From positions 3,534,001-3,598,000 of the forward strand of contig NZ_CP044232.1 of the NCBI RefSeq assembly GCF_008727775.1: DNA of 64,000 nt. Direction: 5' to 3'. The notes beneath the pieces were generated by a model, which worked only from the letters and a program-made list of their open reading frames with translations, was not told where the DNA came from and made no database searches. A program made the translations under genes and the position numbers. Positions 1 to 64,000 of the stretch are shown one piece after another. This stretch comes from Microbacterium lushaniae. GTDB taxonomy: Bacteria > Actinomycetota > Actinomycetes > Actinomycetales > Microbacteriaceae. The stretch's first letter is position 1. The number at the start of each line of letters is the position of its first letter.

Positions 1-163
1 CCTCGGTGCGCGACTTGAAGCCGGCGATGACCATCCACGCGAGCGGAAAGAGGGCCGCCAGGACGAAGACCGCCCCGATGATCGCTTTGCCGATCGCGAA
101 CAGCCACCACCGCGCGTCGCGGGTGACGTGACGCGTCGGGAGGGCAGGGGATGCGACGGCCAT
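1..163 (-). CDS. Sugar ABC transporter permease, MalG type (partial)
   Basis: Only the first 54 codons lie in the window; the gene runs off the left edge. A charged N-terminal tail is followed by a hydrophobic helix (about residues 24-46, ending FPLAWMVIAGFKS), the usual first membrane segment of the second permease of CUT1 carbohydrate importers. Its ATG overlaps the stop of the next gene by one base (TGATG on the minus strand), so the two permeases are translationally coupled. With the MalF-type permease and the binding protein it would form an importer in the cell membrane. The substrate cannot be read from this fragment. Confidence 0.88.
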   Translation of the reverse strand, partial: MAVASPALPTRHVTRDARWWLFAIGKAIIGAVFVLAALFPLAWMVIAGFKSRTE

Positions 164-1116
164 CAGTCGACCAGCCTCTCGGAGTTGACGAATCTGAAGA
201 CCAGCGCCGAGACCGACCCCAGCACCACGAACAGCAGCAGCGCTGCCGCGATGGAGTAGCCGACGTTGATGTCGTTGCGGAAGTGATTGAAGATGAACAG
301 GTTCGGCAGCGTCGTGGAATCCAGCGGCCCGCCGCCGGTCATCACGAGGGGCAGCTCGAACTGCTGGATGGCCGCGACGAATCCGGTGATCAGGAGATAC
401 AGCAGCACGTTCTTCATCTGCGGGATCGTGATGTACCGCGTCTTCTGCCACCAGTCGGCGCCCTCCATCGCCGCCGCCTCGTAGTACTCGGTCGGCACGT
501 CGACCATGGCCGCGACCATGATGAGCGAGGTCAGGCCCATCCCCAGCCAGATCGCGGGGATCGCGATGGCCAGGAGCGCCCACGCCGGGTCGCCGATCCA
601 CGCGATCGGGTCGATGCCGAACAGGGACAGCGTCGCGTTGAGCAGGCCGCCGGAGTAGTTGTAGATCAGCGCGAAGATGATCGAGGTGATGACCGCCGAG
701 ATGATCGTCGGGATGTAGATGCTCACCTTCAGCAGCCCGGCGAACCGGCGCGAGACGCTCACGACGAGGCTGGCGAAGAAGAACGCCAGGATGAGCATCG
801 GCGGGACGGTCATCGCGACGAACGCGAAGCCGCGGCCGATCGCTGCCCAGAACAGCCGGTCGCTCAGGACGTTGGTGAAGTTGCGCCAGCCGACGAATTC
901 GGGGTCTTTGTAGAAGCTCCAGTCCTGGAACGACAGGAACGTCGCATAGACCGCCGGCCACGCGACGAAGATCCCGAGCAGGACGACCGCCGGCAGGATG
1001 AGCAGATAGGCGATCCTGCTGTCCCGGTACTTCGTACGACTGCCGCCGTCCCGGGGTCGCCGCCCGGGCGTGATCATCGGCTCGGTCTCGGTCATCATCG
1101 TCTGCGTCGCGGTCAC
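163..1116 (-). CDS. Sugar ABC transporter permease, MalF type
   Basis: This 317-residue protein has six hydrophobic segments. The EAA cytoplasmic loop (EYYEAAAMEGADWWQKTRYITI, split around residues 200-222) contacts the ATPase in CUT1 sugar importers. I chose the GTG at 1116 because an AGGAGG motif stands six bases before it; an upstream GTG at 1137 is also open but has no such site. The gene lies 69 bp after the binding-protein gene and overlaps the second permease gene. No ATPase gene is visible here. Many actinobacterial CUT1 systems share one ATPase (MsiK/UgpC type) encoded elsewhere, which would explain its absence. Confidence 0.93.
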   Translation of the reverse strand: MTATQTMMTETEPMITPGRRPRDGGSRTKYRDSRIAYLLILPAVVLLGIFVAWPAVYATFLSFQDWSFYKDPEFVGWRNFTNVLSDRLFWAAIGRGFAFVAMTVPPMLILAFFFASLVVSVSRRFAGLLKVSIYIPTIISAVITSIIFALIYNYSGGLLNATLSLFGIDPIAWIGDPAWALLAIAIPAIWLGMGLTSLIMVAAMVDVPTEYYEAAAMEGADWWQKTRYITIPQMKNVLLYLLITGFVAAIQQFELPLVMTGGGPLDSTTLPNLFIFNHFRNDINVGYSIAAALLLFVVLGSVSALVFRFVNSERLVD

Positions 1117-1185
1117 GCTGCACCTCCTCGTGCTCACACCGGCGACCCGGGGGCCGATGCGTTCGGCCCCCGGGTCTGGGTGAGG

Positions 1186-2541
1186 TCAGTCCTTCGGCGC
1201 CTTGCTGGGCAGGTCGTCGCGCTGGATGACGGTCGAGATCGCATCGCTCGCGGTCTTGATCGCGTCATCCACCGATGCGGCACCCTTCATGGCCGACTCC
1301 ATCGCGGTGCCGACGGCCAGCGAGACGTCCCACGGGTAGGTGGGCTCGGGGATGGCCGTAGGTGCGATGTCGTTCACGATGACGCCCGACCACGGCGCAT
1401 CCGCCGCCGCCGGGTCGGCGGCCACGGCCTCCTGCACCGCGTCACGCACGGGGACCTTCGTGAACTGCGTATTGACGAAGAACGGCACGAGGTTCTCGGC
1501 GTCGCCACCGATGGCCCACTCGAGGAAGGCGCCGGCGGCTTCGGGGTTCTTGGACTTTGCGTCCACGACCCACTTGAAGTTGCCGAGGGTCGTCGCGGTG
1601 TCACCGGTCGCGGAGTCGGCGTTCGGGAAGGCGCCGATGCCGGTCGCACCGAGGAGGTCGGGGAAGTCCGAGCCGATCTCCGACATCATCCACGAGCCGG
1701 AGACCTTGAAGGCCACCTTCTCCTCGCCGAAGTCCTGGCCCTCGACGTAGGCGGCCAGGGCCTGCTTGGGCATGTAGCCCTCGTCCCACAGCGACTTGTA
1801 GCTGTTCATCAGCTCGCGGTACCCGTCGTCGTCGATGTCGGGCGCGCTCCAGTCGGAGGTGAGCGCCGTGTGACCGGCGAAGTTGTACTGCTGGCCGACG
1901 GTCGACCACGCGAAGGTCGGCGCGTCGCTGGCCGGCGAGATGCAGTACTGGCCGTCACCGAGGGTGGGCTGGATGGCCGCGCACATATCCAGCAGCTCGC
2001 TCCACGTCGTGGGCCCGGTCTCGGGATCGAGGCCCGCCGCGGAGAGCATGTCCTTGTTCCAGAACAGCACGGTCTGCGGCTCGAGCAGCAGCGGGTAGGC
2101 GTAGTAGGTGTCGCCGACCGCGGACACCGGCTTCGCAGCGTCGATGATCTCGCCGAGCGCCTCGTCGGAGACGATCCCGTTCAGCTCGTGCAGCTGCCCG
2201 GCGTTGACGGCGTCCTGGATCGCACCGGGGTGCGTGTACACGTCAGGTGCCTTGCCGGCAGCCTGAGCGGACTTCATCTTCTGGTCCCACGCGTCCGCCG
2301 GCACCTCCGTGGCGACGACCTTGATCTCATCCTGCGAGTCATTGAACTGCTTGACGATGTCGGCGTACCACTCGTTCTCCGCGGGGGTGAACGTGCGGTG
2401 CCAGAACTGAACCGTCGCGACACCGCCGTCGCCGCTGTCGCCGCCGCCGCTGGCTCCACACCCGGCCAGCAGTGCGCCGATGCCGAGAGCACTGATCGCA
2501 ATGACCGCGCCACGACGGCTGCGCGATGTCGTCCGCTTCAT
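1186..2541 (-). CDS. Extracellular sugar-binding lipoprotein (SBP family 1)
   Basis: The 451-residue product starts with basic residues, a hydrophobic stretch and a lipobox ending LLAGC (Cys28), so it should be a lipid-anchored periplasm-facing binding protein. The mature part has the family 1 solute-binding pattern: VQFWHRTF near the start, then PLLLEPQTVLFWNKDML, which is typical of oligosaccharide binders. It is the first gene of the importer operon and is followed by the two permeases. The ATG is preceded by GAGGAGGAAG. A LacI-type operator sits inside the promoter, so expression probably responds to a sugar. The substrate is not identifiable by eye. Confidence 0.93.
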   Translation of the reverse strand: MKRTTSRSRRGAVIAISALGIGALLAGCGASGGGDSGDGGVATVQFWHRTFTPAENEWYADIVKQFNDSQDEIKVVATEVPADAWDQKMKSAQAAGKAPDVYTHPGAIQDAVNAGQLHELNGIVSDEALGEIIDAAKPVSAVGDTYYAYPLLLEPQTVLFWNKDMLSAAGLDPETGPTTWSELLDMCAAIQPTLGDGQYCISPASDAPTFAWSTVGQQYNFAGHTALTSDWSAPDIDDDGYRELMNSYKSLWDEGYMPKQALAAYVEGQDFGEEKVAFKVSGSWMMSEIGSDFPDLLGATGIGAFPNADSATGDTATTLGNFKWVVDAKSKNPEAAGAFLEWAIGGDAENLVPFFVNTQFTKVPVRDAVQEAVAADPAAADAPWSGVIVNDIAPTAIPEPTYPWDVSLAVGTAMESAMKGAASVDDAIKTASDAISTVIQRDDLPSKAPKD

Positions 2542-2660
2542 GACTTCCTCCTCAGGAGCCGACTCGTCGATGAGTCATTCGCTGTATCCGACCTCCGTGG
2601 TCGGTCTTGGTGCCGAGCAATCGCCGGTTCGGAGCCGGACGTCATGCGCTCGTCGGGGCC

Positions 2661-2689
2661 ACACTAGACGAAATCGATTTCATCTGCAA
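2661..2689 (-). promoter_or_regulatory. Sugar-operon promoter with LacI-type operator in the spacer
   Basis: On the minus strand the -35 is TTGCAG (2684-2689) and the -10 is TAGTGT (2661-2666), 17 bp apart. The perfect palindrome GAAATCGATTTC (2670-2681) fills the spacer, so a bound repressor would block RNA polymerase. The form fits LacI-family operators; no LacI-type gene is in the window. Apart from this and the second operator, the stretch 2542-2855 holds nothing else that I can identify. Confidence 0.75.
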
Positions 2690-2797
2690 TCCATCAGAGC
2701 ATGACGATCGATCGGGCGTCCTGTCGGCCCTGGCGGTCGCCCCGCGGCCCCTCATCGGCGCAACGGCCGCACGAAACGGGAATTCGACGACGGGAGA

Positions 2798-2809
2798 GAA
2801 ATCGATTTC
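2798..2809. promoter_or_regulatory. Second copy of the LacI-type operator
   Basis: GAAATCGATTTC occurs again, identical over 12 bases, with its centre 128 bp upstream of the first copy and outside the promoter. Paired operators at such a distance are known to support repressor looping; that role here is inferred. Confidence 0.65.
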
Positions 2810-2855
2810 AGCATCCGCGCTCGGAGAATCGCCGCGATCACCGCCGCGTGGCGGC

Positions 2856-3314
2856 TCAGTCCTCGTCGTCCCGAGGGGGCTGCGGCAGCTGGTGCCGGGG
2901 ACGCCAGAGCACGACGTCGGTCGCGCGCCGCACGCGCACGCCGTGGCGAAGCGGCACGACGGCGCCGGTCGCCCCGGCCGCGAACACGCGGGCACCCGGA
3001 CGCGACTCGCGTTCGTTCATGAGCTGTCGTTCGAGCTCCGACACTCGACGGGACAGGGAATGCACCTGTTCCTCGAGCGCGAGGAGGCGCGCGATCGCCG
3101 GAAGGCTCATGCCCTCGCCGGACAGGCGCGCGACTTCGCGCAACTGCTGGACGTGGCGCGCCGAGTAGCGGCGCGAGCCGCCCTGAGTGCGGGCGGGGAC
3201 GACCAGGCCGATGCGGTCGTACTGCCGCAGTGTCTGGGGGTGCATGTTGGACAGCTCGGCTGCCACCGCGATCGCGAATATCGGCGCATCCTCGTCGATC
3301 TCGTGCTCAGCCAT
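2856..3314 (-). CDS. hspR: HspR, MerR-type heat-shock repressor
   Basis: A protein of about 152 residues. It has the MerR-type winged helix (HPQTLRQYDRIGLVVPAR and GGSRRYS near the start) followed by a coiled-coil helix with LLALEEQVHSLSRRVSELE. HspR represses the dnaK operon by binding HAIR sites and uses DnaK as co-repressor. I start at the ATG at 3314 because GGGGGTGAG precedes it; a GTG at 3323 lies inside that site. It is the last gene of dnaK-grpE-dnaJ-hspR, as in Streptomyces and Mycobacterium, and two HAIR sites flank the dnaK promoter. The C-terminal tail is acidic (PRDDED). Confidence 0.93.
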   Translation of the reverse strand: MAEHEIDEDAPIFAIAVAAELSNMHPQTLRQYDRIGLVVPARTQGGSRRYSARHVQQLREVARLSGEGMSLPAIARLLALEEQVHSLSRRVSELERQLMNERESRPGARVFAAGATGAVVPLRHGVRVRRATDVVLWRPRHQLPQPPRDDED

Positions 3315-3334
3315 TGTTCTCACCCCCGTACGAA

Positions 3335-3402
3335 ATCAGGAGATTCGCCGAGTTCAGGACGCGCCATGCGGCATCTGTCCTGAATTGGGCGAATCTCCTG
3401 AT
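3335..3402. repeat. Long inverted repeat between dnaJ and hspR
   Basis: Two 26-base arms (3335-3360 and 3377-3402) are reverse complements with two mismatches, separated by 16 bases. The arms contain TCAGGAGATTCGCC. A related but less perfect inverted repeat lies at 58522-58597. It could be a REP-like element or an RNA stem that lowers hspR expression relative to dnaJ; neither is shown. Confidence 0.7.
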
Positions 3403-3412
3403 CTCGGTCATC

Positions 3413-4405
3413 TCAGCCCCGCGCCTTGGACATGAGGTCGGCGCGCGGATTCTCCTTCGGTTCGAGCTCCGAGAACTTCTCCAGCGCCTCGCGGGCGGCG
3501 CCGTCAAGATGCGACGGCACGACGACCTGCACTTCGGCCAGGAGGTCTCCGGTGCCCTTGGCGGTCTGCACTCCACGACCCTTCACGCGCAGCACGCGCC
3601 CGGATGGCGTACCCGGTGCCACACGCAGCTTCACCGGGTCACCGCCCAGGGTGGGCACCTCGATGGTGGCCCCGAGGGCCGCCTCCGTGAAGGTCACGGG
3701 TACCGTCACCCGAAGGTTCAGGCCCTCTCGCGTGAAGACCGGATGCGGCCGCACCGCCACCTGCACGACGATGTCGCCCGGCTCGCCGCCGTCCGGAGAG
3801 GGGCGGCCTCGTCCGCGCAGCCGGATCTTCTGGCCGTCGGACACGCCGGCGGGGATCTTCACCTTGAACGGCTTGCCGTCCTCGCCCTGCAGCGAGATCG
3901 TCTCGCCCTTGGTGGCCGTGACGAAGTCGATCGTGGTGCGCGCGGTCACGTCCGTGCCGCGCTGCGGGCCACCGAAGCCGCGGAAGCCGCCGCTCGGCTG
4001 ACCGAAGCGACCCGAGCCGAAGTTCGCGCCGCCCTGGTCGAACATCGTGAAGAAGTCGTCGAATCCCGCCTCGGTGTTCCGGGCGCGAGCGCCCCGGCCC
4101 TGCCCGAACATGCTGAAGACGTCTTCGAAGCCGCCGGCGTCGGAGCCGCCCGCCGTGAAGCGGGCACCGGAGCCCATGGCGCGGATCTGGTCGTACTCCG
4201 CGCGCTGCTCGGGATCGCTCAGCACGGCGTAAGCCTCGCTGACCTCCTTGAACATCGCCTCGGCCTTGGCGTCGCCGGGGTTGGAGTCCGGGTGGTACTT
4301 GCGGGCGAGCTTGCGGTAGGTCTTCTTCAAGTCGGCTTCGCTGACGTCCTTACCGACACCGAGCACCTTGTAGAAGTCCTTGTCGAACCAGTCCTGACTG
4401 GCCAT
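3413..4405 (-). CDS. dnaJ: DnaJ-type co-chaperone without zinc finger
   Basis: The 330-residue J protein has an N-terminal J domain with HPD (YHPDSN, near residue 37-43), a Gly/Phe-rich linker with FGQPSGGFRGFGG, and the two C-terminal substrate-binding beta domains. The CxxCxGxG zinc repeats of full DnaJ (about 375 residues) are absent, so it is a type II, CbpA-like protein. It stimulates DnaK ATPase activity and delivers substrates. The gene starts 5 bp after grpE and sits in the HspR-controlled operon. The position supports the dnaJ role; another zinc-type DnaJ may exist elsewhere. Confidence 0.93.
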   Translation of the reverse strand: MASQDWFDKDFYKVLGVGKDVSEADLKKTYRKLARKYHPDSNPGDAKAEAMFKEVSEAYAVLSDPEQRAEYDQIRAMGSGARFTAGGSDAGGFEDVFSMFGQGRGARARNTEAGFDDFFTMFDQGGANFGSGRFGQPSGGFRGFGGPQRGTDVTARTTIDFVTATKGETISLQGEDGKPFKVKIPAGVSDGQKIRLRGRGRPSPDGGEPGDIVVQVAVRPHPVFTREGLNLRVTVPVTFTEAALGATIEVPTLGGDPVKLRVAPGTPSGRVLRVKGRGVQTAKGTGDLLAEVQVVVPSHLDGAAREALEKFSELEPKENPRADLMSKARG

Positions 4406-4410
4406 GCGTG

Positions 4411-5073
4411 TTAGTCCCCTGAGCTGGTCGAAGGATCAGCCGCGACGGCGACGACGACCTTGGCCGGTCGAAGCTCCACCGAGCCCAGGCGATACCCGAC
4501 CTCCACGACCTCGAGGATGGTGGGCTCGGAGGCGCCCGGGGTCGGTGCCTGGAAGATCGCCTCGTGCTGCTGCGGGTCGAACGGCTCGCCGGCCTTCCCG
4601 TAGGCCACCACGCCCAGGCGCTCGGCCACGGCGCGCACCTTGTCGCCGATCGCGGCGAACGGCGTCCCGGGCAGGAGGTCGCCGTGCTGAGCGGCACGGT
4701 CCAGGTCGTCGAGCACCGGCAGAAGCCCCTTGGCGGCCTCGCCCTGCGCGCGCTCGATCTCGCGTTCGCGCTGCTCTTCGGTGCGCCGCCGGTAGTTGGC
4801 GTACTCCGCCTGCAGGCGCTTGAGGTCGGTCACGAGGGCCGACTCGAGCTCTTCGGCACGCTCCGAGGGGGAGCGCAGGTCCTCTGCAGCGGCATCGGCC
4901 GTCTGCTCGGTTCCCAGGATGTCGTCGATGGTCAGGTCGTCCTGTGCGCCGGCCTCGCCCGACGGCGCGGGGCCGGATGCATCGGCATCCGACCCCGTCG
5001 TCTCGTCAGGAGCGGCGCCCTGGCCCCGTGCGTCTTCCGGCTCGGGAAACGTTGCGTCGTCCTTGTTCGTCAT
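4411..5073 (-). CDS. grpE: GrpE nucleotide-exchange factor
   Basis: This 220-residue protein has an acidic, low-complexity N terminus, a long helix (LVTDLKRLQAEYANYRRRTEEQ) that forms the GrpE dimer stalk, and the C-terminal beta domain containing FDPQQHEAIFQAP, a strong GrpE signature. It releases ADP from DnaK. It lies 9 bp after dnaK and 5 bp before dnaJ, so it is clearly in one operon with them. Confidence 0.96.
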   Translation of the reverse strand: MTNKDDATFPEPEDARGQGAAPDETTGSDADASGPAPSGEAGAQDDLTIDDILGTEQTADAAAEDLRSPSERAEELESALVTDLKRLQAEYANYRRRTEEQREREIERAQGEAAKGLLPVLDDLDRAAQHGDLLPGTPFAAIGDKVRAVAERLGVVAYGKAGEPFDPQQHEAIFQAPTPGASEPTILEVVEVGYRLGSVELRPAKVVVAVAADPSTSSGD

Positions 5074-5082
5074 GATCCCTGC

Positions 5083-7017
<1,935 letters not shown>

Positions 7018-7021
7018 TCAG

Positions 7022-7042
7022 GTTGAGCCGCGATGACTCAAC
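7022..7042. promoter_or_regulatory. HAIR operator 1 (HspR site)
   Basis: The site reads GTTGAGC, seven bases, ACTCAAC, matching the HspR-associated inverted repeat CTTGAGT-N7-ACTCAAG at most positions. It overlaps the -10 box of the dnaK promoter, where HspR would block transcription. Confidence 0.8.
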
Positions 7043-7069
7043 GCTAACTCCGGGGCCTTGTTGTGTCAA
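7041..7069 (-). promoter_or_regulatory. dnaK operon promoter
   Basis: On the minus strand TTGACA (7064-7069) is followed after 17 bp by TAGCGT (7041-7046). This matches the housekeeping-type promoter found before dnaK in other actinobacteria. HAIR sites lie on both sides. Confidence 0.78.
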
Positions 7070-7074
7070 GTGAA

Positions 7075-7095
7075 CTTGATATGTCCCGGCTCAAG
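7075..7095. promoter_or_regulatory. HAIR operator 2 (HspR site)
   Basis: CTTGATA, seven bases, GCTCAAG has the 7-7-7 spacing of HAIR with two to three departures from consensus. It lies just upstream of the -35 box. Two spaced HAIRs at dnaK are also known in Streptomyces. It lies within the start region of the divergent MFS gene leader. Confidence 0.65.
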
Positions 7096-7212
7096 TTTTC
7101 GTCCGCGGGGCGTTCCACCACCGCGGCGCGGCGGGCGATTAGCCTGGGGATGCGGCATGGGAGCCGTCGCCTTCCCCCGGTCGGCAACCGGATGTTCACC
7201 GAAGGGCCCACC

Positions 7213-8529
7213 GTGGCAGACATGTCCTCTTCTCCTGTCACGGAATCCGTCGCCGCGCACCCCGGCGGCACACGCCGCGCCGTGGTGGCCTGGGGCCTGT
7301 GGGACTGGGGCTCCGCGGCATTCAACGCCGTCGTGACGACCTTCGTGTTCACCGTCTACCTCACCGGGGAGCGCTTCGGGCCCTCGGGCGAGGTGGAGGC
7401 GCAGCTCGGATGGGCTCTCGCGGCCGCCGGGGTGCTCGTGGCGATCCTCGCACCCGTCACCGGCCAGCGCTCCGACACCTCGGGGCGTCGGAAGCTCTGG
7501 CTGGCCGTGAACACGTACGTGGTGGTGGCGCTGACCGCCGCCATGGCGTTCGTCGCGCCCGATCCGTCCTTCCTGTGGCTCGGACTGTTCCTCGTCGCAG
7601 CGGGCAACGTCTTCTTCGAGTTCGCCGGCGTCAACTACAACGCGATGCTCTCCCAGGTGTCCACCCCCCGCTCGATCGGGCGGGTCAGCGGCTTCGGATG
7701 GGGCATGGGCTACCTCGGCGGCATCGTGCTGCTGCTGATCGTGTACCTCGGCTTCATCCAGGGACTGTTCGGCATCCCCGACGTGGACGGGTGGCCCGTG
7801 CGGCTGGCCATGCTCGCCTCAGCGGCCTGGTTCGGGATCTTCGCACTGCCGGTACTGTTCGCCGTGCCGGAGTACCGCGGGGCGGGCCTCCGACGCGAGA
7901 AGGTCGGGTTCTTCGCGTCTTACGCGCGGCTCGGCCGCGACATCGCCCGGCTGTGGCGCGAGTCGCGGCACACCGTGTGGTTCCTCCTCGCCAGCGCCGT
8001 CTTCCGCGACGGGCTGGCCGGGGTGTTCACGTTCGGCGGCGTGATCGCCGCATCCGTGTTCGGCTTCTCCCCCGGTGACGTGATCCTCTTCGCCATCGCC
8101 GCCAACGTCGTCGCCGGCATCTCCACGATCGCCGTCGGAGCCCTGGATGATCGCCTCGGCCCCAAGCCCGTCATCGTGACGGCCCTCATCGGCCTGCTCG
8201 TGTCGGGGATGCTGGTCTTCCTCCTCCACGACGGCGGGCAGATCGTGTTCTGGACCGCGGGGCTGGCGCTGTGCCTGTTCGTCGGACCGGCCCAGTCGGC
8301 CTCACGCACGTTCCTCGCCCGCATCATCCCGCCGGGGCGGGAGGGCGAGGTGTTCGGCCTCTACGCGACGACCGGGCGGGCGGTGTCGTTCCTCGCCCCG
8401 ACCCTGTTCGCGGTCTTCATCTCGATCTTCGGCGCCCCCTACTTCGGCATCCTGGGCATCATGGTCGTGCTGGCCGCGGGCCTCCTGCTCCTCCTCCCCG
8501 TGCGCGCCCGCCAGGACGTCCTCACCTGA
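7213..8529 (+). CDS. MFS transporter, UMF1/Atg22-like
   Basis: The 438-residue membrane protein has about 12 hydrophobic helices. The opening VAWGLWDWGSAAFNAVVTTF is the hallmark of the UMF1 (Atg22-like) branch of the major facilitator superfamily. TGQRSDTSGRRKLW is the cytoplasmic loop 2-3 motif. Bacterial members are putative exporters with unknown substrates. I chose the GTG at 7213, which has GAAGGG six bases upstream; ATGs at 7192 and 7222 are in frame. The gene diverges from dnaK and ends 48 bp from the convergent MarR gene. Confidence 0.88.
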   Translation: MADMSSSPVTESVAAHPGGTRRAVVAWGLWDWGSAAFNAVVTTFVFTVYLTGERFGPSGEVEAQLGWALAAAGVLVAILAPVTGQRSDTSGRRKLWLAVNTYVVVALTAAMAFVAPDPSFLWLGLFLVAAGNVFFEFAGVNYNAMLSQVSTPRSIGRVSGFGWGMGYLGGIVLLLIVYLGFIQGLFGIPDVDGWPVRLAMLASAAWFGIFALPVLFAVPEYRGAGLRREKVGFFASYARLGRDIARLWRESRHTVWFLLASAVFRDGLAGVFTFGGVIAASVFGFSPGDVILFAIAANVVAGISTIAVGALDDRLGPKPVIVTALIGLLVSGMLVFLLHDGGQIVFWTAGLALCLFVGPAQSASRTFLARIIPPGREGEVFGLYATTGRAVSFLAPTLFAVFISIFGAPYFGILGIMVVLAAGLLLLLPVRARQDVLT

Positions 8530-8577
8530 CCCGGGCGGTGCCGGCTACGGCGGCGGGCGGTGCCGCGACGGCGCTGG

Positions 8578-9123
8578 TCAGCGGGTGGGCCAGGCGTCGG
8601 CGAGCTTGGCGAGCAGCCGCGCGAGCTCTGACCGCTCCTGGTCGCTGAAGCCCTCGAGGGCCGCGCGGACGGCGTCGCGCCGCTCCCCGCGCACGCTGCG
8701 CACGAGCGCCTCGCCGGCATCCGTGAGCGCCACGCGCGCACGGCGGGCGTCGGCGGGATCGGGCTCGCGGCGGGCGAGTCCGAGGTCGACGGCCTGCTGG
8801 ATGAGGCGTGACGCTCGCGGCTGATCGACGCCGATCGCCTCCGCCGCCTCGCTCACGCTCAGGGGGTGGGATGCGGCGGCCACGGCATCCAGCAGCCGCA
8901 TGCGCGCGGGCGCCCCCATCCGCCCGGGTCCGCCCGCCCACGGTGGGCCGCCGCGCCCGCCCGCCCACGGCGGCGCGCCGCGTCCGCCCGGATGGATCCC
9001 TCCGTGCGGCTGGTGTCGGAGATGCGGCTCACGGCCCGGCTCGCCCTGCGGCCATGGTCCGCGTCCGGCCCGGAGGCGGGCGAGAGCGGCGGCGATGTCG
9101 TCAGCCGGATCAACGGAAGTCAC
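8578..9123 (-). CDS. MarR-family regulator with glycine-rich N terminus
   Basis: A 181-residue protein. Residues 1-75 are rich in Gly, Pro and Arg. The remainder is a MarR winged helix (LSVSEAAEAIGVDQPRASR for the recognition helix, then ADARRARVALTDAGEALV for the wing). MarR proteins usually repress a divergent gene, and the divergent neighbour at 9241 is itself a winged-helix protein with a Gly-rich tail. The shared spacer holds repeated ATGTCA-type half-sites. The N-terminal tail is unusual for MarR and may vary in length if a later start is used. Confidence 0.8.
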   Translation of the reverse strand: MTSVDPADDIAAALARLRAGRGPWPQGEPGREPHLRHQPHGGIHPGGRGAPPWAGGRGGPPWAGGPGRMGAPARMRLLDAVAAASHPLSVSEAAEAIGVDQPRASRLIQQAVDLGLARREPDPADARRARVALTDAGEALVRSVRGERRDAVRAALEGFSDQERSELARLLAKLADAWPTR

Positions 9124-9133
9124 AAGGACAATT

Positions 9134-9200
9134 TACATGCCACTTGACATGTGTCGGAATCGCATGTCAGAGTACATGCACTTGCTTGTCACATGACATG
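9134..9200. promoter_or_regulatory. Divergent regulatory region with repeated ATGTCA half-sites
   Basis: The spacer between the two winged-helix genes repeats TACATGCCACTTGACATG (9134-9151) and TACATGCACTTG (9173-9184), and carries further ATGTCA and TGACATG half-sites up to 9200. Such dyads suit MarR dimers and suggest auto- and cross-regulation. Exact binding sites are inferred. Confidence 0.55.
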
Positions 9201-9240
9201 CGTTACGCGGCCTCACGGCCACCCTCGAAAGGACACCCCC

Positions 9241-10008
9241 ATGGACACCCCTGACACCTCCCCCGACTCGCCGGCCGACCGCCCGCTCGGGTTCTGGCTG
9301 CGCACCGTCGATCACCTGCTCGACGGCGCCTTCGCCGACGCCCTCGCCGACGATGACCTCTCCCGGCGCGACTGGATGCTGCTGAATGCCGTGGACGGCC
9401 GCCGCACCGCCCCGTGGCTCGCGCAGCGGCTCGCCCGCCGGGGCGGCCGTGTGCGCCGGCTCGCCGACCGCGGCTGGATCGAGGAGACCGACGACGGCTG
9501 GGCTCTCACCGACTCCGGACGTGCCGCCCGCGAGCGGCTGGGCGCCGTCGTCGACGGCATCCGCGAACGCGTCTCCGCCGCCGTGCCCCCCGAGGACTTC
9601 GCCACCACGATGGCATCGCTCGAGGCCATCGCCCGCGAGCTGGGATGGGACGAGACCCGGCCCGTCCCGCCCGCGGACCGCGGGTTCGGCCGGCGCGGCG
9701 GTTTCGGACCCGGCGGCCACCTCGGTCGCGGCTTCGGCCCCGGCGAGCGATCCGGTCGCGGCTTCGGCCCCGGCGAGCGATCCGGTCGCGGCTTCGGCCC
9801 CGGCGGGTGGCCCGGCCACGGCTTCGGCCCCGGCGGCCACTTCGGCCGTCACGGATTCGGCCCTCATCGCCACGACGGTCGGATGGACCACCCCTGCGCC
9901 GAGCACCGCTTCGCGGGCGACCATGACGCCGACACCGCGTTCGAGCGGGGCTTCGCGGCCGGTTTCGCGCAGGGCGGCCGCGCAGCCGCATCCCACCCGG
10001 TCGCATGA
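9241..10008 (+). CDS. Winged-helix (MarR-like) protein with Gly-Phe repeat tail
   Basis: The 255-residue product starts at ATG 9241 after GAAAGGA. Residues 15-120 form a MarR-type fold (SRRDWMLLNAVDG, then LARRGGRVRRLADRGWIEETDDGW and LTDSGRAARERL). After residue 145 the protein consists of RGFGPGERSG-type repeats and a His-rich segment (GPHRHDGRMDHP). The tail is encoded by 30-bp tandem repeats. This layout, a small winged helix followed by a Gly-rich His-containing tail, recurs in actinobacterial proteins of unknown function. The tail might bind metal or nucleic acid. The divergent MarR gene is its likely regulator or partner. Confidence 0.75.
   Translation: MDTPDTSPDSPADRPLGFWLRTVDHLLDGAFADALADDDLSRRDWMLLNAVDGRRTAPWLAQRLARRGGRVRRLADRGWIEETDDGWALTDSGRAARERLGAVVDGIRERVSAAVPPEDFATTMASLEAIARELGWDETRPVPPADRGFGRRGGFGPGGHLGRGFGPGERSGRGFGPGERSGRGFGPGGWPGHGFGPGGHFGRHGFGPHRHDGRMDHPCAEHRFAGDHDADTAFERGFAAGFAQGGRAAASHPVA
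9724..9843 (+). repeat. 30-bp tandem repeat inside the Gly-rich tail
   Basis: Units at 9724-9753 and 9754-9783 are identical; 9784-9813 and 9814-9843 are diverged copies. Each encodes a ten-residue GRGFGPGERS-like unit, so repeat number could vary between strains without a frameshift. Confidence 0.85.
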
Positions 10009-10014
10009 GCGGCA

Positions 10015-10047
10015 CCGCTGCCGCGTGCCCCACGGACGCGGCAGCGG
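10015..10047. terminator. Hairpin between convergent genes
   Basis: CCGCTGCCGCGT (10015-10026) and ACGCGGCAGCGG (10036-10047) pair perfectly around nine bases, between the ends of two convergent genes. There is no clear T run. It probably acts in both directions. Confidence 0.55.
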
Positions 10048-10080
10048 CACCACCCGGCTCGGGCCGGTGTGCGTCGAGCG

Positions 10081-11109
10081 CTACGCGGAGGCGCCGCCGG
10101 TCAGGTCGAACACGAGCCGTGCCGGGACGGAACCTCGCAGCACTTCCTCGATCGACTCGGCCGCATCCGCGAGCCGCCGCGTCTCGGCGATCACGCGGGT
10201 GCGACCCAGCGCGTGCAGTCGGAAGACCTCGTGCAGGTCCTGCCGGGTCCCGACGATCGATCCGATGATCTGGATGCCCTTGAGCACGGTGTCGAAGACC
10301 GGCACGGTGAGCGTGGTGCCCTCGGGCAGCGAGACGAGCACCATCCGGCCGCCGCGATTGAGGCTGCGGAACGACTGGTCGAACACCGACTGCGCGACGG
10401 CGAGGACGATCACGACATCCGCCCCGCCGAGGGCCTGGATCGCCTCGGCCTGATCCTGGGTGGCGGCGTTGACCACGTGGTCGGCGCCGAGCTCCTTCGC
10501 CAGCTGCAGCTTCTCGTCGGACACGTCGACGGCGATGACCTCGGCGCCGACCAGACGCGCGTACTGCACCGCGAGGTGTCCGAGACCGCCGATGCCCACG
10601 ATCGCCACCCGCTCGGAGGGGACGACGTGCGCGTTCTTGATGGCCGCGTACGTCGTCACACCCGCGCACGCGAGCGGCGCGGCATCCAGCGACGACACCT
10701 CGTCGGGCACCGGCACGGCGAAGCGGGCATCCGCCACGGCGTACTCCGCCCACCCGCCGTCGATGGAGTAGCCGGTGTTCTCCTGCGACTCGCACAGGTT
10801 CTCCCGGCCGGTCTCGCAGTACCGGCACGATCCGCACGCGCTGCCCAGCCACGCGAGCGCGACGCGCTGGCCGATGGGCGGGGATTCCACGCCGGGGCCG
10901 TGCTTCTCGACGCTGCCGATGCCCTCATGACCGGGCGTGAACGGCAGCCCGGGCTTGACCGGCCAGTCGCCGTGCGCCGCGTGGATGTCGGTGTGACACA
11001 GTCCGCAGGTCTCGATGTGGACGAGCACCTGCCCGGGACCGGGTTCGGGGATGGGGATGTCCTCGACCGTGACGGGCGAAGTGAAGGATGAGACGACTGC
11101 GGCCTCCAT
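10081..11109 (-). CDS. adhP: Zinc-dependent alcohol dehydrogenase, AdhP type
   Basis: This 342-residue medium-chain dehydrogenase has the catalytic zinc ligands in GLCHTDIH and TPGHEGIG, the four-cysteine structural zinc lobe CGSCRYCETGRENLC, and the NAD Rossmann motif GIGGLGHLA. The length and sequence fit the AdhP/Adh1 branch, which oxidises primary alcohols such as ethanol, or reduces aldehydes, in the cytoplasm. The ATG at 11109 is preceded by AGGAG. It appears to be a single-gene unit, convergent with the winged-helix gene and downstream of dcd. Confidence 0.92.
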   Translation of the reverse strand: MEAAVVSSFTSPVTVEDIPIPEPGPGQVLVHIETCGLCHTDIHAAHGDWPVKPGLPFTPGHEGIGSVEKHGPGVESPPIGQRVALAWLGSACGSCRYCETGRENLCESQENTGYSIDGGWAEYAVADARFAVPVPDEVSSLDAAPLACAGVTTYAAIKNAHVVPSERVAIVGIGGLGHLAVQYARLVGAEVIAVDVSDEKLQLAKELGADHVVNAATQDQAEAIQALGGADVVIVLAVAQSVFDQSFRSLNRGGRMVLVSLPEGTTLTVPVFDTVLKGIQIIGSIVGTRQDLHEVFRLHALGRTRVIAETRRLADAAESIEEVLRGSVPARLVFDLTGGASA

Positions 11110-11225
11110 GGCGGTTCTCCTGACGTCTTCGGCTGCGACCGGTGCCACAGCAGTGCCAGTGTGCGCCGCATCCCGTCAGCGGACAGGAGTCTTTGGTCCC
11201 GCCCGCGCCGAAGACGCCGTCGGGC

Positions 11226-11831
11226 TCAGCGCCCGCGCGATCCGGCGTCGCTCACGCCGACGTCGGTGCGGTGGAAGTTCATGAACGACCGGGATGCGGT
11301 CGGCCCGCGCTGGCCCTGGTACCGGTTGCCGTACGGTCCCGAGCCGTAGGGGTTCTCGGCGGGCGAGGACAGCCGGAAGAAGCACAGCTGGCCGATCTTC
11401 ATGCCCGGCCACAGCTTGATGGGCAGCGTCGCGACGTTGGAGAGCTCGAGGGTGACGTGGCCGGAGAAACCGGGGTCGATGAATCCGGCGGTCGAGTGCG
11501 TGAGGAGTCCGAGCCGGCCGAGGGACGACTTCCCCTCCAGGCGCGCGGCGACGTCGTCGGGCAGCGTGATCTGCTCGTACGTCGATCCGAGCGCGAACTC
11601 GCCCGGGTGCAGGATGAACGGCTCGTCCGGGGCGACCTCGATGAGGCGCGTGAGCTCGGGCTGGTCCTCGGCCGGGTCGATGAAGGGGTACTTGTGGTTG
11701 TCGAAGAGGCGGAAGTAGCGGTCCAGGCGCACGTCGACGCTGGACGGCTGCACCATGGCGCCGTCGGATGGGGCGAGTCCGATCCGTCCGGAGTCGAGTT
11801 CGCGGATGATGTCACGGTCGGAGAGCAGCAC
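11226..11831 (-). CDS. dcd: dCTP deaminase
   Basis: A 201-residue trimeric enzyme of the dCTP deaminase/dUTPase fold. The start [18 protein letters not shown], the [14 protein letters not shown] segment, the active-site region [25 protein letters not shown] and the C-terminal [11 protein letters not shown] are all diagnostic. Actinobacterial Dcd often converts dCTP directly to dUMP (bifunctional form); sequence inspection alone does not prove which activity this one has. The gene is followed by a low-complexity spacer on its 5' side. Confidence 0.97.
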
Positions 11832-11839
11832 GCGCCCAG

Positions 11840-12112
11840 CCTAGGGCCGCCCGCCCCCGCCCCGCGCGCCCGTCCGCCTCGCGTGCGCCCGCCGCGTCCG
11901 CGCCGCCCGCGCGCGCCCGCCGTCCGTCCGCCCGCCGCCGCCGCCGTCCGTCCGCCCGCGCGCCGCCGCCGTCCGTCCGCACGCCGCCGCCGTCCGCCCG
12001 CGTCCGTCCGCCCGCGTCGTCCGGCGTGCCCCGCCCCGACCGCGTGCCCCCGCCCCGACCGCGTGCCCCCGCCCCGACCGCGTGCCGCCGTCCCGACCGC
12101 GTGCCGCGCCCC
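11840..12112. repeat. Low-complexity GC-rich tract with 19-bp tandem repeats
   Basis: The spacer upstream of dcd is almost pure C/G with repeated CGTCCGTCCGCCCG and CCGCCGCCG blocks. It is followed by four units of about 19 bp starting GACCGCGTGCCCC (12038-12112). I see no credible gene in 11832-12248; open frames here are composition artefacts. Confidence 0.8.
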
Positions 12113-12122
12113 GACCCCCGCC

Positions 12123-12203
12123 CCCACCGCGAGACCGCACACCACCGGCGAGACCGCGACATCATGTCGCGGTCTCGTCAGCAGGATGCAGTCTCGCGGT
12201 GGG
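12123..12203. repeat. Nested inverted repeat upstream of tRNA-Gly
   Basis: The inner arms 12149-12162 and 12164-12177 pair perfectly (CGAGACCGCGACAT and its complement, one base apart). The outer arms 12123-12135 and 12191-12203 also pair perfectly. Both pairs carry CGAGACCGC or CGCGAGAC. This looks like a REP-type palindrome or a strong cruciform, immediately before the tRNA promoter. Confidence 0.75.
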
Positions 12204-12248
12204 ACGACGTGGATCCGCTGTTATGCTGGCGAGGCGCCGAAAGGCCGC

Positions 12249-12322
12249 GGGGCTGTAGTTCAATGGCAGAACTTCTGCTTCCCAAGCAGATAGCGCGGGT
12301 TCGATTCCCGTCAGCCCCTCCA
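12249..12322 (+). tRNA. tRNA-Gly (anticodon CCC)
   Basis: The cloverleaf folds fully. The acceptor is GGGGCTG with CAGCCCC, the D stem GTTC/GAAC, the anticodon stem TCTGC/GCAGA with loop TTCCCAA (anticodon CCC at 12281-12283), and the T arm has GGTTCGATTCC. The discriminator is T (12319), as usual for tRNA-Gly, followed by an encoded CCA. A TATGCT box upstream could be the -10. It marks the left edge of the accessory island; I found no copy of its 3' end further right. The 264 bases after it hold no gene I can support. Confidence 0.96.
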
Positions 12323-12586
12323 TCTGTCACTTCCAGAGGTAAACCGGACTTTCCAGAGTTACCTCGGACTGAGGGCTCCGGGCCTCCTGGGCCCCCGGGC
12401 TGGGATCCTTAGTGTGAGTTCTCAAGCAGGATGAGACTTTCTCGCGGTTCCTGAGACAAATCCACGCCGCGTCGCCTCGCCTCGTCCGGCTAGATGTCGC
12501 GGCGATGTCTACGGATGATTCCGCCATAACCGAGTCAACCTGCGGGTTCGCTAACATGACGACCCGCTCCGCACTACGCTCACGGC

Positions 12587-12874
12587 GTGAGCTATCGGAC
12601 GATTCGCGATCTCGTGGACAGCATGACCCGTCGAGCGATCTCCGAGGCAGAAGCAATACAGCGCTTTGACACGGGTGTCCGCGTCGGAGTGGAAACCGTC
12701 ATCACGAACGCGACAAACGACGAGTCCGTGACCCGTGCGGTGGCCGCGCTCGATACGCACCGGAACTTGGCGCCCAATGAACGGATGACACACGCGCTCT
12801 TCGCCGCGTTCGGTGGCCGGCTCGCTCAGAACCAGGACGGGTCGTACGACGTAGTCCCCCTGGAAGATGGCTAA
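12587..12874 (+). CDS. Small hypothetical protein
   Basis: A 95-residue frame starting at a GTG, with a helical composition (TIRDLVDSMTRRAISEAEAIQRFD) and no domain I recognise. Codon use looks coding but is less GC-rich at third positions than chromosomal neighbours, in keeping with island DNA. There is no clear ribosome-binding site, so it may be translated from a leaderless transcript or start elsewhere. It lies 264 bp past the tRNA and converges with the large helicase gene. Confidence 0.45.
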   Translation: MSYRTIRDLVDSMTRRAISEAEAIQRFDTGVRVGVETVITNATNDESVTRAVAALDTHRNLAPNERMTHALFAAFGGRLAQNQDGSYDVVPLEDG

Positions 12875-12932
12875 GCGAACAACTGCCGGAGCTGCCCCAA
12901 GCCCGCCTCCCGAAACTCAGTTCGCCAGCCCG

Positions 12933-15900
12933 CTAGAGTCCGTGGACGGCCCGGAACATCCCTCGCTCGTCACGCTCGATCCGCCCGGTGTCGAGTCCCC
13001 GCTGTAGGCCCGCAGCCAGACGCGCTGAGACGCCCTCTGTAAGGCGCTTGCCACCAAATAGCGCCAGCGCCTGTCGCTTGAGCTCATCCTCGCTCATACC
13101 GCCACCCAACTCGGCCACCACAGCCATCGCGTTCGCGATCTCCACGAGAGGCACATGGTCCAGGTTTCGCCCGTCGCCCGGCTGGCTGCGGCGGACATCG
13201 CGCCAAGCGAGCGGATCAATACCCGCTGGCCAAGCGCACCACTGATCAGAGAGGCGCACATACTCGGGAGGCAGGCATCGAAGGATCGCCTCTGCACGTG
13301 CTGGGGCGAGGCGATTCAAGCCGAAGGATTCCGCCGCAAGGCGGGCGAGCCGCGTCTTGTGGATGGGCCCCTCCTTCTGAATGATCTCCCCCAGGACAGA
13401 GCGCACCTGGTCTGCGGCGACTGCGCCCGGCAAGCGGTCGAGTGTCTCCTTGGTCCCGAATCGCTTGGGTTCCCACTCGGTGTATTGGCGCAGGCGAGGA
13501 TGCCGGAGTACGGCTCCTGTGGGCCCACTTGCGACCTGAGTGGGCTTCGCGCGGAGCGTCATCGGATCCTCTGCATGCGCCGGGATGGAAGACTCTGCCG
13601 GGCGAATCACTGTGGACGACGCGGGAGTGGGCGCCGCAGTCTTCGCCCTTCTCAGAGTTGCGCCCGCGTTCACCACGGCGGTCGTCAGACGCGCGAGCGT
13701 TTCGTCCCGCTGTTGGAGCCACTCCGGGAGCCACACCCGTTCGACGCCGGGCCACTTCATGAGTCCCTTCAACACCTCGACGGGGAGCCCGTCCCGGTCT
13801 GCGACGGTGCGGCGCGCACGCCAGCTCTCACCGTCGAGAAGGACCGCGACAAGAGGCTGATCAGGCTCGGCCGCGTCGGCGATCGAGATGTCGACCCGGA
13901 ACTCCGACAGCCCGATATCGGTTTGAACCGCGAACCCCCGGTAGCGCAGTTCGTCGGCGATCTCGTCTCGATGACGGTCGATCAGGCGTTCTCGATGTGC
14001 GCTGTCCGTTGTCGATTCGACGCCGGATCCGGCGAGCTCCAGGTATCCCTTCAGGTGTTTGATTCCGACAGACGCCGTCTCTTCGGCACGCAGCTCGGAC
14101 GGGTCGAAGCTTGCGAACAGGATCACTTGGCGGCGGGCACGGGTGATCGCGACGTTGAGTCGCCGTTCTCCGCCGGCGCGGGACAGCGGCCCGAAGTTGA
14201 GCGGGATGATGCCCCGGTCGTTCGCGCTGAAGGCGACGGAGAACAGAATCGTGTCACGTTCATCGCCCTGCACGTTCTCGAGGTTCTTCACGAAGAGGCC
14301 GTCTCTTTCATCGAGCGCCTGTGCGATCCTGGCGTCCGGCGCCTCTCGGAGGAGGGTCTCGATCAGCGCGCGCTGTTGAGCGTTGAAGGTGATGATTCCG
14401 AGTGATGGCGTCTCATCCTTAGACGCGTTGAAACGCTGCGCGACTTCCCGAACGATCGCTTCAGCCTCAGCGCGGTTTGTCCGAAGTTCCTTCCCTCGCC
14501 CGGAACGGTTGAACCGCCCGTCGACTCGAACGAGGGAAATCCCGTGGTCAGTGTTGCCAGCGGATCCAGTCACAGGCCACGGCGCGGGGAACGATGAGAG
14601 CCGACTGTCGTAGTACGCATGGTTGCTGAAGGTGATGAGCGCCTCGTCCTGGCTGCGGTAATGCCACGACAGCCACTGACGCGGGACGCGTGCCTGCACG
14701 CACTCGGTCAGAATTGACTCCTCGTCTGCAACAGTGTCGGCGACGGAAGAAGCATCGGCATCGATGTCGCCGCTCGCCTCGGCGAAGCTGGAGGGCGGCA
14801 TCTGCTTGCTGTCCCCGACGACCACGACCGATGCCCCGCGGCCCATCGCCCCCACCGCATCCGCCACTCGGATCTGGGAGGCTTCATCGAAGACGACGAT
14901 GTCGAACATCTTCGCCTTCGCGGGGAAGAAACGGGCCACCGATTCGGGGCTCATGAGGACACAAGGCGCGATCTGCGTGATGAGGTCGCCATAGTGCTTG
15001 AAGAGCGAGCGGACGCTCATGCCGCCGCGTTGCCGGGCTAGCTGGCGCTTCAGCTCACCCATCATTCCGCCCTCGTAGGCGGGGTCGATCCGACGCCTCG
15101 CCATGATCTCGGCTGGAATCCACTTGGGCAGAGCATTGCGGATGGCTGCAGCACTCGACGTGAACCGGTCGATGGATCGGTTATGAGCGTGAACGTCGAA
15201 AGCGGCCATCGCCTGCGAGTCTGCGCGTTCCGCAATGGAGGCCAGAGCGATGCCCTTGTCGAATGCGAGCGTGGCGAGATCCGCGGGGACCGCGCCCGTG
15301 AGGAGCGCGGCATGGGCGTCCGACAAACCGAAGCGAAGCAGGGGTTCAAGATTACGTTGGAAAGCGATCCACCGGTCGAGGGAGACCGGCTCCGTCGTCA
15401 CGAGATTGCGGGCGCCTGCGGTGACTCGCCACGCTTCGAAGAACGGCTTGTCACCGGCCCAAGCGGAGAAGACCCCCGCACCATCGGCCAGGGAATCCGC
15501 GATGCCACTCGTACCCGCGAGAGCGCGCCATGCCGTCGCCAGCCGGCCGAGTGCTGCTGCGAGGTCTGGATCAGCGGGAGTCCCCGAGTAGTACCTGCGG
15601 AGCGCAGATCGAAGCTCGGCGCTATCCCCGCCTGCCGCCAGCTGAGAGCCCAGCCACGCAGCCCACTCGAGAGTGGTCTTCGCATGCTCAATACCCTCGC
15701 GAAGGTACGGGTTCCATTGGGGCGAAACCAGTGGGAGCGGAAGTGCGGACAGCGCGGAGCGGAGCGAGTCGACCTCGTCTGCGGCCCGGACGACCTCGGC
15801 TGTCAGCGGTGTCACCTCGCGGGCGGGGAAGCTCCGGGCGTCGGTTCGCAGCGCCGGGCCGAACCCGGCGAGCGCCGCGCGCTGCCGCTTGCGGCGACCG

Positions 15901-18900
15901 AAGAACCCCGAAGCGTCGGCTGCGACCGCCGATTGATACACCGCACGGACATCCCCATCGAGCGCTTCGGGTCCTACCGATGCGAACCAAGTGCGCTCGA
16001 CGTTGCTCGCGTTGAGCCGTCCCTGCAGGGCGGTGATCTCTCCAGCCGTGTTGCGGGCGTGGACATCGTCGATGGCGTCGAGCGGGTACCGCGGCGCCTT
16101 CGCCAGTGAAGCCCAGCGATCGAGATGAGCCGGTGTCGATGCGTGGGTCAGCAGCTCCATATCAGCTTGACGAGCAAGGACGTCGGAGAGGGCAGCGTCG
16201 AACTCACGCGCGGCGGAGTGGAGCGCCTTTGTATCGATCGGGTTGACCGCCGTCGCCGTCACGAAGCCCCACGGATGCAGCGGAGCGGGGTGAGCGAGAT
16301 CTGCCGTCTCGGGAAGCGTGCGCAGGGTGTCACGCAGGCTTTCGAATTGCTCTTCAGACGTTGCCGCGACGAGCGTCGCGGGGATCGCTAGCGCCTCGAT
16401 ACCTCCGGCCGACGCGAGCAGTTGCGCACGCGCGGAGTACATCGAGAGGCCAGCGGCATTAGGTTCGTGCAGTCGCTGGGCGTAGCGCTTGAGCGATCCG
16501 CGACTGGTCGCCGCTGTCTCCCTGTCTGCTTTGAGTGCGGCTCCATCCGGTCGGGCGACGGCATCGATCGCGGCGCGGATCTGAGCCCGCATGGCCGCGG
16601 GCCGTGCCCCCTTGTCGTGCAGGTCGAGCGAGAAGGGGCCGAGCCCCACCGCGTCCAGCCTGCTCTTGACGACGTCGAGGGCCGCCCGCTTCTCAGCGAC
16701 GAACAGCACGCGCTTGCCGTTCGCGAGGGAATGCGCCAGCAAGTTGGTGATCGTCTGCGATTTCCCGGTTCCTGGCGGCCCCTCGAGAACGAACGTGCGG
16801 CCCGCTTCAGCCTCGGCAACCGCTTGCAGCTGCGACGAATCCGCCGGTACGGGGACGGCGTTGCTGAGCGCGTCGAGATCGACGTCGGGCTGCTCCGGAA
16901 CAGGATCGACGAACTCGGCGGTCGGGGTTTGGATGAGGTGGTTGACGAGAGGGTTGCCAGCGAACTCCGTCCAGTTCTCGTCGAGGTCTTTCCAGAGTCG
17001 ATACTTCGCGAACTGCAGGATCGAGAGATCCACCGTGTCTTCGACCGTGAATGAGAGCCGGGCGGCCGCGAGCGCCTGCCGCGTCGCGGCGAACGCTGCG
17101 GGGAGGTCGATTCCCGACTCGTCCTTCGCCGGGTTCGCGAGGCCCGGGATGATGAGCCCGAAGCTCAACCGGAGTTTCTCAAGGAGACAGTAGTTCGGGG
17201 TGGATTCCCCTGCTTCGTCAACTCTGAGACGGAAGGTCTTGCCACCGCCGACCGACTCGAGGGTCACCGGGATGAGCACGAGCGGGGAGCGGAGTTCGCG
17301 GTCGTTGAACGTCCAGCGGAGCATCCCGAACGCCAGATACAGGTTGTTGGCGCCGGTTTCCTCAACGATCGTCCGCGCCTTGTACGCGAGCGCGCGCAGT
17401 CTGGGGACGTAGGTCGCTTCTGTAACCCCGACGAAGACCTGCTTCCGTTCGGCGAGCATCCCTGCGCGCGCAGTCTCCGGAAGGTCCTGCCCGTATCGGA
17501 TGCCGCGACTGCCGTCGACCGTGGGGATGCGATCGTTGGGCACGAGCGTGACCGCGGTGCCGTTGTTGACCATGTCTTCGAACGCGGCCAGCGACGGCTG
17601 CGGGACGGCGACGGGGTAACCGGACTTGTCGCCGTAGTTGATGAGCCTGTTCCGCAAGCTGAGGTCGAGAAGCGCGTTCTTCCACTGTGCAACGCGAGGG
17701 GGTACGTCTCGTGCCACGCCGCCCGCTATCGCGTCGGCTGATGGGGTGTAGTGCAGCGCTGCCGGCGTCGGCGCGATGGCATACTCGACCACCTGCACGT
17801 CACCGGCCTCACCCACCACCCGGCTCGGCAGCGGGTAGATGCGGGCCAAGCGCGCCTGCTTGACGTCGGTGATCCCGAGCACTGCTGAAGCGTCGCCAGC
17901 GAGCGTCGTCGTGTGGTGATGGCGCCGGGCGTCCGCAAAGGGCTTCGAGGTCGCTCCCCCGGTCAAGAACGTCGTCTCGACGACTTCGATCTGGCCGATG
18001 CCAACGTAGTTGACTGCTTCTGCAGCATCCATCTGAGCAGGCCCGTCAAGGCTCGCGTCGTCTCGCCAGTATCCGAGGAAGATGTGCCCGGAGGTCAACC
18101 ACAGCGTCGAGTTGATTCCGGCTTCTTCGAGCGCCGCCGCAAGCGTGACAGTCGTGTCGAGACAGGTACCGAGACGGCCCTCGAGAACCTCAGCGGGGGT
18201 GCGCACCTTCTGCCCCTCGAGTCCCCAGCTGGCGGGAGGCTCCGCGTAACGGATGTCTCGAGCCCGCATGCTTTCGTAGATGGCCTCGACGATCGCGTCC
18301 ACCCGCTCGCGGGAGACCTGCTGGTAACCGTCGAGATCCGGGTTCCCCGTCTTCGCCTGCAGCAGGTCGGATGCTTGGACCAGGAGCGGCGCGATGGCGG
18401 GCGAGTTCGGCTGCACGAAGGAGGCGAGCAGCTCGACACCGAGCTGCGGCGGGTTGGCACGCCACTGGTTGGCGGCGAGGACTTCCACCTCCGCGTCCTG
18501 GTACGTGATGACGGCACCCGCTGCATCACGAAGGGTCACCCGAACGACCCCCTGCGTCGGATGTTCCACGGTGAGCATGCGTGCGGGATCGAGCACGAGA
18601 TCGGCATTCCGTAGCGTGACCGGTCGTGTCCCGTCGAGATCGACGATGACCACCTTCGGGTCGCCAAGTGATCCAAGCCTGCAGATCGCTTCGACCTCGA
18701 CCGAGGCTCCGCGCATCTCCTCGCCCCGATAGTCGATCGTTACTTCGTCGACGATCGCGATCGAGTTGCGGGCGTGTGCGTAGCTGAGGATAGGCAGTGA
18801 GCTCACTGAGATGTGCGCGGTCGCGCGGGGAACCATCGGAATAAGCTCCGCGAAAACCGGGGGGTCGACGTCTGACTTCGATGCGTGGGCGTCCTCGCCT

Positions 18901-19415
18901 GAGCCCCGAACGTCGCCGGTCGTCGCCTCGACTTGGCTCTGTTGGCCCCCGAAGGAGACTCGGCTCTCGGCTGCCATGGCAGCGATGACCGCCGTCTTGA
19001 GCTCGTCCATCCGGCCGGCCGGCTCACCAGCTTGGAGCGCGCGCAGGAGAATCTCCGCACAGTCGAGTGCGCGATAGGTTTCAGCGGTCGAGAACTCCTC
19101 GTTGTGCGCCCGCTTGTTCCGCACATTGCGAAGTTCGCTCGCACAGTTTTGGGCCTGCCGGTTGAGGAGGCTTGCAAACGGGTACCCGATGGAGCCGAAC
19201 GATTCGGTGAACGCCCGAAGGATCAACGAAAGGTCCCTGGGGTTGTAGCGGGCGTATGCACGTCCGGCCTGGTTGTCCTTGTGTCGGATGATGTCTGTCC
19301 AGTCCGCGACCGAGGGCGCGAGCTCGTGGAACCGCGAAGCAACGTGCGGCTCCAGCCCATCGCTCAGGATGATGAGCGCCTTCTCGATCTGCGCTCGTGC
19401 ATCAAATGCGGACAT
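12933..19415 (-). CDS. Giant HEPN-DUF4011-SF1 helicase-nuclease defence protein
   Basis: This 2160-residue protein has five recognisable parts. First is an N-terminal Swt1-like HEPN domain (about 1-125) with the RNase motif R-x4-H at Arg99-His104. Second is the DUF4011 block at about 575 (VAQWKNALLDLSLRNRLINY). Third is an SF1/Dna2-like helicase with Walker A GPPGTGKS (about 880), Walker B VVFDEASQI (about 1505), SWHYRSQDE (about 1585) and NVAITRARR (about 1750). Fourth is a restriction-endonuclease-like domain of the MTES_1575 type (about 1805-1900, FRVDISIADA). Fifth is a C-terminal DUF3320 block (about 1990 on). Proteins of this design are found in defence islands as single-gene systems; the name Hhe has been used in defence-system catalogues, from memory. 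GAGGAG precedes the ATG. It is the last gene of the hsd operon. Confidence 0.88.
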   Translation of the reverse strand: MSAFDARAQIEKALIILSDGLEPHVASRFHELAPSVADWTDIIRHKDNQAGRAYARYNPRDLSLILRAFTESFGSIGYPFASLLNRQAQNCASELRNVRNKRAHNEEFSTAETYRALDCAEILLRALQAGEPAGRMDELKTAVIAAMAAESRVSFGGQQSQVEATTGDVRGSGEDAHASKSDVDPPVFAELIPMVPRATAHISVSSLPILSYAHARNSIAIVDEVTIDYRGEEMRGASVEVEAICRLGSLGDPKVVIVDLDGTRPVTLRNADLVLDPARMLTVEHPTQGVVRVTLRDAAGAVITYQDAEVEVLAANQWRANPPQLGVELLASFVQPNSPAIAPLLVQASDLLQAKTGNPDLDGYQQVSRERVDAIVEAIYESMRARDIRYAEPPASWGLEGQKVRTPAEVLEGRLGTCLDTTVTLAAALEEAGINSTLWLTSGHIFLGYWRDDASLDGPAQMDAAEAVNYVGIGQIEVVETTFLTGGATSKPFADARRHHHTTTLAGDASAVLGITDVKQARLARIYPLPSRVVGEAGDVQVVEYAIAPTPAALHYTPSADAIAGGVARDVPPRVAQWKNALLDLSLRNRLINYGDKSGYPVAVPQPSLAAFEDMVNNGTAVTLVPNDRIPTVDGSRGIRYGQDLPETARAGMLAERKQVFVGVTEATYVPRLRALAYKARTIVEETGANNLYLAFGMLRWTFNDRELRSPLVLIPVTLESVGGGKTFRLRVDEAGESTPNYCLLEKLRLSFGLIIPGLANPAKDESGIDLPAAFAATRQALAAARLSFTVEDTVDLSILQFAKYRLWKDLDENWTEFAGNPLVNHLIQTPTAEFVDPVPEQPDVDLDALSNAVPVPADSSQLQAVAEAEAGRTFVLEGPPGTGKSQTITNLLAHSLANGKRVLFVAEKRAALDVVKSRLDAVGLGPFSLDLHDKGARPAAMRAQIRAAIDAVARPDGAALKADRETAATSRGSLKRYAQRLHEPNAAGLSMYSARAQLLASAGGIEALAIPATLVAATSEEQFESLRDTLRTLPETADLAHPAPLHPWGFVTATAVNPIDTKALHSAAREFDAALSDVLARQADMELLTHASTPAHLDRWASLAKAPRYPLDAIDDVHARNTAGEITALQGRLNASNVERTWFASVGPEALDGDVRAVYQSAVAADASGFFGRRKRQRAALAGFGPALRTDARSFPAREVTPLTAEVVRAADEVDSLRSALSALPLPLVSPQWNPYLREGIEHAKTTLEWAAWLGSQLAAGGDSAELRSALRRYYSGTPADPDLAAALGRLATAWRALAGTSGIADSLADGAGVFSAWAGDKPFFEAWRVTAGARNLVTTEPVSLDRWIAFQRNLEPLLRFGLSDAHAALLTGAVPADLATLAFDKGIALASIAERADSQAMAAFDVHAHNRSIDRFTSSAAAIRNALPKWIPAEIMARRRIDPAYEGGMMGELKRQLARQRGGMSVRSLFKHYGDLITQIAPCVLMSPESVARFFPAKAKMFDIVVFDEASQIRVADAVGAMGRGASVVVVGDSKQMPPSSFAEASGDIDADASSVADTVADEESILTECVQARVPRQWLSWHYRSQDEALITFSNHAYYDSRLSSFPAPWPVTGSAGNTDHGISLVRVDGRFNRSGRGKELRTNRAEAEAIVREVAQRFNASKDETPSLGIITFNAQQRALIETLLREAPDARIAQALDERDGLFVKNLENVQGDERDTILFSVAFSANDRGIIPLNFGPLSRAGGERRLNVAITRARRQVILFASFDPSELRAEETASVGIKHLKGYLELAGSGVESTTDSAHRERLIDRHRDEIADELRYRGFAVQTDIGLSEFRVDISIADAAEPDQPLVAVLLDGESWRARRTVADRDGLPVEVLKGLMKWPGVERVWLPEWLQQRDETLARLTTAVVNAGATLRRAKTAAPTPASSTVIRPAESSIPAHAEDPMTLRAKPTQVASGPTGAVLRHPRLRQYTEWEPKRFGTKETLDRLPGAVAADQVRSVLGEIIQKEGPIHKTRLARLAAESFGLNRLAPARAEAILRCLPPEYVRLSDQWCAWPAGIDPLAWRDVRRSQPGDGRNLDHVPLVEIANAMAVVAELGGGMSEDELKRQALALFGGKRLTEGVSARLAAGLQRGLDTGRIERDERGMFRAVHGL

Positions 19416-19516
19416 CGCGCTCCTCGTTGAATCTATGCACAGCCATCCCCGGTCCCGGCCCCGCGGCCCAGCAGTCGCTGAACCGTCGTATTACCCTCGC
19501 TCCGCCCACCGACTGT

Positions 19517-21397
19517 CTAGCTCTTCGTGTTCTTCAGGTGACGACCGATGTAGCCGATGTAGATCTTGCCGGTGCGTGCTGTGTCATCGAAGTAATGCAT
19601 GCGTGGTGCGAACGAATCCCGCCACGTTGGCTTGAAGTGCGCGTCCATCAGCACCTTGCCAGTGTTCGATACCTCCTGCGGGACCGGAAGCACTCGCTCC
19701 GCACGCCACTCCGGGCGATTCAGCACGGAATCGCTTTCAGTGGGGGCATGTCGATCGGGCGGGCACTTATGCCCGTCGAGCGCGTCCGCTTTGAGATACG
19801 CATGCAGCCCGCTCGTGATCCTCCCATCGACCTTTCCTTCCGCATAGTCGTACAGGACATGGATGTAGTCCCAGAACGCATACGCGTACCGCGGGGTCTT
19901 CTCTCGCACGTCGATCTCCAGTGCCCTGTCGACATCTCCGGTGAACACGACGCGGGAAACCGCTAGGTGCGCCTCGTCTCCAGGCGTAATACGTGCGATG
20001 AGTTCCGCGATGTCGTATGGCGGGTTCCAGATCGACTCGACCGGCTCCACGTGCGTTTGTGTAGCCAGATCAGCCTCGACGAGGCGACGTCGGAGAATCT
20101 GCACTTCACGCTCGAGACTCCGAAGTTGCTCGTCCGAGACAGCGAGGTCGAACGAAAGCTCCTCGGCGCTGGACCGGAGCTCACGAAGCTCGGCGTCCTT
20201 CATCTCGATGTCGGCGATGGCACCGTCGATTTGCTCGGTGGCAACGGATAGCTCCGCTGCGGATGCTGTGAGCAGACTGTCTAGTCTCTCGACGGCCACC
20301 TCACTCACCTTTTCGGAGCCGATCCACCGCTTCAGCAGCGCCCTGAGCCGGGTCATCAACCCGGGCTCGATGGCTGCTTCCCGGTTTCGTTCCAGGGACG
20401 ATGGAACTTCGTCAAGAGTTGGCTCCGGCACCGACGACGGGGTCGGTTGGGCGATCCGCCGGCGGACTTCCTGAGCACGCTCACTGACGAGATCGGCGCG
20501 GGCCAGAATTTCGAGGGAGCGACGCACATCTGGGGGAAGGTCCCGCTGGATGAAGCGAAGGCGTGTCGATTCCGCGTGCCTGTTCACGAGCGGGGTCGCC
20601 ACGCGGGTCCCGTCGATGGCACGCGCCAATGTGGCGGGACCGAGCATCCGATGTCGGATCGAGTCCGCGGCCGAGTCGAGGTCCACTTGCGGCGCGAAGG
20701 TACGAACGACACCTCGCTCAACGCGATGTGACGGCGGTAGACGCATCGCTAGGAGCTCCGTCGCCTCTGGATCCATCACGAACGTGGTTGCCACTCCCAC
20801 GCTCTGCTTCGTCAGACTGGTGACGATCTGGCGCCAACGATCTAGATGCGCTCCATCCAGAGCCGGCGCGACGATGACGCTGGCGGTTCGTGCCGGATCC
20901 ACGATCGACTGCCACACTTCTTCGATGTCAGAGGAACGGATCACCAGGGGAACCCCGTATAGAGGGGTGTCCCCGTCCCTCGTGTTGGTGGTTTCGAGAA
21001 TCTGCCGCGCGAGCCGAGGCGTGTCCACCCTTGTGACTGCCGTTGGGGTGGGGACGTCGTCGACACCGGCTTCGATCACTAGCGACTGTGTATAGCGGCG
21101 CGCCTGCGGGGCTGAGATCGCATAGAGGGACACCGTCCAAACTCCATGCCGGTTCTGCTCGCGGAGACGATAGAGCCTCCTCCGACTCTGGTCGAGACTC
21201 TCCGCTGCATGCACGACCACAAGTTCTGAGCCACCACCGAGATCATGCACCCCCGGCCCATCCCAGTCGGCCAGCTCCGCCGCGCTGCTCCTGCGGTTCT
21301 TCTTCTCGCTGAGCCACGACCGAAGTTGTGATTCCGCGACCGCAACCGCGTCCTCATCTGGTGCCAGACACAGGATTGCGCGATATCCAATTGCCAC
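19517..21397 (-). CDS. Coiled-coil protein of unknown function in the hsd operon
   Basis: I do not recognise this 626-residue protein. The first 330 residues look like an alpha/beta domain (YGVPLVIRSSDIEEVW, SVIVAPALDG). Residues about 370-446 are a heptad-rich coiled coil (IADIEMKDAELRELRSSAEE, LRSLEREVQILRRRLVE). The last 170 residues form a compact domain that contains PRYAYAFWDYIHVLYDYAEGK and ends GYIGRHLKNTK. I start at the GTG at 21397, six bases after GGGGGA. It lies 38 bp after hsdR and 101 bp before the giant helicase gene, so it is probably co-expressed with both. A sensor or adaptor for one of them is a guess. Confidence 0.75.
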   Translation of the reverse strand: MAIGYRAILCLAPDEDAVAVAESQLRSWLSEKKNRRSSAAELADWDGPGVHDLGGGSELVVVHAAESLDQSRRRLYRLREQNRHGVWTVSLYAISAPQARRYTQSLVIEAGVDDVPTPTAVTRVDTPRLARQILETTNTRDGDTPLYGVPLVIRSSDIEEVWQSIVDPARTASVIVAPALDGAHLDRWRQIVTSLTKQSVGVATTFVMDPEATELLAMRLPPSHRVERGVVRTFAPQVDLDSAADSIRHRMLGPATLARAIDGTRVATPLVNRHAESTRLRFIQRDLPPDVRRSLEILARADLVSERAQEVRRRIAQPTPSSVPEPTLDEVPSSLERNREAAIEPGLMTRLRALLKRWIGSEKVSEVAVERLDSLLTASAAELSVATEQIDGAIADIEMKDAELRELRSSAEELSFDLAVSDEQLRSLEREVQILRRRLVEADLATQTHVEPVESIWNPPYDIAELIARITPGDEAHLAVSRVVFTGDVDRALEIDVREKTPRYAYAFWDYIHVLYDYAEGKVDGRITSGLHAYLKADALDGHKCPPDRHAPTESDSVLNRPEWRAERVLPVPQEVSNTGKVLMDAHFKPTWRDSFAPRMHYFDDTARTGKIYIGYIGRHLKNTKS

Positions 21398-21435
21398 TTC
21401 ACGTCCCCCAATGTGTCTGCAGGCGAGGGCCCCGC

Positions 21436-24400
21436 CTACCGCCCACGCTCGTCCGCGTAACGCGGCGCCATCGCTTCCATCTGTTCCATCACGAGCTTGA
21501 TCGCCTCTGGCTGCTTGTCGGGCGGGTACTTGTACTTCACGAGCAGCCGCTTGATCGACGACCGCAGCTTCGCCCGAACGTCGTCGCGCACGGTCCAGTC
21601 GGTGCGCACGTCGCGTCGCATCACGGCCACGAGCTCTCGCGCGATCTCCGCCAGCACGTCGTCGCCGTGCACGTCGACGGCCGACTCGTTCGCGGCGACG
21701 GCGTCGTAGAAGGCGAGCTCGTCGTTCGACAGCGGCGGCGAGAAGTGCGAACCGCGGGATGCCTCCGCGGCGACATCCTTGGCGAGTTCGACGAGCTCGG
21801 CGATGACCTCGGCCGAGGTGAGCTGCTGGTTCGTGTAGCGGTTCATGATCTCGGCGATCCGCTCCGAAAACGCCCGCTGGCGGACGATGTTCCCGTGCGT
21901 GACCGTAGAGCCGGCGTCGGCCAGCGACTTCCGCAGCGCCTCGATGGCGAGGTGCGGGTTGGGCGCCGACTGCGCCTTCGCGAGATACTCCGGCCCCAAG
22001 TCGTCGAGGGCGAGACGCGGCAGGCCGGCCGCCTCGTAGATGTCGAGCACATCCCCCGGCGCGATCGAATCGGCGACCAGGGAGCTCAGCAGCCGCGAGA
22101 TCTCCTCGGGGATCGGCTCGTCCCGCGCCTGCCGATCGGCGGCGTCGTACTTCGCCATCCACACGCGCACTTCTTCGTAGAAGGCGATCTCGTCGTGCAG
22201 CTCCGCGAGTCCGTCACGGCCGGATGCCAGGGCCCACGCCCGCGCCAGCCGCGCGGCCGCCGACCGGAACCGCGACGAGAGTCGCTCCGGCCCGAGCTCT
22301 TCAGCATTGAGCGGGTTCGTTGGCTTGCGCAGGAAGTCCGTCGTCTGGGTGGCCGCGTCCCGCCACGCGCGGGAGCCGCCCTTCGCAGCGGTCGCCCGCC
22401 AGTCGCAGTCGGCGAGCATCTCGCGGATCTGCGCCACGAGTTCCGTGGCGATGGCGACCGCCTCATCGACGTCCCGACCCACCGGCATGTTCGCCTGGTC
22501 CGTGGCCGTGTACTCGGAGAGGGCCTGAGCGAGGTTGTCGGCGAGCGGCGCGTACGCCACAAGCAGGCCGTCCTGCTTGCCGCGGAACGTCCGGTTCACG
22601 CGCGCCAGCGTCTGCATGAGCAACGCGCCCTTCAGCGGCCGATCGAGGTAGAGCGTGTGCAGGGGCGGCGCGTCGAACCCGGTGAGCATCATGTCCTTGA
22701 CGATCACCAGTTCGAGCTTGTCATCGGCATCCTTCAGCCGCGCCTTGATGGCCTTGTTCTCCGAGTTGCGGCGCACGTGGTCGCTCACCGGCGGCTGGTC
22801 GGTCGCCGATCCGGAGTAGACGACCTTGACCCGTCCGGCATCCAGTGCGTCGGAGTGCCAGTCGGGGCGGAGCGCGATGATCGCGTCGTAGAGCCGCGCG
22901 CAGATCTCGCGGGTGCCGCCCACGATGAGCGCCTTGCCCGGCGACTGCACGAACTCCTTCATGCGCTCGCGGCGTTCCTCCCAGTGCCGCACCAGATCGG
23001 CGGCGAGCGCCTCGATGCGCTCCGGTGCGCCGTAGACCGCGTTCACAACGGCGACGGAGGCCTCCAGCCGCGCCCGCTCGGTGTCGTCGAGGCCGACTGT
23101 GACCTCGTCGGCGACGCGGTCGATGTCCTCCTGCGCCACCCCGTCGGCGAACGACACCTTGATGAGCCGCGGCTCGAAGTACACCGGGACGGTCGCCCCG
23201 TCCTCGACGGCGCGGCTGAGGTCGTAGATGTCGATGTAATCGCCGAAGACGGCGCGGGTGTCGCGCTCGGCGAACGAGATCGGCGTGCCCGTGAAGGCGA
23301 TGAGCGTCGCGTTCGGCAGCGCGTCGCGCAGGTGTCGCGCGTAGCCGTCGAGATCGTCGTAGTGACTGCGGTGCGCCTCGTCGACGACGACGATCACGTT
23401 GCGGCGGTCGGTGAGGAGCGGATGCTGCCTGCCGGCCAGCTTCTCGGACTCGGTCAGGCCGAACTTCTGCAGCGTGGTGAAGTAGATGCCGCCCGTGATG
23501 CGATTGCTCAGCTCGTCACGCAACTGGGCGCGCTCGCGCACCTGCACGGGCTTCTCCGCGAGCAGCAGACTCTGGTCGAAGGTCTGGAACAGCTGCCCGT
23601 CGAGCTCGGTGCGGTCGGTGACGACGATGACCGTGGGGTTCTTGAGCTTCGGATGCCGCGACACGAGGTTCGTGTACAGCTCCATCTCCATGGACTTGCC
23701 CGACCCCTGCGTGTGCCACACGACGCCGGCCTTGCCGTTGGTCTCGACCGCCTGCACCGTCGAGCCGACGGCCTTCGTGACGGCAAAGTACTGGTGCGGC
23801 TTGGCGATCCGCTTGGTGAGCCCGTCGGCACTCTCGTCGAACGCGGTGAAGTTGCGGGCGAGCTGGAGGAAGCGCTCCTGGTTGTAAAGGCCGTTGAGCG
23901 CGTCGTCGATGGGCTGGACCGATGCGCCATCCTCGAAGCGCGGTTGCGCGAGGGGCGCACCGTCGTCGTCGACGTTCCACGGGGCGAAGTGGTTCAGCGG
24001 GGTGAACGGCGTCCCGTACTTGGCATCCAGGCCGTCGCTCGCGAGCGTGAGCACGCAGAACCGGAACGCCATCGCGAACTCGCGCAGGTAGGTCTGCAGC
24101 TGCGCGTGGGCAGGGGCGACCCCGGTGGATGCCGACCCCGCACGCTTCAGCTCGAGGATGCTCAGCGGCATCCCGTTGACGAACAGCACGATGTCGAACC
24201 GCCGGTGCAGGTCGCCCCGGCGGAGGGTCACCTGGTTCACGGCGAGCCAGTCGTTCTCGGCGGGATCAGTGCTCAGCACACGCAGGCGCGGGCTGTGCTC
24301 CACGCCCTCGGCATCGAGGTAGCTCATCGGGTATCCGCCGACGAGGTACTGATGGATGCGGTGGTTCTCGGTGATCGCGTCCTGCGAGGTGGGCGAGGCG

Positions 24401-24618
24401 ATCTCGGCCGCCGCCTGTTGCAGGTAGTGCGCCGGGACGCCCGGGTTCAGTCGGCGCAGCGCGTCGAGCAGGCGAGGACGGATGAGGAGGTCGTCCCAGG
24501 TATCGCGCTCACCGGTGCCCGGTGCGATGTCCTCACCACGCAGCGGCCGCCAGTCGAGCGGCTCGGCGAGGAGGTCGAGCGCATCCTGCTCCCAATCGGC
24601 CTCGGTCAGGGTGCTCAC
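21436..24618 (-). CDS. hsdR: Type I restriction enzyme, HsdR subunit
   Basis: The 1060-residue motor/nuclease subunit. Near the N terminus is the PD-(D/E)xK nuclease (FDIVLFVNG, Asp142; LELK, Glu156 and Lys158). The SF2 translocase follows, with TQGSGKS (303-309), VVVDEAHRSHY (DEAH 413-416) and FTGTPI. A helical C-terminal region binds the methylase core. It would cleave unmodified DNA after translocation, but only as part of HsdR2M2S1. The GTG start overlaps the GTPase stop (GTGA) and has GGAGG upstream. Since hsdM is truncated here, the enzyme is probably not functional unless another HsdM supplies the core. Confidence 0.95.
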   Translation of the reverse strand: MSTLTEADWEQDALDLLAEPLDWRPLRGEDIAPGTGERDTWDDLLIRPRLLDALRRLNPGVPAHYLQQAAAEIASPTSQDAITENHRIHQYLVGGYPMSYLDAEGVEHSPRLRVLSTDPAENDWLAVNQVTLRRGDLHRRFDIVLFVNGMPLSILELKRAGSASTGVAPAHAQLQTYLREFAMAFRFCVLTLASDGLDAKYGTPFTPLNHFAPWNVDDDGAPLAQPRFEDGASVQPIDDALNGLYNQERFLQLARNFTAFDESADGLTKRIAKPHQYFAVTKAVGSTVQAVETNGKAGVVWHTQGSGKSMEMELYTNLVSRHPKLKNPTVIVVTDRTELDGQLFQTFDQSLLLAEKPVQVRERAQLRDELSNRITGGIYFTTLQKFGLTESEKLAGRQHPLLTDRRNVIVVVDEAHRSHYDDLDGYARHLRDALPNATLIAFTGTPISFAERDTRAVFGDYIDIYDLSRAVEDGATVPVYFEPRLIKVSFADGVAQEDIDRVADEVTVGLDDTERARLEASVAVVNAVYGAPERIEALAADLVRHWEERRERMKEFVQSPGKALIVGGTREICARLYDAIIALRPDWHSDALDAGRVKVVYSGSATDQPPVSDHVRRNSENKAIKARLKDADDKLELVIVKDMMLTGFDAPPLHTLYLDRPLKGALLMQTLARVNRTFRGKQDGLLVAYAPLADNLAQALSEYTATDQANMPVGRDVDEAVAIATELVAQIREMLADCDWRATAAKGGSRAWRDAATQTTDFLRKPTNPLNAEELGPERLSSRFRSAAARLARAWALASGRDGLAELHDEIAFYEEVRVWMAKYDAADRQARDEPIPEEISRLLSSLVADSIAPGDVLDIYEAAGLPRLALDDLGPEYLAKAQSAPNPHLAIEALRKSLADAGSTVTHGNIVRQRAFSERIAEIMNRYTNQQLTSAEVIAELVELAKDVAAEASRGSHFSPPLSNDELAFYDAVAANESAVDVHGDDVLAEIARELVAVMRRDVRTDWTVRDDVRAKLRSSIKRLLVKYKYPPDKQPEAIKLVMEQMEAMAPRYADERGR

Positions 24619-25805
24619 CGACCGCCTCCCGCGCCACCGGCGGCCTTTTCGATCGTCATCTTGCGGATGATGTCGAGGAATCCAGGAGCGTAATCGCCCC
24701 ACGATTCGGACACCTTGGCGATATCGAGCTTGCCCGTGTGCACCTGCTCGCAGAGACGCATCCAGCCTTCGCCCGTCGCCACGGTCAGCGCAAAGGCGAC
24801 GGAGGCTCCGATGACGCTGCCGGCGCCCGGGATGAACTTGAAGGCGCTCCTGGCCAGGGCCTGCCCGGTGAACTGCACGCCCAGCTGAGCAATGGCCCCC
24901 GCCGACATCATCGTCTTCATCTCCAGGTCGTAGATCGCGGCGATCCGGCCCATCATTCCGAGCTGGATCGGCGCGAGCGCCACGGCGTCCGCCACCGGAA
25001 TCGGAACCGCGGCTGCAGCAGCTGCGGCCGTCGCGGCTGCTGTGATGACGGGTCGGGCGAGCTCCCGCTTCCAGGGGAGGTTGAGGCGCTGCGCGATGCG
25101 AAAGGCATCCTGATCGTTCTCGGGCGACAGGGCGAGGGTCTCCGCAACGAGCTCACCGAGTCCATGCCCCTTGCCTTTCCCATGCCGATCCGTGGTGGAG
25201 GTCAGGATGACCCGCTCATACGGGATGGCGAGCGGCTCTCCACGCTCGTCGACCGGCTGTTCGAGCCACTCGACGAACTCCTTCAGGGCGTGCGCAACGT
25301 CGCGCTTTCCCGTGATGGGGTTCTTCGTCCAGTCAACCTTGGTGAGCACGAGGACCACGGGCAGACCCTGCGCATCGAGTTCGCGGATCATGTCGATCTC
25401 GGGCTGCTGCAGCCTTGCCGAGGAGGCGTTGACGCAGTACCACACGACTGAGATCTGCTCGTTCGCGGGTCTTTCCGAGATGATCTTCAGGTGGCCGCGC
25501 AGCTGTACCGCGGGCGACAGCTTCGACCCGATCTCGAAGCCTTCGACGTCCCAGATGCCGAGGGACTCATCGTGGTAGTACTGCACCCCACGGGTGACCG
25601 GCAGCCCGGTGCCGACCTTCGCCCAATCGCGGCCGAACACCGCGTTCACAAGGGAGGACTTGCCCACCCCGGAGCTGCCGATGATGGCGAGGTTGAAGCG
25701 TCCGTAGCGCGACTTCGCCTCAGCGCGGGCGTCTAGGAAGGGTTTCTCGTCGAGCGGGGGTGTCGGGGTGCTCTCGGTGGGCTTGGCTGTCGGTTCGGTG
25801 GTCAT
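24615..25805 (-). CDS. Dynamin/IRG-like GTPase with DUF697-like membrane region
   Basis: A 396-residue P-loop GTPase: G1 GSSGVGKS (43-50), G3 DVEG (86-89), G4 TKVD (155-158). After the G domain comes an Ala-rich hydrophobic stretch (VPIPVADAVALAPIQLGMM, then FIPGAGSVIGASVAFALTV), as in DUF697/YcjF-type GTPases that touch membranes. It sits between the DUF4230 gene (27 bp gap) and hsdR (4-base overlap), inside the restriction operon, which is unusual. It may couple a membrane event to defence, or simply be operon cargo. GTP use is supported by motifs, the role is inferred. Confidence 0.85.
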   Translation of the reverse strand: MTTEPTAKPTESTPTPPLDEKPFLDARAEAKSRYGRFNLAIIGSSGVGKSSLVNAVFGRDWAKVGTGLPVTRGVQYYHDESLGIWDVEGFEIGSKLSPAVQLRGHLKIISERPANEQISVVWYCVNASSARLQQPEIDMIRELDAQGLPVVLVLTKVDWTKNPITGKRDVAHALKEFVEWLEQPVDERGEPLAIPYERVILTSTTDRHGKGKGHGLGELVAETLALSPENDQDAFRIAQRLNLPWKRELARPVITAAATAAAAAAAVPIPVADAVALAPIQLGMMGRIAAIYDLEMKTMMSAGAIAQLGVQFTGQALARSAFKFIPGAGSVIGASVAFALTVATGEGWMRLCEQVHTGKLDIAKVSESWGDYAPGFLDIIRKMTIEKAAGGAGGGR

Positions 25806-25832
25806 GGCTCTCTCGTTCCTCTGCAGTGAGGC

Positions 25833-26489
25833 TCAGTTGGCGGCGAACTCGAAGGTGAGCACGACGTCGGGGTCAATGCTGGAGACGATGCGCTCGTAGA
25901 ACGTCGTCGCCTGCACCTCGAGCAGCGGGCGGACGCCCTCAAGGTGCTCGGAGATGACCTCCTCGGTCAGGATCTCCTCGACGGCGGCGATGGTGTCGAT
26001 CTGCGGCGTCGTCCAGCTGAGGATCCCGTTGGACTCGGTCGCCACGCTGAACTCGGGGTTCTCGTAACCGAGGAAGACGAAGTCGGGGATCGACACGGTG
26101 TACTGCTTGTCGCCGGTCGGCTCGATCCGCACGTCCTGACCTTCGATGCCGAACTTCGCGTCGAAGTCGTACTGGATGAACATCTCCCGGTCACTGAAGG
26201 GGATGTCGAACCACCCGAAGAAGTCCTGGTTGTCGCGCTTCGTCTCGAGACCGGTTATGCCCGACGTGACGAGGATCACCTGCTCCTCCGTCGTCAGGGC
26301 TTTCGTGACCTGCACAGAACGTTGCTCTCCGGCGCCGAGGAACTTGCCGACGCTGACGCCGGCGAACCCGGCGCCCACAACGAGCAGGAAGAGTGCGCCC
26401 ACCAGCAATGCCTTCGCCCAGATGGGCGTCCGCCGCGCCGGGCGCGGAGAACGTGTCGTCGCCGGTGCGCGCGCAGTGGTCGCGGTCAT
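25833..26489 (-). CDS. DUF4230-like membrane-anchored protein
   Basis: About 218 residues. A basic Pro/Arg-rich cytoplasmic tail is followed by one transmembrane helix (AKALLVGALFLLVVGAGFAG, about 29-48), then an outside domain that resembles DUF4230 (TEEQVILVTSGITGLETK; then alternating beta strands and a C-terminal FYERIVSSIDPDVVLTFEF). The function of DUF4230 proteins is unknown. I start at the ATG at 26489, nine bases after a G run; an ATG at 26498 is possible. It lies between hsdS and the GTPase gene, so the membrane protein and GTPase may work together. Confidence 0.75.
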   Translation of the reverse strand: MTATTARAPATTRSPRPARRTPIWAKALLVGALFLLVVGAGFAGVSVGKFLGAGEQRSVQVTKALTTEEQVILVTSGITGLETKRDNQDFFGWFDIPFSDREMFIQYDFDAKFGIEGQDVRIEPTGDKQYTVSIPDFVFLGYENPEFSVATESNGILSWTTPQIDTIAAVEEILTEEVISEHLEGVRPLLEVQATTFYERIVSSIDPDVVLTFEFAAN

Positions 26490-26549
26490 ACTCTTCATCC
26501 CCCCGGATGCTGCGTCGGTGCAGCCATGTGAATCTATCCCGCCAGGTGC

Positions 26550-27707
26550 TCAGAGCCCGGCATCGACCGCGATCCGCTCCGCGTCGCGCACCCGGAGCTT
26601 CCCTGACATGAGTTGCGGCAGCAGCGCGTCGCGCGTCTCGGCGAGGGTCAGCGACTCCCGCTCCGCTCCGAGCGCGCGCGCCCAGAGTCCGTTCATCAGC
26701 GCATCGACGCGCTGCACCTCAGAGGCAACGGGTACCGCGACAACCTCGTCCAGATGGTGGCGTTGAATGTGTCCCATCGTCGTCGCCTTGTCCGCCGCAA
26801 TCGCTTTGAAGTCGGCGAGCTTGTGCCGGAGCAGCTCGTAGACGAGCCACGTGGGGAACCCCTCACGCGGAATGACCTTGAAGATGTGCTGATTCACGAT
26901 TGCCTCTCCTCGGAACCACCGGTGAAGCGTCAACGAGCCGGACCACGCAAAGAGGATGTCACCGGGACGCGCAACGTGTTTGTCGTCGACGATCGCATCC
27001 GAATAGACCGTCGATCCGCTGATTCCTCCGTTGAGCTCAGCAATTCGAACGACTACGCGCCCTGACCCGCTTGCACCCTTGGTGAACGCCTTCCCGTTCA
27101 CAAACTCCGCAGTAGTCGAAAGGGGCGCTGCGCTCGCCTTGGCAAGCCCGCGGAAAGTGAGGTGCATGATCGCATCGAGCTGTGAAATGAGGGCGGTGTT
27201 GGCGGCGATCTTGTCGTCGAGGGCGCCCAGCACCTCGGCGATCGCCTGCTGCTCCTGGAGCGATGACGCTGGAAGAGTGAGGCGTTTCAGATCCGCGAGA
27301 TTGAGAGTTGGCTGGACCGTCGTGTTGAGCAGCGAGTTAATCTGCCGACGCGCAGGCTGGGAGTTGAGCGCGTAATGCAACCATCTCGCATCGACGCCAA
27401 TGGGCCGAAGTACCGCCACAGCGCGCGCTACGTTCCAGCCCGCGAGTGACTTCGGGACCAGCGCGGTCTCGCCGACCGAACCCACCAGCGTAAAGAGCAA
27501 CTCTCCCCCAACGAGCACTGTTCGATCGTGCCGAGCGGAGACCTCTGGCGCCACCCGCAGTGGCCGGCTTGTGTCGATGCGCCCCTCCCGGACGTCTCCC
27601 GCCCGGACGATTGGTACTCCGTCGTTTTGATGGGCTCCGGGCTGGACGATTCCGTATGAGACCTGGCCGTCCGCCACGAGGTCTTCAAGCCAGCTCACGG
27701 CAGTCAC
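26550..27707 (-). CDS. hsdS: Type I restriction system specificity subunit HsdS
   Basis: 385 residues with the two-target-domain plan of HsdS. TRD1 is followed by the first conserved helix ([38 protein letters not shown]), then TRD2 and a second spacer helix at the end ([21 protein letters not shown]). The two domains would read the two halves of a split DNA target; the target cannot be told from sequence. The GTG start overlaps the hsdM stop (GTGA), with GGAGG upstream. The gene is intact although hsdM is not. Confidence 0.93.
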
Positions 27708-28752
27708 TCGACCCTCCCCAGCTGCTCGCGCACGACGTCCGCCAGCCGCGCGGACTCGGCGAACTGCGCCTCGAGCTCGGCGCGCAGGCGCGCGAGCTTC
27801 TCCTCGATCGGCTCGCCGTCGTCCTCGACCTCCGGCGCGCCGACGTAGCGGCCAGGGGTCAGGGCATAATCCGCGGCCTTGATCTCGGAAAGGGGCGCGG
27901 AGTAGCAGAAGCCCGGAACGTCCGCGTACTCCACGGGTGCGGCATCCGATTCGACACCGCGCCAGGCGTGGAACGTGCCGGCGATCCTGGCGATGTCCTC
28001 GTCGCTGAGCGCACGCTCCGCGCGGTCGACCATGTGCCCGAGGTTGCGGGCGTCGATGAACAGCACCTCGCCGGCGCGCTTGCCCTTGTCCTTCGCGAAG
28101 AACCACACGCACACCGGGATGCCCGTCGACCGGAAGAGCTGCGTCGGCAGCGCGACCATGCACGAGACGAGGTCGGCCTCGACGATCTCGGCGCGGATCC
28201 TGCCCTCACCGCCGGAGTTCGACGACATCGAGCCGTTCGCCATGACCACACCCGCCTGCCCGCCGGGCGCGAGCTTGGAGAGGATGTGCTGGATCCAGGC
28301 GTAGTTTGCGTTGTTCGCCGGCGGCACGCCGAACCGCCAGCGGGGGTCGTCCTCGTTGCGCGCCCAGTCCTTGATGTTGAACGGCGGGTTCGCCATCACG
28401 AAGTCGGCCTGCACGTCCGGGTGCAGGTCGCGGGCGAACGTGTCGCCCCACCGCGGGCCGAGGTTGCCCGTCAGCCCGTGGATGGCAAGGTTCATCTTCG
28501 CCATCCGCCAGGTGCGCTCGTTGAGCTCCTGCCCGAAGACCGAGATGTCGCTGCCCTCACCGTGGTGGGCGTCGATGAACTTCTCCGCCTGCACGAACAT
28601 GCCGCCCGACCCGCACGCCGGGTCGTACACCCGACCCCGCGTCGGCTGCAGGACCTCGACGAGCACCCGCACCACACCGGCGGGCGTGTAGAACTCACCG
28701 CCCCGCTTGCCCTCTGCTGCGGCGAACTTCTCCAGGAAGTACTCGTACACCG
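27704..28752 (-). pseudogene. hsdM: hsdM, type I methylase, 5' end lost at transposon junction
   Basis: The remaining 349 or so codons encode the catalytic half of an N6-adenine methylase: [12 protein letters not shown] motif [10 protein letters not shown] and catalytic NPPF, then the C-terminal helices. Family members have a further 140-170 N-terminal residues (helical domain ending [11 protein letters not shown]). Here homology begins at VYEYFLEKF, and the upstream bases belong to the tnsA region. No N-terminal fragment is visible elsewhere in the window. The frame stays open to 28783, so a short protein may be made, but without the N domain it should not form a working methylase. Confidence 0.85.
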
Positions 28753-28763
28753 CAACCTGGACG

Positions 28764-29471
28764 ATGCACGGCACGTCCTCCACCGCCCCGCTGGACTCCC
28801 AGCTCCTGGGTCAGTCCCTGTATACGGCTGACGCGATTCGTGTCGGGAAGGCCTACCCGCGCCAGCGGAACTACCACGGCTATTACTGGATGGCCTCGAC
28901 CGGGTCCCACGTCTGGCACGAGTCGCTGCTCGAACGGGACTCCCTGACCTGGCTGGACCACACCGGGGACATTGTGGCCGTGGCCGCGCAGCCGATGATG
29001 CTCACCGCGTCCGACGGGACGCGGCATTACCCAGACTTCCTCGCGCTCGACGCCAGCGGGGTCCAGACGATGTACGACGTGAAGCCCGCCGCTCGCATCA
29101 ACGAGAGCGCAAAGGCGCAGTTCGAGTGGACCCGCCACGTCTGTGAGGCAGTCGGCTGGAACTACAAAGTACTGACCGAACGACCAGACCAGGAGCGAGT
29201 CAACCTCGCCTGGCTGGCGCTGTTCCGACAGACCCCGAACCACCCGGGCATCGAGGCCGAGGAGGAGGTCCTCCAAGCAGCCGCACCGGGCTGGACGATT
29301 CAAGACGCCGTCGACCACATGCCGGCCGCCTCTACCCCCGCCGCCCGCAGCCGGGTCTTCCACCTGCTGTGGACACGGTCGCTCCTCGTCGACCTCGGCA
29401 TCCACCTCCGCCCGTCGACCCCTGTCCAGGTCAACCCGAGCCGGAAGGGGAACGTTGATGGCATCGCATGA
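28764..29471 (+). CDS. tnsA: TnsA-like transposase endonuclease
   Basis: The 235-residue protein has the TnsA nuclease layout: [21 protein letters not shown] (two parts; Glu57), then RHYPDFLAL (Asp91) and MYDVKPA (Asp105, Lys107). In Tn7, TnsA cuts the 5' ends of the transposon while TnsB cuts the 3' ends, giving cut-and-paste movement. I begin at ATG 28764, only about 12 bases from the end of hsdM homology and with no good ribosome-binding site, so its native 5' region may be gone. It overlaps tnsB by 14 bases. Confidence 0.85.
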
Positions 29472-31311
29472 AGCTATCGCTCTGACCATCAGCGGCGAAG
29501 TCTACGAAATCGAAAAGACCAACACCCGTGGGGTGAGCCTCGTCCACCGAGTCACGAACGAACAGCGGACGCTCACGCACAGCGAGCTGGCGGAGCTTCT
29601 CGAGGCCGACGACGGCCGCAGCCCGCGGATATTCGACAACCTCCCCCGGCATATCGTCGAAGCAGCGACGATACTCGCGGCCGACATCGAGGAGGTGCTG
29701 ACCGGCATCGGCCGCAACGGTCGCCGTCGACCCGAGTACGACCTCTCCTCCACGACCCAGGAGCGACGGGTCATCCGGAAACTCAACGAGATGGCGGACA
29801 ACGGCCGTGGAATGAGCCGGTCCACCTTCTTCGACAAGCTGTCCAAGTACCGCCGTGACGGACTCATCGGTCTCGTCGATGGCCGCGCCATCCGAGAGTT
29901 CAAGACCACGGTCGACCGCCTAGACTGGCGGGTCTACACCATCCTGGTGAACGTCGTCAACGCCCAGAAGAACCGGTCCACCGGAACCGTCAGCCGCATC
30001 ATCCAGGAGACCTCGAACCAGGTCCGGGACACCTACGGGCTGGTGAAGCTGCCGTCCCGGTCGAGGTTCTACCAATTGGTGCGAATGCTCGGCGGCGGGA
30101 AGCACACCACCGGGAGCGCGAAGACGCGTCGGTCGCTCGGCAACCGCCCGGACCGGACCTTCGCGAAGGCGGCGCCACTGTTCCCCGGCGCTCAGGTCGA
30201 AATCGATACGAACACGATGGACGTCGAGGTCCGCACTCCGAAGGGTGAGCGAGTTCGGCCACTGCTGAGCATCATGGTCGACGTGCACACGCGGTCCATC
30301 CTCGCGTTCACCATCCGGCTGAAGGCGACCAAAGGTATCGACCAGGCGCTCCTGCTCGCGCAGGCTGCGACCCCGCGCACCGCGCGACCCTCACGGGAGT
30401 GGTTCCGTGACCTGCTGAAGCGAGAGAACCCGAAGCTGTCGCTCATGCCCCAGGAAGAGTATGAGTCGCACGCGCACGGGATGCCGTTCATCTTCCCTCG
30501 CGACATCACCACCGACCGCGGAAAGGATTACGTCTCGACCACGTTCCGCGCGGCCGCTGAGAAGCTGCAGTGCTCCCTCGTCCTCTCTGCACCCCATACG
30601 CCGACCAGCAAGCCGCACGTGGAGCGCACGTTCGGGAGCGTGAACAGCCTGTTCACGCAATACCTGGAGGGCTACGTCGGCCGCAGCACAGAGCACCGGG
30701 GCACGAAAGTGTCGACCGACGAACTCCTCACGGTGGAGATGCTCCGGGAACTTTTCGAGGACTGGGTCATCCGCACCTGGCAGAACCGGCCGCACGAGGG
30801 ACTGCGTGACCGGCTGTATCCAACCCGCCTGCTCTCCCCGAACCAGGTGGCAGAGCGCGCCGCGATGACCGCCGCTCAGTTCCGCGCCCCGCTCACCCGC
30901 GAGGACTACATCCGCATGCTCGATTCCCACTTCCGTGTCATCCGCTCCACCGGCGTCACGGTCGCGACGCGCGAGTACGACTCCGACGAACTCCACCGTC
31001 TCCGCTATGAGAAGTCCCGGCATCCCCGCCACGGCGGGAAATGGGAGGTGAAGGTCGACCCCTACAACCCGGCATGCGTGTGGGTAGTCGACCGCGACGG
31101 GGCGCTCATCGAGTGCCACAAGCGTGGCGAAGAGGACAGCCTCCTCGAACCCAACTTCCCCGAGGTCGAGGACGACTACCGCATCCTCACCGCACGTTCC
31201 GATGCGGAAATCACGGGCACCCCGATGCCCACGCCCATACTCACCCCTCTTCCCGAGTACGTCGCACCGGAGCCCGAGCTCGACGACGACGACTTCACCC
31301 CCGCCTTCTAG
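29458..31311 (+). CDS. tnsB: TnsB-like DDE transposase
   Basis: 617 residues: N-terminal DNA-binding domains including a helix-turn-helix-like stretch (MSRSTFFDKLSKYRRDGLIG), then an integrase-fold core with Asp250 (AQVEID), Asp353 (TTDRGKDYVS) and Glu389 (KPHVERTFG), a D-D-35-E spacing. A beta-rich segment and an acidic tail (PELDDDDFTPAF) follow; the tail is where TnsB contacts TnsC in relatives. It binds the element ends and joins them to target DNA. GAAGGGG precedes the ATG. The next gene, tnsC, starts 9 bp after its stop. Confidence 0.93.
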   Translation: MASHEAIALTISGEVYEIEKTNTRGVSLVHRVTNEQRTLTHSELAELLEADDGRSPRIFDNLPRHIVEAATILAADIEEVLTGIGRNGRRRPEYDLSSTTQERRVIRKLNEMADNGRGMSRSTFFDKLSKYRRDGLIGLVDGRAIREFKTTVDRLDWRVYTILVNVVNAQKNRSTGTVSRIIQETSNQVRDTYGLVKLPSRSRFYQLVRMLGGGKHTTGSAKTRRSLGNRPDRTFAKAAPLFPGAQVEIDTNTMDVEVRTPKGERVRPLLSIMVDVHTRSILAFTIRLKATKGIDQALLLAQAATPRTARPSREWFRDLLKRENPKLSLMPQEEYESHAHGMPFIFPRDITTDRGKDYVSTTFRAAAEKLQCSLVLSAPHTPTSKPHVERTFGSVNSLFTQYLEGYVGRSTEHRGTKVSTDELLTVEMLRELFEDWVIRTWQNRPHEGLRDRLYPTRLLSPNQVAERAAMTAAQFRAPLTREDYIRMLDSHFRVIRSTGVTVATREYDSDELHRLRYEKSRHPRHGGKWEVKVDPYNPACVWVVDRDGALIECHKRGEEDSLLEPNFPEVEDDYRILTARSDAEITGTPMPTPILTPLPEYVAPEPELDDDDFTPAF

Positions 31312-31320
31312 GAGAAGACC

Positions 31321-32421
31321 ATGACCAACATCGCTGAATCGCTCATCCTCGCGTTCACCAGCCCCGACAGCGGTAACACCACCGCGCTGAACCGCCGGGA
31401 GTCACTGCTGCACTACTTGCAGCACCCGCCCGTGGCGCCGGGAGAGCTCCCGGGCGGCACCGACAGCCCGAGCGCCAAGGCTGACTACGACCACCGCCGG
31501 ATGGACTACTACTCCGGTGGCATCGTGCTCGCCACCGACAGCGCCATGAAGGGGAAGCTCATGCTGACCCGCGCGTTCCAGGAGAACCGTGCACGCAACT
31601 CCGGGCACGCCGGCGTCATCCTCTCCGGCGACTCCAGCCTTGGCAAGACCACGATGGCCAAACGGCTGATGAGCTGGGTTCTCGCCGAGTACACCAAGCA
31701 GGTCCCCGACTGGCAGCAGTTCGAACACGTCCCGGTGATGTACATCGAAATCCCGCCCGGCAGCAACGGCAAGGCGCTGCTCAAGGAGATGGCGGCGTTC
31801 TTCGGGCTGCCGGCGCTTACCCGGGATTCCATGACGGACCTGCGCACGAAGGTCGTCGCAGCCATCCGTCGCGCCCGCACCCAGCTCATCGTGGTGGATG
31901 AACTTCACAACCTCGCCGGCCGCAGCTCCGGCCTCGGTGAGTCCGTCGACCTTCTGAAGGGTTTGCACAACGACGTCAACGCAACGTTCCTGTACTGCGG
32001 TATCGACGTCACCACCTCGAACCTGATGAGCGGGGCACGCGGGCAGCAGCTGTCCAGCAGGTTCGCGGTGCTGGAGCTCAAGCGGTATGTCTGGTCCGAC
32101 CCGTCCGACCGTGCCTCCTGGAAGAAGCTCATCCGCGGGTTCGAGCAGATGCTCCAACTTCGAGACCACCCGGTGAAGACCCTCGATGAGCACGCCCGGT
32201 ACCTCTACGACCGCACCGGTGGCTCCATCGGCTCGCTCGGGCGGCTGCTGACCGGCGCCGCCATCGACCTGGTGCAGCGCGGCGCCGACAGCGAACGACT
32301 CGACCCCGCGGTCCTCGATGGATACACGCTCGACCTGACCGCGGAGAACTTCTACCGCAACGTCCTCACCCGGAAGACCAAGAAGGACAAGACCGCCACC
32401 GAGCTGGTGATGAGCGCATGA
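31321..32421 (+). CDS. tnsC: TnsC/TniB-like AAA ATPase
   Basis: The 366-residue regulator has a Walker A GDSSLGKT (103-110) and a Walker B LIVVDE (189-194) followed by LHNL, typical of TnsC and TniB. The sensor region has NATFLYCGIDV and a helical C-terminal lid. In Tn7-like systems this ATPase polymerises on target DNA, receives the target signal from TniQ/TnsD and activates TnsA-TnsB. Its stop overlaps the tniQ start by four bases (ATGA). Confidence 0.9.
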   Translation: MTNIAESLILAFTSPDSGNTTALNRRESLLHYLQHPPVAPGELPGGTDSPSAKADYDHRRMDYYSGGIVLATDSAMKGKLMLTRAFQENRARNSGHAGVILSGDSSLGKTTMAKRLMSWVLAEYTKQVPDWQQFEHVPVMYIEIPPGSNGKALLKEMAAFFGLPALTRDSMTDLRTKVVAAIRRARTQLIVVDELHNLAGRSSGLGESVDLLKGLHNDVNATFLYCGIDVTTSNLMSGARGQQLSSRFAVLELKRYVWSDPSDRASWKKLIRGFEQMLQLRDHPVKTLDEHARYLYDRTGGSIGSLGRLLTGAAIDLVQRGADSERLDPAVLDGYTLDLTAENFYRNVLTRKTKKDKTATELVMSA

Positions 32422-34412
32422 ACACCGAAGACCTGACCCGTCGACTCCCGTTCACCGTTCGCCCCGGCCACCGGGAGAACCTCGACTCGTACGGCCGCCG
32501 CACCCTCGGCATCAACGGCCTCCAGGATAGGTCCGCTCGCGAACTCCTCGCCCGGGCCCGCCAGCACGACCCCGCGACCACCTGGGCGAGCCTCCTTTCC
32601 GCGAAGACCGGCCGACCGCTCGACCGCCTCGTTGCCGCACCCCCCACCGCTATCCACGAGGACTCTGACGCTTGCCGCACCTGCGCATCGCTACTGCCCG
32701 AGCGGTGGGCGTGCACCCTGTGCCACCAGGGCGCTCACGTCCAACAGCACCCGCATCTCGACGATTTCGTCTGCGAGCGGCACCGACGCTGGACCGGACC
32801 GGGGAGCACCCCCGCCACGCAGGGCACCGTCTCCGTAAAGACGGTCGCCGCGCACCGTAAGCTTCGCGAACTTCGCCGGAAGAGCCGGGTCGATATCGAA
32901 CTGCTCCTGGCGCTCATCGCATCGCTCCGGGATGACCTCCGCGTCCAGGACCATGAAGGGTTCAGGTATGCGGTGGCCGTCATGCAGTGGCTCACCCGAC
33001 GCGACACCCTGGTGCGCCTGTTCGACCCCGCTCCCCCCTACGCGTCGACGTTCGCGTGGATGAGCGAGTGCATCACCAACCTCGTGCGTGCCTCCTCCCC
33101 CGCGACTGCCCGCGCCGTGTGGCTGCACCTGCATCCCGCGCACCTTTCGCTCCAGGTCGCGTTCCGGGGATATAGCGGCTACCACGCACGCCATTCGCAC
33201 GAGTTCGCGCTGCCCACCGACGTCACCGATTGGTACCCGCGGCCGGAGACATTCCAGAGCTGGGGCGACTACCTCGCGTGCACGGGTGACACGAACATCT
33301 ACCAGTTCGACGATGACTCGGGCCCCACCCTCGCCCGACCGCGTCGGCGTCGCGCGTACTGCGACCACGGCCACGCCTACATGGACATCACCGTGAACGA
33401 CGACGAATCCGGGGCGCGAACCCCCTGCCCGACTTGCACCCGTCGCCACGTCATGCCCGGTGTGAACGACCTCCGCACGGTCAACGCGACCGCCGCCGAG
33501 CAGCTGCACCCCACGCTCAACGGCGACCTCACCGCTGAGGACATCAGCGTCGCCAGCAGCAGACCGGTCTGGTGGCTGTGCACCAAAGGTCACCCCTACA
33601 CCGCATCGCCGTCGAACCGGACACTCAACGACAGTGGCTGCGCGGTATGCCTCAACCGTGTCGTGCGGACGGGTGTCAACGACCTGGCCACGACCAACCC
33701 AGGGATTGCGCGGGAGTTGCACCCCTCCAGCGTCCGTCGACAGTCGGCGAGCACCTTCACTGCTACGGACACCAAGCTCCGGCTCTGGCTGTGCCCGGGA
33801 GGCCACGAGTTCAAGGCGACCGCCTGGGAGCGGACCCGAAACGGCAAGTCCTGCAAGAGATGCAAGCAGCGTCGTACCCGCGCTTCGGGGCGAAGCCTCG
33901 CCGACACCCACCCCCAGCTCGCCGCAACCTGGCTCCCCGAACTCAACGAAGGCCGTGACCCTGGTGACTGCACCAAAGGGTCACGCCTATCCGTCGTCTG
34001 GTGGTGCGAAGCGGGCCACCCATTCCTGATGCGACTCGAGGCCAGGACCCGAGGATGCGGCTGCCCGTACTGCGCCGGCCGCCTCCTCCTCGCCGGATTC
34101 AACGACTTCGCCACCACCCACCCCGACCTCGCCACCGACTGGCACCCCTACAAGAACCGGAAAGACCCCAACCAGGTCATGGCCGGGTCGACCACGAAGT
34201 TCGAGTGGCGATGCAAGGACGGCCACGAAACCTCCCAGAGCATCCCCAACCGCCGCAAGTCACACGGCTGCACCGAATGCAGCCCTCAGGACCGGGTGGG
34301 CCACGCGCGTTTCCAGTCCGAAGACATTCAGCGCAGCGCCGCACGGCGACGCACGTCGAACACCTCTACCAGCGCCACCCGGAAGGACCTCCGCGATGCC
34401 CGAGCAGCATAA
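32418..34412 (+). CDS. tniQ: TniQ-type target selector fused to five zinc modules
   Basis: 664 residues. The N terminus is TniQ-like (LPFTVRPGHRENLDSYGRR; zinc finger Cys86-Cys89-Cys99-Cys102 with Cys119/His122). After a helical part come five copies of a treble-clef module, each with a C-x3-H or C-x-H knuckle and a C-x2-C pair: Cys315/Cys337-Cys340, Cys388/Cys408-Cys411, Cys459/Cys479-Cys482, Cys530/Cys549-Cys552, Cys599/Cys618-Cys621. The spacers resemble DUF4379 zinc-ribbon repeats (LATDWHP, WWCEAGHPF). TniQ/TnsD proteins choose the target; the tandem modules probably read DNA. I know of no described Tn7 relative with this array. Confidence 0.85.
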   Translation: MNTEDLTRRLPFTVRPGHRENLDSYGRRTLGINGLQDRSARELLARARQHDPATTWASLLSAKTGRPLDRLVAAPPTAIHEDSDACRTCASLLPERWACTLCHQGAHVQQHPHLDDFVCERHRRWTGPGSTPATQGTVSVKTVAAHRKLRELRRKSRVDIELLLALIASLRDDLRVQDHEGFRYAVAVMQWLTRRDTLVRLFDPAPPYASTFAWMSECITNLVRASSPATARAVWLHLHPAHLSLQVAFRGYSGYHARHSHEFALPTDVTDWYPRPETFQSWGDYLACTGDTNIYQFDDDSGPTLARPRRRRAYCDHGHAYMDITVNDDESGARTPCPTCTRRHVMPGVNDLRTVNATAAEQLHPTLNGDLTAEDISVASSRPVWWLCTKGHPYTASPSNRTLNDSGCAVCLNRVVRTGVNDLATTNPGIARELHPSSVRRQSASTFTATDTKLRLWLCPGGHEFKATAWERTRNGKSCKRCKQRRTRASGRSLADTHPQLAATWLPELNEGRDPGDCTKGSRLSVVWWCEAGHPFLMRLEARTRGCGCPYCAGRLLLAGFNDFATTHPDLATDWHPYKNRKDPNQVMAGSTTKFEWRCKDGHETSQSIPNRRKSHGCTECSPQDRVGHARFQSEDIQRSAARRRTSNTSTSATRKDLRDARAA

Positions 34413-34976
34413 GCAACCAAACGACCACGTCACCGATGCGCTGCGGACACTGACCGCCACCGACGCGGCAAAGCGGCAGCTGGACGCTGTCCAGACGATG
34501 CCTTCCTCCCAGCGCGGTCTCGACTTCTACCTCGTGGTCACGGAGAAGCTCGAAGCTGTTCTGCGCGAGCTGCTCGACGCGATTGACGTTGTCCGTCGGT
34601 GCGAAGAGCGTCACGGCCCCGGGCTAAGCCCGAGGAGATGGACTTCGTTATCGCGGCAGGGGTCGACGCTGAGGCCTTCAACGACGCAGCACACCAGCGA
34701 GCGCTGGCATGGGTCGTCTGGTCCGCCATCGACCTCGGCAGCGAGGCCGAGAAGCTCGACGACCTGAAGTCGCTGTCCTGGCTAGACGTCATCCCGGGAC
34801 TCGGAGAAGCCCTTGCAGCGCTTCCTCGCGACTTCAGCGACCCAGACAAGTACGCCTTCCTCCAGGAGCCCAGGGAAGACCTCGGTGGACGGTCCGTCAC
34901 GCAATGCCTGCTCATCGGGGGCGACGCTGCGGCGGCGGCTATCCGATACATCGACGACGACCTTCAATATGACTGA
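34396..34976 (+). pseudogene. Hypothetical gene after tniQ, apparently frameshifted
   Basis: The ATG at 34396 overlaps tniQ by 17 bases and opens a convincing frame (VTDALRTLTATDAAKRQLDA, FYLVVTEKLEAVLRELLDAI) up to about 34610. Sense continues in another frame (PEEMDFVIAAGVDAEAFNDA to AIRYIDDDLQYD, stop at 34976). The switch falls near the GGCCCCGGG run at 34614-34622. This may be a mutation, a sequencing error, or two overlapping genes; a GTG at 34599 could start the second part. I do not recognise the product. Its position suggests an accessory of the transposition operon. Confidence 0.55.
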
Positions 34977-34987
34977 CAACGGGCGAC

Positions 34988-35020
34988 GCGAATTGCGCAA
35001 CGGCCCGTTGCGCAATTCGC
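34988..35020. terminator. Perfect 16-bp hairpin after the transposition operon
   Basis: GCGAATTGCGCAACGG (34988-35003) pairs with 35005-35020 around a single C. It lies 12 bp after the end of the frameshifted gene and before a convergent gene. It may terminate in both directions; its sequence also resembles the REP-like palindromes further right. Confidence 0.6.
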
Positions 35021-35041
35021 CGAGGCGGGCGAACCAGCGCA

Positions 35042-35521
35042 CTAGTAGTAGACCTCGGGGTGCTGCTCTCGCGTCGTCTGGGTCTCCGTGACCCAATGCC
35101 CACCGCGGCCAACAGTGCGGGACTCGGTGGTGACCGTGGTGTCGCGGTGTCCGATCACCTGATCGTCAGGTTCTCGGGGCTGCTTCGCCTCGTAGGTGCC
35201 GTCACCGCCGCGGTACAGCCAGACCCGGCCTGACTCGACTACCCGTTGGGCATCGAACACCGCCCCTTCCTCCGCCACCAAGGGGGCCGGCTGGTGGTAC
35301 TTCTGCGGGGCGGCTCGAACGTGTGCGAGGCTCTCTGCGTTGACGACGAACCCTGGGTCACCGAGCGCTTCCCGCAGGAGGGTGGCTATGGACGGGTCGA
35401 CTGTCTTCGATGACCGTTCCACGTACTCCCCGAGTTGGTGGATGGCCGCGCGGATGTGGTCCTCGGTGGTCTCGAAGTCCGCGGCCAGTTCCCGTATCGC
35501 CACTTTGCGAGCTCTCGGCAT
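35042..35521 (-). CDS. Hypothetical protein with IF2N-like N terminus
   Basis: 159 residues. The first 45 (VAIRELAADFETTEDHIRAA, then LGEYVERSSKTVDPSIA) resemble the small helical IF2 N-terminal domain that occurs in several actinobacterial proteins and may bind nucleic acid. The middle is Ala-rich and the C terminus is polar (GHRDTTVTTESRTVGRGGHW). ATG at 35521 follows GGGGGAC. It converges with the transposition operon and is probably cargo. Function unknown. Confidence 0.65.
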   Translation of the reverse strand: MPRARKVAIRELAADFETTEDHIRAAIHQLGEYVERSSKTVDPSIATLLREALGDPGFVVNAESLAHVRAAPQKYHQPAPLVAEEGAVFDAQRVVESGRVWLYRGGDGTYEAKQPREPDDQVIGHRDTTVTTESRTVGRGGHWVTETQTTREQHPEVYY

Positions 35522-35711
35522 CGTTGTCCCCCTCGTGCGGTGAAGCGTACACGCGCGTCAGGCGCCGCAGGGTGACGGGGGACCGCCACCGCCGAGGGAG
35601 CGGTCAGGCAACGGGGCAGTCGGCATCCGGTTCCACGACGTCCTCGGAGTTGAGTGTGTCAGGCAGATCATCGACAGTGTCCGATTCGGTGACGTGCGCA
35701 TAGAGGCGCGC

Positions 35712-36215
35712 ATGGCAACCAACATTCTTCGCAACCGTGTGATCAACCCCGACTCCGTCGACGTCTACCGTCAGGTGGACTTCGCCCACGGGTCGGTGTT
35801 CCTCCTCAGCGGTGCTGTGCTCGCCGCGCAGGCCGTCGTGTTCTCCCGCTTCTACCCCGCCGACTCCAAGCGCGCGGTCATCATCCTGGTCCTCGGGGCT
35901 CTCGCGCTACTGGTCGGCGTCGTGTTCGGTGTGGTGCTCGCCGTCAAGAACCGTCGCCGCAAGCTCTCCTTGAGCCGTCCGCTCAAGCCGCTGCGCGCGG
36001 TCGTCGCGTTCGACAAGAAGTCCGTCAGCAACGAGACGGTGTGGGACGCGGCCGCTCTCGCCGAGACGGACCCGGACCTGGCCCGCGCGCTCATCGAAAA
36101 GGATGCCGCGGAGTACGAGCCCGCAGACGCCGCCCAGGACAGCGCGAGCGGGCAGCCCCGTGAGTTCTTCGCCCTCGGCGCCTCCGCCGACGGCAGTGCG
36201 AGCGCGGATGGCTGA
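35712..36215 (+). CDS. Small two-helix membrane protein, unknown function
   Basis: 167 residues from the ATG at 35712 (AGAGG six bases upstream; a GTG at 35694 is also open). Two hydrophobic helices (VFLLSGAVLAAQAVVFSRFY and AVIILVLGALALLVGVVFGV) are joined by a short loop and followed by a basic, then acidic, cytoplasmic tail. Third codon positions are strongly GC-rich, so the gene is credible. No family recognised. Likely cargo of the mobile element. Confidence 0.65.
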   Translation: MATNILRNRVINPDSVDVYRQVDFAHGSVFLLSGAVLAAQAVVFSRFYPADSKRAVIILVLGALALLVGVVFGVVLAVKNRRRKLSLSRPLKPLRAVVAFDKKSVSNETVWDAAALAETDPDLARALIEKDAAEYEPADAAQDSASGQPREFFALGASADGSASADG

Positions 36216-36363
36216 GCACGTTCGCGGCGACCTACTCGTCGAACCGGGCAGGAGCGCGGAGTTCGGCCGCGTCGCGGGATGCGCCGCGGCGTCGGGGGGC
36301 GCTAACCCGTCGAGCCCTCACATCGAAGGGGAATCGAGAGCGCTGTTGCGCGCCATCCGCCGG

Positions 36364-36395
36364 GCAATTCGTCCAACGCATCACTGGACGAATGC
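36364..36395. repeat. REP-like inverted repeat A
   Basis: GCAATTCGTCCA pairs with TGGACGAATGC around nine bases, with one bulged A. Its core GTCCAA is shared with the palindrome at 38747. Confidence 0.7.
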
Positions 36396-36413
36396 CAGGG
36401 GCGAGGAGCTTCC

Positions 36414-36442
36414 CAATTCGCCAACGCCTCGTTAGCGGATTG
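36414..36442. repeat. REP-like inverted repeat B
   Basis: CAATTCGCCAACG and CGTTAGCGGATTG pair at 11 of 13 positions around three bases. It is the second palindrome of this type within 80 bp. Confidence 0.6.
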
Positions 36443-36517
36443 CCCGGGGCGCGGCGCCCGCCCACATCCGGACGACCTCGAACCCGCCACAAAGCGGCGA
36501 GTGGTTTCGCTTCGGCG

Positions 36518-36579
36518 CCTAACCGACAGTAACGGGGCCGCTGTTTTCCTATACGCGGCCTAACCGAGATTAACGGGCC
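36518..36579. repeat. Pair of direct repeats, possible TnsB sites
   Basis: CCTAACCGACAGTAACGGGG (36518) and CCTAACCGAGATTAACGGG (36559) are imperfect copies 41 bp apart in the same orientation. Tn7-like ends carry several repeats of about 20 bp bound by TnsB, so this could be the right end. Copies at the left side were not found. Confidence 0.45.
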
Positions 36580-36665
36580 ACCTACTGGCCGCCATGCGGA
36601 CCGCGAGGCCCCACATGGAGTCAGACAGGGCTGACGGCGACTGCTTTGGGCGCGTCAGATTGCCG

Positions 36666-36842
36666 TCACGTTGACCACGTCCAAGCATCCCGCTGCGCGT
36701 CGCGGAGAACATCTGCAATCTCGCTGGCTGCCAGTCGTTCGATCTTCGGGGGGACCGGTTGGCCGCGCTCGTCGCGGTCAGCTCCGTTCAGCCACAGCGC
36801 CCACGACCAGGGGTCCGCTTCGGCGGCTGCCTCGGCGGGCAC
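36666..36842 (-). CDS. Short acidic hypothetical protein
   Basis: A 58-residue frame from a GTG (VPAEAAAEADPWSWALWLNG, PKIERLAASEIADVLRDAQR). The helix-forming C-terminal half and composition look coding. It lies in the same frame as, and 54 bases after, the next small gene, so the two could be pieces of one disrupted gene. No family recognised. Confidence 0.35.
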   Translation of the reverse strand: MPAEAAAEADPWSWALWLNGADRDERGQPVPPKIERLAASEIADVLRDAQRDAWTWST

Positions 36843-36896
36843 CCCGCCGGATGAGCGCCGCTCGAAACCTTGCGAGCAAGTCCTCTCCCGGGCGTG

Positions 36897-37070
36897 TCAC
36901 GGCCTGTACCGCGCGCGCACCTCGGCGGCACTATGGAGCTCGCCGTCCGCCGCCTGCCGGCGAGCCGCCGCCACGTCCTCGATCACCCCGGGCTGCGCCT
37001 CCCAGAACTGCGTCTCACTCAGGGAGTCGTGCGCGGCCGGGGCGTTCTCCATATCGCCATTCTCGGGCAC
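36897..37070 (-). CDS. Small antitoxin-sized protein
   Basis: About 57 residues (start at GTG 37070, or ATG 37052). The sequence LSETQFWEAQPGVIEDVAAA and GELHSAAEVRARYRP resembles the C-terminal part of short prevent-host-death or RelB-type antitoxins, but this is a weak likeness. No intact toxin gene follows: a GTG overlapping its stop opens only about 40 residues of basic sequence. Possibly a remnant of a toxin-antitoxin pair. Confidence 0.4.
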   Translation of the reverse strand: MPENGDMENAPAAHDSLSETQFWEAQPGVIEDVAAARRQAADGELHSAAEVRARYRP

Positions 37071-37399
37071 AGACACCCCCGGCGCCTAGGGATGTAGCTC
37101 CGTTCAGCGTGCCGCCGCGGTAAAAGCTGGCCTGGCCGGACCCGCCACCCTCCTAGCGAGCGATGACCGCAGGGTCCCGCTCCTAAGAGACCGGGAGCTG
37201 TGGAACTCAACGTCTCGACCTCTGTCAGGCTCCCACCGCACACCCGAATAAGTGCGAGCCACACCTTGCTCTTGGCCGGTCCCGGCATCACAGCACGCCT
37301 CGGAACGATGCGCCGGATACCGTCTCCCGACTCGCTACCCACAGCCCTTGCCTTCGGCGAGCAATAGGCGCCGAGGCGACCGCTCGGTACTGTAACCGA
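37071..37399. other. Stretch without a recognisable gene
   Basis: A long minus-strand frame crosses this stretch but its product has no protein-like character. I see no gene, RNA or clear repeat. A TACTGT box near the right edge is the likely -10 of the next gene. Confidence 0.5.
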
Positions 37400-37789
37400 A
37401 TGCGGGGTCGAAGCAGCGCGGCCGAGATCGCGGCTGAGCTCTCGAAGGCCGTAGCCAGAGGAAACGGTCGGCTTGCGTACCGACTGCTTATTCAACTGGC
37501 CGACGACCTCCGTGCCGTGGATGCTGCTGGACGCGTAGTCCTCGCCGCGGAAGAACCGCCGAATGTCGGGCGATGGAGCGACGCGATCGCCGGAATCGTC
37601 GAACTCCGCCTTCGAGAAGCTGGAGCGCCTCTGCCCGACTGGGTGGTCGCGAGCATCGGTGATCCAAACGATCTGTGGGAGCCCGATCGCGGCGTGAAGC
37701 TGCCATGGGGGGCCGACCTGAAGCTTGTGCCGGAGCCATTGAGTCGGCGGGGCGTGGCGATCGAGGCGAGTGAGCTTGAAAGCGTCTGA
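37400..37789 (+). CDS. Hypothetical protein, possibly first gene of a lost TA pair
   Basis: 129 residues starting at an ATG that is only six bases after a TACTGT box, so the message is probably leaderless. The sequence is helical at first (AAELSKAVARGNGRLAYRLL), then has GIVELRLREAGAPLPDWV and ends LSRRGVAIEASELESV. This pattern recalls short proteins encoded just before DUF6036-type nucleotidyltransferase genes in actinobacterial toxin-antitoxin-like loci (from memory). No such partner follows here, only degraded sequence. Confidence 0.6.
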   Translation: MRGRSSAAEIAAELSKAVARGNGRLAYRLLIQLADDLRAVDAAGRVVLAAEEPPNVGRWSDAIAGIVELRLREAGAPLPDWVVASIGDPNDLWEPDRGVKLPWGADLKLVPEPLSRRGVAIEASELESV

Positions 37790-38244
37790 ACCGAACGGAC
37801 ACCGCGTTCGTCATGCTCGTTACCCAGTCGGGGTTTATCACCCGAGGAGGGCGGACCAGGCGACCGCGAATCTAGCGCGGGGGCTCCGCGAGTGAGGCAC
37901 TCTCCCGCGCCGAGATCCCAACTACCGAGGAATGCTCGGCCGTTCCCCGGGCTGCCAATCTGTGAGGATTTCTTGTGCGTTGGCGGCAACAGCGGCGGTC
38001 GCGCGTGGTCTCTCGACATCCCGATACACGCGTCCTGAAGGATCAGACCGTGACGGCGAACCATCCGGAAGTCCCGGATAGTCGACCTGCCGATTCAACG
38101 TGGCAGCCACCGCGTGCAACCCACAGTGGAGGCCTCCACGCGCGGCTAAGCGCCCTGCTCGAAACGGCCGCGCAGATGCTCGGGGATCGGCTCCACGCCG
38201 CGGAGCGCGCCGTCCCGCCCTGCGTTAAGAGGGCGCCTTTGCCG
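37790..38244. other. Degraded stretch without an intact gene
   Basis: No intact gene found. A minus-strand frame (37922-38119) ends in a plausible-looking helix (TAAVAANAQEILTDWQPGE), which may be a remnant. Nothing else is recognisable. Confidence 0.45.
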
Positions 38245-38466
38245 TCATGACGAGGAGCCCGAGGCGTCCGGGGTTCGGGTCGGAGCGTCGATCTGGTCAG
38301 GCACGAAGCTTCGACCGATGATGCGCTCAACTGCGGCAGGCTGTTGGCGGACAGCAATAAGCGTCCTCAGTGCGAGATCCAGCGTCTCGCGGTTCGACGG
38401 TGTCCCAGCGAGTTCCTTCGCCTGCTGCAGCAAAGCGATGTCGATATCGATCGACGAAACCGTCAT
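38245..38466 (-). CDS. VapB-type antitoxin, orphan
   Basis: 73 residues from the ATG at 38466 after GAGGAGG. The fold is a ribbon-helix-helix of the VapB/DUF2191 type: VSSIDIDIALLQQAKELAG, then SNRETLDLALRTLIAVRQQ. The C-terminal tail, which in VapB neutralises the toxin, is IGRSFVPDQIDAPTRTPD. VapC PIN toxins usually follow immediately; here the downstream sequence shows no PIN domain, so it looks like an orphan. Residual autoregulation is possible. Confidence 0.75.
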   Translation of the reverse strand: MTVSSIDIDIALLQQAKELAGTPSNRETLDLALRTLIAVRQQPAAVERIIGRSFVPDQIDAPTRTPDASGSSS

Positions 38467-39033
38467 GGCTGCCACCTCCTCCTCTTGACCCAATGAACGC
38501 GGAATCGCCAGCGGCGCGGACGGGCGCGTCCTCCGCGATGTTGCTTGTCACCTCCGTGCTGTGTTGTCACAGATCCTCCTGCAATTCTCCCCTGACTATG
38601 AACCATGAGCGCGATACCGACAAGCCTTTCGATGCCGCACCGCCACCAACCTCATGGCCGGGTACACCTAGCGGCTCGCCACAGTCGGAGCTGAAGCCCG
38701 AACATCAACCGGGCATGAGCGGCTGATCGGCACGCCTCGGCTCCCGGCAATCGTCCAATGGCTCGTTGGACGATTGCGTCGCGCCCGCCTCGTCATCCTG
38801 TCGGCGCGATCTGCCCGCGGGCTGCTCAGGTCAAGAAGCGCCTTGCGTACGGCCGCGTGCTGTTCGGCGGGTACCCCTGGTCGCTGATCGTCACCGCGAC
38901 CGGCGGGGCCGCTCCCTAGAGTCGGCCGTCTGGCGACCACCTCTCCGATGCCTATAGGAGGCGGCTGCGTCCCGACGCACCGCGTCGAGACAGGCCCCAG
39001 TAGCTCGTTGCGGTTCTTTGTTCACCAGGGACG
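38467..39033. other. Mostly non-coding stretch with gene remnants
   Basis: A 42-codon frame at 38598-38726 (MNHERDTDKPFDAAPPP) is possible but unsupported. Just before a TAG at 38917 a frame reads KKRLAYGRVLFGGYPWSLIV, which resembles the end of a real protein whose beginning is missing. A REP-like palindrome lies between them. Confidence 0.4.
38747..38777. repeat. REP-like inverted repeat C
   Basis: GCAATCGTCCAA and TTGGACGATTGC pair perfectly around seven bases. It is the best-preserved member of the palindrome family seen at 36364 and 36414. Confidence 0.75.
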
Positions 39034-40434
<1,401 letters not shown>

Positions 40435-40452
40435 CGTAACCTCGCGGTTACG
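40435..40452. promoter_or_regulatory. Palindromic operator before the ArsR gene
   Basis: CGTAACC-TCGC-GGTTACG is a perfect dyad ending eight bases before the ATG and overlapping the likely -10 (TTACGCT). This placement fits autorepression by the ArsR-family protein. Confidence 0.65.
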
Positions 40453-40460
40453 CTTTGGCC

Positions 40461-40811
40461 ATGGACGTCTTCGAGGCTTTGGCTGACCCGACAAGGCGGC
40501 GAGTCGTGATGCGTCTCTCCGACGGCCCGCTGTCCGCCGGCGAACTCGCCGCCACCGAACCGACGAGTCGCCCTGCCGTCAGCAGGCATCTGAGGATTCT
40601 TCGCGAGTCCGGCCTCGTCGATGTCGAAACAGACGGCCGGATCCGCCGCTACCGACTCCGTCGCGACCCCCTCTCGGCCGTTCGGGTGTTCCTCGATGAG
40701 CTGGTGCAGCCACCCATCCCGAGTGCGGCGCTCGACGGCCTCGACCTCGAGGTTCGTCGCACGATCCGTGAGCGTTCCCTCACGCACGAACGGCGACAGG
40801 AGATCTCATGA
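40461..40811 (+). CDS. ArsR-family repressor
   Basis: 116 residues. The protein begins DVFEALADPTRRRVVMRLSD and has the ArsR winged helix (TSRPAVSRHLRILRESGLVD, then DGRIRRYRLRRDPL). No metal-binding cysteines are present, so it belongs to the non-metal group that usually pairs with an SRPBCC (AHSA1) gene, as here. The downstream gene overlaps by four bases (ATGA). A palindrome over its own promoter suggests autoregulation. Confidence 0.9.
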   Translation: MDVFEALADPTRRRVVMRLSDGPLSAGELAATEPTSRPAVSRHLRILRESGLVDVETDGRIRRYRLRRDPLSAVRVFLDELVQPPIPSAALDGLDLEVRRTIRERSLTHERRQEIS

Positions 40812-41308
40812 CCGACAGCACGACCCCGACACCGACGGGAAGCACCATGAACGGTCCACTGGGCAGGGAAGTCCGGTTGCACCGGCGCTTCCACGCACCG
40901 ATGGATGCCGTCTGGGCGGCGATGACCGAGTCGGCCCGACTCGAGCGCTGGATCGGGCGATGGGAGGGTGACCCCGCCACGGGGACGATCACCTTCTACA
41001 TGACCGCTGAAGGCGAGGACGTCGAGGGCCAGGAGTTCCGCATCCAGGAGTGCGTGCCGCCCCAGCGGTTCCGCGCTGAGACGCGCACGGGCTCGAACCT
41101 CTGGCAGGTGCGCTTCGACCTCCAGGACGAGGGAGGAACCACGAGACTCACCTTCGCGCAGGCGCTCGGCAGCGATGACCCGGCGATGATGGGGCCGGGG
41201 TGGGAGTACTACCTGGATCGACTCGGTGCGACGTTGAGCGGAGGCGATCTGCAGGAGATCCGCTTCGAGCAGTATCACCCTGCGATGTGCGATCACTACG
41301 CCGGATGA
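40808..41308 (+). CDS. SRPBCC (AHSA1-like) domain protein
   Basis: 166 residues with the START/Bet v 1-type helix-grip fold: VRLHRRFHAPMDAVWAAMTE, the edge ARLERWIGRWEGDP and the terminal region WEYYLDRLGATLSGG. These proteins are thought to bind hydrophobic small molecules in the cytoplasm. It overlaps the ArsR gene, and the pair is a common two-gene unit in actinobacteria. Ligand unknown. Confidence 0.9.
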   Translation: MTDSTTPTPTGSTMNGPLGREVRLHRRFHAPMDAVWAAMTESARLERWIGRWEGDPATGTITFYMTAEGEDVEGQEFRIQECVPPQRFRAETRTGSNLWQVRFDLQDEGGTTRLTFAQALGSDDPAMMGPGWEYYLDRLGATLSGGDLQEIRFEQYHPAMCDHYAG

Positions 41309-41455
41309 TGGATCGCCCCCCGGCCGCCCTCTGAAATCGGCCGGCCGCGCGCAGGGTTCCGTACGTGACGACCGCTTTGAACCGGACGTCAACGGAGGCG
41401 AATCGCTCGGTGGACCCGGTCGACTTCCGGCCGCGGCGTCTGTCAAGATCTGCGG

Positions 41456-41923
41456 ATGGCCGAGCTGAAGCTGGCGGAGGGCGATGTCCCCGCATTCGTC
41501 GACCGCCTGCTCCCGCTGCAGCGCGAGGCGTACGCCGTCGAAGCCGCGCTGATCGGCGACGACCGCATCCCGCCCCTCCACGAGGACAAGAGCGACCTCA
41601 GCTCGGCCGGCCTCTGCTGGCTGATCGAGGTCGACGGCGACCGGGTGGTCGGTGCGCTCGGGTACCGCACAGACGACGGCGTCGTGGACCTCGATCGTCT
41701 GATCGTCGATCCGTCGTGTCACCGGCGGGGCATCGGATCGCGGCTGGTGAAACGCGCGCTGGCCGAGGGCCCGCGCGTCACGGTCTCCACCGGCCGTGAG
41801 AACGCTCCGGCGCGCCGGTTGTACGAGTCACTCGGCTTCGCCCATCGGGGGGATCGCGAAGTGATCCCCGGCCTGTGGATCAGCGAGTATCTGCACGTCT
41901 CGGACGACCCCGCGAAGCGCTGA
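41456..41923 (+). CDS. GNAT-family N-acetyltransferase
   Basis: 155 residues with the acetyl-CoA binding motif A (LDRLIVDPSCHRRGIGSRLV, R-x-x-G-x-G/A form) and motif B (NAPARRLYESLGFAHRGD). It would transfer an acetyl group to an amine; the substrate is unknown. CAAGAT about seven bases before the ATG suggests a leaderless transcript. It converges with rbsK, leaving 18 bp. Confidence 0.88.
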   Translation: MAELKLAEGDVPAFVDRLLPLQREAYAVEAALIGDDRIPPLHEDKSDLSSAGLCWLIEVDGDRVVGALGYRTDDGVVDLDRLIVDPSCHRRGIGSRLVKRALAEGPRVTVSTGRENAPARRLYESLGFAHRGDREVIPGLWISEYLHVSDDPAKR

Positions 41924-41941
41924 CGGATCTCCCGTCCGCGC

Positions 41942-42778
41942 TCAGGCGTACGCGTCGAGGCGCTGCAGGTCGGGCTGCGCCCCCGGCCGGGTGACCGCAT
42001 CCGCCCCCACCGCGCACGCGGCCCGCAGCGCCCGCTCGGGGTCCCAGCCCGCGTGGAGGGCGAGGGTCAGCGCCGCGCAGAACGCATCGCCGGCGCCCAC
42101 GGAGCTGACCGCGCGCACCGTCGGCGCCGCGACCCGGACCGCCTCGCGTCCGCGGCGGAACAGCGCTGCTCCGGCCGAGCCGTACGTGACGGCCACGAGG
42201 GACGCCCGCGAGAGTTCGGGAAGCACGGCGTACTCGAGCTCGTTGACGATGAACAGGTCGGCGCGGTCCACGAGCTCCGGCGGCAGCGACTGGGCGGGCG
42301 CGGCGTTGACGGCGAGGAATCCCGGCACGGCAGTGGTCAGCGCGGCCACGACGGGCAGGGGGATCTCCAGCTGCGTGAGCACCGCCTCATCCGGCGTGAA
42401 CGTCACACCGTCGACGGTCACATCGTGGTTCGCGCCGGGGCACACCACGATCTGGTTCTCACCCTCGTCGTCGACCGTGATGAGGGCCGTGCCGGTGGGC
42501 GCGTCAACGAGCCAGACCTCACCGGCGTCGACCCCCGCGTCGCTGAGGTTCTGCAGCATCGCGCGGCCGTCGGTGTCGTCGCCCACGGCGCCGACCATCC
42601 GCACGCGTCCGCCCAGGCGCGCAGCCGCGACCGCCTGGTTCGCGCCCTTGCCGCCGGCATCGCGGGTCAGGGTGCCGCCGAGCACCGTCTCGCCGGGCTC
42701 GGGGAGGCGGGCGACGGATGCGGTGACGTCGACGTTGATGCTGCCGACCACGCACAGGGAGCCGAGGGGAGAGGCCAT
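41942..42778 (-). CDS. rbsK: Ribokinase (PfkB family)
   Basis: 278 residues. PfkB signature 1 is GGKGANQAVAAARLG, after CVVGSINVDVTA at the start. Signature 2 with the catalytic Asp is SSVGAGDAFCAAL near the C terminus. This matches ribokinase, which phosphorylates ribose to ribose-5-phosphate, although related sugars or nucleosides cannot be excluded. It diverges from a nucleoside hydrolase, which would release ribose from nucleosides, so the two probably form a salvage pathway sharing the 123-bp control region. Confidence 0.88.
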   Translation of the reverse strand: MASPLGSLCVVGSINVDVTASVARLPEPGETVLGGTLTRDAGGKGANQAVAAARLGGRVRMVGAVGDDTDGRAMLQNLSDAGVDAGEVWLVDAPTGTALITVDDEGENQIVVCPGANHDVTVDGVTFTPDEAVLTQLEIPLPVVAALTTAVPGFLAVNAAPAQSLPPELVDRADLFIVNELEYAVLPELSRASLVAVTYGSAGAALFRRGREAVRVAAPTVRAVSSVGAGDAFCAALTLALHAGWDPERALRAACAVGADAVTRPGAQPDLQRLDAYA

Positions 42779-42901
42779 CCCACCATTGCACCACGCTGCC
42801 TGTGCGGGAATCGGGCGGCGCACGTTGTATAACCGAACAGTGCCGCTTTCGGCGGCGCGTGGACGACGGGGTCCGCATCCGCAACGTCCGCGAGGAGCCG
42901 C

Positions 42902-43858
42902 ATGACCACCCCGATCCCCGTCTACCTCGACTGCGACCCCGGCATCGACGACACGCTCGCCCTGGCCTACCTGCTGGCCGCGCCGAACGTCGAGCTGGTC
43001 GGCATCGGCACCGTCAGCGGCAACACATCGGCGGCGCAGGCCGCGCGCAACACGCTCGACCTCCTTGCGCTCGCCGGCGCCCCCGCCGTTCCCGTGGCCG
43101 TCGGCGCGCACGACCACCTCGACCATCCCTACGGCGGCGGCGCGGGGTGGGTGCACGGCGAGAACGGCATCGGCGGTGTGGATCTGCCGCGCGGTGCACG
43201 CGAGCCGGATCCTCGGACCGCGGTTCAGCTGCTCATCGATCTCTCCCACGAGTACGAGGGCCGTCTGCACGTGCTCACGATCGGGCCGCTGACGAACATC
43301 GCGCACGCGCTGGAGGCCGACCCCACCCTGCCCGGACGGGTGGCCGAGGTCACGGCCATGGGCGGTGCGGCCCTGGTCCCGGGCAACATCACGCCCGCCG
43401 CCGAGGCCAACGTGTTCAACGACCCGCACGCGGCGGCCGCGCTCATCGCCGCGGACTGGGACGTGACCCTCGTGCCACTGGACGTGACGATGGAGCACAC
43501 CCTCGACGAGGATCAGCGCCGGATGCTGCTGGCCGACGAGCGCCCGTTCGTCCGGGCCGTGGGCGAAGTCCTCGACCACTACTTCGACTTCTACGTCGGC
43601 ACATACGGCCGGCGCACGTGCGCGCTGCACGATCCGCTCGCGGCGGTCATCGCAGCCGGCGCGGTCACGCCCACCCGCGCTCCGCGGGTACCTGTCGTGG
43701 TCGACGTATCAGACGGCCCAGGACGGGGGCAGACCATCGCCGACCTCCGCGGCCAGCGCATCGGCGTCCGCGACCACGACGGCGTCCGCACGCGCCTGGT
43801 CCTGGACGTCGGGTCGTCGATCGGCCAGCACCTGGTCGACACGATCCTCGCCGGCTGA
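42902..43858 (+). CDS. Inosine/uridine-preferring nucleoside hydrolase
   Basis: 318 residues with the calcium-binding signature DCDPGIDDTLAL at the N terminus, TIGPLTNIAHAL in the middle and the conserved TAMGGAALVPGN and EANVFNDPHAA. It cleaves ribonucleosides into base and ribose. GAGGAG lies before the ATG. Divergent from ribokinase, which would use the freed ribose. Confidence 0.93.
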   Translation: MTTPIPVYLDCDPGIDDTLALAYLLAAPNVELVGIGTVSGNTSAAQAARNTLDLLALAGAPAVPVAVGAHDHLDHPYGGGAGWVHGENGIGGVDLPRGAREPDPRTAVQLLIDLSHEYEGRLHVLTIGPLTNIAHALEADPTLPGRVAEVTAMGGAALVPGNITPAAEANVFNDPHAAAALIAADWDVTLVPLDVTMEHTLDEDQRRMLLADERPFVRAVGEVLDHYFDFYVGTYGRRTCALHDPLAAVIAAGAVTPTRAPRVPVVVDVSDGPGRGQTIADLRGQRIGVRDHDGVRTRLVLDVGSSIGQHLVDTILAG

Positions 43859-43919
43859 GCCCGCCGCCTCGGGCCGCGGGGTGAGGGGCACAGCGGCGGC
43901 GCCCCGTAACCTTGGACGA

Positions 43920-45638
43920 GTGCACCTGAACGACTCGCGCGCGTGGAACCGCTTCTACGCCGAAGGAACCCCCGTCGACATCGAGGAGCCGACCGGCTCC
44001 CTCATCGACCTGCTCGATGACCGCTCGGCGCAATACGCCGACCGCCCGGCGGTGACCTTCTTCGGTGCGTCGCTGACCTACCGCGAACTCGCCGACCGGG
44101 TCTCCCGCGTCGCGAACGGGCTGCGGGAGCTCGGTGTGAGAGCCGGCGACCGCGTCGCCCTCGTGCTGCCCAACGCCCCTCAGCACGTGATCGCGTTCTA
44201 CGCGGTGCTGCGGCTGGGCGGGATCGTCGTCGAGCACAACCCGCTCTACACGCGCGACGAGCTCGAGGCGCAGTTCCGCGATCATGGCGCGGCGCACGTC
44301 ATCTCGTGGGACAAGATGGCTCCCCTCATCCGATCCTTCCCCGCCGACCTCGGCATCCGCACCGTCGTCTCCGTCGACATCACCCGTGCCATGCCGTGGA
44401 CCACGCGCCTGGCGCTGCGCCTCCCGGTGGAGAAGGCCCGCGCATCGCGCGCGAAGCTGACCGCCGCAGCCCCCGGGACGGTGCCCTTCACGCGGCTGGA
44501 GAAGTCCGCGCCGCTGCCGGCCGGCTCCGTCCCCCGCCCCAGCGTCACCGACATCGCGTGCCTGCAGTACACCTCCGGCACCACCGGCGTGCCCAAGGGC
44601 GCGATCATCACGCACGGCAACCTGTGGGCCAACGCGCGCCAGGGCGCCGCGTGGATGCCGCGGTTCACGCACGGCGACGGCCGCATCTACGGCCTCCTGC
44701 CGATGTTCCACGCGTTCGGCCTGCTGCTGTCGGTGATCTACGCCGTGGAGACCGGGTCCAACGCCGTGCTGTTCCCCACGTTCGACCCTGAGCTGGTGTC
44801 ACAGGCGGCGAAGAAGCATCCGCCGACCTTCATCCCCGCCGTCCCGCCCATGTTCGACCGCCTCGCGCGCGTGGCCCGCGAGGGCAGGCTCGACCTGTCC
44901 GGCGTCGTGTACTCGATCTCGGGGGCGATGACCCTCACCCCCGCCGTGGTGAAGCGGTGGGAGGAACTGGCGGGCAGCATGCTCAACGAGGGGTACGGAT
45001 TGACCGAGACGAGCCCCGTCGCGCTGGCGAACCCCTTCGACGACGCACGGAAGATCGGCACGATCGGCATTCCGTTCCCCTCGACCGACATCCGCGTGGT
45101 CGACCCCAACGACCCCGCCCGCGAGGTGGAGCTCGGGCAGGCGGGCGAACTGCTCATCAAGGGTCCGCAGGTGTTCCAGGGGTACTGGAACCGTCCAGAG
45201 GAGACGGCGCAGGCGCTGCTGGACGGCGGATGGCTGCGCACGGGAGACCTCGTGATGCAGGACGAGGACGGGTTCGTCACGGTGGTCGACCGCAAGAAGG
45301 AGATCATCATCACCGGCGGCCTGAACGTCTCGCCCAGCGAGGTCGAGAAGGTGCTCGACGCCGTGCCGGGCGTCGCCGGTTCGGCCGTCGTCGGCGTGCC
45401 CCGGGGCGGCGGCGCCGAGGTCGTCACGGCCGTCGTCGTGCTGGAACCCGGTGCCGTCTTCGACGAGGACGCCGCGCGCGCGGCCGCGCGCGAGCATCTG
45501 GCCGAGTACAAGCGCCCGACCGCCTACCGCGTGTGGGAGGAACTGCCCACGACCCTCATCGGGAAGGTGCTCCGCCGGCGCGTGCGCGACACCCTCATCG
45601 CCGACCGCAACGCGGTGCGCGCCGCACCGGAGGACTGA
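43920..45638 (+). CDS. Long-chain acyl-CoA ligase (AMP-binding)
   Basis: 572 residues of the ANL superfamily: P-loop YTSGTTGVPKG, the YGLTETSP motif, WLRTGDLVMQDEDGF and the C-terminal lysine in TLIGKVLRR. It activates a fatty acid with ATP to acyl-AMP and then acyl-CoA. I start at GTG 43920, seven to eight bases after a TAACCT box, so the transcript is probably leaderless. Chain length preference is not clear. The 3' end meets three copies of a 30-bp repeat. Confidence 0.9.
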   Translation: MHLNDSRAWNRFYAEGTPVDIEEPTGSLIDLLDDRSAQYADRPAVTFFGASLTYRELADRVSRVANGLRELGVRAGDRVALVLPNAPQHVIAFYAVLRLGGIVVEHNPLYTRDELEAQFRDHGAAHVISWDKMAPLIRSFPADLGIRTVVSVDITRAMPWTTRLALRLPVEKARASRAKLTAAAPGTVPFTRLEKSAPLPAGSVPRPSVTDIACLQYTSGTTGVPKGAIITHGNLWANARQGAAWMPRFTHGDGRIYGLLPMFHAFGLLLSVIYAVETGSNAVLFPTFDPELVSQAAKKHPPTFIPAVPPMFDRLARVAREGRLDLSGVVYSISGAMTLTPAVVKRWEELAGSMLNEGYGLTETSPVALANPFDDARKIGTIGIPFPSTDIRVVDPNDPAREVELGQAGELLIKGPQVFQGYWNRPEETAQALLDGGWLRTGDLVMQDEDGFVTVVDRKKEIIITGGLNVSPSEVEKVLDAVPGVAGSAVVGVPRGGGAEVVTAVVVLEPGAVFDEDAARAAAREHLAEYKRPTAYRVWEELPTTLIGKVLRRRVRDTLIADRNAVRAAPED

Positions 45639-45728
45639 CCGGGGTTCAGCTCGCGCGCCACTGCGCGGCCGGGGTTCAGCTCGCGCGCCACTGCGCGGCC
45701 GGGGTTCAGCTCGCGCGCCACTGCGCGG
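45639..45728. repeat. Three perfect 30-bp tandem repeats at a gene end
   Basis: CCGGGGTTCAGCTCGCGCGC and the ten bases that follow are repeated three times (45639, 45669, 45699). The last copy encodes the final residues PAAQWRAS and the stop of the minus-strand oxidoreductase gene; the other two are duplicated copies beyond its stop. It fills the space between convergent genes. Confidence 0.92.
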
Positions 45729-46791
45729 CCGGGGTGAGCGGCACGAGGGGTGGACGCTCGGCCGTCGTGGTCAGCTCGAGGCGCCGGCCCTCGCGGGCGG
45801 AGTCCATGAGCGCCGTCATGATCTCCAGCACGTGCAGGGCGATCGCGCCGTCGGCCCTGCGCCCACCGGCGACGAAGTCCAGCAGTCCGATGCCGCGCCC
45901 GGCGCCCTCGTAGCCCGCCCCCACCGCGACCGACGTCCAGTCCTCGTCGCCGGAGGGGCGCAGACGCACCTGCCCGTCGAAGTAGTTCGGATCAGGCAGC
46001 GACAGCGACCCGGTCTCGCCGTGCACCTCGATCGGCGCGGCGTCGGTTCCGGCCGCGTCGAAGCTGAAGGTCACGGTGGAGACCGCCCCGCCCACGTGCT
46101 CGAGCACCCCGGTCACATGCGTGTCGATCTCGACGGGGATCTGCTCCCCGGCCCGCGGGCCCGTGGCGATACGGCGCACCGCCTTCGGCCGCGACGAGGC
46201 TCCGCTCACGCGGGCGACGGGCCCGAGGAGGTGGAACAGCGACGTGAGGTAGTACGGTCCCATGTCCAGCAGCGGTCCGCCGCCGGGGCGGTAGTAGAAG
46301 TCCGGATGCGGATGCCACGCCTCGTGCCCCGGCGACACCCACGTCGCCACCGCGGCGACCGGGCGGCCGATGTCCCCCGCATCCACGACCGCCCGCGCCG
46401 TCTGGATCCCCGCGCCCAGCACGGTGTCGGGTGCGCACCCGACCCATCCGGATGCCGCTCGGGCCATGACACCGCTGGCCTGGGCGAAGGTCGCCGCCAG
46501 CGGCTTCTCGCCGTACACGTTCTTGCCGTGGGCAAGTGCGGCGAGGGCGATCTCGGCGTGGGCGGCGGGGATCGTGAGGTTCAGCACGGTGTCCACGGCC
46601 GGATCGGCGACGAGCTCCTCGACCGGGAGCGCGCGGCATCCGGGGAAGCGCGCCGCGACCTCGGCTGCGCGAGCCGGATCCAGGTCGGCGGTCGCGACGA
46701 TGCGCACCCCCGGGTGGGTTCCGAGCGTCGCCAGGTACTGCGTGGAGATGACCCCGAGGCCGACTATTCCGACGCCGTGCGGCTCGCCCAC
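45706..46791 (-). CDS. Gfo/Idh/MocA-family oxidoreductase
   Basis: 361 residues from a GTG at 46791 (GAGAGGGGG upstream). The NAD(P) Rossmann motif is VGIVGLGVISTQYL, the catalytic motif is YGEKPLAATF (Glu-Lys-Pro), and the C-terminal domain contains GPLLDMGPYYLTSL. Such enzymes oxidise or reduce sugar or inositol derivatives. The start overlaps the ThuA-like gene by 28 bases, so the two are coupled; ThuA and Gfo/Idh proteins act together in trehalose or disaccharide catabolism in rhizobia. Confidence 0.92.
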   Translation of the reverse strand: MGEPHGVGIVGLGVISTQYLATLGTHPGVRIVATADLDPARAAEVAARFPGCRALPVEELVADPAVDTVLNLTIPAAHAEIALAALAHGKNVYGEKPLAATFAQASGVMARAASGWVGCAPDTVLGAGIQTARAVVDAGDIGRPVAAVATWVSPGHEAWHPHPDFYYRPGGGPLLDMGPYYLTSLFHLLGPVARVSGASSRPKAVRRIATGPRAGEQIPVEIDTHVTGVLEHVGGAVSTVTFSFDAAGTDAAPIEVHGETGSLSLPDPNYFDGQVRLRPSGDEDWTSVAVGAGYEGAGRGIGLLDFVAGGRRADGAIALHVLEIMTALMDSAREGRRLELTTTAERPPLVPLTPAAQWRAS

Positions 46792-47471
46792 AGCATCCCC
46801 CTCTCGATGATCGTGCGTACGCTGACGTCGGTGAGCACCGCGGGACTGTGCCCCGGCGTGGCGACGAAGATGCGGCCCGTGCCCCACCGGCGCGTCCACA
46901 CCGCCGGCGAGACGACCGGGCGGTGCCACGGATGGTACGGCTGAACGGGATGCGTCGTGGTGGCCAGCACGTCGTTGAGGTCGTCGGTGAGCACCCAGTA
47001 CTGCTCGGTGTCGAGCGTGAAGTCGCCGATATCGGCCGTGATCTCGTGCTTCCGGCCGAGGTCGGTGAGCTCGACGCGGTAGCGCAGGAAGTTGTCCGAC
47101 TCATCCCCCCGACGTGCATCGGGGCTCTTGGACGGATGCGTGGCGAACTGCCCGCCGATGAGCTGGAGGTAGTCGGAGCTGTCGCGGTACGAATCCGCGA
47201 TGCCGCCGTGCCAGCCCGCCAGTCCCGTCCCCCGCTCGACCGCCGAACGCAGGCCCGCCAGCGCCTCGTCCGAGATCGTCGACATCGTCACGCACTGCAG
47301 GATCAGGTCGGTCTCGTCCATGACCTGCGCATCGGCGTAGACCTCGTTGGACTCCTCGATGCGCACGGTGAAGCCCTCCGTCTCCAGGAAAGGCACGAAC
47401 ATGTCGGTGGCCTCTACGGGGCGGTGTCCCTCCCAGCCTCCTCGGACGATGAGCGCTCGGCGTGCGGACAT
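46764..47471 (-). CDS. ThuA-like domain protein
   Basis: 235 residues with the ThuA/glutamine-amidotransferase-like fold: ALIVRGGWEGHRP, LAGWHGGIADSYRD (the GWHGG motif) and a closing HPWHRPVVSPAVW and FVATPGHSP. The ThuA family is linked to 3-keto-sugar metabolism with a Gfo/Idh partner. The ATG at 47471 follows GAGGA. It is the first gene of the two-gene unit with the oxidoreductase. Confidence 0.9.
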   Translation of the reverse strand: MSARRALIVRGGWEGHRPVEATDMFVPFLETEGFTVRIEESNEVYADAQVMDETDLILQCVTMSTISDEALAGLRSAVERGTGLAGWHGGIADSYRDSSDYLQLIGGQFATHPSKSPDARRGDESDNFLRYRVELTDLGRKHEITADIGDFTLDTEQYWVLTDDLNDVLATTTHPVQPYHPWHRPVVSPAVWTRRWGTGRIFVATPGHSPAVLTDVSVRTIIERGMLWASRTASE

Positions 47472-47692
47472 GGTGGCTTCCTCGACGGGGTGTGGACGAC
47501 CGGATGCCGCGGCGCGTTCGACGGCGGACACCACACGCTATCGCGCCCCACCCCCGCCGGGGCCGGACGGTCCGGACCGCGCTCCCGAGCCCGGGCGCTG
47601 CGCGGGGCCCGGCGCTGCGGGGGCCCGCGCGCCGCGCGTCGCCCCGGGCGGTGCGCGTCGCTCCGCGTGGGCACCACGTTCGCGCCAGTCCG

Positions 47693-47728
47693 GTGCATCC
47701 GCGCCGCTTTCATGTGGCGCGGATGCAC
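47693..47728. repeat. Perfect inverted repeat, 13-bp arms
   Basis: GTGCATCCGCGCC (47693-47705) pairs with GGCGCGGATGCAC (47716-47728) around ten bases. It may terminate the upstream unit on the minus strand, though no T run follows. Confidence 0.75.
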
Positions 47729-47750
47729 GGAAGTGGCGCGGTCGCGGTGC

Positions 47751-47834
47751 GTGCGCCTGCGCCGGCACCGCGTGCGCCTGCGCCGGCACCACGTGCGCGT
47801 GCGCCGGCACCACGTGCGCCTGCGCCGGCACCAC
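47751..47834. repeat. 21-bp tandem repeat, four units
   Basis: GTGCGCCTGCGCCGGCACC plus two bases is repeated four times with one to two changes, just past the stop of the EamA transporter gene. Copy number may vary between strains. Confidence 0.85.
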
Positions 47835-47862
47835 GTTCGCGGCAGTCCGGCGCTCCGCGCGG

Positions 47863-48777
47863 TCAGCCGATCGGTTCGGTCAGCGCCTCGCCCTCCGGCG
47901 GCGCATCCCGGCGAGCGCCGCGGGCGCCCGCACGCACCGCGCCGATGCTCGCGGCGATCACCAGCGCGATCCCGGCGATCTCCAGGAGCGACAGGTGCTG
48001 GCCGAGGAGGAAGAACCCCGCGATGGAGGCGGTCGCGGGTCCGAGGCTCATGAGGATCGCGAAGGCGGCTGCCGGAAGCCGGCGCAGCGCCATCAGTTCC
48101 AGGGCGTAGGGGATGGTCGAGGACAGCACCGCCACGGCTGCGGCCAGGGCGAGGAGGTCCACGCGCAGGAGGGCCGTCCCGGCATCGGCGATCCCGAGGG
48201 GCAGCGACAGCACGGCACCGACCACCATGGCCAGCGCCAGGCCGTCCAGCCTCGGGAACTCGCGGCCGACGCGGGCCGAGCACAGGATGTAGAACGCCCA
48301 GGCAGCGGCGGCGCCGAGGGCATACAGGACGCCGAGGAGGTCGAGGCGGTCCCATCCGCCCCCGCCGAGCGCGACCACACCGAGCAGGGCGAGCGCTGCC
48401 CACACCAGCGCCGATGCCCGGCGGCTGGCGATGATCGACAGCGTGAGCGGTCCGAGCACCTCGATCGTGACGGTCACACCCAGTGGCAGCCGTTCCAGCG
48501 CGAGGTAGAACAGGCCGTTCATGAGCACCAGGACCACGCCGAAGAGCACCACCGCGCGCCATCCCTCACGGGAGTGCCCACGCAGCCGCGGCCGGGCGAT
48601 CGCGAGGAGGATGACCGACGAGAACACCAGGCGCAGCATGACCATGCCCAGCGGACCGAGCTGCGGGAACAGCATGACCGCGAGCGACGCGCCGACCTCC
48701 TGGCAGGCCAGGCCCACCACGACGAAGAGCACCGCGACGCTCGAGCCGCGACTGCCCGCTCCGCTCGGGGCGGTCAC
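47863..48777 (-). CDS. EamA/DMT-family transporter (RhtA-like)
   Basis: 304 residues with ten hydrophobic segments in two EamA repeats; the second contains LSSTIPYALELMALRRLPA, typical of RhtA-type amino-acid and metabolite exporters. It would export small metabolites across the membrane. The GTG start overlaps the stop of the upstream lipoprotein gene (GTGA). Substrate unknown. Confidence 0.88.
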   Translation of the reverse strand: MTAPSGAGSRGSSVAVLFVVVGLACQEVGASLAVMLFPQLGPLGMVMLRLVFSSVILLAIARPRLRGHSREGWRAVVLFGVVLVLMNGLFYLALERLPLGVTVTIEVLGPLTLSIIASRRASALVWAALALLGVVALGGGGWDRLDLLGVLYALGAAAAWAFYILCSARVGREFPRLDGLALAMVVGAVLSLPLGIADAGTALLRVDLLALAAAVAVLSSTIPYALELMALRRLPAAAFAILMSLGPATASIAGFFLLGQHLSLLEIAGIALVIAASIGAVRAGARGARRDAPPEGEALTEPIG

Positions 48778-50048
48778 TCGGCCGGAGGCTGGCAGATGGC
48801 GTTCGCGAGGATCGCGTCGTGCTGTTCCTGCGCCGTCCACGGCAACCCGGCCTCGGGGACCGTCTCACCCTCCATGGCCGGCGCCTTCGACGCGATCGCG
48901 GCGAGCTCCCACGCCAGCCATACCCCGATGGAGGGGTTCGCTCCGGAGTTGTTGAGTACGACGGCGACGGTCATCCCCGTGCGGGGGTCGGCGAAGGCGG
49001 CGGTGAGATAGCCGGGGATCGCACCGTACTGGCCGATGAGCGCACCGGCCTGGTAGGCGCCTCCGGCCGCGGTGAACCATGTGGGCTGATCCGGGGCGAC
49101 GGGAAGCGGGGCCTCGAACCGGTCGGATGCGTCGGGCGTGAGCGCGCCGGTCGCCAGCGCCTGCGCGTACCGGCCGAGGTCGGTGATGTCGGTGACCGCC
49201 CCGGAGTCGGCGCCGCCGATGCTCGCCGACATCTTGGTGACCTCGGGCGGCTCCGTGCAGTTCCACGCACCCTCGGCGTCGGGGGTGGACCAGTATCCCG
49301 GCAGGACCGGACCGTCCGACGGCGGTGCGGCCGTACGGGCCGGCAGCCCGGTGACGGCGAGGTCGAGCGGTTCGGCGATGCGCTCCCGGAGCAGCTCGCG
49401 CATGCTCGTGCCCGTGGCCCGCTCGAGAGCCGACCCGAGCAGCAGATACCCGGAGTCGGAGTCGCGGTACGCGGTGCCCGGTTCGATGCGGTCCTGCCCG
49501 AGTCCGTACCCGGCCAGTTCGCGGGGATCCCACTGCCGCTCGAGGTTGGAGAAGAACTGCGACTGCAGCTGCGGTGTGTAGGCTCCGATCCCGCCGGTGC
49601 CGTCGCACAGCTGCCGCAGGGTGACGTTCTCCAGATCGGGGAACCCGTTGACGTACTCGGTGACGCTGTCATCGAGCTCGATGGTGCCCTCCGCGGCGAC
49701 CTGGAACATCACGTCGCACGTCATGGCGCGCGTGACGTCGGCCGCGCGGAACGCCATGTCGGTGTCGACGGCGCCTCCGCCGCCGGGGCGCTGCGTGCCC
49801 AGGCCCGCGACCCAGCTTCCGCTCCACGGAGCCCAGACCCCGACGATCGCACCGGAAGAGCCGGTGGCGGTCATGGCGCTGGTGACGGCTGCTTCCAGCT
49901 GCTGCGCCGTCTCGTCCGGCAGCGCACCTTCGACCTGCGGCGGGAGGTCGATCTCGACCGAGTCCCGTCCGGAGCATCCGCTCAACAGCGCAACCAGGGT
50001 GACCAGGCCCGCAGCGACGGCGACGCCGCGACTGCGAAGAGACCGCAT
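48774..50048 (-). CDS. Beta-lactamase-fold lipoprotein lacking catalytic residues
   Basis: 424 residues. A signal and lipobox (VTLVALLSGC, Cys25) anchor it to the membrane. The fold is that of class C beta-lactamase/D-Ala-D-Ala carboxypeptidase relatives, but the nucleophile motif S-x-x-K, expected after MAFRAA, reads DVTR (Asp104, Arg107). The second motif is Y-x-D (Tyr194, Asp196) and the H-x-G box reads GQYG. The serine and lysine are therefore gone, and it is probably a non-enzymatic binder of peptidoglycan-like ligands. I start at ATG 50048 with GGGGGTGAGG upstream. It overlaps the EamA gene. Confidence 0.8.
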   Translation of the reverse strand: MRSLRSRGVAVAAGLVTLVALLSGCSGRDSVEIDLPPQVEGALPDETAQQLEAAVTSAMTATGSSGAIVGVWAPWSGSWVAGLGTQRPGGGGAVDTDMAFRAADVTRAMTCDVMFQVAAEGTIELDDSVTEYVNGFPDLENVTLRQLCDGTGGIGAYTPQLQSQFFSNLERQWDPRELAGYGLGQDRIEPGTAYRDSDSGYLLLGSALERATGTSMRELLRERIAEPLDLAVTGLPARTAAPPSDGPVLPGYWSTPDAEGAWNCTEPPEVTKMSASIGGADSGAVTDITDLGRYAQALATGALTPDASDRFEAPLPVAPDQPTWFTAAGGAYQAGALIGQYGAIPGYLTAAFADPRTGMTVAVVLNNSGANPSIGVWLAWELAAIASKAPAMEGETVPEAGLPWTAQEQHDAILANAICQPPAE

Positions 50049-50182
50049 CCTCACCCCCGGTGGAATCGAGCCGGCGCCGGATGACGCGCATATGCATTGA
50101 AACACACCCCCACGCCCGCTCCGCCGGGTTTGACTGCAGGCCCGGTCACGTCTACATCACAACTGTCCTTAAGGTGGTGCGC

Positions 50183-50491
50183 ATGCCCCACGCCTTCGAC
50201 GCCGCCGCCCTGTCGGGAGTGACCGGCCATATGAACGACGACCACCCCGACGACAATGTGCTGATCGCCCGCGCGTTCGGTCCGGCGGATGCGGCGGCCG
50301 CCGTGATGACCGGCTTCGACGGCGACGGGGGCGACTGGGCGGTGACCGGCGCGGACGGCACCGTCGCGCCGCTGCGCGTGGCGTGGCCGGGCGGCCCCAT
50401 CACCGAGCGCCGCGAGGTGCGCCGGGAGATCGTCGCCCTGTACGACGAGGCGTGCCGCCGCCTGGGCGTCGAGCCTCGTCCGCACGACTGA
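50183..50491 (+). CDS. DUF2470-domain protein
   Basis: 102 residues. The motif HMNDDHPDDN near residue 16 and the C-terminal REVRREIVALYDEACRRLGV are typical of DUF2470, a domain also found at the end of HugZ-type heme proteins. It lies 53 bp before the heme oxygenase gene, so a link to heme or iron use is likely. AAGGTGG stands just before the ATG. Confidence 0.85.
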   Translation: MPHAFDAAALSGVTGHMNDDHPDDNVLIARAFGPADAAAAVMTGFDGDGGDWAVTGADGTVAPLRVAWPGGPITERREVRREIVALYDEACRRLGVEPRPHD

Positions 50492-50505
50492 CCTGCGGCG
50501 TCCCG

Positions 50506-50525
50506 GGGTTAGGCTGCCCTAACCC
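50506..50525. promoter_or_regulatory. DtxR/IdeR iron box
   Basis: GGGTTAGG-CTGC-CCTAACCC is a perfect dyad and matches the TTAGG...CCTAA half-sites of DtxR/IdeR operators. It lies six bases before the -10 of the heme oxygenase gene, so Fe(II)-loaded repressor would block transcription when iron is ample. Confidence 0.8.
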
Positions 50526-50531
50526 GTCCCC

Positions 50532-50537
50532 TATGAT
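50532..50537 (+). promoter_or_regulatory. -10 box of the heme oxygenase gene
   Basis: TATGAT ends seven bases before the ATG at 50545, so the message should begin at or next to its start codon (leaderless). Confidence 0.65.
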
Positions 50538-50544
50538 GACGGCT

Positions 50545-51192
50545 ATGAGTGACGTCATCCCCTTCTCGACCGCGCTACGCGAGCGCTCGAGCGCCGCCCA
50601 CTCCTCCAGCGAGCACTCCGGGTTCATGTCCGACCTCATGACGGGCGAGGGCACCCGAGAGGACTACGTCGCGCTGGTCGCGCAGCACTGGTTCATCTAC
50701 GACGCCCTCGAACAGGCCGCCGACCGCATGCGCAACGACCCCGTGGCTTCGGTGTTCATCTCCGACAAGCTCACTCGGCTGCCCGCCCTGGAGGCAGACC
50801 TCGAGTTCCTCGTCGGAGCGCAGTGGCGCGAGAGCATCCAGCCCCTGCCGACGACGCAGCGCTACGTCGACCGCATCCGCAGGGTCGGCACGACGTGGGC
50901 GGGCGGATTCGTCGCCCATCACTACACGCGATACCTCGGCGACCTCTCCGGCGGGCTCTTCATCGGCCGGTTGATGCAACGCCGCTTCGGGTTCGAGACG
51001 AACGGCATCGGCTTCTACCTCTTCGACGACATCGCCGATCCGAAAGCATTCAAGGACGTCTACCGCGCGCAGCTCGATGCCGCCCCCTGGGATGCGGCGG
51101 AGCAGGAGCGCGTGGTGGACGAGGTGCTCGTGGCCTACCGCCTCAACACCGAGCTGTTCGAAGACCTCGCGCGCGCCAAGTCCGCCGCCTGA
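50545..51192 (+). CDS. hmuO: Heme oxygenase (biliverdin-producing)
   Basis: 215 residues. The proximal heme ligand region is RSSAAHSSSEHSGF (His near residue 20), and the distal helix contains HHYTRYLGDLSGG, the heme oxygenase signature. It opens heme to biliverdin, CO and iron in the cytoplasm and so frees iron from scavenged heme, as HmuO does in Corynebacterium. The iron box in front supports induction on iron limitation. Confidence 0.95.
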   Translation: MSDVIPFSTALRERSSAAHSSSEHSGFMSDLMTGEGTREDYVALVAQHWFIYDALEQAADRMRNDPVASVFISDKLTRLPALEADLEFLVGAQWRESIQPLPTTQRYVDRIRRVGTTWAGGFVAHHYTRYLGDLSGGLFIGRLMQRRFGFETNGIGFYLFDDIADPKAFKDVYRAQLDAAPWDAAEQERVVDEVLVAYRLNTELFEDLARAKSAA

Positions 51193-51215
51193 CCCGCTCT
51201 CCCCCGCCGGGCGGC

Positions 51216-51297
51216 GCACAACGGCGGGGATGTCCCGCGACACCCCGCGCGCGCAGCATCCCGCTCGGCGTGTCGCGCACGATCCCCGCCGTTGTGC
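51216..51297. repeat. Long inverted repeat between convergent genes
   Basis: The 28-base arms (51216-51243 and 51270-51297) begin with 16 perfectly paired bases (GCACAACGGCGGGGAT), then a short mismatch, then CGCGACAC paired again, around 26 bases. It may be a two-way terminator or a REP-like element. Confidence 0.75.
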
Positions 51298-51353
51298 ACG
51301 CGCGGGGCGGGGCAGGGGCGACGCGGGTCGGGCGGGGAGGCGGGCGGGGCGCG

Positions 51354-52712
51354 TCAGGAGCGGGCGCGCAGGGCTGTGCTCATGAAGCGCTGCACGTCGG
51401 GGTCGACGCGGATGTCGCTCGGGCGGAGCGGGCGGGACAGGTACAGCCCGTCCAGCGAGGTCAGGCGGCTGAGGGCGACGTAGGTCTGGCCGGGGGCGAA
51501 CGCACCGGAGCCCAGGTCGATCACGGCGCGGTCGTACGTCTTCCCCTGCGACTTGTGGATCGTGACGGCCCACGCCAGGCGCAGGGGGAACTGCGTGAAC
51601 TCCGCAACGACATCGCGGGAGAGCGTGCGCGTGCCCGGGTGGTAGTTGTAGCGGAACCTCTCCCACACGGCCGGCTCGACATCGTGCTCGGTGCCGTCGA
51701 CCTCGACGCGCACCGTGTCGCCGGCGATCCGCGTGACGGTGCCGATCGTCCCGTTGACCCACCGGGGCGGCTCCCCGAACGACGACACGTCGTTGCGCAG
51801 GAACATCACCTGCGCCCCGACCTTGAGCCGGAGCTCGACGTCGGCGGGGTAGTTGGCCTCGCCGCGGCCGAAGTCGCCGCTGATCTCAGCGTTGGCCGTC
51901 TGCATCCGCCCGACCAGTTCGTCCAGGTGGCGGCGGTTGATGGTGTTGACGATGTCGTTGCGCGTGGCCAGCGTGATGATGGGATGCTCGCCGTCGGCCG
52001 GGTCGGGCGGTGTGCGCGCGCCGGCGCCGTTGAGGATCCCGGCCATCTCGGCGGTGACGCGGCCGTAGCGCACGGCATTCAGCAGCGCCTTGAAGGCGGG
52101 GTCGGACTGCCGGTGGATCTCCGTCAGCTCGCGCACGTTCAGGTCGGCGCCGTGGCGGCCGAGATCGAGGATGCCGTCGTCACCGCCCTCACCGGCCCAC
52201 ACCTTGGCGTCGAAGAACCAGAACGAGCGGTAGTGGTCGCGGATGTAACGCATCTCATCTCCGCGGGGCGGCACCGGGGCCAGCTGATACGGGTCGCCGA
52301 ACATCACGATCTGCACCCCGCCGAACGGCTCGGCGCGGCGTCCGCGCGCCTGTCGCAGCGACCGGTCGATGCCGTCCATGAGGTCGGCGTTGACCATCGA
52401 GACCTCGTCGAGGACGAGCGTGTCGATCGCGTTGAGCAGCTTGCGCGTGGCATCCGATTGCTCGATCTCGCCGTTGGCGATCAGCCCGATCGGCAGGCGG
52501 AAGAGCGAATGGATCGTCTGGCCCTCGACGTTCAGTGCGGCCACCCCGGTGGGGGCGCACACCGCGATCTGCTTGCTGGTGTTCCATGCGAGGTGCTGCA
52601 GCAGCGTCGACTTGCCCGTTCCGGCCCGCCCGGTGACGAACACGTGCTCGCGCGTGTCTTCGATGAGCCGGAACAGCGCCTCCTGTTCGGCGGAGAGGGA
52701 CGGCGTGCTCAC
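51354..52712 (-). CDS. Pif1/RecD-like helicase
   Basis: 452 residues of SF1B helicase: Walker A GRAGTGKST, motif Ia CAPTGVAALNV, Walker B LVLDEVSMV, FGDPYQLAPV, and the C-terminal AVTIHKSQGKTYDRAVIDLG and YVALSRLTSLDGLYL. It unwinds DNA 5' to 3' in relatives. The gene is convergent with hmuO and divergent from the flavoprotein. Such stand-alone helicases are common in Microbacteriaceae; the exact repair role is unknown. Confidence 0.92.
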   Translation of the reverse strand: MSTPSLSAEQEALFRLIEDTREHVFVTGRAGTGKSTLLQHLAWNTSKQIAVCAPTGVAALNVEGQTIHSLFRLPIGLIANGEIEQSDATRKLLNAIDTLVLDEVSMVNADLMDGIDRSLRQARGRRAEPFGGVQIVMFGDPYQLAPVPPRGDEMRYIRDHYRSFWFFDAKVWAGEGGDDGILDLGRHGADLNVRELTEIHRQSDPAFKALLNAVRYGRVTAEMAGILNGAGARTPPDPADGEHPIITLATRNDIVNTINRRHLDELVGRMQTANAEISGDFGRGEANYPADVELRLKVGAQVMFLRNDVSSFGEPPRWVNGTIGTVTRIAGDTVRVEVDGTEHDVEPAVWERFRYNYHPGTRTLSRDVVAEFTQFPLRLAWAVTIHKSQGKTYDRAVIDLGSGAFAPGQTYVALSRLTSLDGLYLSRPLRPSDIRVDPDVQRFMSTALRARS

Positions 52713-52900
52713 CGCATCATGCTAGTTCGCGTTCGCCGCCCCGTTCCGCGGCCGGACAGGGATGTGGCGGGCACGGCGCCGTGCACAGGAGCAGCAGTGC
52801 CCGGTGTCGACCACGCCGCGGTACCGGAGAGCACGCCGTCCACGGCGGGGAATAGCCGATCTCCCGACCTCGTTCCAAGCCGCAAGAGCAGAGGAGAGAC

Positions 52901-53758
52901 ATGTACGACACGGTCATCATCGGCGGCGGCCCCGCGGGACTTCAGGCCGCGCTCACCCTCGGGCGCGTGCACCGCACCGCCGTGCTGTTCGACTCCGGCG
53001 AGTACCGCAACGACGCCACGGCGTACGCGCACAACGTCCTCACCCTGGACGGGGTGGCACCGGGCGAGCTGCGCCGACGCGGCCGGGAGGAGCTCGCCGC
53101 GTACGACTCCATCGAGGTGCGGGGCGACGCCGTCACGTCCGTGCGGCGGGAGGGGGACGGGTTCGCCGTGACCCTCGCATCCGGCAGTACGGTCACGGCG
53201 CGCACGGTGATCCTGGCGACGGGTCTCGCCGACACCCTCCCCGACATCCCCGGACTCGCCGCGCAGTGGGGGGATCGCGTCGCCCACTGCGCGTTCTGCC
53301 ACGGGCACGAATTCGCCGGCCGCCCGGTCGCGGTCATGGACGCGCCCTCGCCCGCCACGATGACGGCCGCCAAGCTCCGTCCGATCGCCTCCGAGGTCCG
53401 CATCCTCGCGCCCGGCGAGCTCGCCCGCGTCGAGGAGACTCCCGACGGTCTGCGCCTGCACCTCGCCGATGGGACCGACCTGGAGGTCGCCGGGCTGTTC
53501 GCGGCACCGCGCACCGCGCAGCGCGCACCGTTCGCCGCCGAACTGGGACTCGCCCTGAGCGAGTTCGGGGTCGTCGCCACCGAGGGGCTCGGCCGCACCA
53601 GCATGGACGGGGTGTGGGCCGTGGGCGACATGGCCCAGAGCTCCGCGTGGCCGGCTCCGCTGACCTCGATCGTCCTGTCGATGTCGACCGGGCAGCTCGC
53701 GGCGTTCGACATCGTGCAGGGCCTCGCGGTCGCCGAGCTCAGTCGTGACGCCGGGTGA
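52901..53758 (+). CDS. Thioredoxin-reductase-like flavoprotein
   Basis: 285 residues. The FAD motif GGGPAGLQAAL is at the start, a redox pair CAFC at Cys130-Cys133, and the closing FAD motif MDGVWAVGDMAQ. The NADPH-binding GxGxxA motif, expected after FAGRPVAV, reads MDAPSPATMTA, so NADPH binding may be lost or altered, and the protein is shorter than TrxB (about 310). AGAGGAG stands before the ATG. It may be a ferredoxin- or thiol-dependent oxidoreductase rather than a true TrxB. Confidence 0.82.
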   Translation: MYDTVIIGGGPAGLQAALTLGRVHRTAVLFDSGEYRNDATAYAHNVLTLDGVAPGELRRRGREELAAYDSIEVRGDAVTSVRREGDGFAVTLASGSTVTARTVILATGLADTLPDIPGLAAQWGDRVAHCAFCHGHEFAGRPVAVMDAPSPATMTAAKLRPIASEVRILAPGELARVEETPDGLRLHLADGTDLEVAGLFAAPRTAQRAPFAAELGLALSEFGVVATEGLGRTSMDGVWAVGDMAQSSAWPAPLTSIVLSMSTGQLAAFDIVQGLAVAELSRDAG

Positions 53759-53801
53759 GCCGACCAGCGGTTTCGGAGGCGCTCTTTCCTAGACTGTGAC
53801 G

Positions 53802-54911
53802 GTGGAGAGCCCCGTGACGACGCCTGCTCCGCGGCCCGAAGCGGTCGCGGACGACGCCCGTCACGCACGCCGCCGTCGGCGTCGCCGCCTCGCCTCCGAC
53901 CTCACCGCGCTCGCGCTGGTGGGTGCGCTGCTGATGGCCGCCTTCGCGGCCGGGGGCGTGGCCCTGTACCGCGAGCTGTACAGCCCCACCGCCTTCGTCC
54001 TGCGCTACCTCGATCTGCTCGCCGACGGACGCGCCACCGACGCCCGGTCCGTTCCCGGCGTCGCGCTGGATGCGGAGCAGCTGGCGGCCGCGGGGCTCCC
54101 GGCCACCGCATCCGACGCGCTGCTGCGCCGTGACACCCTCGCGACGCTGACCGACGTGGAAGCCCTCGGCGAGCGCGTCGACGGCGACCTGACCCGCGTG
54201 ACCGTCAGCTACCGGGCCGCCGGCGTGGAGGGGAAGACCACCTTCGCCGTCGTGCAGGACGGCTGGACGGGCGTCGTGCCCTCCTGGCGCTTCGCGACGA
54301 GCCCGCTGGCCGTCCTGGACCTCACAGTGCGCGGTTCGATGCGCTTCGACGTCAACGGCTTCGAGATCGACAAGCGGCAGGTGTCGGCCGACGGCGTGGA
54401 CGCCGATCCGCTGGCGGCACTGCCGCTTCTGGTGTTCTCGCCGGGGATGTACTCCGTCGCCGTCGACACCGCGATCTCGGCGACTCCGGGCGTCGCGGTG
54501 CTCGCCGACGCGCCGCACGCGACGGTGCCGGTGGACATCCAGGCTCAGGCGACGGAGGAGTTCGTCGGGGTCGTGCAGCAGCGGATGAACGAGTTCCTCG
54601 GCGCGTGCGCCGCGCAGCAGGTGCTGCAGCCCACCGGCTGCCCCTTCGGGTTCCAGGTGCGCAACCGCATCGTGGACGCGCCCGCGTGGTCGATCGTGCA
54701 GCAGCCGGAGGTGCGCGTGGAGCCCGACGGCGCCGCGTGGCGGATCATCCCGGCCGAGGCGGTGGCGCACATCGACGTCGACGTCCGCTCACTGTTCGAC
54801 GGCTCGGTGCGCACCGTGCAGGAGGACGTGCGCTTCGTGGTCTCCGGTGGCATCACGGTGCTGCCCGACGGCACCGCGTCCATCCAGGTGCAGGGCCAGA
54901 ACGCCGAGTAG
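53802..54911 (+). CDS. Single-span membrane protein, unknown function
   Basis: About 369 residues. A basic Arg-rich segment (HARRRRRRRLASD) precedes one transmembrane helix (LTALALVGALLMAAFAAGG); the rest is outside and beta-rich, with cysteines in GACAAQQVLQPTGCPFGF. A TAGACT box at 53790-53795 predicts a leaderless message from the GTG at 53802; a GTG at 53796 is in frame. Such proteins are common in this family of bacteria and have no known function. Confidence 0.72.
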   Translation: MESPVTTPAPRPEAVADDARHARRRRRRRLASDLTALALVGALLMAAFAAGGVALYRELYSPTAFVLRYLDLLADGRATDARSVPGVALDAEQLAAAGLPATASDALLRRDTLATLTDVEALGERVDGDLTRVTVSYRAAGVEGKTTFAVVQDGWTGVVPSWRFATSPLAVLDLTVRGSMRFDVNGFEIDKRQVSADGVDADPLAALPLLVFSPGMYSVAVDTAISATPGVAVLADAPHATVPVDIQAQATEEFVGVVQQRMNEFLGACAAQQVLQPTGCPFGFQVRNRIVDAPAWSIVQQPEVRVEPDGAAWRIIPAEAVAHIDVDVRSLFDGSVRTVQEDVRFVVSGGITVLPDGTASIQVQGQNAE

Positions 54912-54949
54912 CCCCGCCGGCCCGGGGGTGGATGCGGCGGGCGCGCGGG

Positions 54950-56986
54950 TCAGCGGGAGGCGCGCGCGTCGCGCTCGGCGAGGGCGGCCAGTTGCGCGTT
55001 GTACTCCTCGAGCTCGGCATCGCCCGTGCGGTCGGCGTGCCGGTCGCGGCGGCGCTGCATCCGGTCGTCCGAGCGGCTCCACTGGATCGCCACCGTGATG
55101 GCGAGGATGAGCGTCGGGAGCTCGCCGATCGACCACGCCACACCGCCGCCGATGTACTGGTCGTCGAGCGGGTCGGGTCCCCACGTGCGTCCCATCGCAC
55201 CGAACCATTCCGCGACCATGAGCCCGGTCTGCATCATGAGGGCGACGCCGAAGAAGGCGTGCATCGCCATGACGGCGATGAGCACCACCAGCCGCAGCGG
55301 GTAGGGCAGGCGGTACGGCACCGGGTCGATGCCGATGAGGGAGAGCACGAAGAGGTACCCGGTGATGAGGAAGTGCGCGACCATCCACTCGTGCCCGAGG
55401 TGGTCGTACAGCGACCAGCGGAAGAGGTCGGTGTAGTAGAACAGCCACAGCGAGCCGATGAACAGACCGGCGGCGATGTAGGGGTTCGTGAGGATGCGGG
55501 CGGCTGGGCTGTGCACGGCCCACAGGATCCACTCGCGCCCGCCGCGGCTGCCGTCATCGCGTTTGCGGATGGCGCGGGCGGCGAGCGTGACCGGTGCCCC
55601 CGGCACCAGCAGCAGCGGGATCGCCATGGTCAGCAGCATGTGCCCGACCATGTGGAGGCTGAACAGATAGTCCTGGTACGCGTTGATGGGGCCGCACGTG
55701 ACCCACAGCAGCAGCAGCATGCCCGCCACCCACAGGATCGTGCGGTACACCGGCCAGGAATCGCCGCGGCGCCGCAGACGCCACACGCCGGCGAGGTAGA
55801 AGAACAGCCCGAAAGCCACCGCGAACAGCCACAGCAGATCGATGTCCCACGTCGTGAACCACCGCGCCACCGTCAGCTCGGGGGGAAGCGGCGCGCCGGT
55901 GAGGATCTCGGCGGGCGTGCCGAGCGTCGGCGCCGCCGCCGATCCGGGCGGAGGCGTGCGGGCCAGGGCGGCCGCGGCGCCGCTGGCGATGCCCATGAAG
56001 GCCAGTTCCAGGAGCACGAGGCCCCAGAAGCGGCGGGATGATCCGTCCTCGTGGGTGCGCCCGATGAGCCGTTTGCGGTACCACGCCCCCAGCACCCCCA
56101 TCGCCAGCAGTGCCGTGACCTTGACCAGGACCAGCACGCCGTAGGGCGAGAACAGCGCGTCCCATCCGCCCAGTCCGATCGAGGCGCGCACGGTGCCCGA
56201 GACGGCGACGACCACGAACGCCACCAGCGCCAGGCTCGAGTAGCGCAGCAGCACCTTCGCCAGCATCTCGCGCTCCAGGAGCGGGCGGATGAGCACGAGC
56301 AGAACCAGACCGCCCAGCCACACGGCGGCGCCGATGATGTGCAGCACGAGCGCCAGCACGGCCGAATCGTGGTTCGCCTCCTCCCCGGAGTGCCCCTGCG
56401 TCCCCATCGGGACGAGGGCGACGACGGCGAGGATCGCGACGAAGAAGGTCGGCGTCCACGAGCGCACGGCGAAGGTGAGCACCGTGAGCACGGCGCCGGC
56501 GACGGTCGTGAGCAGCCACGTGCGGCCGACTTCGACCTCCACGAGGAACCGGCCGAGCTGCTGCCCGAAGAGCGCGTCGGCACTGGGAGACGCGTTCATC
56601 GTGTTGACGAACGTGAGGAACCCCGTCGCGGCCGACGAGATGGTGAAGACGGCCGCGCCGGCGGATGCGGTGTCCAGCGCGACGTCGAAGGCCCGCTCCC
56701 GCGCGGGCAGGGCGTACAGGGCCAGCACGAGCGAGCCGACCATGCCCGCGGCGGAGAGGTTGACCCCGAGGGTCGCCACCGGCAGCCCCCACCGTACGAG
56801 CGGCCCGGGGTCGCCCAGCAGGAGCGGCGCGGCGCCGCCGCCGTAGGCCAGGCCCCACACGAGGGCGGCGAGGGCGGCCACGACCAGGATGACCGGACCC
56901 ACCAGGCGCAGCGACCGGTTCGCGGTCGCGGGGCGCGAGTCTGCGCGCGGCGGCGCAGCGCCGTGCGGAGTGGGTGCGAGAGTCAC
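54950..56986 (-). CDS. CopD-CtaG fusion membrane protein
   Basis: 678 residues with about 16 hydrophobic helices. The first half is CopD-like (LHIIGAAVWLGGLVLLVLIR). The second half is of the CtaG/caa3 assembly type (FSLHMVGHMLLTMAIPLLLV, LGHEWMVAHFLITGYLFV) with conserved His residues that could bind copper. The fused form is usual in actinobacteria and is linked to copper delivery to cytochrome oxidase or copper uptake. GTG start. No partner genes adjoin it. Confidence 0.9.
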   Translation of the reverse strand: MTLAPTPHGAAPPRADSRPATANRSLRLVGPVILVVAALAALVWGLAYGGGAAPLLLGDPGPLVRWGLPVATLGVNLSAAGMVGSLVLALYALPARERAFDVALDTASAGAAVFTISSAATGFLTFVNTMNASPSADALFGQQLGRFLVEVEVGRTWLLTTVAGAVLTVLTFAVRSWTPTFFVAILAVVALVPMGTQGHSGEEANHDSAVLALVLHIIGAAVWLGGLVLLVLIRPLLEREMLAKVLLRYSSLALVAFVVVAVSGTVRASIGLGGWDALFSPYGVLVLVKVTALLAMGVLGAWYRKRLIGRTHEDGSSRRFWGLVLLELAFMGIASGAAAALARTPPPGSAAAPTLGTPAEILTGAPLPPELTVARWFTTWDIDLLWLFAVAFGLFFYLAGVWRLRRRGDSWPVYRTILWVAGMLLLLWVTCGPINAYQDYLFSLHMVGHMLLTMAIPLLLVPGAPVTLAARAIRKRDDGSRGGREWILWAVHSPAARILTNPYIAAGLFIGSLWLFYYTDLFRWSLYDHLGHEWMVAHFLITGYLFVLSLIGIDPVPYRLPYPLRLVVLIAVMAMHAFFGVALMMQTGLMVAEWFGAMGRTWGPDPLDDQYIGGGVAWSIGELPTLILAITVAIQWSRSDDRMQRRRDRHADRTGDAELEEYNAQLAALAERDARASR

Positions 56987-57020
56987 CTCTCCAGCCTACG
57001 TGGGCCTCCCTGAGGGAAGA

Positions 57021-57052
57021 CGAAGGGGGGATGCCTCAGCATCCCCCCTTCG
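57021..57052 (-). terminator. Terminator of the HU gene
   Basis: CGAAGGGGGGATGC and its exact complement (14-bp arms, four-base loop) lie just after the HU stop codon on the minus strand; TCTTCC follows. Confidence 0.82.
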
Positions 57053-57065
57053 ACGTGGCACCGTC

Positions 57066-57353
57066 TTACTTGACGGCAGCCTTGAGCTTGGAGCCCGCGG
57101 TGACCTTCACGCGCTTGCCGGCGGGGATGGCGATCTCCTCACCCGTCTGCGGGTTGCGGCCGGTGCGCGCCGAGGTCTCGACCTGCTCGAACGCGATCCA
57201 GCCGGGGATCGAGACCTTGCTGCCCTTGGCCACTGCCTCGGACACGGTGGAGAAGAGGGAGTCGAGCACGCCCGACACGGCGGACTGGCTCTGACCCGTC
57301 GCGCTGGCGATGCTCGCGACGAGTTCGGTCTTGGTGATGGACTTGTCAGCCAT
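57066..57353 (-). CDS. hup: HU-family DNA-binding protein
   Basis: 95 residues. It begins ADKSITKTELVASIASATGQ and contains GRNPQTGEEIAIPAGKRVKV, the HU beta-arm signature. It bends DNA and organises the nucleoid. The short form lacks the Lys/Ala-rich tail of mycobacterial HupB. GGAGG stands eight bases before the ATG. Confidence 0.96.
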   Translation of the reverse strand: MADKSITKTELVASIASATGQSQSAVSGVLDSLFSTVSEAVAKGSKVSIPGWIAFEQVETSARTGRNPQTGEEIAIPAGKRVKVTAGSKLKAAVK

Positions 57354-57454
57354 TCGGTGGTCCTCCCGGGCGGCCGAGCGGCCGCCTTCGTTACATCGGA
57401 CGGGGACGGATGCCCCCGGTGGTCGGATCGACCGCCTCGAATGTACCAACAGAC

Positions 57455-57470
57455 CCGCGGAATTCCGCGG
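57455..57470. repeat. 16-bp perfect palindrome upstream of HU
   Basis: CCGCGGAATTCCGCGG is self-complementary, about 100 bp before the HU start, in the gap after the esterase gene. It may be an operator or part of a REP-like element; it shares GGAATTC with the repeat at 58526. Confidence 0.6.
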
Positions 57471-57566
57471 ATCTCGGGCCCTTTCGCCCGGAACTGCAGG
57501 CGTGTCGCGTGTCGAGTGGGGCGGATGTGGCCCCTGCGGCGTCCCCGCGCGGCGCCTGCGCCGCCG

Positions 57567-58715
57567 TCACAGCGAGCGCAAAGCGGTCACGACGTCGTCC
57601 TCCCACCGCCTCGCCGACGCCAGCGCACCGACGAAAACGGGGGTGTCGTGGGTGACGCCGAGGTACCGCACCGCGCTGGCGGAGACCCCGGCGCGGCGAA
57701 GCGCCGCAGCGTAGGCGGCGCCCTGGCGACGGAGGGGATCGTACTCCGCGGTGAAGATCACAGCCGGCGGAAGGTGGGCGAGCGAGGGGGCGCGCAGCGG
57801 GGAGACGTAGGACTGCCGCGCGCGAGCGGGGTTGTGCAGGTAGGTGCGGGCGACCGAGCGCAGTTCGCGCAGCGCCAGGAGCGCAGGGATGCCGAGGGCC
57901 CAGGTCGCACGCAGGTCGATCCACCGCCACGTGAGGTCGGTGACGGGCACCTCCAGGATCTGCAGCCGGATCGGCAGCTGCGCCCGATCGCGGTTCATGA
58001 GGGTCAGCACCGCGGCGATGTTCCCCCCGGCGGAGGTTCCCGACACCCCGATGCGGTGCGGGTCGACGCCCAGGTCGACGGCGTGCGCGTGCACCCACTC
58101 CCACGCGGCGTACGCCTGCTCGATCTGCGTCGGATGCCGGTGCTCGGGCGCCAGCGCGTAGTCGACGGCGATCATCGTGACGCCGGATGCGGCGGCGCGG
58201 CGGCGGCACGCCGCGTCGACGGTCGGATAGTCGATCCCGCCGATGCGGAACGCCCCGCCGCCGAAGACCAGGCACGCCGGCGAAGGCCCCGACCGCTCGT
58301 CCGGCAGGTACACGCGGATGCGGACGGAGGGGAAGCCGTCGACGGGCACCTCGTGCTCGACCGTCCGCAGCGCGGGGCCGGGGAGGCCGACGGCACGCTG
58401 CTCCTGACGATCCCACGCGAGCGCCGCGCGACGGTGGTGCTGGCGCGGCGTCAGCGGGGCGGCCGGGGCATCCCGCTTCGGAGCGGGCGGCGCGTCCGTG
58501 GCGGCGGCGGCGGCATCGGTCGTCCGGAATTCAGGAGACACGCCGACGCGGGGGGCTGCCGCGGCCTCGGCGGGCGCGGATCTCCTGAGTTCTGAACGAC
58601 TCGAGCCGACGGATGCGGCGCCGGGGAGGCGGGCGCGCAGCTTCGTCCACGCCTGGCCCACGAGGTACCGGCGATGCACGCGGAGACGTTCGGCGAAGAA
58701 CGGGTCGAGCGGCAT
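57567..58715 (-). CDS. Alpha/beta hydrolase of the HSL esterase family
   Basis: 382 residues. Oxyanion region FGGGAFRIGG (the usual HGGGF has lost its His), nucleophile GTSAGG (Ser), acid EYDPL (Asp) and base VTHDTP (His) complete the triad. It is a carboxylesterase of unknown substrate. Residues about 38-86 form a Ser/Ala/Pro-rich segment without counterpart in family members, encoded over an imperfect inverted repeat (58522-58597). Confidence 0.85.
   Translation of the reverse strand: MPLDPFFAERLRVHRRYLVGQAWTKLRARLPGAASVGSSRSELRRSAPAEAAAAPRVGVSPEFRTTDAAAAATDAPPAPKRDAPAAPLTPRQHHRRAALAWDRQEQRAVGLPGPALRTVEHEVPVDGFPSVRIRVYLPDERSGPSPACLVFGGGAFRIGGIDYPTVDAACRRRAAASGVTMIAVDYALAPEHRHPTQIEQAYAAWEWVHAHAVDLGVDPHRIGVSGTSAGGNIAAVLTLMNRDRAQLPIRLQILEVPVTDLTWRWIDLRATWALGIPALLALRELRSVARTYLHNPARARQSYVSPLRAPSLAHLPPAVIFTAEYDPLRRQGAAYAAALRRAGVSASAVRYLGVTHDTPVFVGALASARRWEDDVVTALRSL
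58522..58597. repeat. REP-like inverted repeat inside the esterase gene
   Basis: GTCCGGAATTCAGGAGAC (58522 on) pairs imperfectly with GATCTCCTGAGTTCTGAAC (58579-58597). The core TCAGGAGA matches the arms of the repeat at 3335-3402. It lies in frame within the low-complexity part of the protein. Confidence 0.6.
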
Positions 58716-58750
58716 GGGACCTCCGTGCGGGAGCGGTGGAGGAAAAGCAT

Positions 58751-58782
58751 AAGGGCGGGGATTCCGAAGAACCCCCGCCCTT
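58751..58782 (-). terminator. Terminator of the rpmB-rpmG-rpsN unit
   Basis: AAGGGCGGGG and CCCCGCCCTT pair perfectly around 12 bases, 32 bp after the rpsN stop on the minus strand, followed by a TTTT run (58743-58746). Confidence 0.82.
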
Positions 58783-58814
58783 GACGCGTCAGCTGTGCTG
58801 AGACCGTCGAAGCG

Positions 58815-59120
58815 TCACCAGGACGACTTGGTCACACCGGGCAGCTCGCCGCGGTGGGCCATGTCGCGGAAACGCACACGCGAGATGCCGAACTTCGACA
58901 GGTTGCCGCGGGGGCGACCGTCGATGGCGTCGCGGCTGCGCACGCGCACCGGCGACGCGTTGCGCGGCAGCTTCTGCAGGCCGAGGCGGGCGGCCTCGCG
59001 CTGCTCGTCGGTGGAGGTGGGGTCGACGAGCTGCTTCTTCAGCTCGGCGCGCTTCGCGGCATAACGCGCGACGACTACCTTGCGCTGCTCGTTGCGCGCG
59101 ATCTTGCTCTTCTTGGCCAT
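58815..59120 (-). CDS. rpsN: Ribosomal protein S14, zinc-free form
   Basis: 101 residues ([27 protein letters not shown] region reads [15 protein letters not shown]). The long form without the two CxxC pairs of the 61-residue zinc S14. It is part of the small ribosomal subunit. Third gene after rpmB and rpmG. Confidence 0.96.
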
Positions 59121-59124
59121 GAGA

Positions 59125-59295
59125 TCAGCGCTCCTCTCGGAATTCGACGTGCTTGCGGATCACCGGGTCGTACTTCTTCAGCACGATGCGGTCGGGGTTG
59201 TTGCGGCGGTTCTTGCGCGTCACGTAGGTGTACCCCGTGCCGGCGGTCGAACGCAGCTTGATGATCGGACGGACGTCCTGAGCCTTCTTGGCCAT
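59125..59295 (-). CDS. rpmG: Ribosomal protein L33, zinc-free form
   Basis: 56 residues: [40 protein letters not shown]. It lacks the CxxC pairs of zinc-type L33. The ATG overlaps the rpmB stop by one base (TGATG), and it ends four bases before the rpsN start. Confidence 0.95.
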
Positions 59296-59531
59296 CAGAG
59301 CTTCACACCCTTCGCGATCATGTCCTTGACGACGGATTCGATGCCACGGGCGTCGATCACCTTCATGCCCTTAGCGGACACGTTGATGGTGATCTTCCGA
59401 CCCAGCGAGGGCACGAAATAGGTCTTCTTCTGCACGTTCGGGTCGAAGCGGCGCTTCGTCCGGCGGTGCGAGTGCGAGATGTTGTGACCGAAGCCGGGAA
59501 CCGCTCCAGTCACCTGGCACACTGCTGCCAT
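59295..59531 (-). CDS. rpmB: Ribosomal protein L28
   Basis: 78 residues: [20 protein letters not shown] and [11 protein letters not shown]. Only one cysteine remains where the zinc form has CxxC, so it is of the zinc-free type. First gene of rpmB-rpmG-rpsN; GAAGGAG precedes the ATG. I see no Zur-box-like palindrome in the 147 bp upstream. Confidence 0.95.
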
Positions 59532-59678
59532 GGTGATGTCTCCTTCTGTACCGTGAAGCCGGACGGCCTCACCCAAGATCCCTTGTCTGCACCCTTCGAC
59601 ACGCTCAGGCACCGGGGATCCGGGCTGCGGCACGAGGAGGGGTACGAACTGCGTGCTGGAGTGCGCGCAGACAAACAG

Positions 59679-60383
59679 TCAGTCTAGCACGGGCGGGATC
59701 CCGCCCTCGCCGGCGGCCGCCTGGGCGCCGCGCCCCCAGCGGAAGGGCGACACGGTCGGGTCTCCCGGGATCCAGAAGCGCCACGGGAACACCGCCGTGC
59801 CGGCGACGCCCGCGACCCCGACACGGGGTCCGGTGGCGATCTCCGGCACCGGTTCCACGCGCAGCTCGAGGCGCGCGGTCGCGCCGGCCTGCGGAGCACC
59901 GGTGACGGCGTCGATGCCGTCGTGCTGCGGATGGCGCAGGCCCACGGCGTCGCCGAGGCGCCCGGGCCCGCGCGCCAGGTCGCGCGGCGAGCGCACCACG
60001 CCCCGGCGCTCGAGGCGCCGCCGGGTCGCGGCATCCTCGCCGGCCACGATCTCGCCCCCGCGCAGCAGGATTCCGCCGGCGACCCCTGCCGGGCCGCTGA
60101 CCACGTTGACGCACGAGTGGATGCCGTGGCTGAGGTAGACGTAGAGATGGCCCGGCTCGCCCCACATCGTGGCGTTGCGCGCGGTGGGCCCCATGCGCGC
60201 GTGCGACCCGGGGTCGGCCACGTCGCCGGTGCCGCGGCCGTGGTAGGCCTCGACCTCGCTCACGCGCACCACGACCTCCTCGCCGTCCACCTCGGTGCGC
60301 AGCAGCGCGCCCAGCAGCCGCGGCGCCACCTCGACCGGCAGCCCGCGGAGGTCGGCGCGCGTGGCGGGACGGTGCCCGGTCAT
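59679..60383 (-). CDS. mpg: DNA-3-methyladenine glycosylase
   Basis: 234 residues of the AAG/MPG family: VVRVSEVEAYHG (catalytic Glu), DPGSHARMGPTARNATMWG, then GHLYVYLSHGIHSCVNVVSG. It removes alkylated purines from DNA as the first step of base-excision repair. Its start overlaps the stop of the upstream gene (ATGA). Confidence 0.95.
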   Translation of the reverse strand: MTGHRPATRADLRGLPVEVAPRLLGALLRTEVDGEEVVVRVSEVEAYHGRGTGDVADPGSHARMGPTARNATMWGEPGHLYVYLSHGIHSCVNVVSGPAGVAGGILLRGGEIVAGEDAATRRRLERRGVVRSPRDLARGPGRLGDAVGLRHPQHDGIDAVTGAPQAGATARLELRVEPVPEIATGPRVGVAGVAGTAVFPWRFWIPGDPTVSPFRWGRGAQAAAGEGGIPPVLD

Positions 60384-61792
60384 GACGGCGGCACCTGGCA
60401 CCACGACAGAGCGAACCCGCCGAAGGCGGCGACCTCCGCCCCGGAGGCGATCTCGATCACGCGCGTCTCGAGCCGCTGCGGCAGCGGGAGCCGGTACCGG
60501 TCGTAGGGGTTGGCTGCGGCGTCGGGTGAGATCAGCAGGGCGGCATACCGGCCGTTGGGCGACACGCACGTCTGCACGAGCGCATCGGCGGGGTCGAGGG
60601 CGAGAAGGGTCTGCACCGCCCCGTCGGCGGCGACGTGCACGACCGAACTGGACAGCAGCGTCCCCGCGCCGCCGATCCGGGCGTAGCTGCGGATCGTGCC
60701 GGCATCGGCGCCGGGCACGGGGACCACCGAGCCGGGCGCACCGAGGTCGTCCGCCGGCTCGGGCAGCGCCTCCTCCGTGCCGTCGGTGAGATCGAGCACG
60801 ACCATGCCCTCGTTGCGTTCGACGACGGCCTGGCCCGACCCGCGGGCGATGCCCTCCACGCCGAGCGCTGTGCCCAGAGGCGCCGCGTCCGCCCCGTCTG
60901 CGCTCGCCAGCACCAGAGCCCCGTCGAAGGTGAGGGCGAGGATGCTGTCGGTGTCGGGCACGAAGCGCCACTCCGCCACGCTCGGGTCGCCGCCGGGGAG
61001 CGCGACGCGGGTCGGCGGCGTGTCGGACGCGCCGTCGGCCAGCGACGCGGTGAACAGCACGCTCTCCAGCCCCCCGTCCTCACCGAGGGCGGCGTCGGAG
61101 AAGGTGTAGCCGATCCGTTCGCCGCGGTCGGCCGACTGCAGGTTGGTCACGAAGCCTTCGCCGGGAAGGGGCAGCCTCCGCACGTCGCCGGTGGCGGCAT
61201 CCACCACCAGGAGGGCCGAATGCTCGTCCTCCAGGACGGAGACGAGGAGGTGCGACGCGGTGGCACGGTAATCCTCGATGTGCGGGTGCGAGAACACCTC
61301 CGCGCTGTCCTCCCCCGCCAGTCCGGTGCGGTAGATCGCGTCGCCGCCGGAGCCGCGCTGGAGGAGGAAGACCTCGGATGCCGGGGTGCGGAAGGTCTCC
61401 TCGATCGTCGCGGCAGGCCCCGCCCCGAGCCCTCGCACGTCGCGGATGCGCACGGTATACACGGTGTCGTCGCGCAACGGGAGGCCGAACCGCACGCCGA
61501 TGCTGCGGCCGGACGTATCCACCGTGAAGGGCGTGGCGGGTGAGACCTCCACCTGCGCCGGGTCGATCTCGTGCAGCGACTGCGTCGTGGTGACGATCAG
61601 GCGCGACCCCGACGCCGCCACCGCTGCCGCCGGATCCACGCGCACCTCGGTCACCCGCGGCCCCTGCGCCACCGTCACGGCCGCGCCCACTCCCCCCACC
61701 AGCACGAGGGCACCGAGCACGGCGGCGAAGACCGCGGCGAACCCGCGGCCGTGCCGCCGCCGCGCGCGCGTGCGCCGGGAGTCAGTACTCAT
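60380..61792 (-). CDS. Membrane-anchored beta-propeller-like protein
   Basis: 470 residues. One N-terminal helix (FAAVFAAVLGALVLVGGVGA) follows an Arg-rich tail. An Ig-like domain (VEVSPATPFTVDTSGRSIGV) comes next, and then repeated beta units (DAIYRTGLAGED, SALLVVDAATGDVRRLPLPG) like a TolB/WD-type propeller. Likely outside the cell. It overlaps the DUF1980 gene by 11 bases and mpg by four, so it is in their operon, but its role is unknown. Confidence 0.7.
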   Translation of the reverse strand: MSTDSRRTRARRRHGRGFAAVFAAVLGALVLVGGVGAAVTVAQGPRVTEVRVDPAAAVAASGSRLIVTTTQSLHEIDPAQVEVSPATPFTVDTSGRSIGVRFGLPLRDDTVYTVRIRDVRGLGAGPAATIEETFRTPASEVFLLQRGSGGDAIYRTGLAGEDSAEVFSHPHIEDYRATASHLLVSVLEDEHSALLVVDAATGDVRRLPLPGEGFVTNLQSADRGERIGYTFSDAALGEDGGLESVLFTASLADGASDTPPTRVALPGGDPSVAEWRFVPDTDSILALTFDGALVLASADGADAAPLGTALGVEGIARGSGQAVVERNEGMVVLDLTDGTEEALPEPADDLGAPGSVVPVPGADAGTIRSYARIGGAGTLLSSSVVHVAADGAVQTLLALDPADALVQTCVSPNGRYAALLISPDAAANPYDRYRLPLPQRLETRVIEIASGAEVAAFGGFALSWCQVPPS

Positions 61793-62567
61793 ACGGGTCC
61801 TGCGGTTCGTCGATGGGGGTGACCTGTTCGGCGTGGATGCGCAGCGAGCCGTCGGCATCGGCGCGCACCGTGCCGGAGATGCTCACCCACTCGCCCGTGC
61901 CCGGAGGTGGCGTGCTCGCGGTGACGGGGAGGCTGGCCGACTGCGCGTCGATGACGCAGTGCGTGATCACGAGGCGGCTGAGGGCGAAGTCTCCGTCGCC
62001 GCCGGGGGTGACGAATCCGGTGAGGGTGACCGGATCGCCGTCGAAGCGGTCGGGGTCGGTGGCCGAGGCGAAGACACCGGCCCACTCGCCCACCCCGAAC
62101 CGCGCGGTGTCGCCGGATGCGGCGAGGGTCACCACATCCGTTCCCGCGAACAGGGGTGCCGCGCCCACGTCGCGCGACATCGCCAGTTCGGCCGACAGGG
62201 ATGCCGGCGGGGCGACCAGCATCGTCACGACCACGCCCGATGCCAAGACGCCGCCGGTCGCCGTCATCACCGTCGCCACCCGGCGCGGGGTGTGGGCCGG
62301 TTCTGCCGGATGCTCCGCCGCATCCGCGGGGCGCGTGCCGTGGTCGTGCCCGTGATCCTCTTCGCCGCCCAGCGGCAGCGCGAAGCTCGCGACCGTGCCG
62401 ATCAGGACGATGACGGCCATCCCGACCGCGAACCAGGCCGACTCGGGGTTGATGTAGAGCGCGAGGCGATCGGTGGCAGCCAGTGCGATCGTCACGACGG
62501 CGAGGGATGCGGCCAGGCCCACCCCCAGCCAGCGGGTCGTGAGCGAGTGCAGCACGGTGTCAGACAA
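61782..62567 (-). CDS. TIGR03943/DUF1980 permease-associated protein
   Basis: 261 residues from a TTG (GGTGGTG upstream; a GTG at 62555 is possible). Three hydrophobic helices surround a His-rich loop (EEDHGHDHGT). The C-terminal domain is of the OB-like TIGR03943 type (VTLTGFVTPGGDGDFALSRL, ITHCVIDAQS). It always pairs with a DUF318-type permease, as here (8-base overlap). The His loop suggests metal handling. Confidence 0.85.
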   Translation of the reverse strand: MSDTVLHSLTTRWLGVGLAASLAVVTIALAATDRLALYINPESAWFAVGMAVIVLIGTVASFALPLGGEEDHGHDHGTRPADAAEHPAEPAHTPRRVATVMTATGGVLASGVVVTMLVAPPASLSAELAMSRDVGAAPLFAGTDVVTLAASGDTARFGVGEWAGVFASATDPDRFDGDPVTLTGFVTPGGDGDFALSRLVITHCVIDAQSASLPVTASTPPPGTGEWVSISGTVRADADGSLRIHAEQVTPIDEPQDPYEY

Positions 62568-63588
62568 GGAGGTTCACCACCGTTCCGAGGGCGAATGCGG
62601 CGGCCACGACGATCGCGGTGACACCCACCAGAACGCGGGTGGAGAACGTGGTGCGCAGCAGCGCCAGCATCTTCACGTCGGCGATGGGGCCGACCAGGAG
62701 GAAGGCGACGAGCGATCCCGGCGTGAACGCCGACGCGAACGACAGGGCGAAGAACGCGTCGACGTTCGAGCAGATCGACACCACCATCGCCAGGACGATC
62801 ATCGTCGCGATCGACAGGGCCGGATCGGATCCGATGGCCAGGAGCGTCTGCCGGGGGACGAGCACCTGCACGGCCCCGGCGATGCCGGAGCCGATCACCA
62901 GGGCGGGCATGACCGCGCGCAGCTCGACGACGAACTGGGCGAGGCTCCGCCGCGTCCGGGTCGCGCTCGCGCTCGTGCCGTCGAGGCTGAGGGCGCACGT
63001 CTGACGGAAGCGGTCGGTCACGAGCGCGTCGGGATCGGGATGGCGGCTGTACAGCCAGCCCAGCAGATTGGCCACGAGGAAGCCGCCGGCCAGGCGCGCG
63101 ACGAGGACGCCGTCGCTCCACCCGAACGCCGCGTGCGTGGTGAGGATCACGATCGGGTTCACGATGGGCGCGGCGACGAGGAACGTCAGCGTGTCGGACA
63201 CCGAGAACCCGCGCATCATGAGGCCGCGCGCGAACGGCACGTTGCCGCATTCGCACACCGGCATCAGCATCCCCAGCAGAGACAGCACGGCCCGCCGCGC
63301 CCACGCCCGCCGCGGCATCCACCGTTCGATCATTCCCGGCGGCACCCACACCTGCACGACGACCGACAGCAGCACGCCCAGCACGACGAAGGGGAGCGAT
63401 TCGATCAGGACGCTGATGGCGAGGGTCAGGCCGTCCTGCGCCCGCGTCGGGAGCGCATCGGCGAACAGGGCCGGCGCGAACGCGTCGATCGCGAACAGCG
63501 CCACCACGCCGGCGACGCCGACCACGAGCCACGGCGCCGCGCGACCGCGCGTGCGCTGTCGCGGTGGAGCCGGTCGGGTCTGGGTCAC
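62560..63588 (-). CDS. DUF318/ArsP-like permease
   Basis: 342 residues with about nine helices. PVCECGNVPFARGLMMRGFS with two cysteines, and SICSNVDAFFALSFASAF with GPIADVKML, are the family signatures. The family includes ArsP-like and putative metal or small-molecule permeases. Its GTG overlaps the Fur-family gene stop (GTGA), so the three genes form an operon likely under that regulator. Confidence 0.88.
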   Translation of the reverse strand: MTQTRPAPPRQRTRGRAAPWLVVGVAGVVALFAIDAFAPALFADALPTRAQDGLTLAISVLIESLPFVVLGVLLSVVVQVWVPPGMIERWMPRRAWARRAVLSLLGMLMPVCECGNVPFARGLMMRGFSVSDTLTFLVAAPIVNPIVILTTHAAFGWSDGVLVARLAGGFLVANLLGWLYSRHPDPDALVTDRFRQTCALSLDGTSASATRTRRSLAQFVVELRAVMPALVIGSGIAGAVQVLVPRQTLLAIGSDPALSIATMIVLAMVVSICSNVDAFFALSFASAFTPGSLVAFLLVGPIADVKMLALLRTTFSTRVLVGVTAIVVAAAFALGTVVNLLV

Positions 63589-63989
63589 GCCTTCTCTCGC
63601 GATGCGGCGGCGCACGACGCGCACCGGCCGAAGATGTCGACGACGTGCTCGGCCTCGATGAACCCGTGCTGGGCGGCGGTGGCACGCGCCCACTGCTCCA
63701 CGTCGGTGGCGGCGATCTCGACCGTCAGCCCGCACGAACGGCAGATGAGGTGGTGGTGGTGCCCTGTCGACGTGCACGCGCGGAAGAGGTTCTCGCCCTC
63801 GGGGCTCTGCAGCGAATCGGCCTCACCCTGCGCGGCCATGCCCGCCAGCGTGCGGTACACGGTGGCCAGTCCGATGCCGGTGTTCTCCTCGCGCAGAGTG
63901 GCGTGCAGCGATTGGGCGCTCACGAAGCCGCGGGCGTCGGTGAGCGCCTCACGCACGCGTTCGCGCTGCCACGTGTTGCGCTGGGCCAT
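63585..63989 (-). CDS. zur: Fur-family regulator, probably Zur
   Basis: 134 residues. Winged helix (VSAQSLHATLREENTGIGLA, TVYRTLAGMAAQGEADSL), a GHHHHLICRSCG metal segment and a second cysteine pair near the C terminus (GRCASCAA), which bind structural zinc. The neighbours favour zinc over iron control (permease, DUF1980, zinc-free ribosomal proteins nearby). Assignment to Zur rather than Fur or PerR is inference. It is the first gene of the operon. Confidence 0.82.
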   Translation of the reverse strand: MAQRNTWQRERVREALTDARGFVSAQSLHATLREENTGIGLATVYRTLAGMAAQGEADSLQSPEGENLFRACTSTGHHHHLICRSCGLTVEIAATDVEQWARATAAQHGFIEAEHVVDIFGRCASCAAASREKA

Positions 63990-64000
63990 GCCCCGAATCC

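Follow-up and report, generated by a model that had tools for sequence, protein, structure and literature searches.

The window, that is, the whole 64-kb stretch of the Microbacterium lushaniae chromosome that was analysed, contains an island of lower G+C in which positions 12933-28750 are taken up by seven consecutive genes on the minus strand: hsdM, hsdS, DUF4230-type gene, GTPase gene, hsdR, coiled-coil gene and giant gene, in this order, as the sequence-only reading had described (Table 1). The genes are separated by 5 bp (hsdM-hsdS), 51 or 147 bp (hsdS-DUF4230, for starts at 26498 and 26402, respectively), 27 bp (DUF4230-GTPase), 38 bp (hsdR-coiled coil) and 101 bp (coiled coil-giant), and the GTPase gene and hsdR overlap (-4 bp). 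Promoter- and terminator-like sites across the operon were not above chance, so that co-transcription is neither shown nor excluded by them.

Table 1. Features at the locus, in positions of the 64-kb window.
Feature	Position	Strand	Basis
tRNA-Gly(CCC), chromosomal landmark bordering the island	12249..12322	+	ARAGORN
Giant, 2160 aa, NCBIfam 'anti-phage protein ProA'	12933..19415	-	Pfam, NF058533
Coiled-coil protein, 626 aa, HEC-07-like	19517..21397	-	PADLOC, AlphaFold model
hsdR, 1060 aa, motifs intact	21436..24618	-	Pfam, motifs
GTPase, 396 aa, MMR_HSR1 + DUF697	24615..25805	-	Pfam, motifs
DUF4230-type protein, 221 aa, one predicted transmembrane stretch	25833..26498 (start maybe 26402)	-	BLASTP, hydrophobicity
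hsdS, ~382 aa	26550..27698	-	Methylase_S
hsdM, C-terminal 348 residues only	27704..28750	-	tblastn boundary 28750
Putative deletion junction, hsdM and tnsA similarity overlapping by ~3 bases	28749..28751	.	Similarity boundaries
tnsA (5' end lost)	28764-29471	+	Pfam TnsA-like below cut-off; relatives L233-L235
tnsB	29458-31311	+	Pfam rve below cut-off; relatives L233-L235
tnsC/TniB	31321-32421	+	Pfam TniB above cut-off
Gene with DUF4379	32418-34412	+	Pfam DUF4379 above cut-off

The Pfam domains of the restriction core are N6_Mtase in HsdM, Methylase_S in HsdS, and HSDR_N, SWI2_SNF2 and T1RH-like_C in HsdR. As in a type I system, HsdR is complete (PD-ExK D142..E..K, GSGKS at 305 and DEAH at 413) and HsdS has two target-recognition domains in two stretches of Methylase_S, with only 37% identity to the syntenic copy in locus L188. 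HsdM departs from the type I pattern. The gene had been called broken from the sequence, and it is indeed damaged, but the loss extends further, to the first ~185 codons together with the preceding gene X. The corresponding ~185 residues, present in L188, were found in neither window nor genome, and no second hsdM piece turned up elsewhere in the genome. Gene X, which precedes hsdM in relatives, was not found in a genome search run without a positive control. We make no claim that X resembles HsdS or HsdM, for which the hhalign probabilities were 5.7% (p=0.0067) and 0.2%, respectively.

Similarity to hsdM relatives (tblastn) ends at 28750. On the other side, two out of the three close relatives match with their Tn7-like tnsA from 28749 on, about 10-12 residues inside that gene as judged from the starts of the relatives; the match of the remaining one sets in at 28737, probably by chance. 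Two of the Pfam scores among the Tn7-like genes lie just below the cut-offs (24.6 versus 26.5 for TnsA-like and 26.1 versus 32.6 for rve). The meeting point is read as a deletion junction; a clean transposon insertion into hsdM was rejected because tnsA is without its own 5' end and the genome searches, that for X being the one run without a positive control, returned neither X nor the lost part of hsdM. As gene X is gone along with roughly the first third of hsdM, restriction is probably dead in this strain.

The window DUF4230 protein gave no direct match to PF14014 in Pfam at E<=0.1 and does not reach the gathering cut-off. Despite this, its earlier assignment is borne out by homology to an accepted member of the family, the Lactococcus plasmid protein L250 (BLASTP E=2.6e-27), which passes the PF14014 gathering cut-off (28.6 versus 27). 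The protein has a hydrophobic stretch at residues 30-48, and its AlphaFold model (mean pLDDT 74.7) yielded only weak and mixed matches with Foldseek and VIA-align, from which no fold, the TULIP lipid-binding fold included, could be assigned. The GTPase retains its motifs (G1 at 43, G3 at 86 and G4 at 155), has hydrophobic stretches at 253-271 and 324-342, and is probably membrane-associated. The pair is under purifying selection, with a dN/dS of 0.07.

The coiled-coil gene was also recognised correctly in the sequence-only reading, but the open reading frame of 881 aa, which overlaps hsdR, has to be corrected to a gene of 626 aa. Its family comprises 35 proteins, the window protein included; the AlphaFold model (mean pLDDT 84.8) contains a helix at 366-441, and the fold search returned weak, mostly thioredoxin-like matches (best E=0.037). 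The giant consists of HEPN_Swt1, DUF4011, an SF1-type helicase (AAA_11/12), an MTES_1575 nuclease and DUF3320 (Pfam), with an intact HEPN motif (Rx4H at 99), Walker A at 879 and DEAS at 1507. The giant and the coiled-coil gene also occur without these hsd genes. A DUF4011 gene is mentioned elsewhere as flanking a defence hotspot of Pseudomonas aeruginosa (PMC10250203).

The ordered set, for which recurrence elsewhere had been proposed as the check, was found complete once: genome G548, taken as Microbacterium caowuchunii, has the intact eight-gene order X-hsdM-hsdS-DUF4230-GTPase-hsdR-coiled coil-giant. That copy, however, adjoins a tRNA-Gly(CCC) (L208, 8275-8348), the same site as in the window, and has therefore probably been inherited, not acquired independently. 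In this second species the seven genes that follow X match those of the window in order and strand, with dN/dS of 0.07-0.13 (0.66 for hsdS), which indicates more than a chance arrangement. Partial sets of the form X-M-S-...-DUF4230-partner-...-R-...-giant are present in L191 and L193, with a 437-residue partner, and in L138, with the GTPase; no tRNA-Gly was found in the stretches read around these three loci. Of 295 genomes of the genus, 33 carry DUF4230 and 36 window-type hsdR, and 21 carry both (Fisher p=1.5e-14, kinship ignored). A giant match of any strength is present in 19 genomes, 9 of which also have this hsdR (p=8.6e-5, kinship ignored); among the 10 that match the giant most strongly, 8 do (p=9e-7, with a cut-off picked post hoc and kinship ignored).

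The hsdS-hsdR gap is a variable slot for extra genes in the type I core. Among 73 hsdR loci with hsdM upstream, the gap is at least 400 bp in 37, and called genes lie inside it in 34. Its occupants, of which representatives only were profiled, include DUF4230 in 12 loci, the GTPase in seven, and an 11-locus cluster that contains some fragments and from which two members were profiled, both of them YhcG/DUF1016 nucleases. HipA (two loci), Fic, SLFN-AlbA and AAA/STAND proteins are further occupants, as are dehydrogenase, ABC-transporter and 5'-nucleotidase genes, which are not defence-like. Of the 34 DUF4230 matches in the genus, 18 have hsdR downstream of them on the same strand, at a distance of 1.2-3.7 kb.

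Within this pair DUF4230 is constant, its partner is exchanged, and its location has switched many times. Some loci carry the 437-residue protein, which showed no relation to the GTPase, in place of the DUF697-type GTPase, and the DUF4230 tree requires eight partner changes, at least seven of them forced by well-supported branches. Fourteen of the 35 tree rows had no match to the hsd genes of this lineage in the 12-20 kb read, so that the pair can do without this restriction system. In ten of these solo copies the GTPase or the 437-aa partner directly follows DUF4230 (L023, L024, L211-L216, L220 and L221); in L217 the 437-aa gene precedes it, and in L218, L219 and L222 neither usual partner adjoins it. 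The restriction-linked and solo labels change 11 times on the tree, compared with a shuffled mean of 11.2, and since the two kinds of copy do not cluster there is no sign of specialisation of DUF4230 to restriction.

The link between DUF4230 and restriction also crosses phyla, because hsdS is followed by DUF4230 in three of seven matching Lactococcus plasmids (the Bacillota comparison covered plasmid records). In pIL6 the order R-M-S is followed by DUF4230 and a PIN-like gene. In pSD96_06 the first position of the circular record falls between R-M-S and the DUF4230 gene, which is followed by a gene of the dynamin family. In pLLE01E, with no other hsd gene listed, SpoIIM comes after hsdS-DUF4230. 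The HsdR of pSD96_06 has only 25% identity to the window HsdR and its HsdM 32% to the window HsdM, and the similarity of its dynamin to the window GTPase is not significant (E=0.25). No hsd neighbour was present in the stretches read for the other four Lactococcus records and for the single Paenarthrobacter record read, out of two, and the Lactococcus DUF4230 had no match among phage records. DUF4230 is found outside defence as well, as S. mutans SMU_1803c beside ribosome-biogenesis genes (PMC13041782).

Collectively, we tentatively prefer, at rather less than an even chance, a reading in which three separately evolving defence modules are stacked at the locus and the slot pair acts as a PrrC-like second layer. 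The first module would be the X-hsdM-hsdS-hsdR core with its slot; the second, in the slot, the DUF4230 protein, with a single N-terminal helix as its anchor, and the GTPase; and the third the coiled-coil protein and the ProA giant, probably autonomous as a HEPN/helicase/nuclease. DUF4230, as the constant part, may sense the HsdM-HsdS complex or membrane stress, or be kept in check by one of them. Blocked restriction or the entry of phage DNA would be the trigger, upon which the variable partner (DUF697 GTPase, dynamin, PIN-like or 437-aa protein) would disable the membrane or the cell. In the window strain, the third module is intact, and the second is intact but may be uncoupled from restriction.

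Almost as likely is that the DUF4230 pair acts autonomously, against phage or membrane stress, and takes restriction operons as a platform for landing and expression with no functional link to HsdMSR, the coiled-coil-ProA module being likewise uncoupled. The solo copies that keep their usual partner, the scatter of labels on the tree and the many unrelated occupants of the slot would all be expected of such a passenger, as would the retention of ProA beside decayed hsd remnants in L189 and L190 as well as in the window. What speaks for a PrrC-like layer is that DUF4230 immediately follows hsdS in members of two phyla, where gene orders and partners differ, and its repeated placement just upstream of the hsdR of one restriction lineage.

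It is improbable that the pair is a helper rather than a toxin, bringing the restriction complex to the membrane near the site of DNA entry or controlling HsdR. Its placement between hsdS and hsdR, its combination of a membrane anchor with a molecular switch and the purifying selection on it would suit such a tether, but 36 of the 73 loci of the same lineage have a gap below 400 bp, so that restriction does not need the pair, and elsewhere PIN-like or unrelated proteins stand in for the GTPase. Still less likely is one obligate system of seven or eight genes in a single complex. Although the intact order in M. caowuchunii and the tight gaps fit it, every module is found without the others, and the only other complete set found shares the chromosomal site; the term composite defence operon is thus right in its first word, whereas a single joint system was rejected as the lead reading. 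Mere clustering in a defence island at a tRNA-Gly hot spot, with an unselected arrangement, is hardly credible, because in spite of the tRNA-Gly landmark, the lower G+C and a further restriction locus of the same lineage adjoining tRNA-Gly(CCC) (L150), order, strand and spacing are kept in other loci, and both the DUF4230-hsdR co-occurrence, kinship ignored, and the distribution of DUF4230-hsdR distances argue against it.

A broader proposal, which we regard as possible and hold with less assurance than the stacked modules, is that some DUF4230 proteins sense type I restriction from the membrane: as a constant anchor beside hsdS they would, in two phyla, set off an exchangeable killer (GTPase, dynamin, PIN-like or 437-aa protein) once restriction fails. 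If true, this would add a modular class of guards to PrrC and PARIS. Type I loci with embedded genes are already known; DUF4230 with a GTPase or dynamin next to hsdS, in Actinomycetota and on Lactococcus plasmids, offers a small, testable candidate for a real partner of restriction, and in Lactococcus the natural plasmids reside in a host that is convenient in the laboratory. Moreover, composite operons could be read as stacked modules and tested singly through gains, losses and decay in relatives.

Several known systems resemble parts of the locus. PADLOC gave only mad2, mad3, mad5 and mad8 of the MADS mad1-mad8 set, each outscored by another family, and the match to LeoBC (1.6e-10) covers only 69-186 of 601 model positions, so that a full-length LeoABC or bacterial dynamin match is absent. 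A literature search for hsdR/hsdS with a membrane protein and a GTPase in defence islands surfaced only work on GmrSD, and one for ProA found no paper. The giant belongs to ProA, scoring 1767.8 bits against NF058533 (curated cut-off 1500; model 1-1903 of 1903) and 1.2e-273 against PADLOC PDC-S37, and adds ~210 residues in front, including HEPN_Swt1. It shares a DUF4011-containing helicase-nuclease part with the HEPN-helicase-nuclease anti-phage protein Hhe and is not a member of that family (NF042953, 561.6 bits; cut-off 2000). The 881-aa frame of the coiled-coil gene matches HEC-07 (5.2e-14), a PADLOC 'Hma-embedded candidate', and NsnC (6.2e-10), as does the L188 copy; a relative in L078 adjoins HmaC, whereas the window gene sits between hsdR and ProA. 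The Lactococcus plasmids pIL6 and pSD96_06 share DUF4230 after hsdS, with a dynamin-family GTPase next in pSD96_06, but differ from the window in their R-M-S order. The closest precedent for the second layer is the anticodon nuclease PrrC of the type IC locus EcoprrI, whose gene sits between hsdS and hsdR. No PrrC anticodon-nuclease domain was matched by Pfam or PADLOC in either protein of the pair. PrrC is a product of a gene embedded in the type I locus and acts when restriction is blocked (PMC12707154). The window pair is likewise embedded in an hsd locus, but unlike PrrC it is made up of two genes, which encode a membrane anchor and a GTPase, with the partner exchanged.

The seven minus-strand genes that the sequence-only reading had joined into one composite defence operon are present in the window, which comes from a one-contig genome of 3.65 Mb, and are best described as three modules: a type I core (hsdM, hsdS and hsdR, preceded in relatives by a further gene, X), a DUF4230 membrane protein with a partner, and a coiled-coil protein with a giant of 2160 residues. 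Profile searches bore out the identities of hsdM, hsdS, the MMR_HSR1/DUF697 GTPase, hsdR and the giant HEPN_Swt1-DUF4011-helicase-nuclease, and the measured intergenic gaps are small, as had been described. Judged against motif patterns which we take to be those of the respective families, hsdR, the GTPase and the giant retain intact motifs. The DUF4230 label stands by kinship; a direct profile search gave no Pfam match for the small membrane protein itself, but BLASTP aligns 202 residues of it with a protein of plasmid pIL6 (E=2.6e-27) that scores above the PF14014 cut-off, and the window protein is therefore related to DUF4230. It has a single strongly hydrophobic, N-terminal stretch, and no fold assignment was obtained from a structure model of its soluble domain (mean pLDDT 74.7).

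Similarity to intact HsdM stops at 28750. Among three close Tn7-like relatives, similarity to TnsA starts at 28749 for two and at 28737 for the other, approximately 10-12 residues past the gene start used there. The break can be read as a deletion fusing hsdM to the interior of tnsA. The hsdM gene, earlier called broken, is truncated and more than broken, as neither its missing N-terminal part nor X was found elsewhere in a search of the window genome. Restriction in this strain is probably dead, because a working methylase-specificity complex is unlikely without that part of HsdM.

Features of the window, of loci in relatives (L) and of plasmids
Locus	Position	Strand	Feature
Window	12933-28750	-	Seven-gene set
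Window			tRNA-Gly(CCC) gene; adjoins the set, which lies in a lower-G+C stretch
Window	21436-28750		Block around the replaced hsdS, compared with L188; uneven synonymous divergence (0.25-0.67)
Window	28764-34412	+	Tn7-like tnsA/B/C and a gene with DUF4379 zinc fingers; nearest TnsB in genus sample 56-58% identical
L188	11772-13793	-	Gene X, ~650 aa, conserved upstream of hsdM; helix-turn-helix-like N-terminus by eye
L189	15516-16151		Open deletion remnant; hsdM-hsdR fusion, then coiled-coil gene and giant
L190	17183-17980		Open deletion remnant; hsdR internally deleted, giant directly after
L089	8691-10004	+	Unnamed 437-aa family (alignment A7), alternative DUF4230 partner
L195	1912-5033	-	437-aa partner, gene with weak HEC-05/SspE-type matches (DUF262-like by eye), ProA giant
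pIL6			R-M-S-DUF4230-PIN-like
pLLE01E			S-DUF4230-SpoIIM
pSD96_06			R-M-S, with DUF4230 and a dynamin-family protein following across the record start

The ordered set recurs complete in a genome taken to be that of M. caowuchunii (G548, locus L188), the closest syntenic relative within the genus, as X-hsdM-hsdS-DUF4230-GTPase-hsdR-coiled coil-giant on a single strand with gaps comparable to those of the window. Since both sets sit at the same tRNA-Gly, they are most simply explained by shared ancestry. The common genes show 87-97% amino-acid identity and dN/dS of 0.07-0.13, with the exception of hsdS (37% and 0.66). Synonymous divergence is 0.25-0.33 in hsdM, GTPase and DUF4230 and 0.50-0.67 in hsdR, coiled coil and giant, suggesting that the block was patched by recombination.

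Across 295 genus genomes, DUF4230 gave 34 matches in 33 genomes and the HsdR family of the window occurs in 36, both being found together in 21 (Fisher p=1.5e-14, relatedness ignored). DUF4230 lies 1.2-3.7 kb upstream of hsdR on the same strand in 18 of the 34 matches, and G607 is a possible further case, perhaps split by a contig end. The first 560 residues of the giant match in 19 genomes (E<=1e-20), nine of which carry HsdR (p=8.6e-5); among the ten strongest matches (E<=1e-140, a line set post hoc) eight do (p=9e-7), with the giant at most 2.1 kb from hsdR in four (the window genome, G548, G438 and G619), 13-15 kb away in two (G515, G554) and far off in two (G560, G568). Of 278 HsdR loci found, 80 were kept and 73 have hsdM upstream. 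The hsdS-hsdR gap is below 400 bp in 36 of these 73 and larger in 37, and 34 of the larger gaps hold a called gene. The occupants are DUF4230 in 12 loci, the GTPase in seven, and in 11 members of one cluster, from which the two profiled proteins are YhcG/DUF1016 nucleases; further profiled occupants are HipA, Fic, SLFN-AlbA and AAA/STAND proteins, together with some genes that are not defence-like. Gene X is found in 70 of the 73 loci and is possibly a fourth subunit or regulator of this lineage; none of the copies scanned scored above cut-off for any family of Pfam, NCBIfam or PADLOC.

Across phyla, nine plasmid records were matched by the window DUF4230 protein and 13 by a Lactococcus copy. 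In three of seven Lactococcus records DUF4230 is immediately preceded by hsdS on its own strand, and in four it is not; the restriction lineage of pSD96_06 is distinct from that of the window, given 25% identity in HsdR and 32% in HsdM. The three Enterococcus records read out of four (LR962816.1 lying outside) share one arrangement, in which an IS30 separates DUF4230 from a nearby AlwI type II system, and in the one of two Paenarthrobacter records read an EcsC-family gene adjoins DUF4230 on the opposite strand.

Beside hsdS, DUF4230 is constant and its partner varies (DUF697 GTPase, dynamin, PIN-like protein and others). In function, DUF4230 would most simply be an anchor or sensor and the exchangeable partner an effector; everything past the anatomy we infer. 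An autonomous DUF4230-partner pair that hitchhikes uncoupled from HsdMSR fits the evidence on the pair nearly as well, because restriction-linked copies do not cluster on a tree of 35 DUF4230 proteins (21 linked, 14 not), which is the strongest result against the anchor/effector reading. The tree requires 11 changes in the linkage label, of which well-supported branches force at least nine; this is much the same as for shuffled labels (11.2). For the partner, scored as GTPase in 15 and as the 437-aa family in 16 with four others left uncounted, it requires eight, at least seven of them forced. For the 437-aa family, PADLOC and NCBIfam gave no match and Pfam none above cut-off; its gene precedes DUF4230 in L217, and neither of the usual partners is present in L218, L219 and L222. 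No hsd match was found beside the L195 group. Four genus genomes (L025, L027, L028 and L030) carry a solitary close relative of the GTPase, 66-70% identical, beside a different neighbour that is PdxH-like by eye.

The third module also occurs apart. In L189 and L190 the giant sits next to remnants of decayed hsd genes, and in L192 and L194-L205 it has no adjacent hsdR (mostly read on the front side, L196 being a short contig). Among 396 genomes of the order, 30 have a match to the coiled-coil protein. Of 20 contexts retrieved for it, two (L068, convergent, and L086) have a full-length giant next to it and one (L078) an HmaC protein, and hsdM or hsdR matches fall within ~8 kb in four, namely L070 (hsdR 59% identical, coiled-coil gene on the opposite strand) and, with weaker matches, L075, L083 and L087.

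By its NCBIfam assignment, the giant is a member of the family already named anti-phage protein ProA, so that this module is not new; no account of the ProA mode of action was found in the literature searched. For the anchor/effector reading, PrrC in EcoprrI is a precedent, an embedded gene that becomes active upon restriction failure; the review covering it (PMC12707154) also cites, as a general idea, the coupling of restriction loci to suicide genes.
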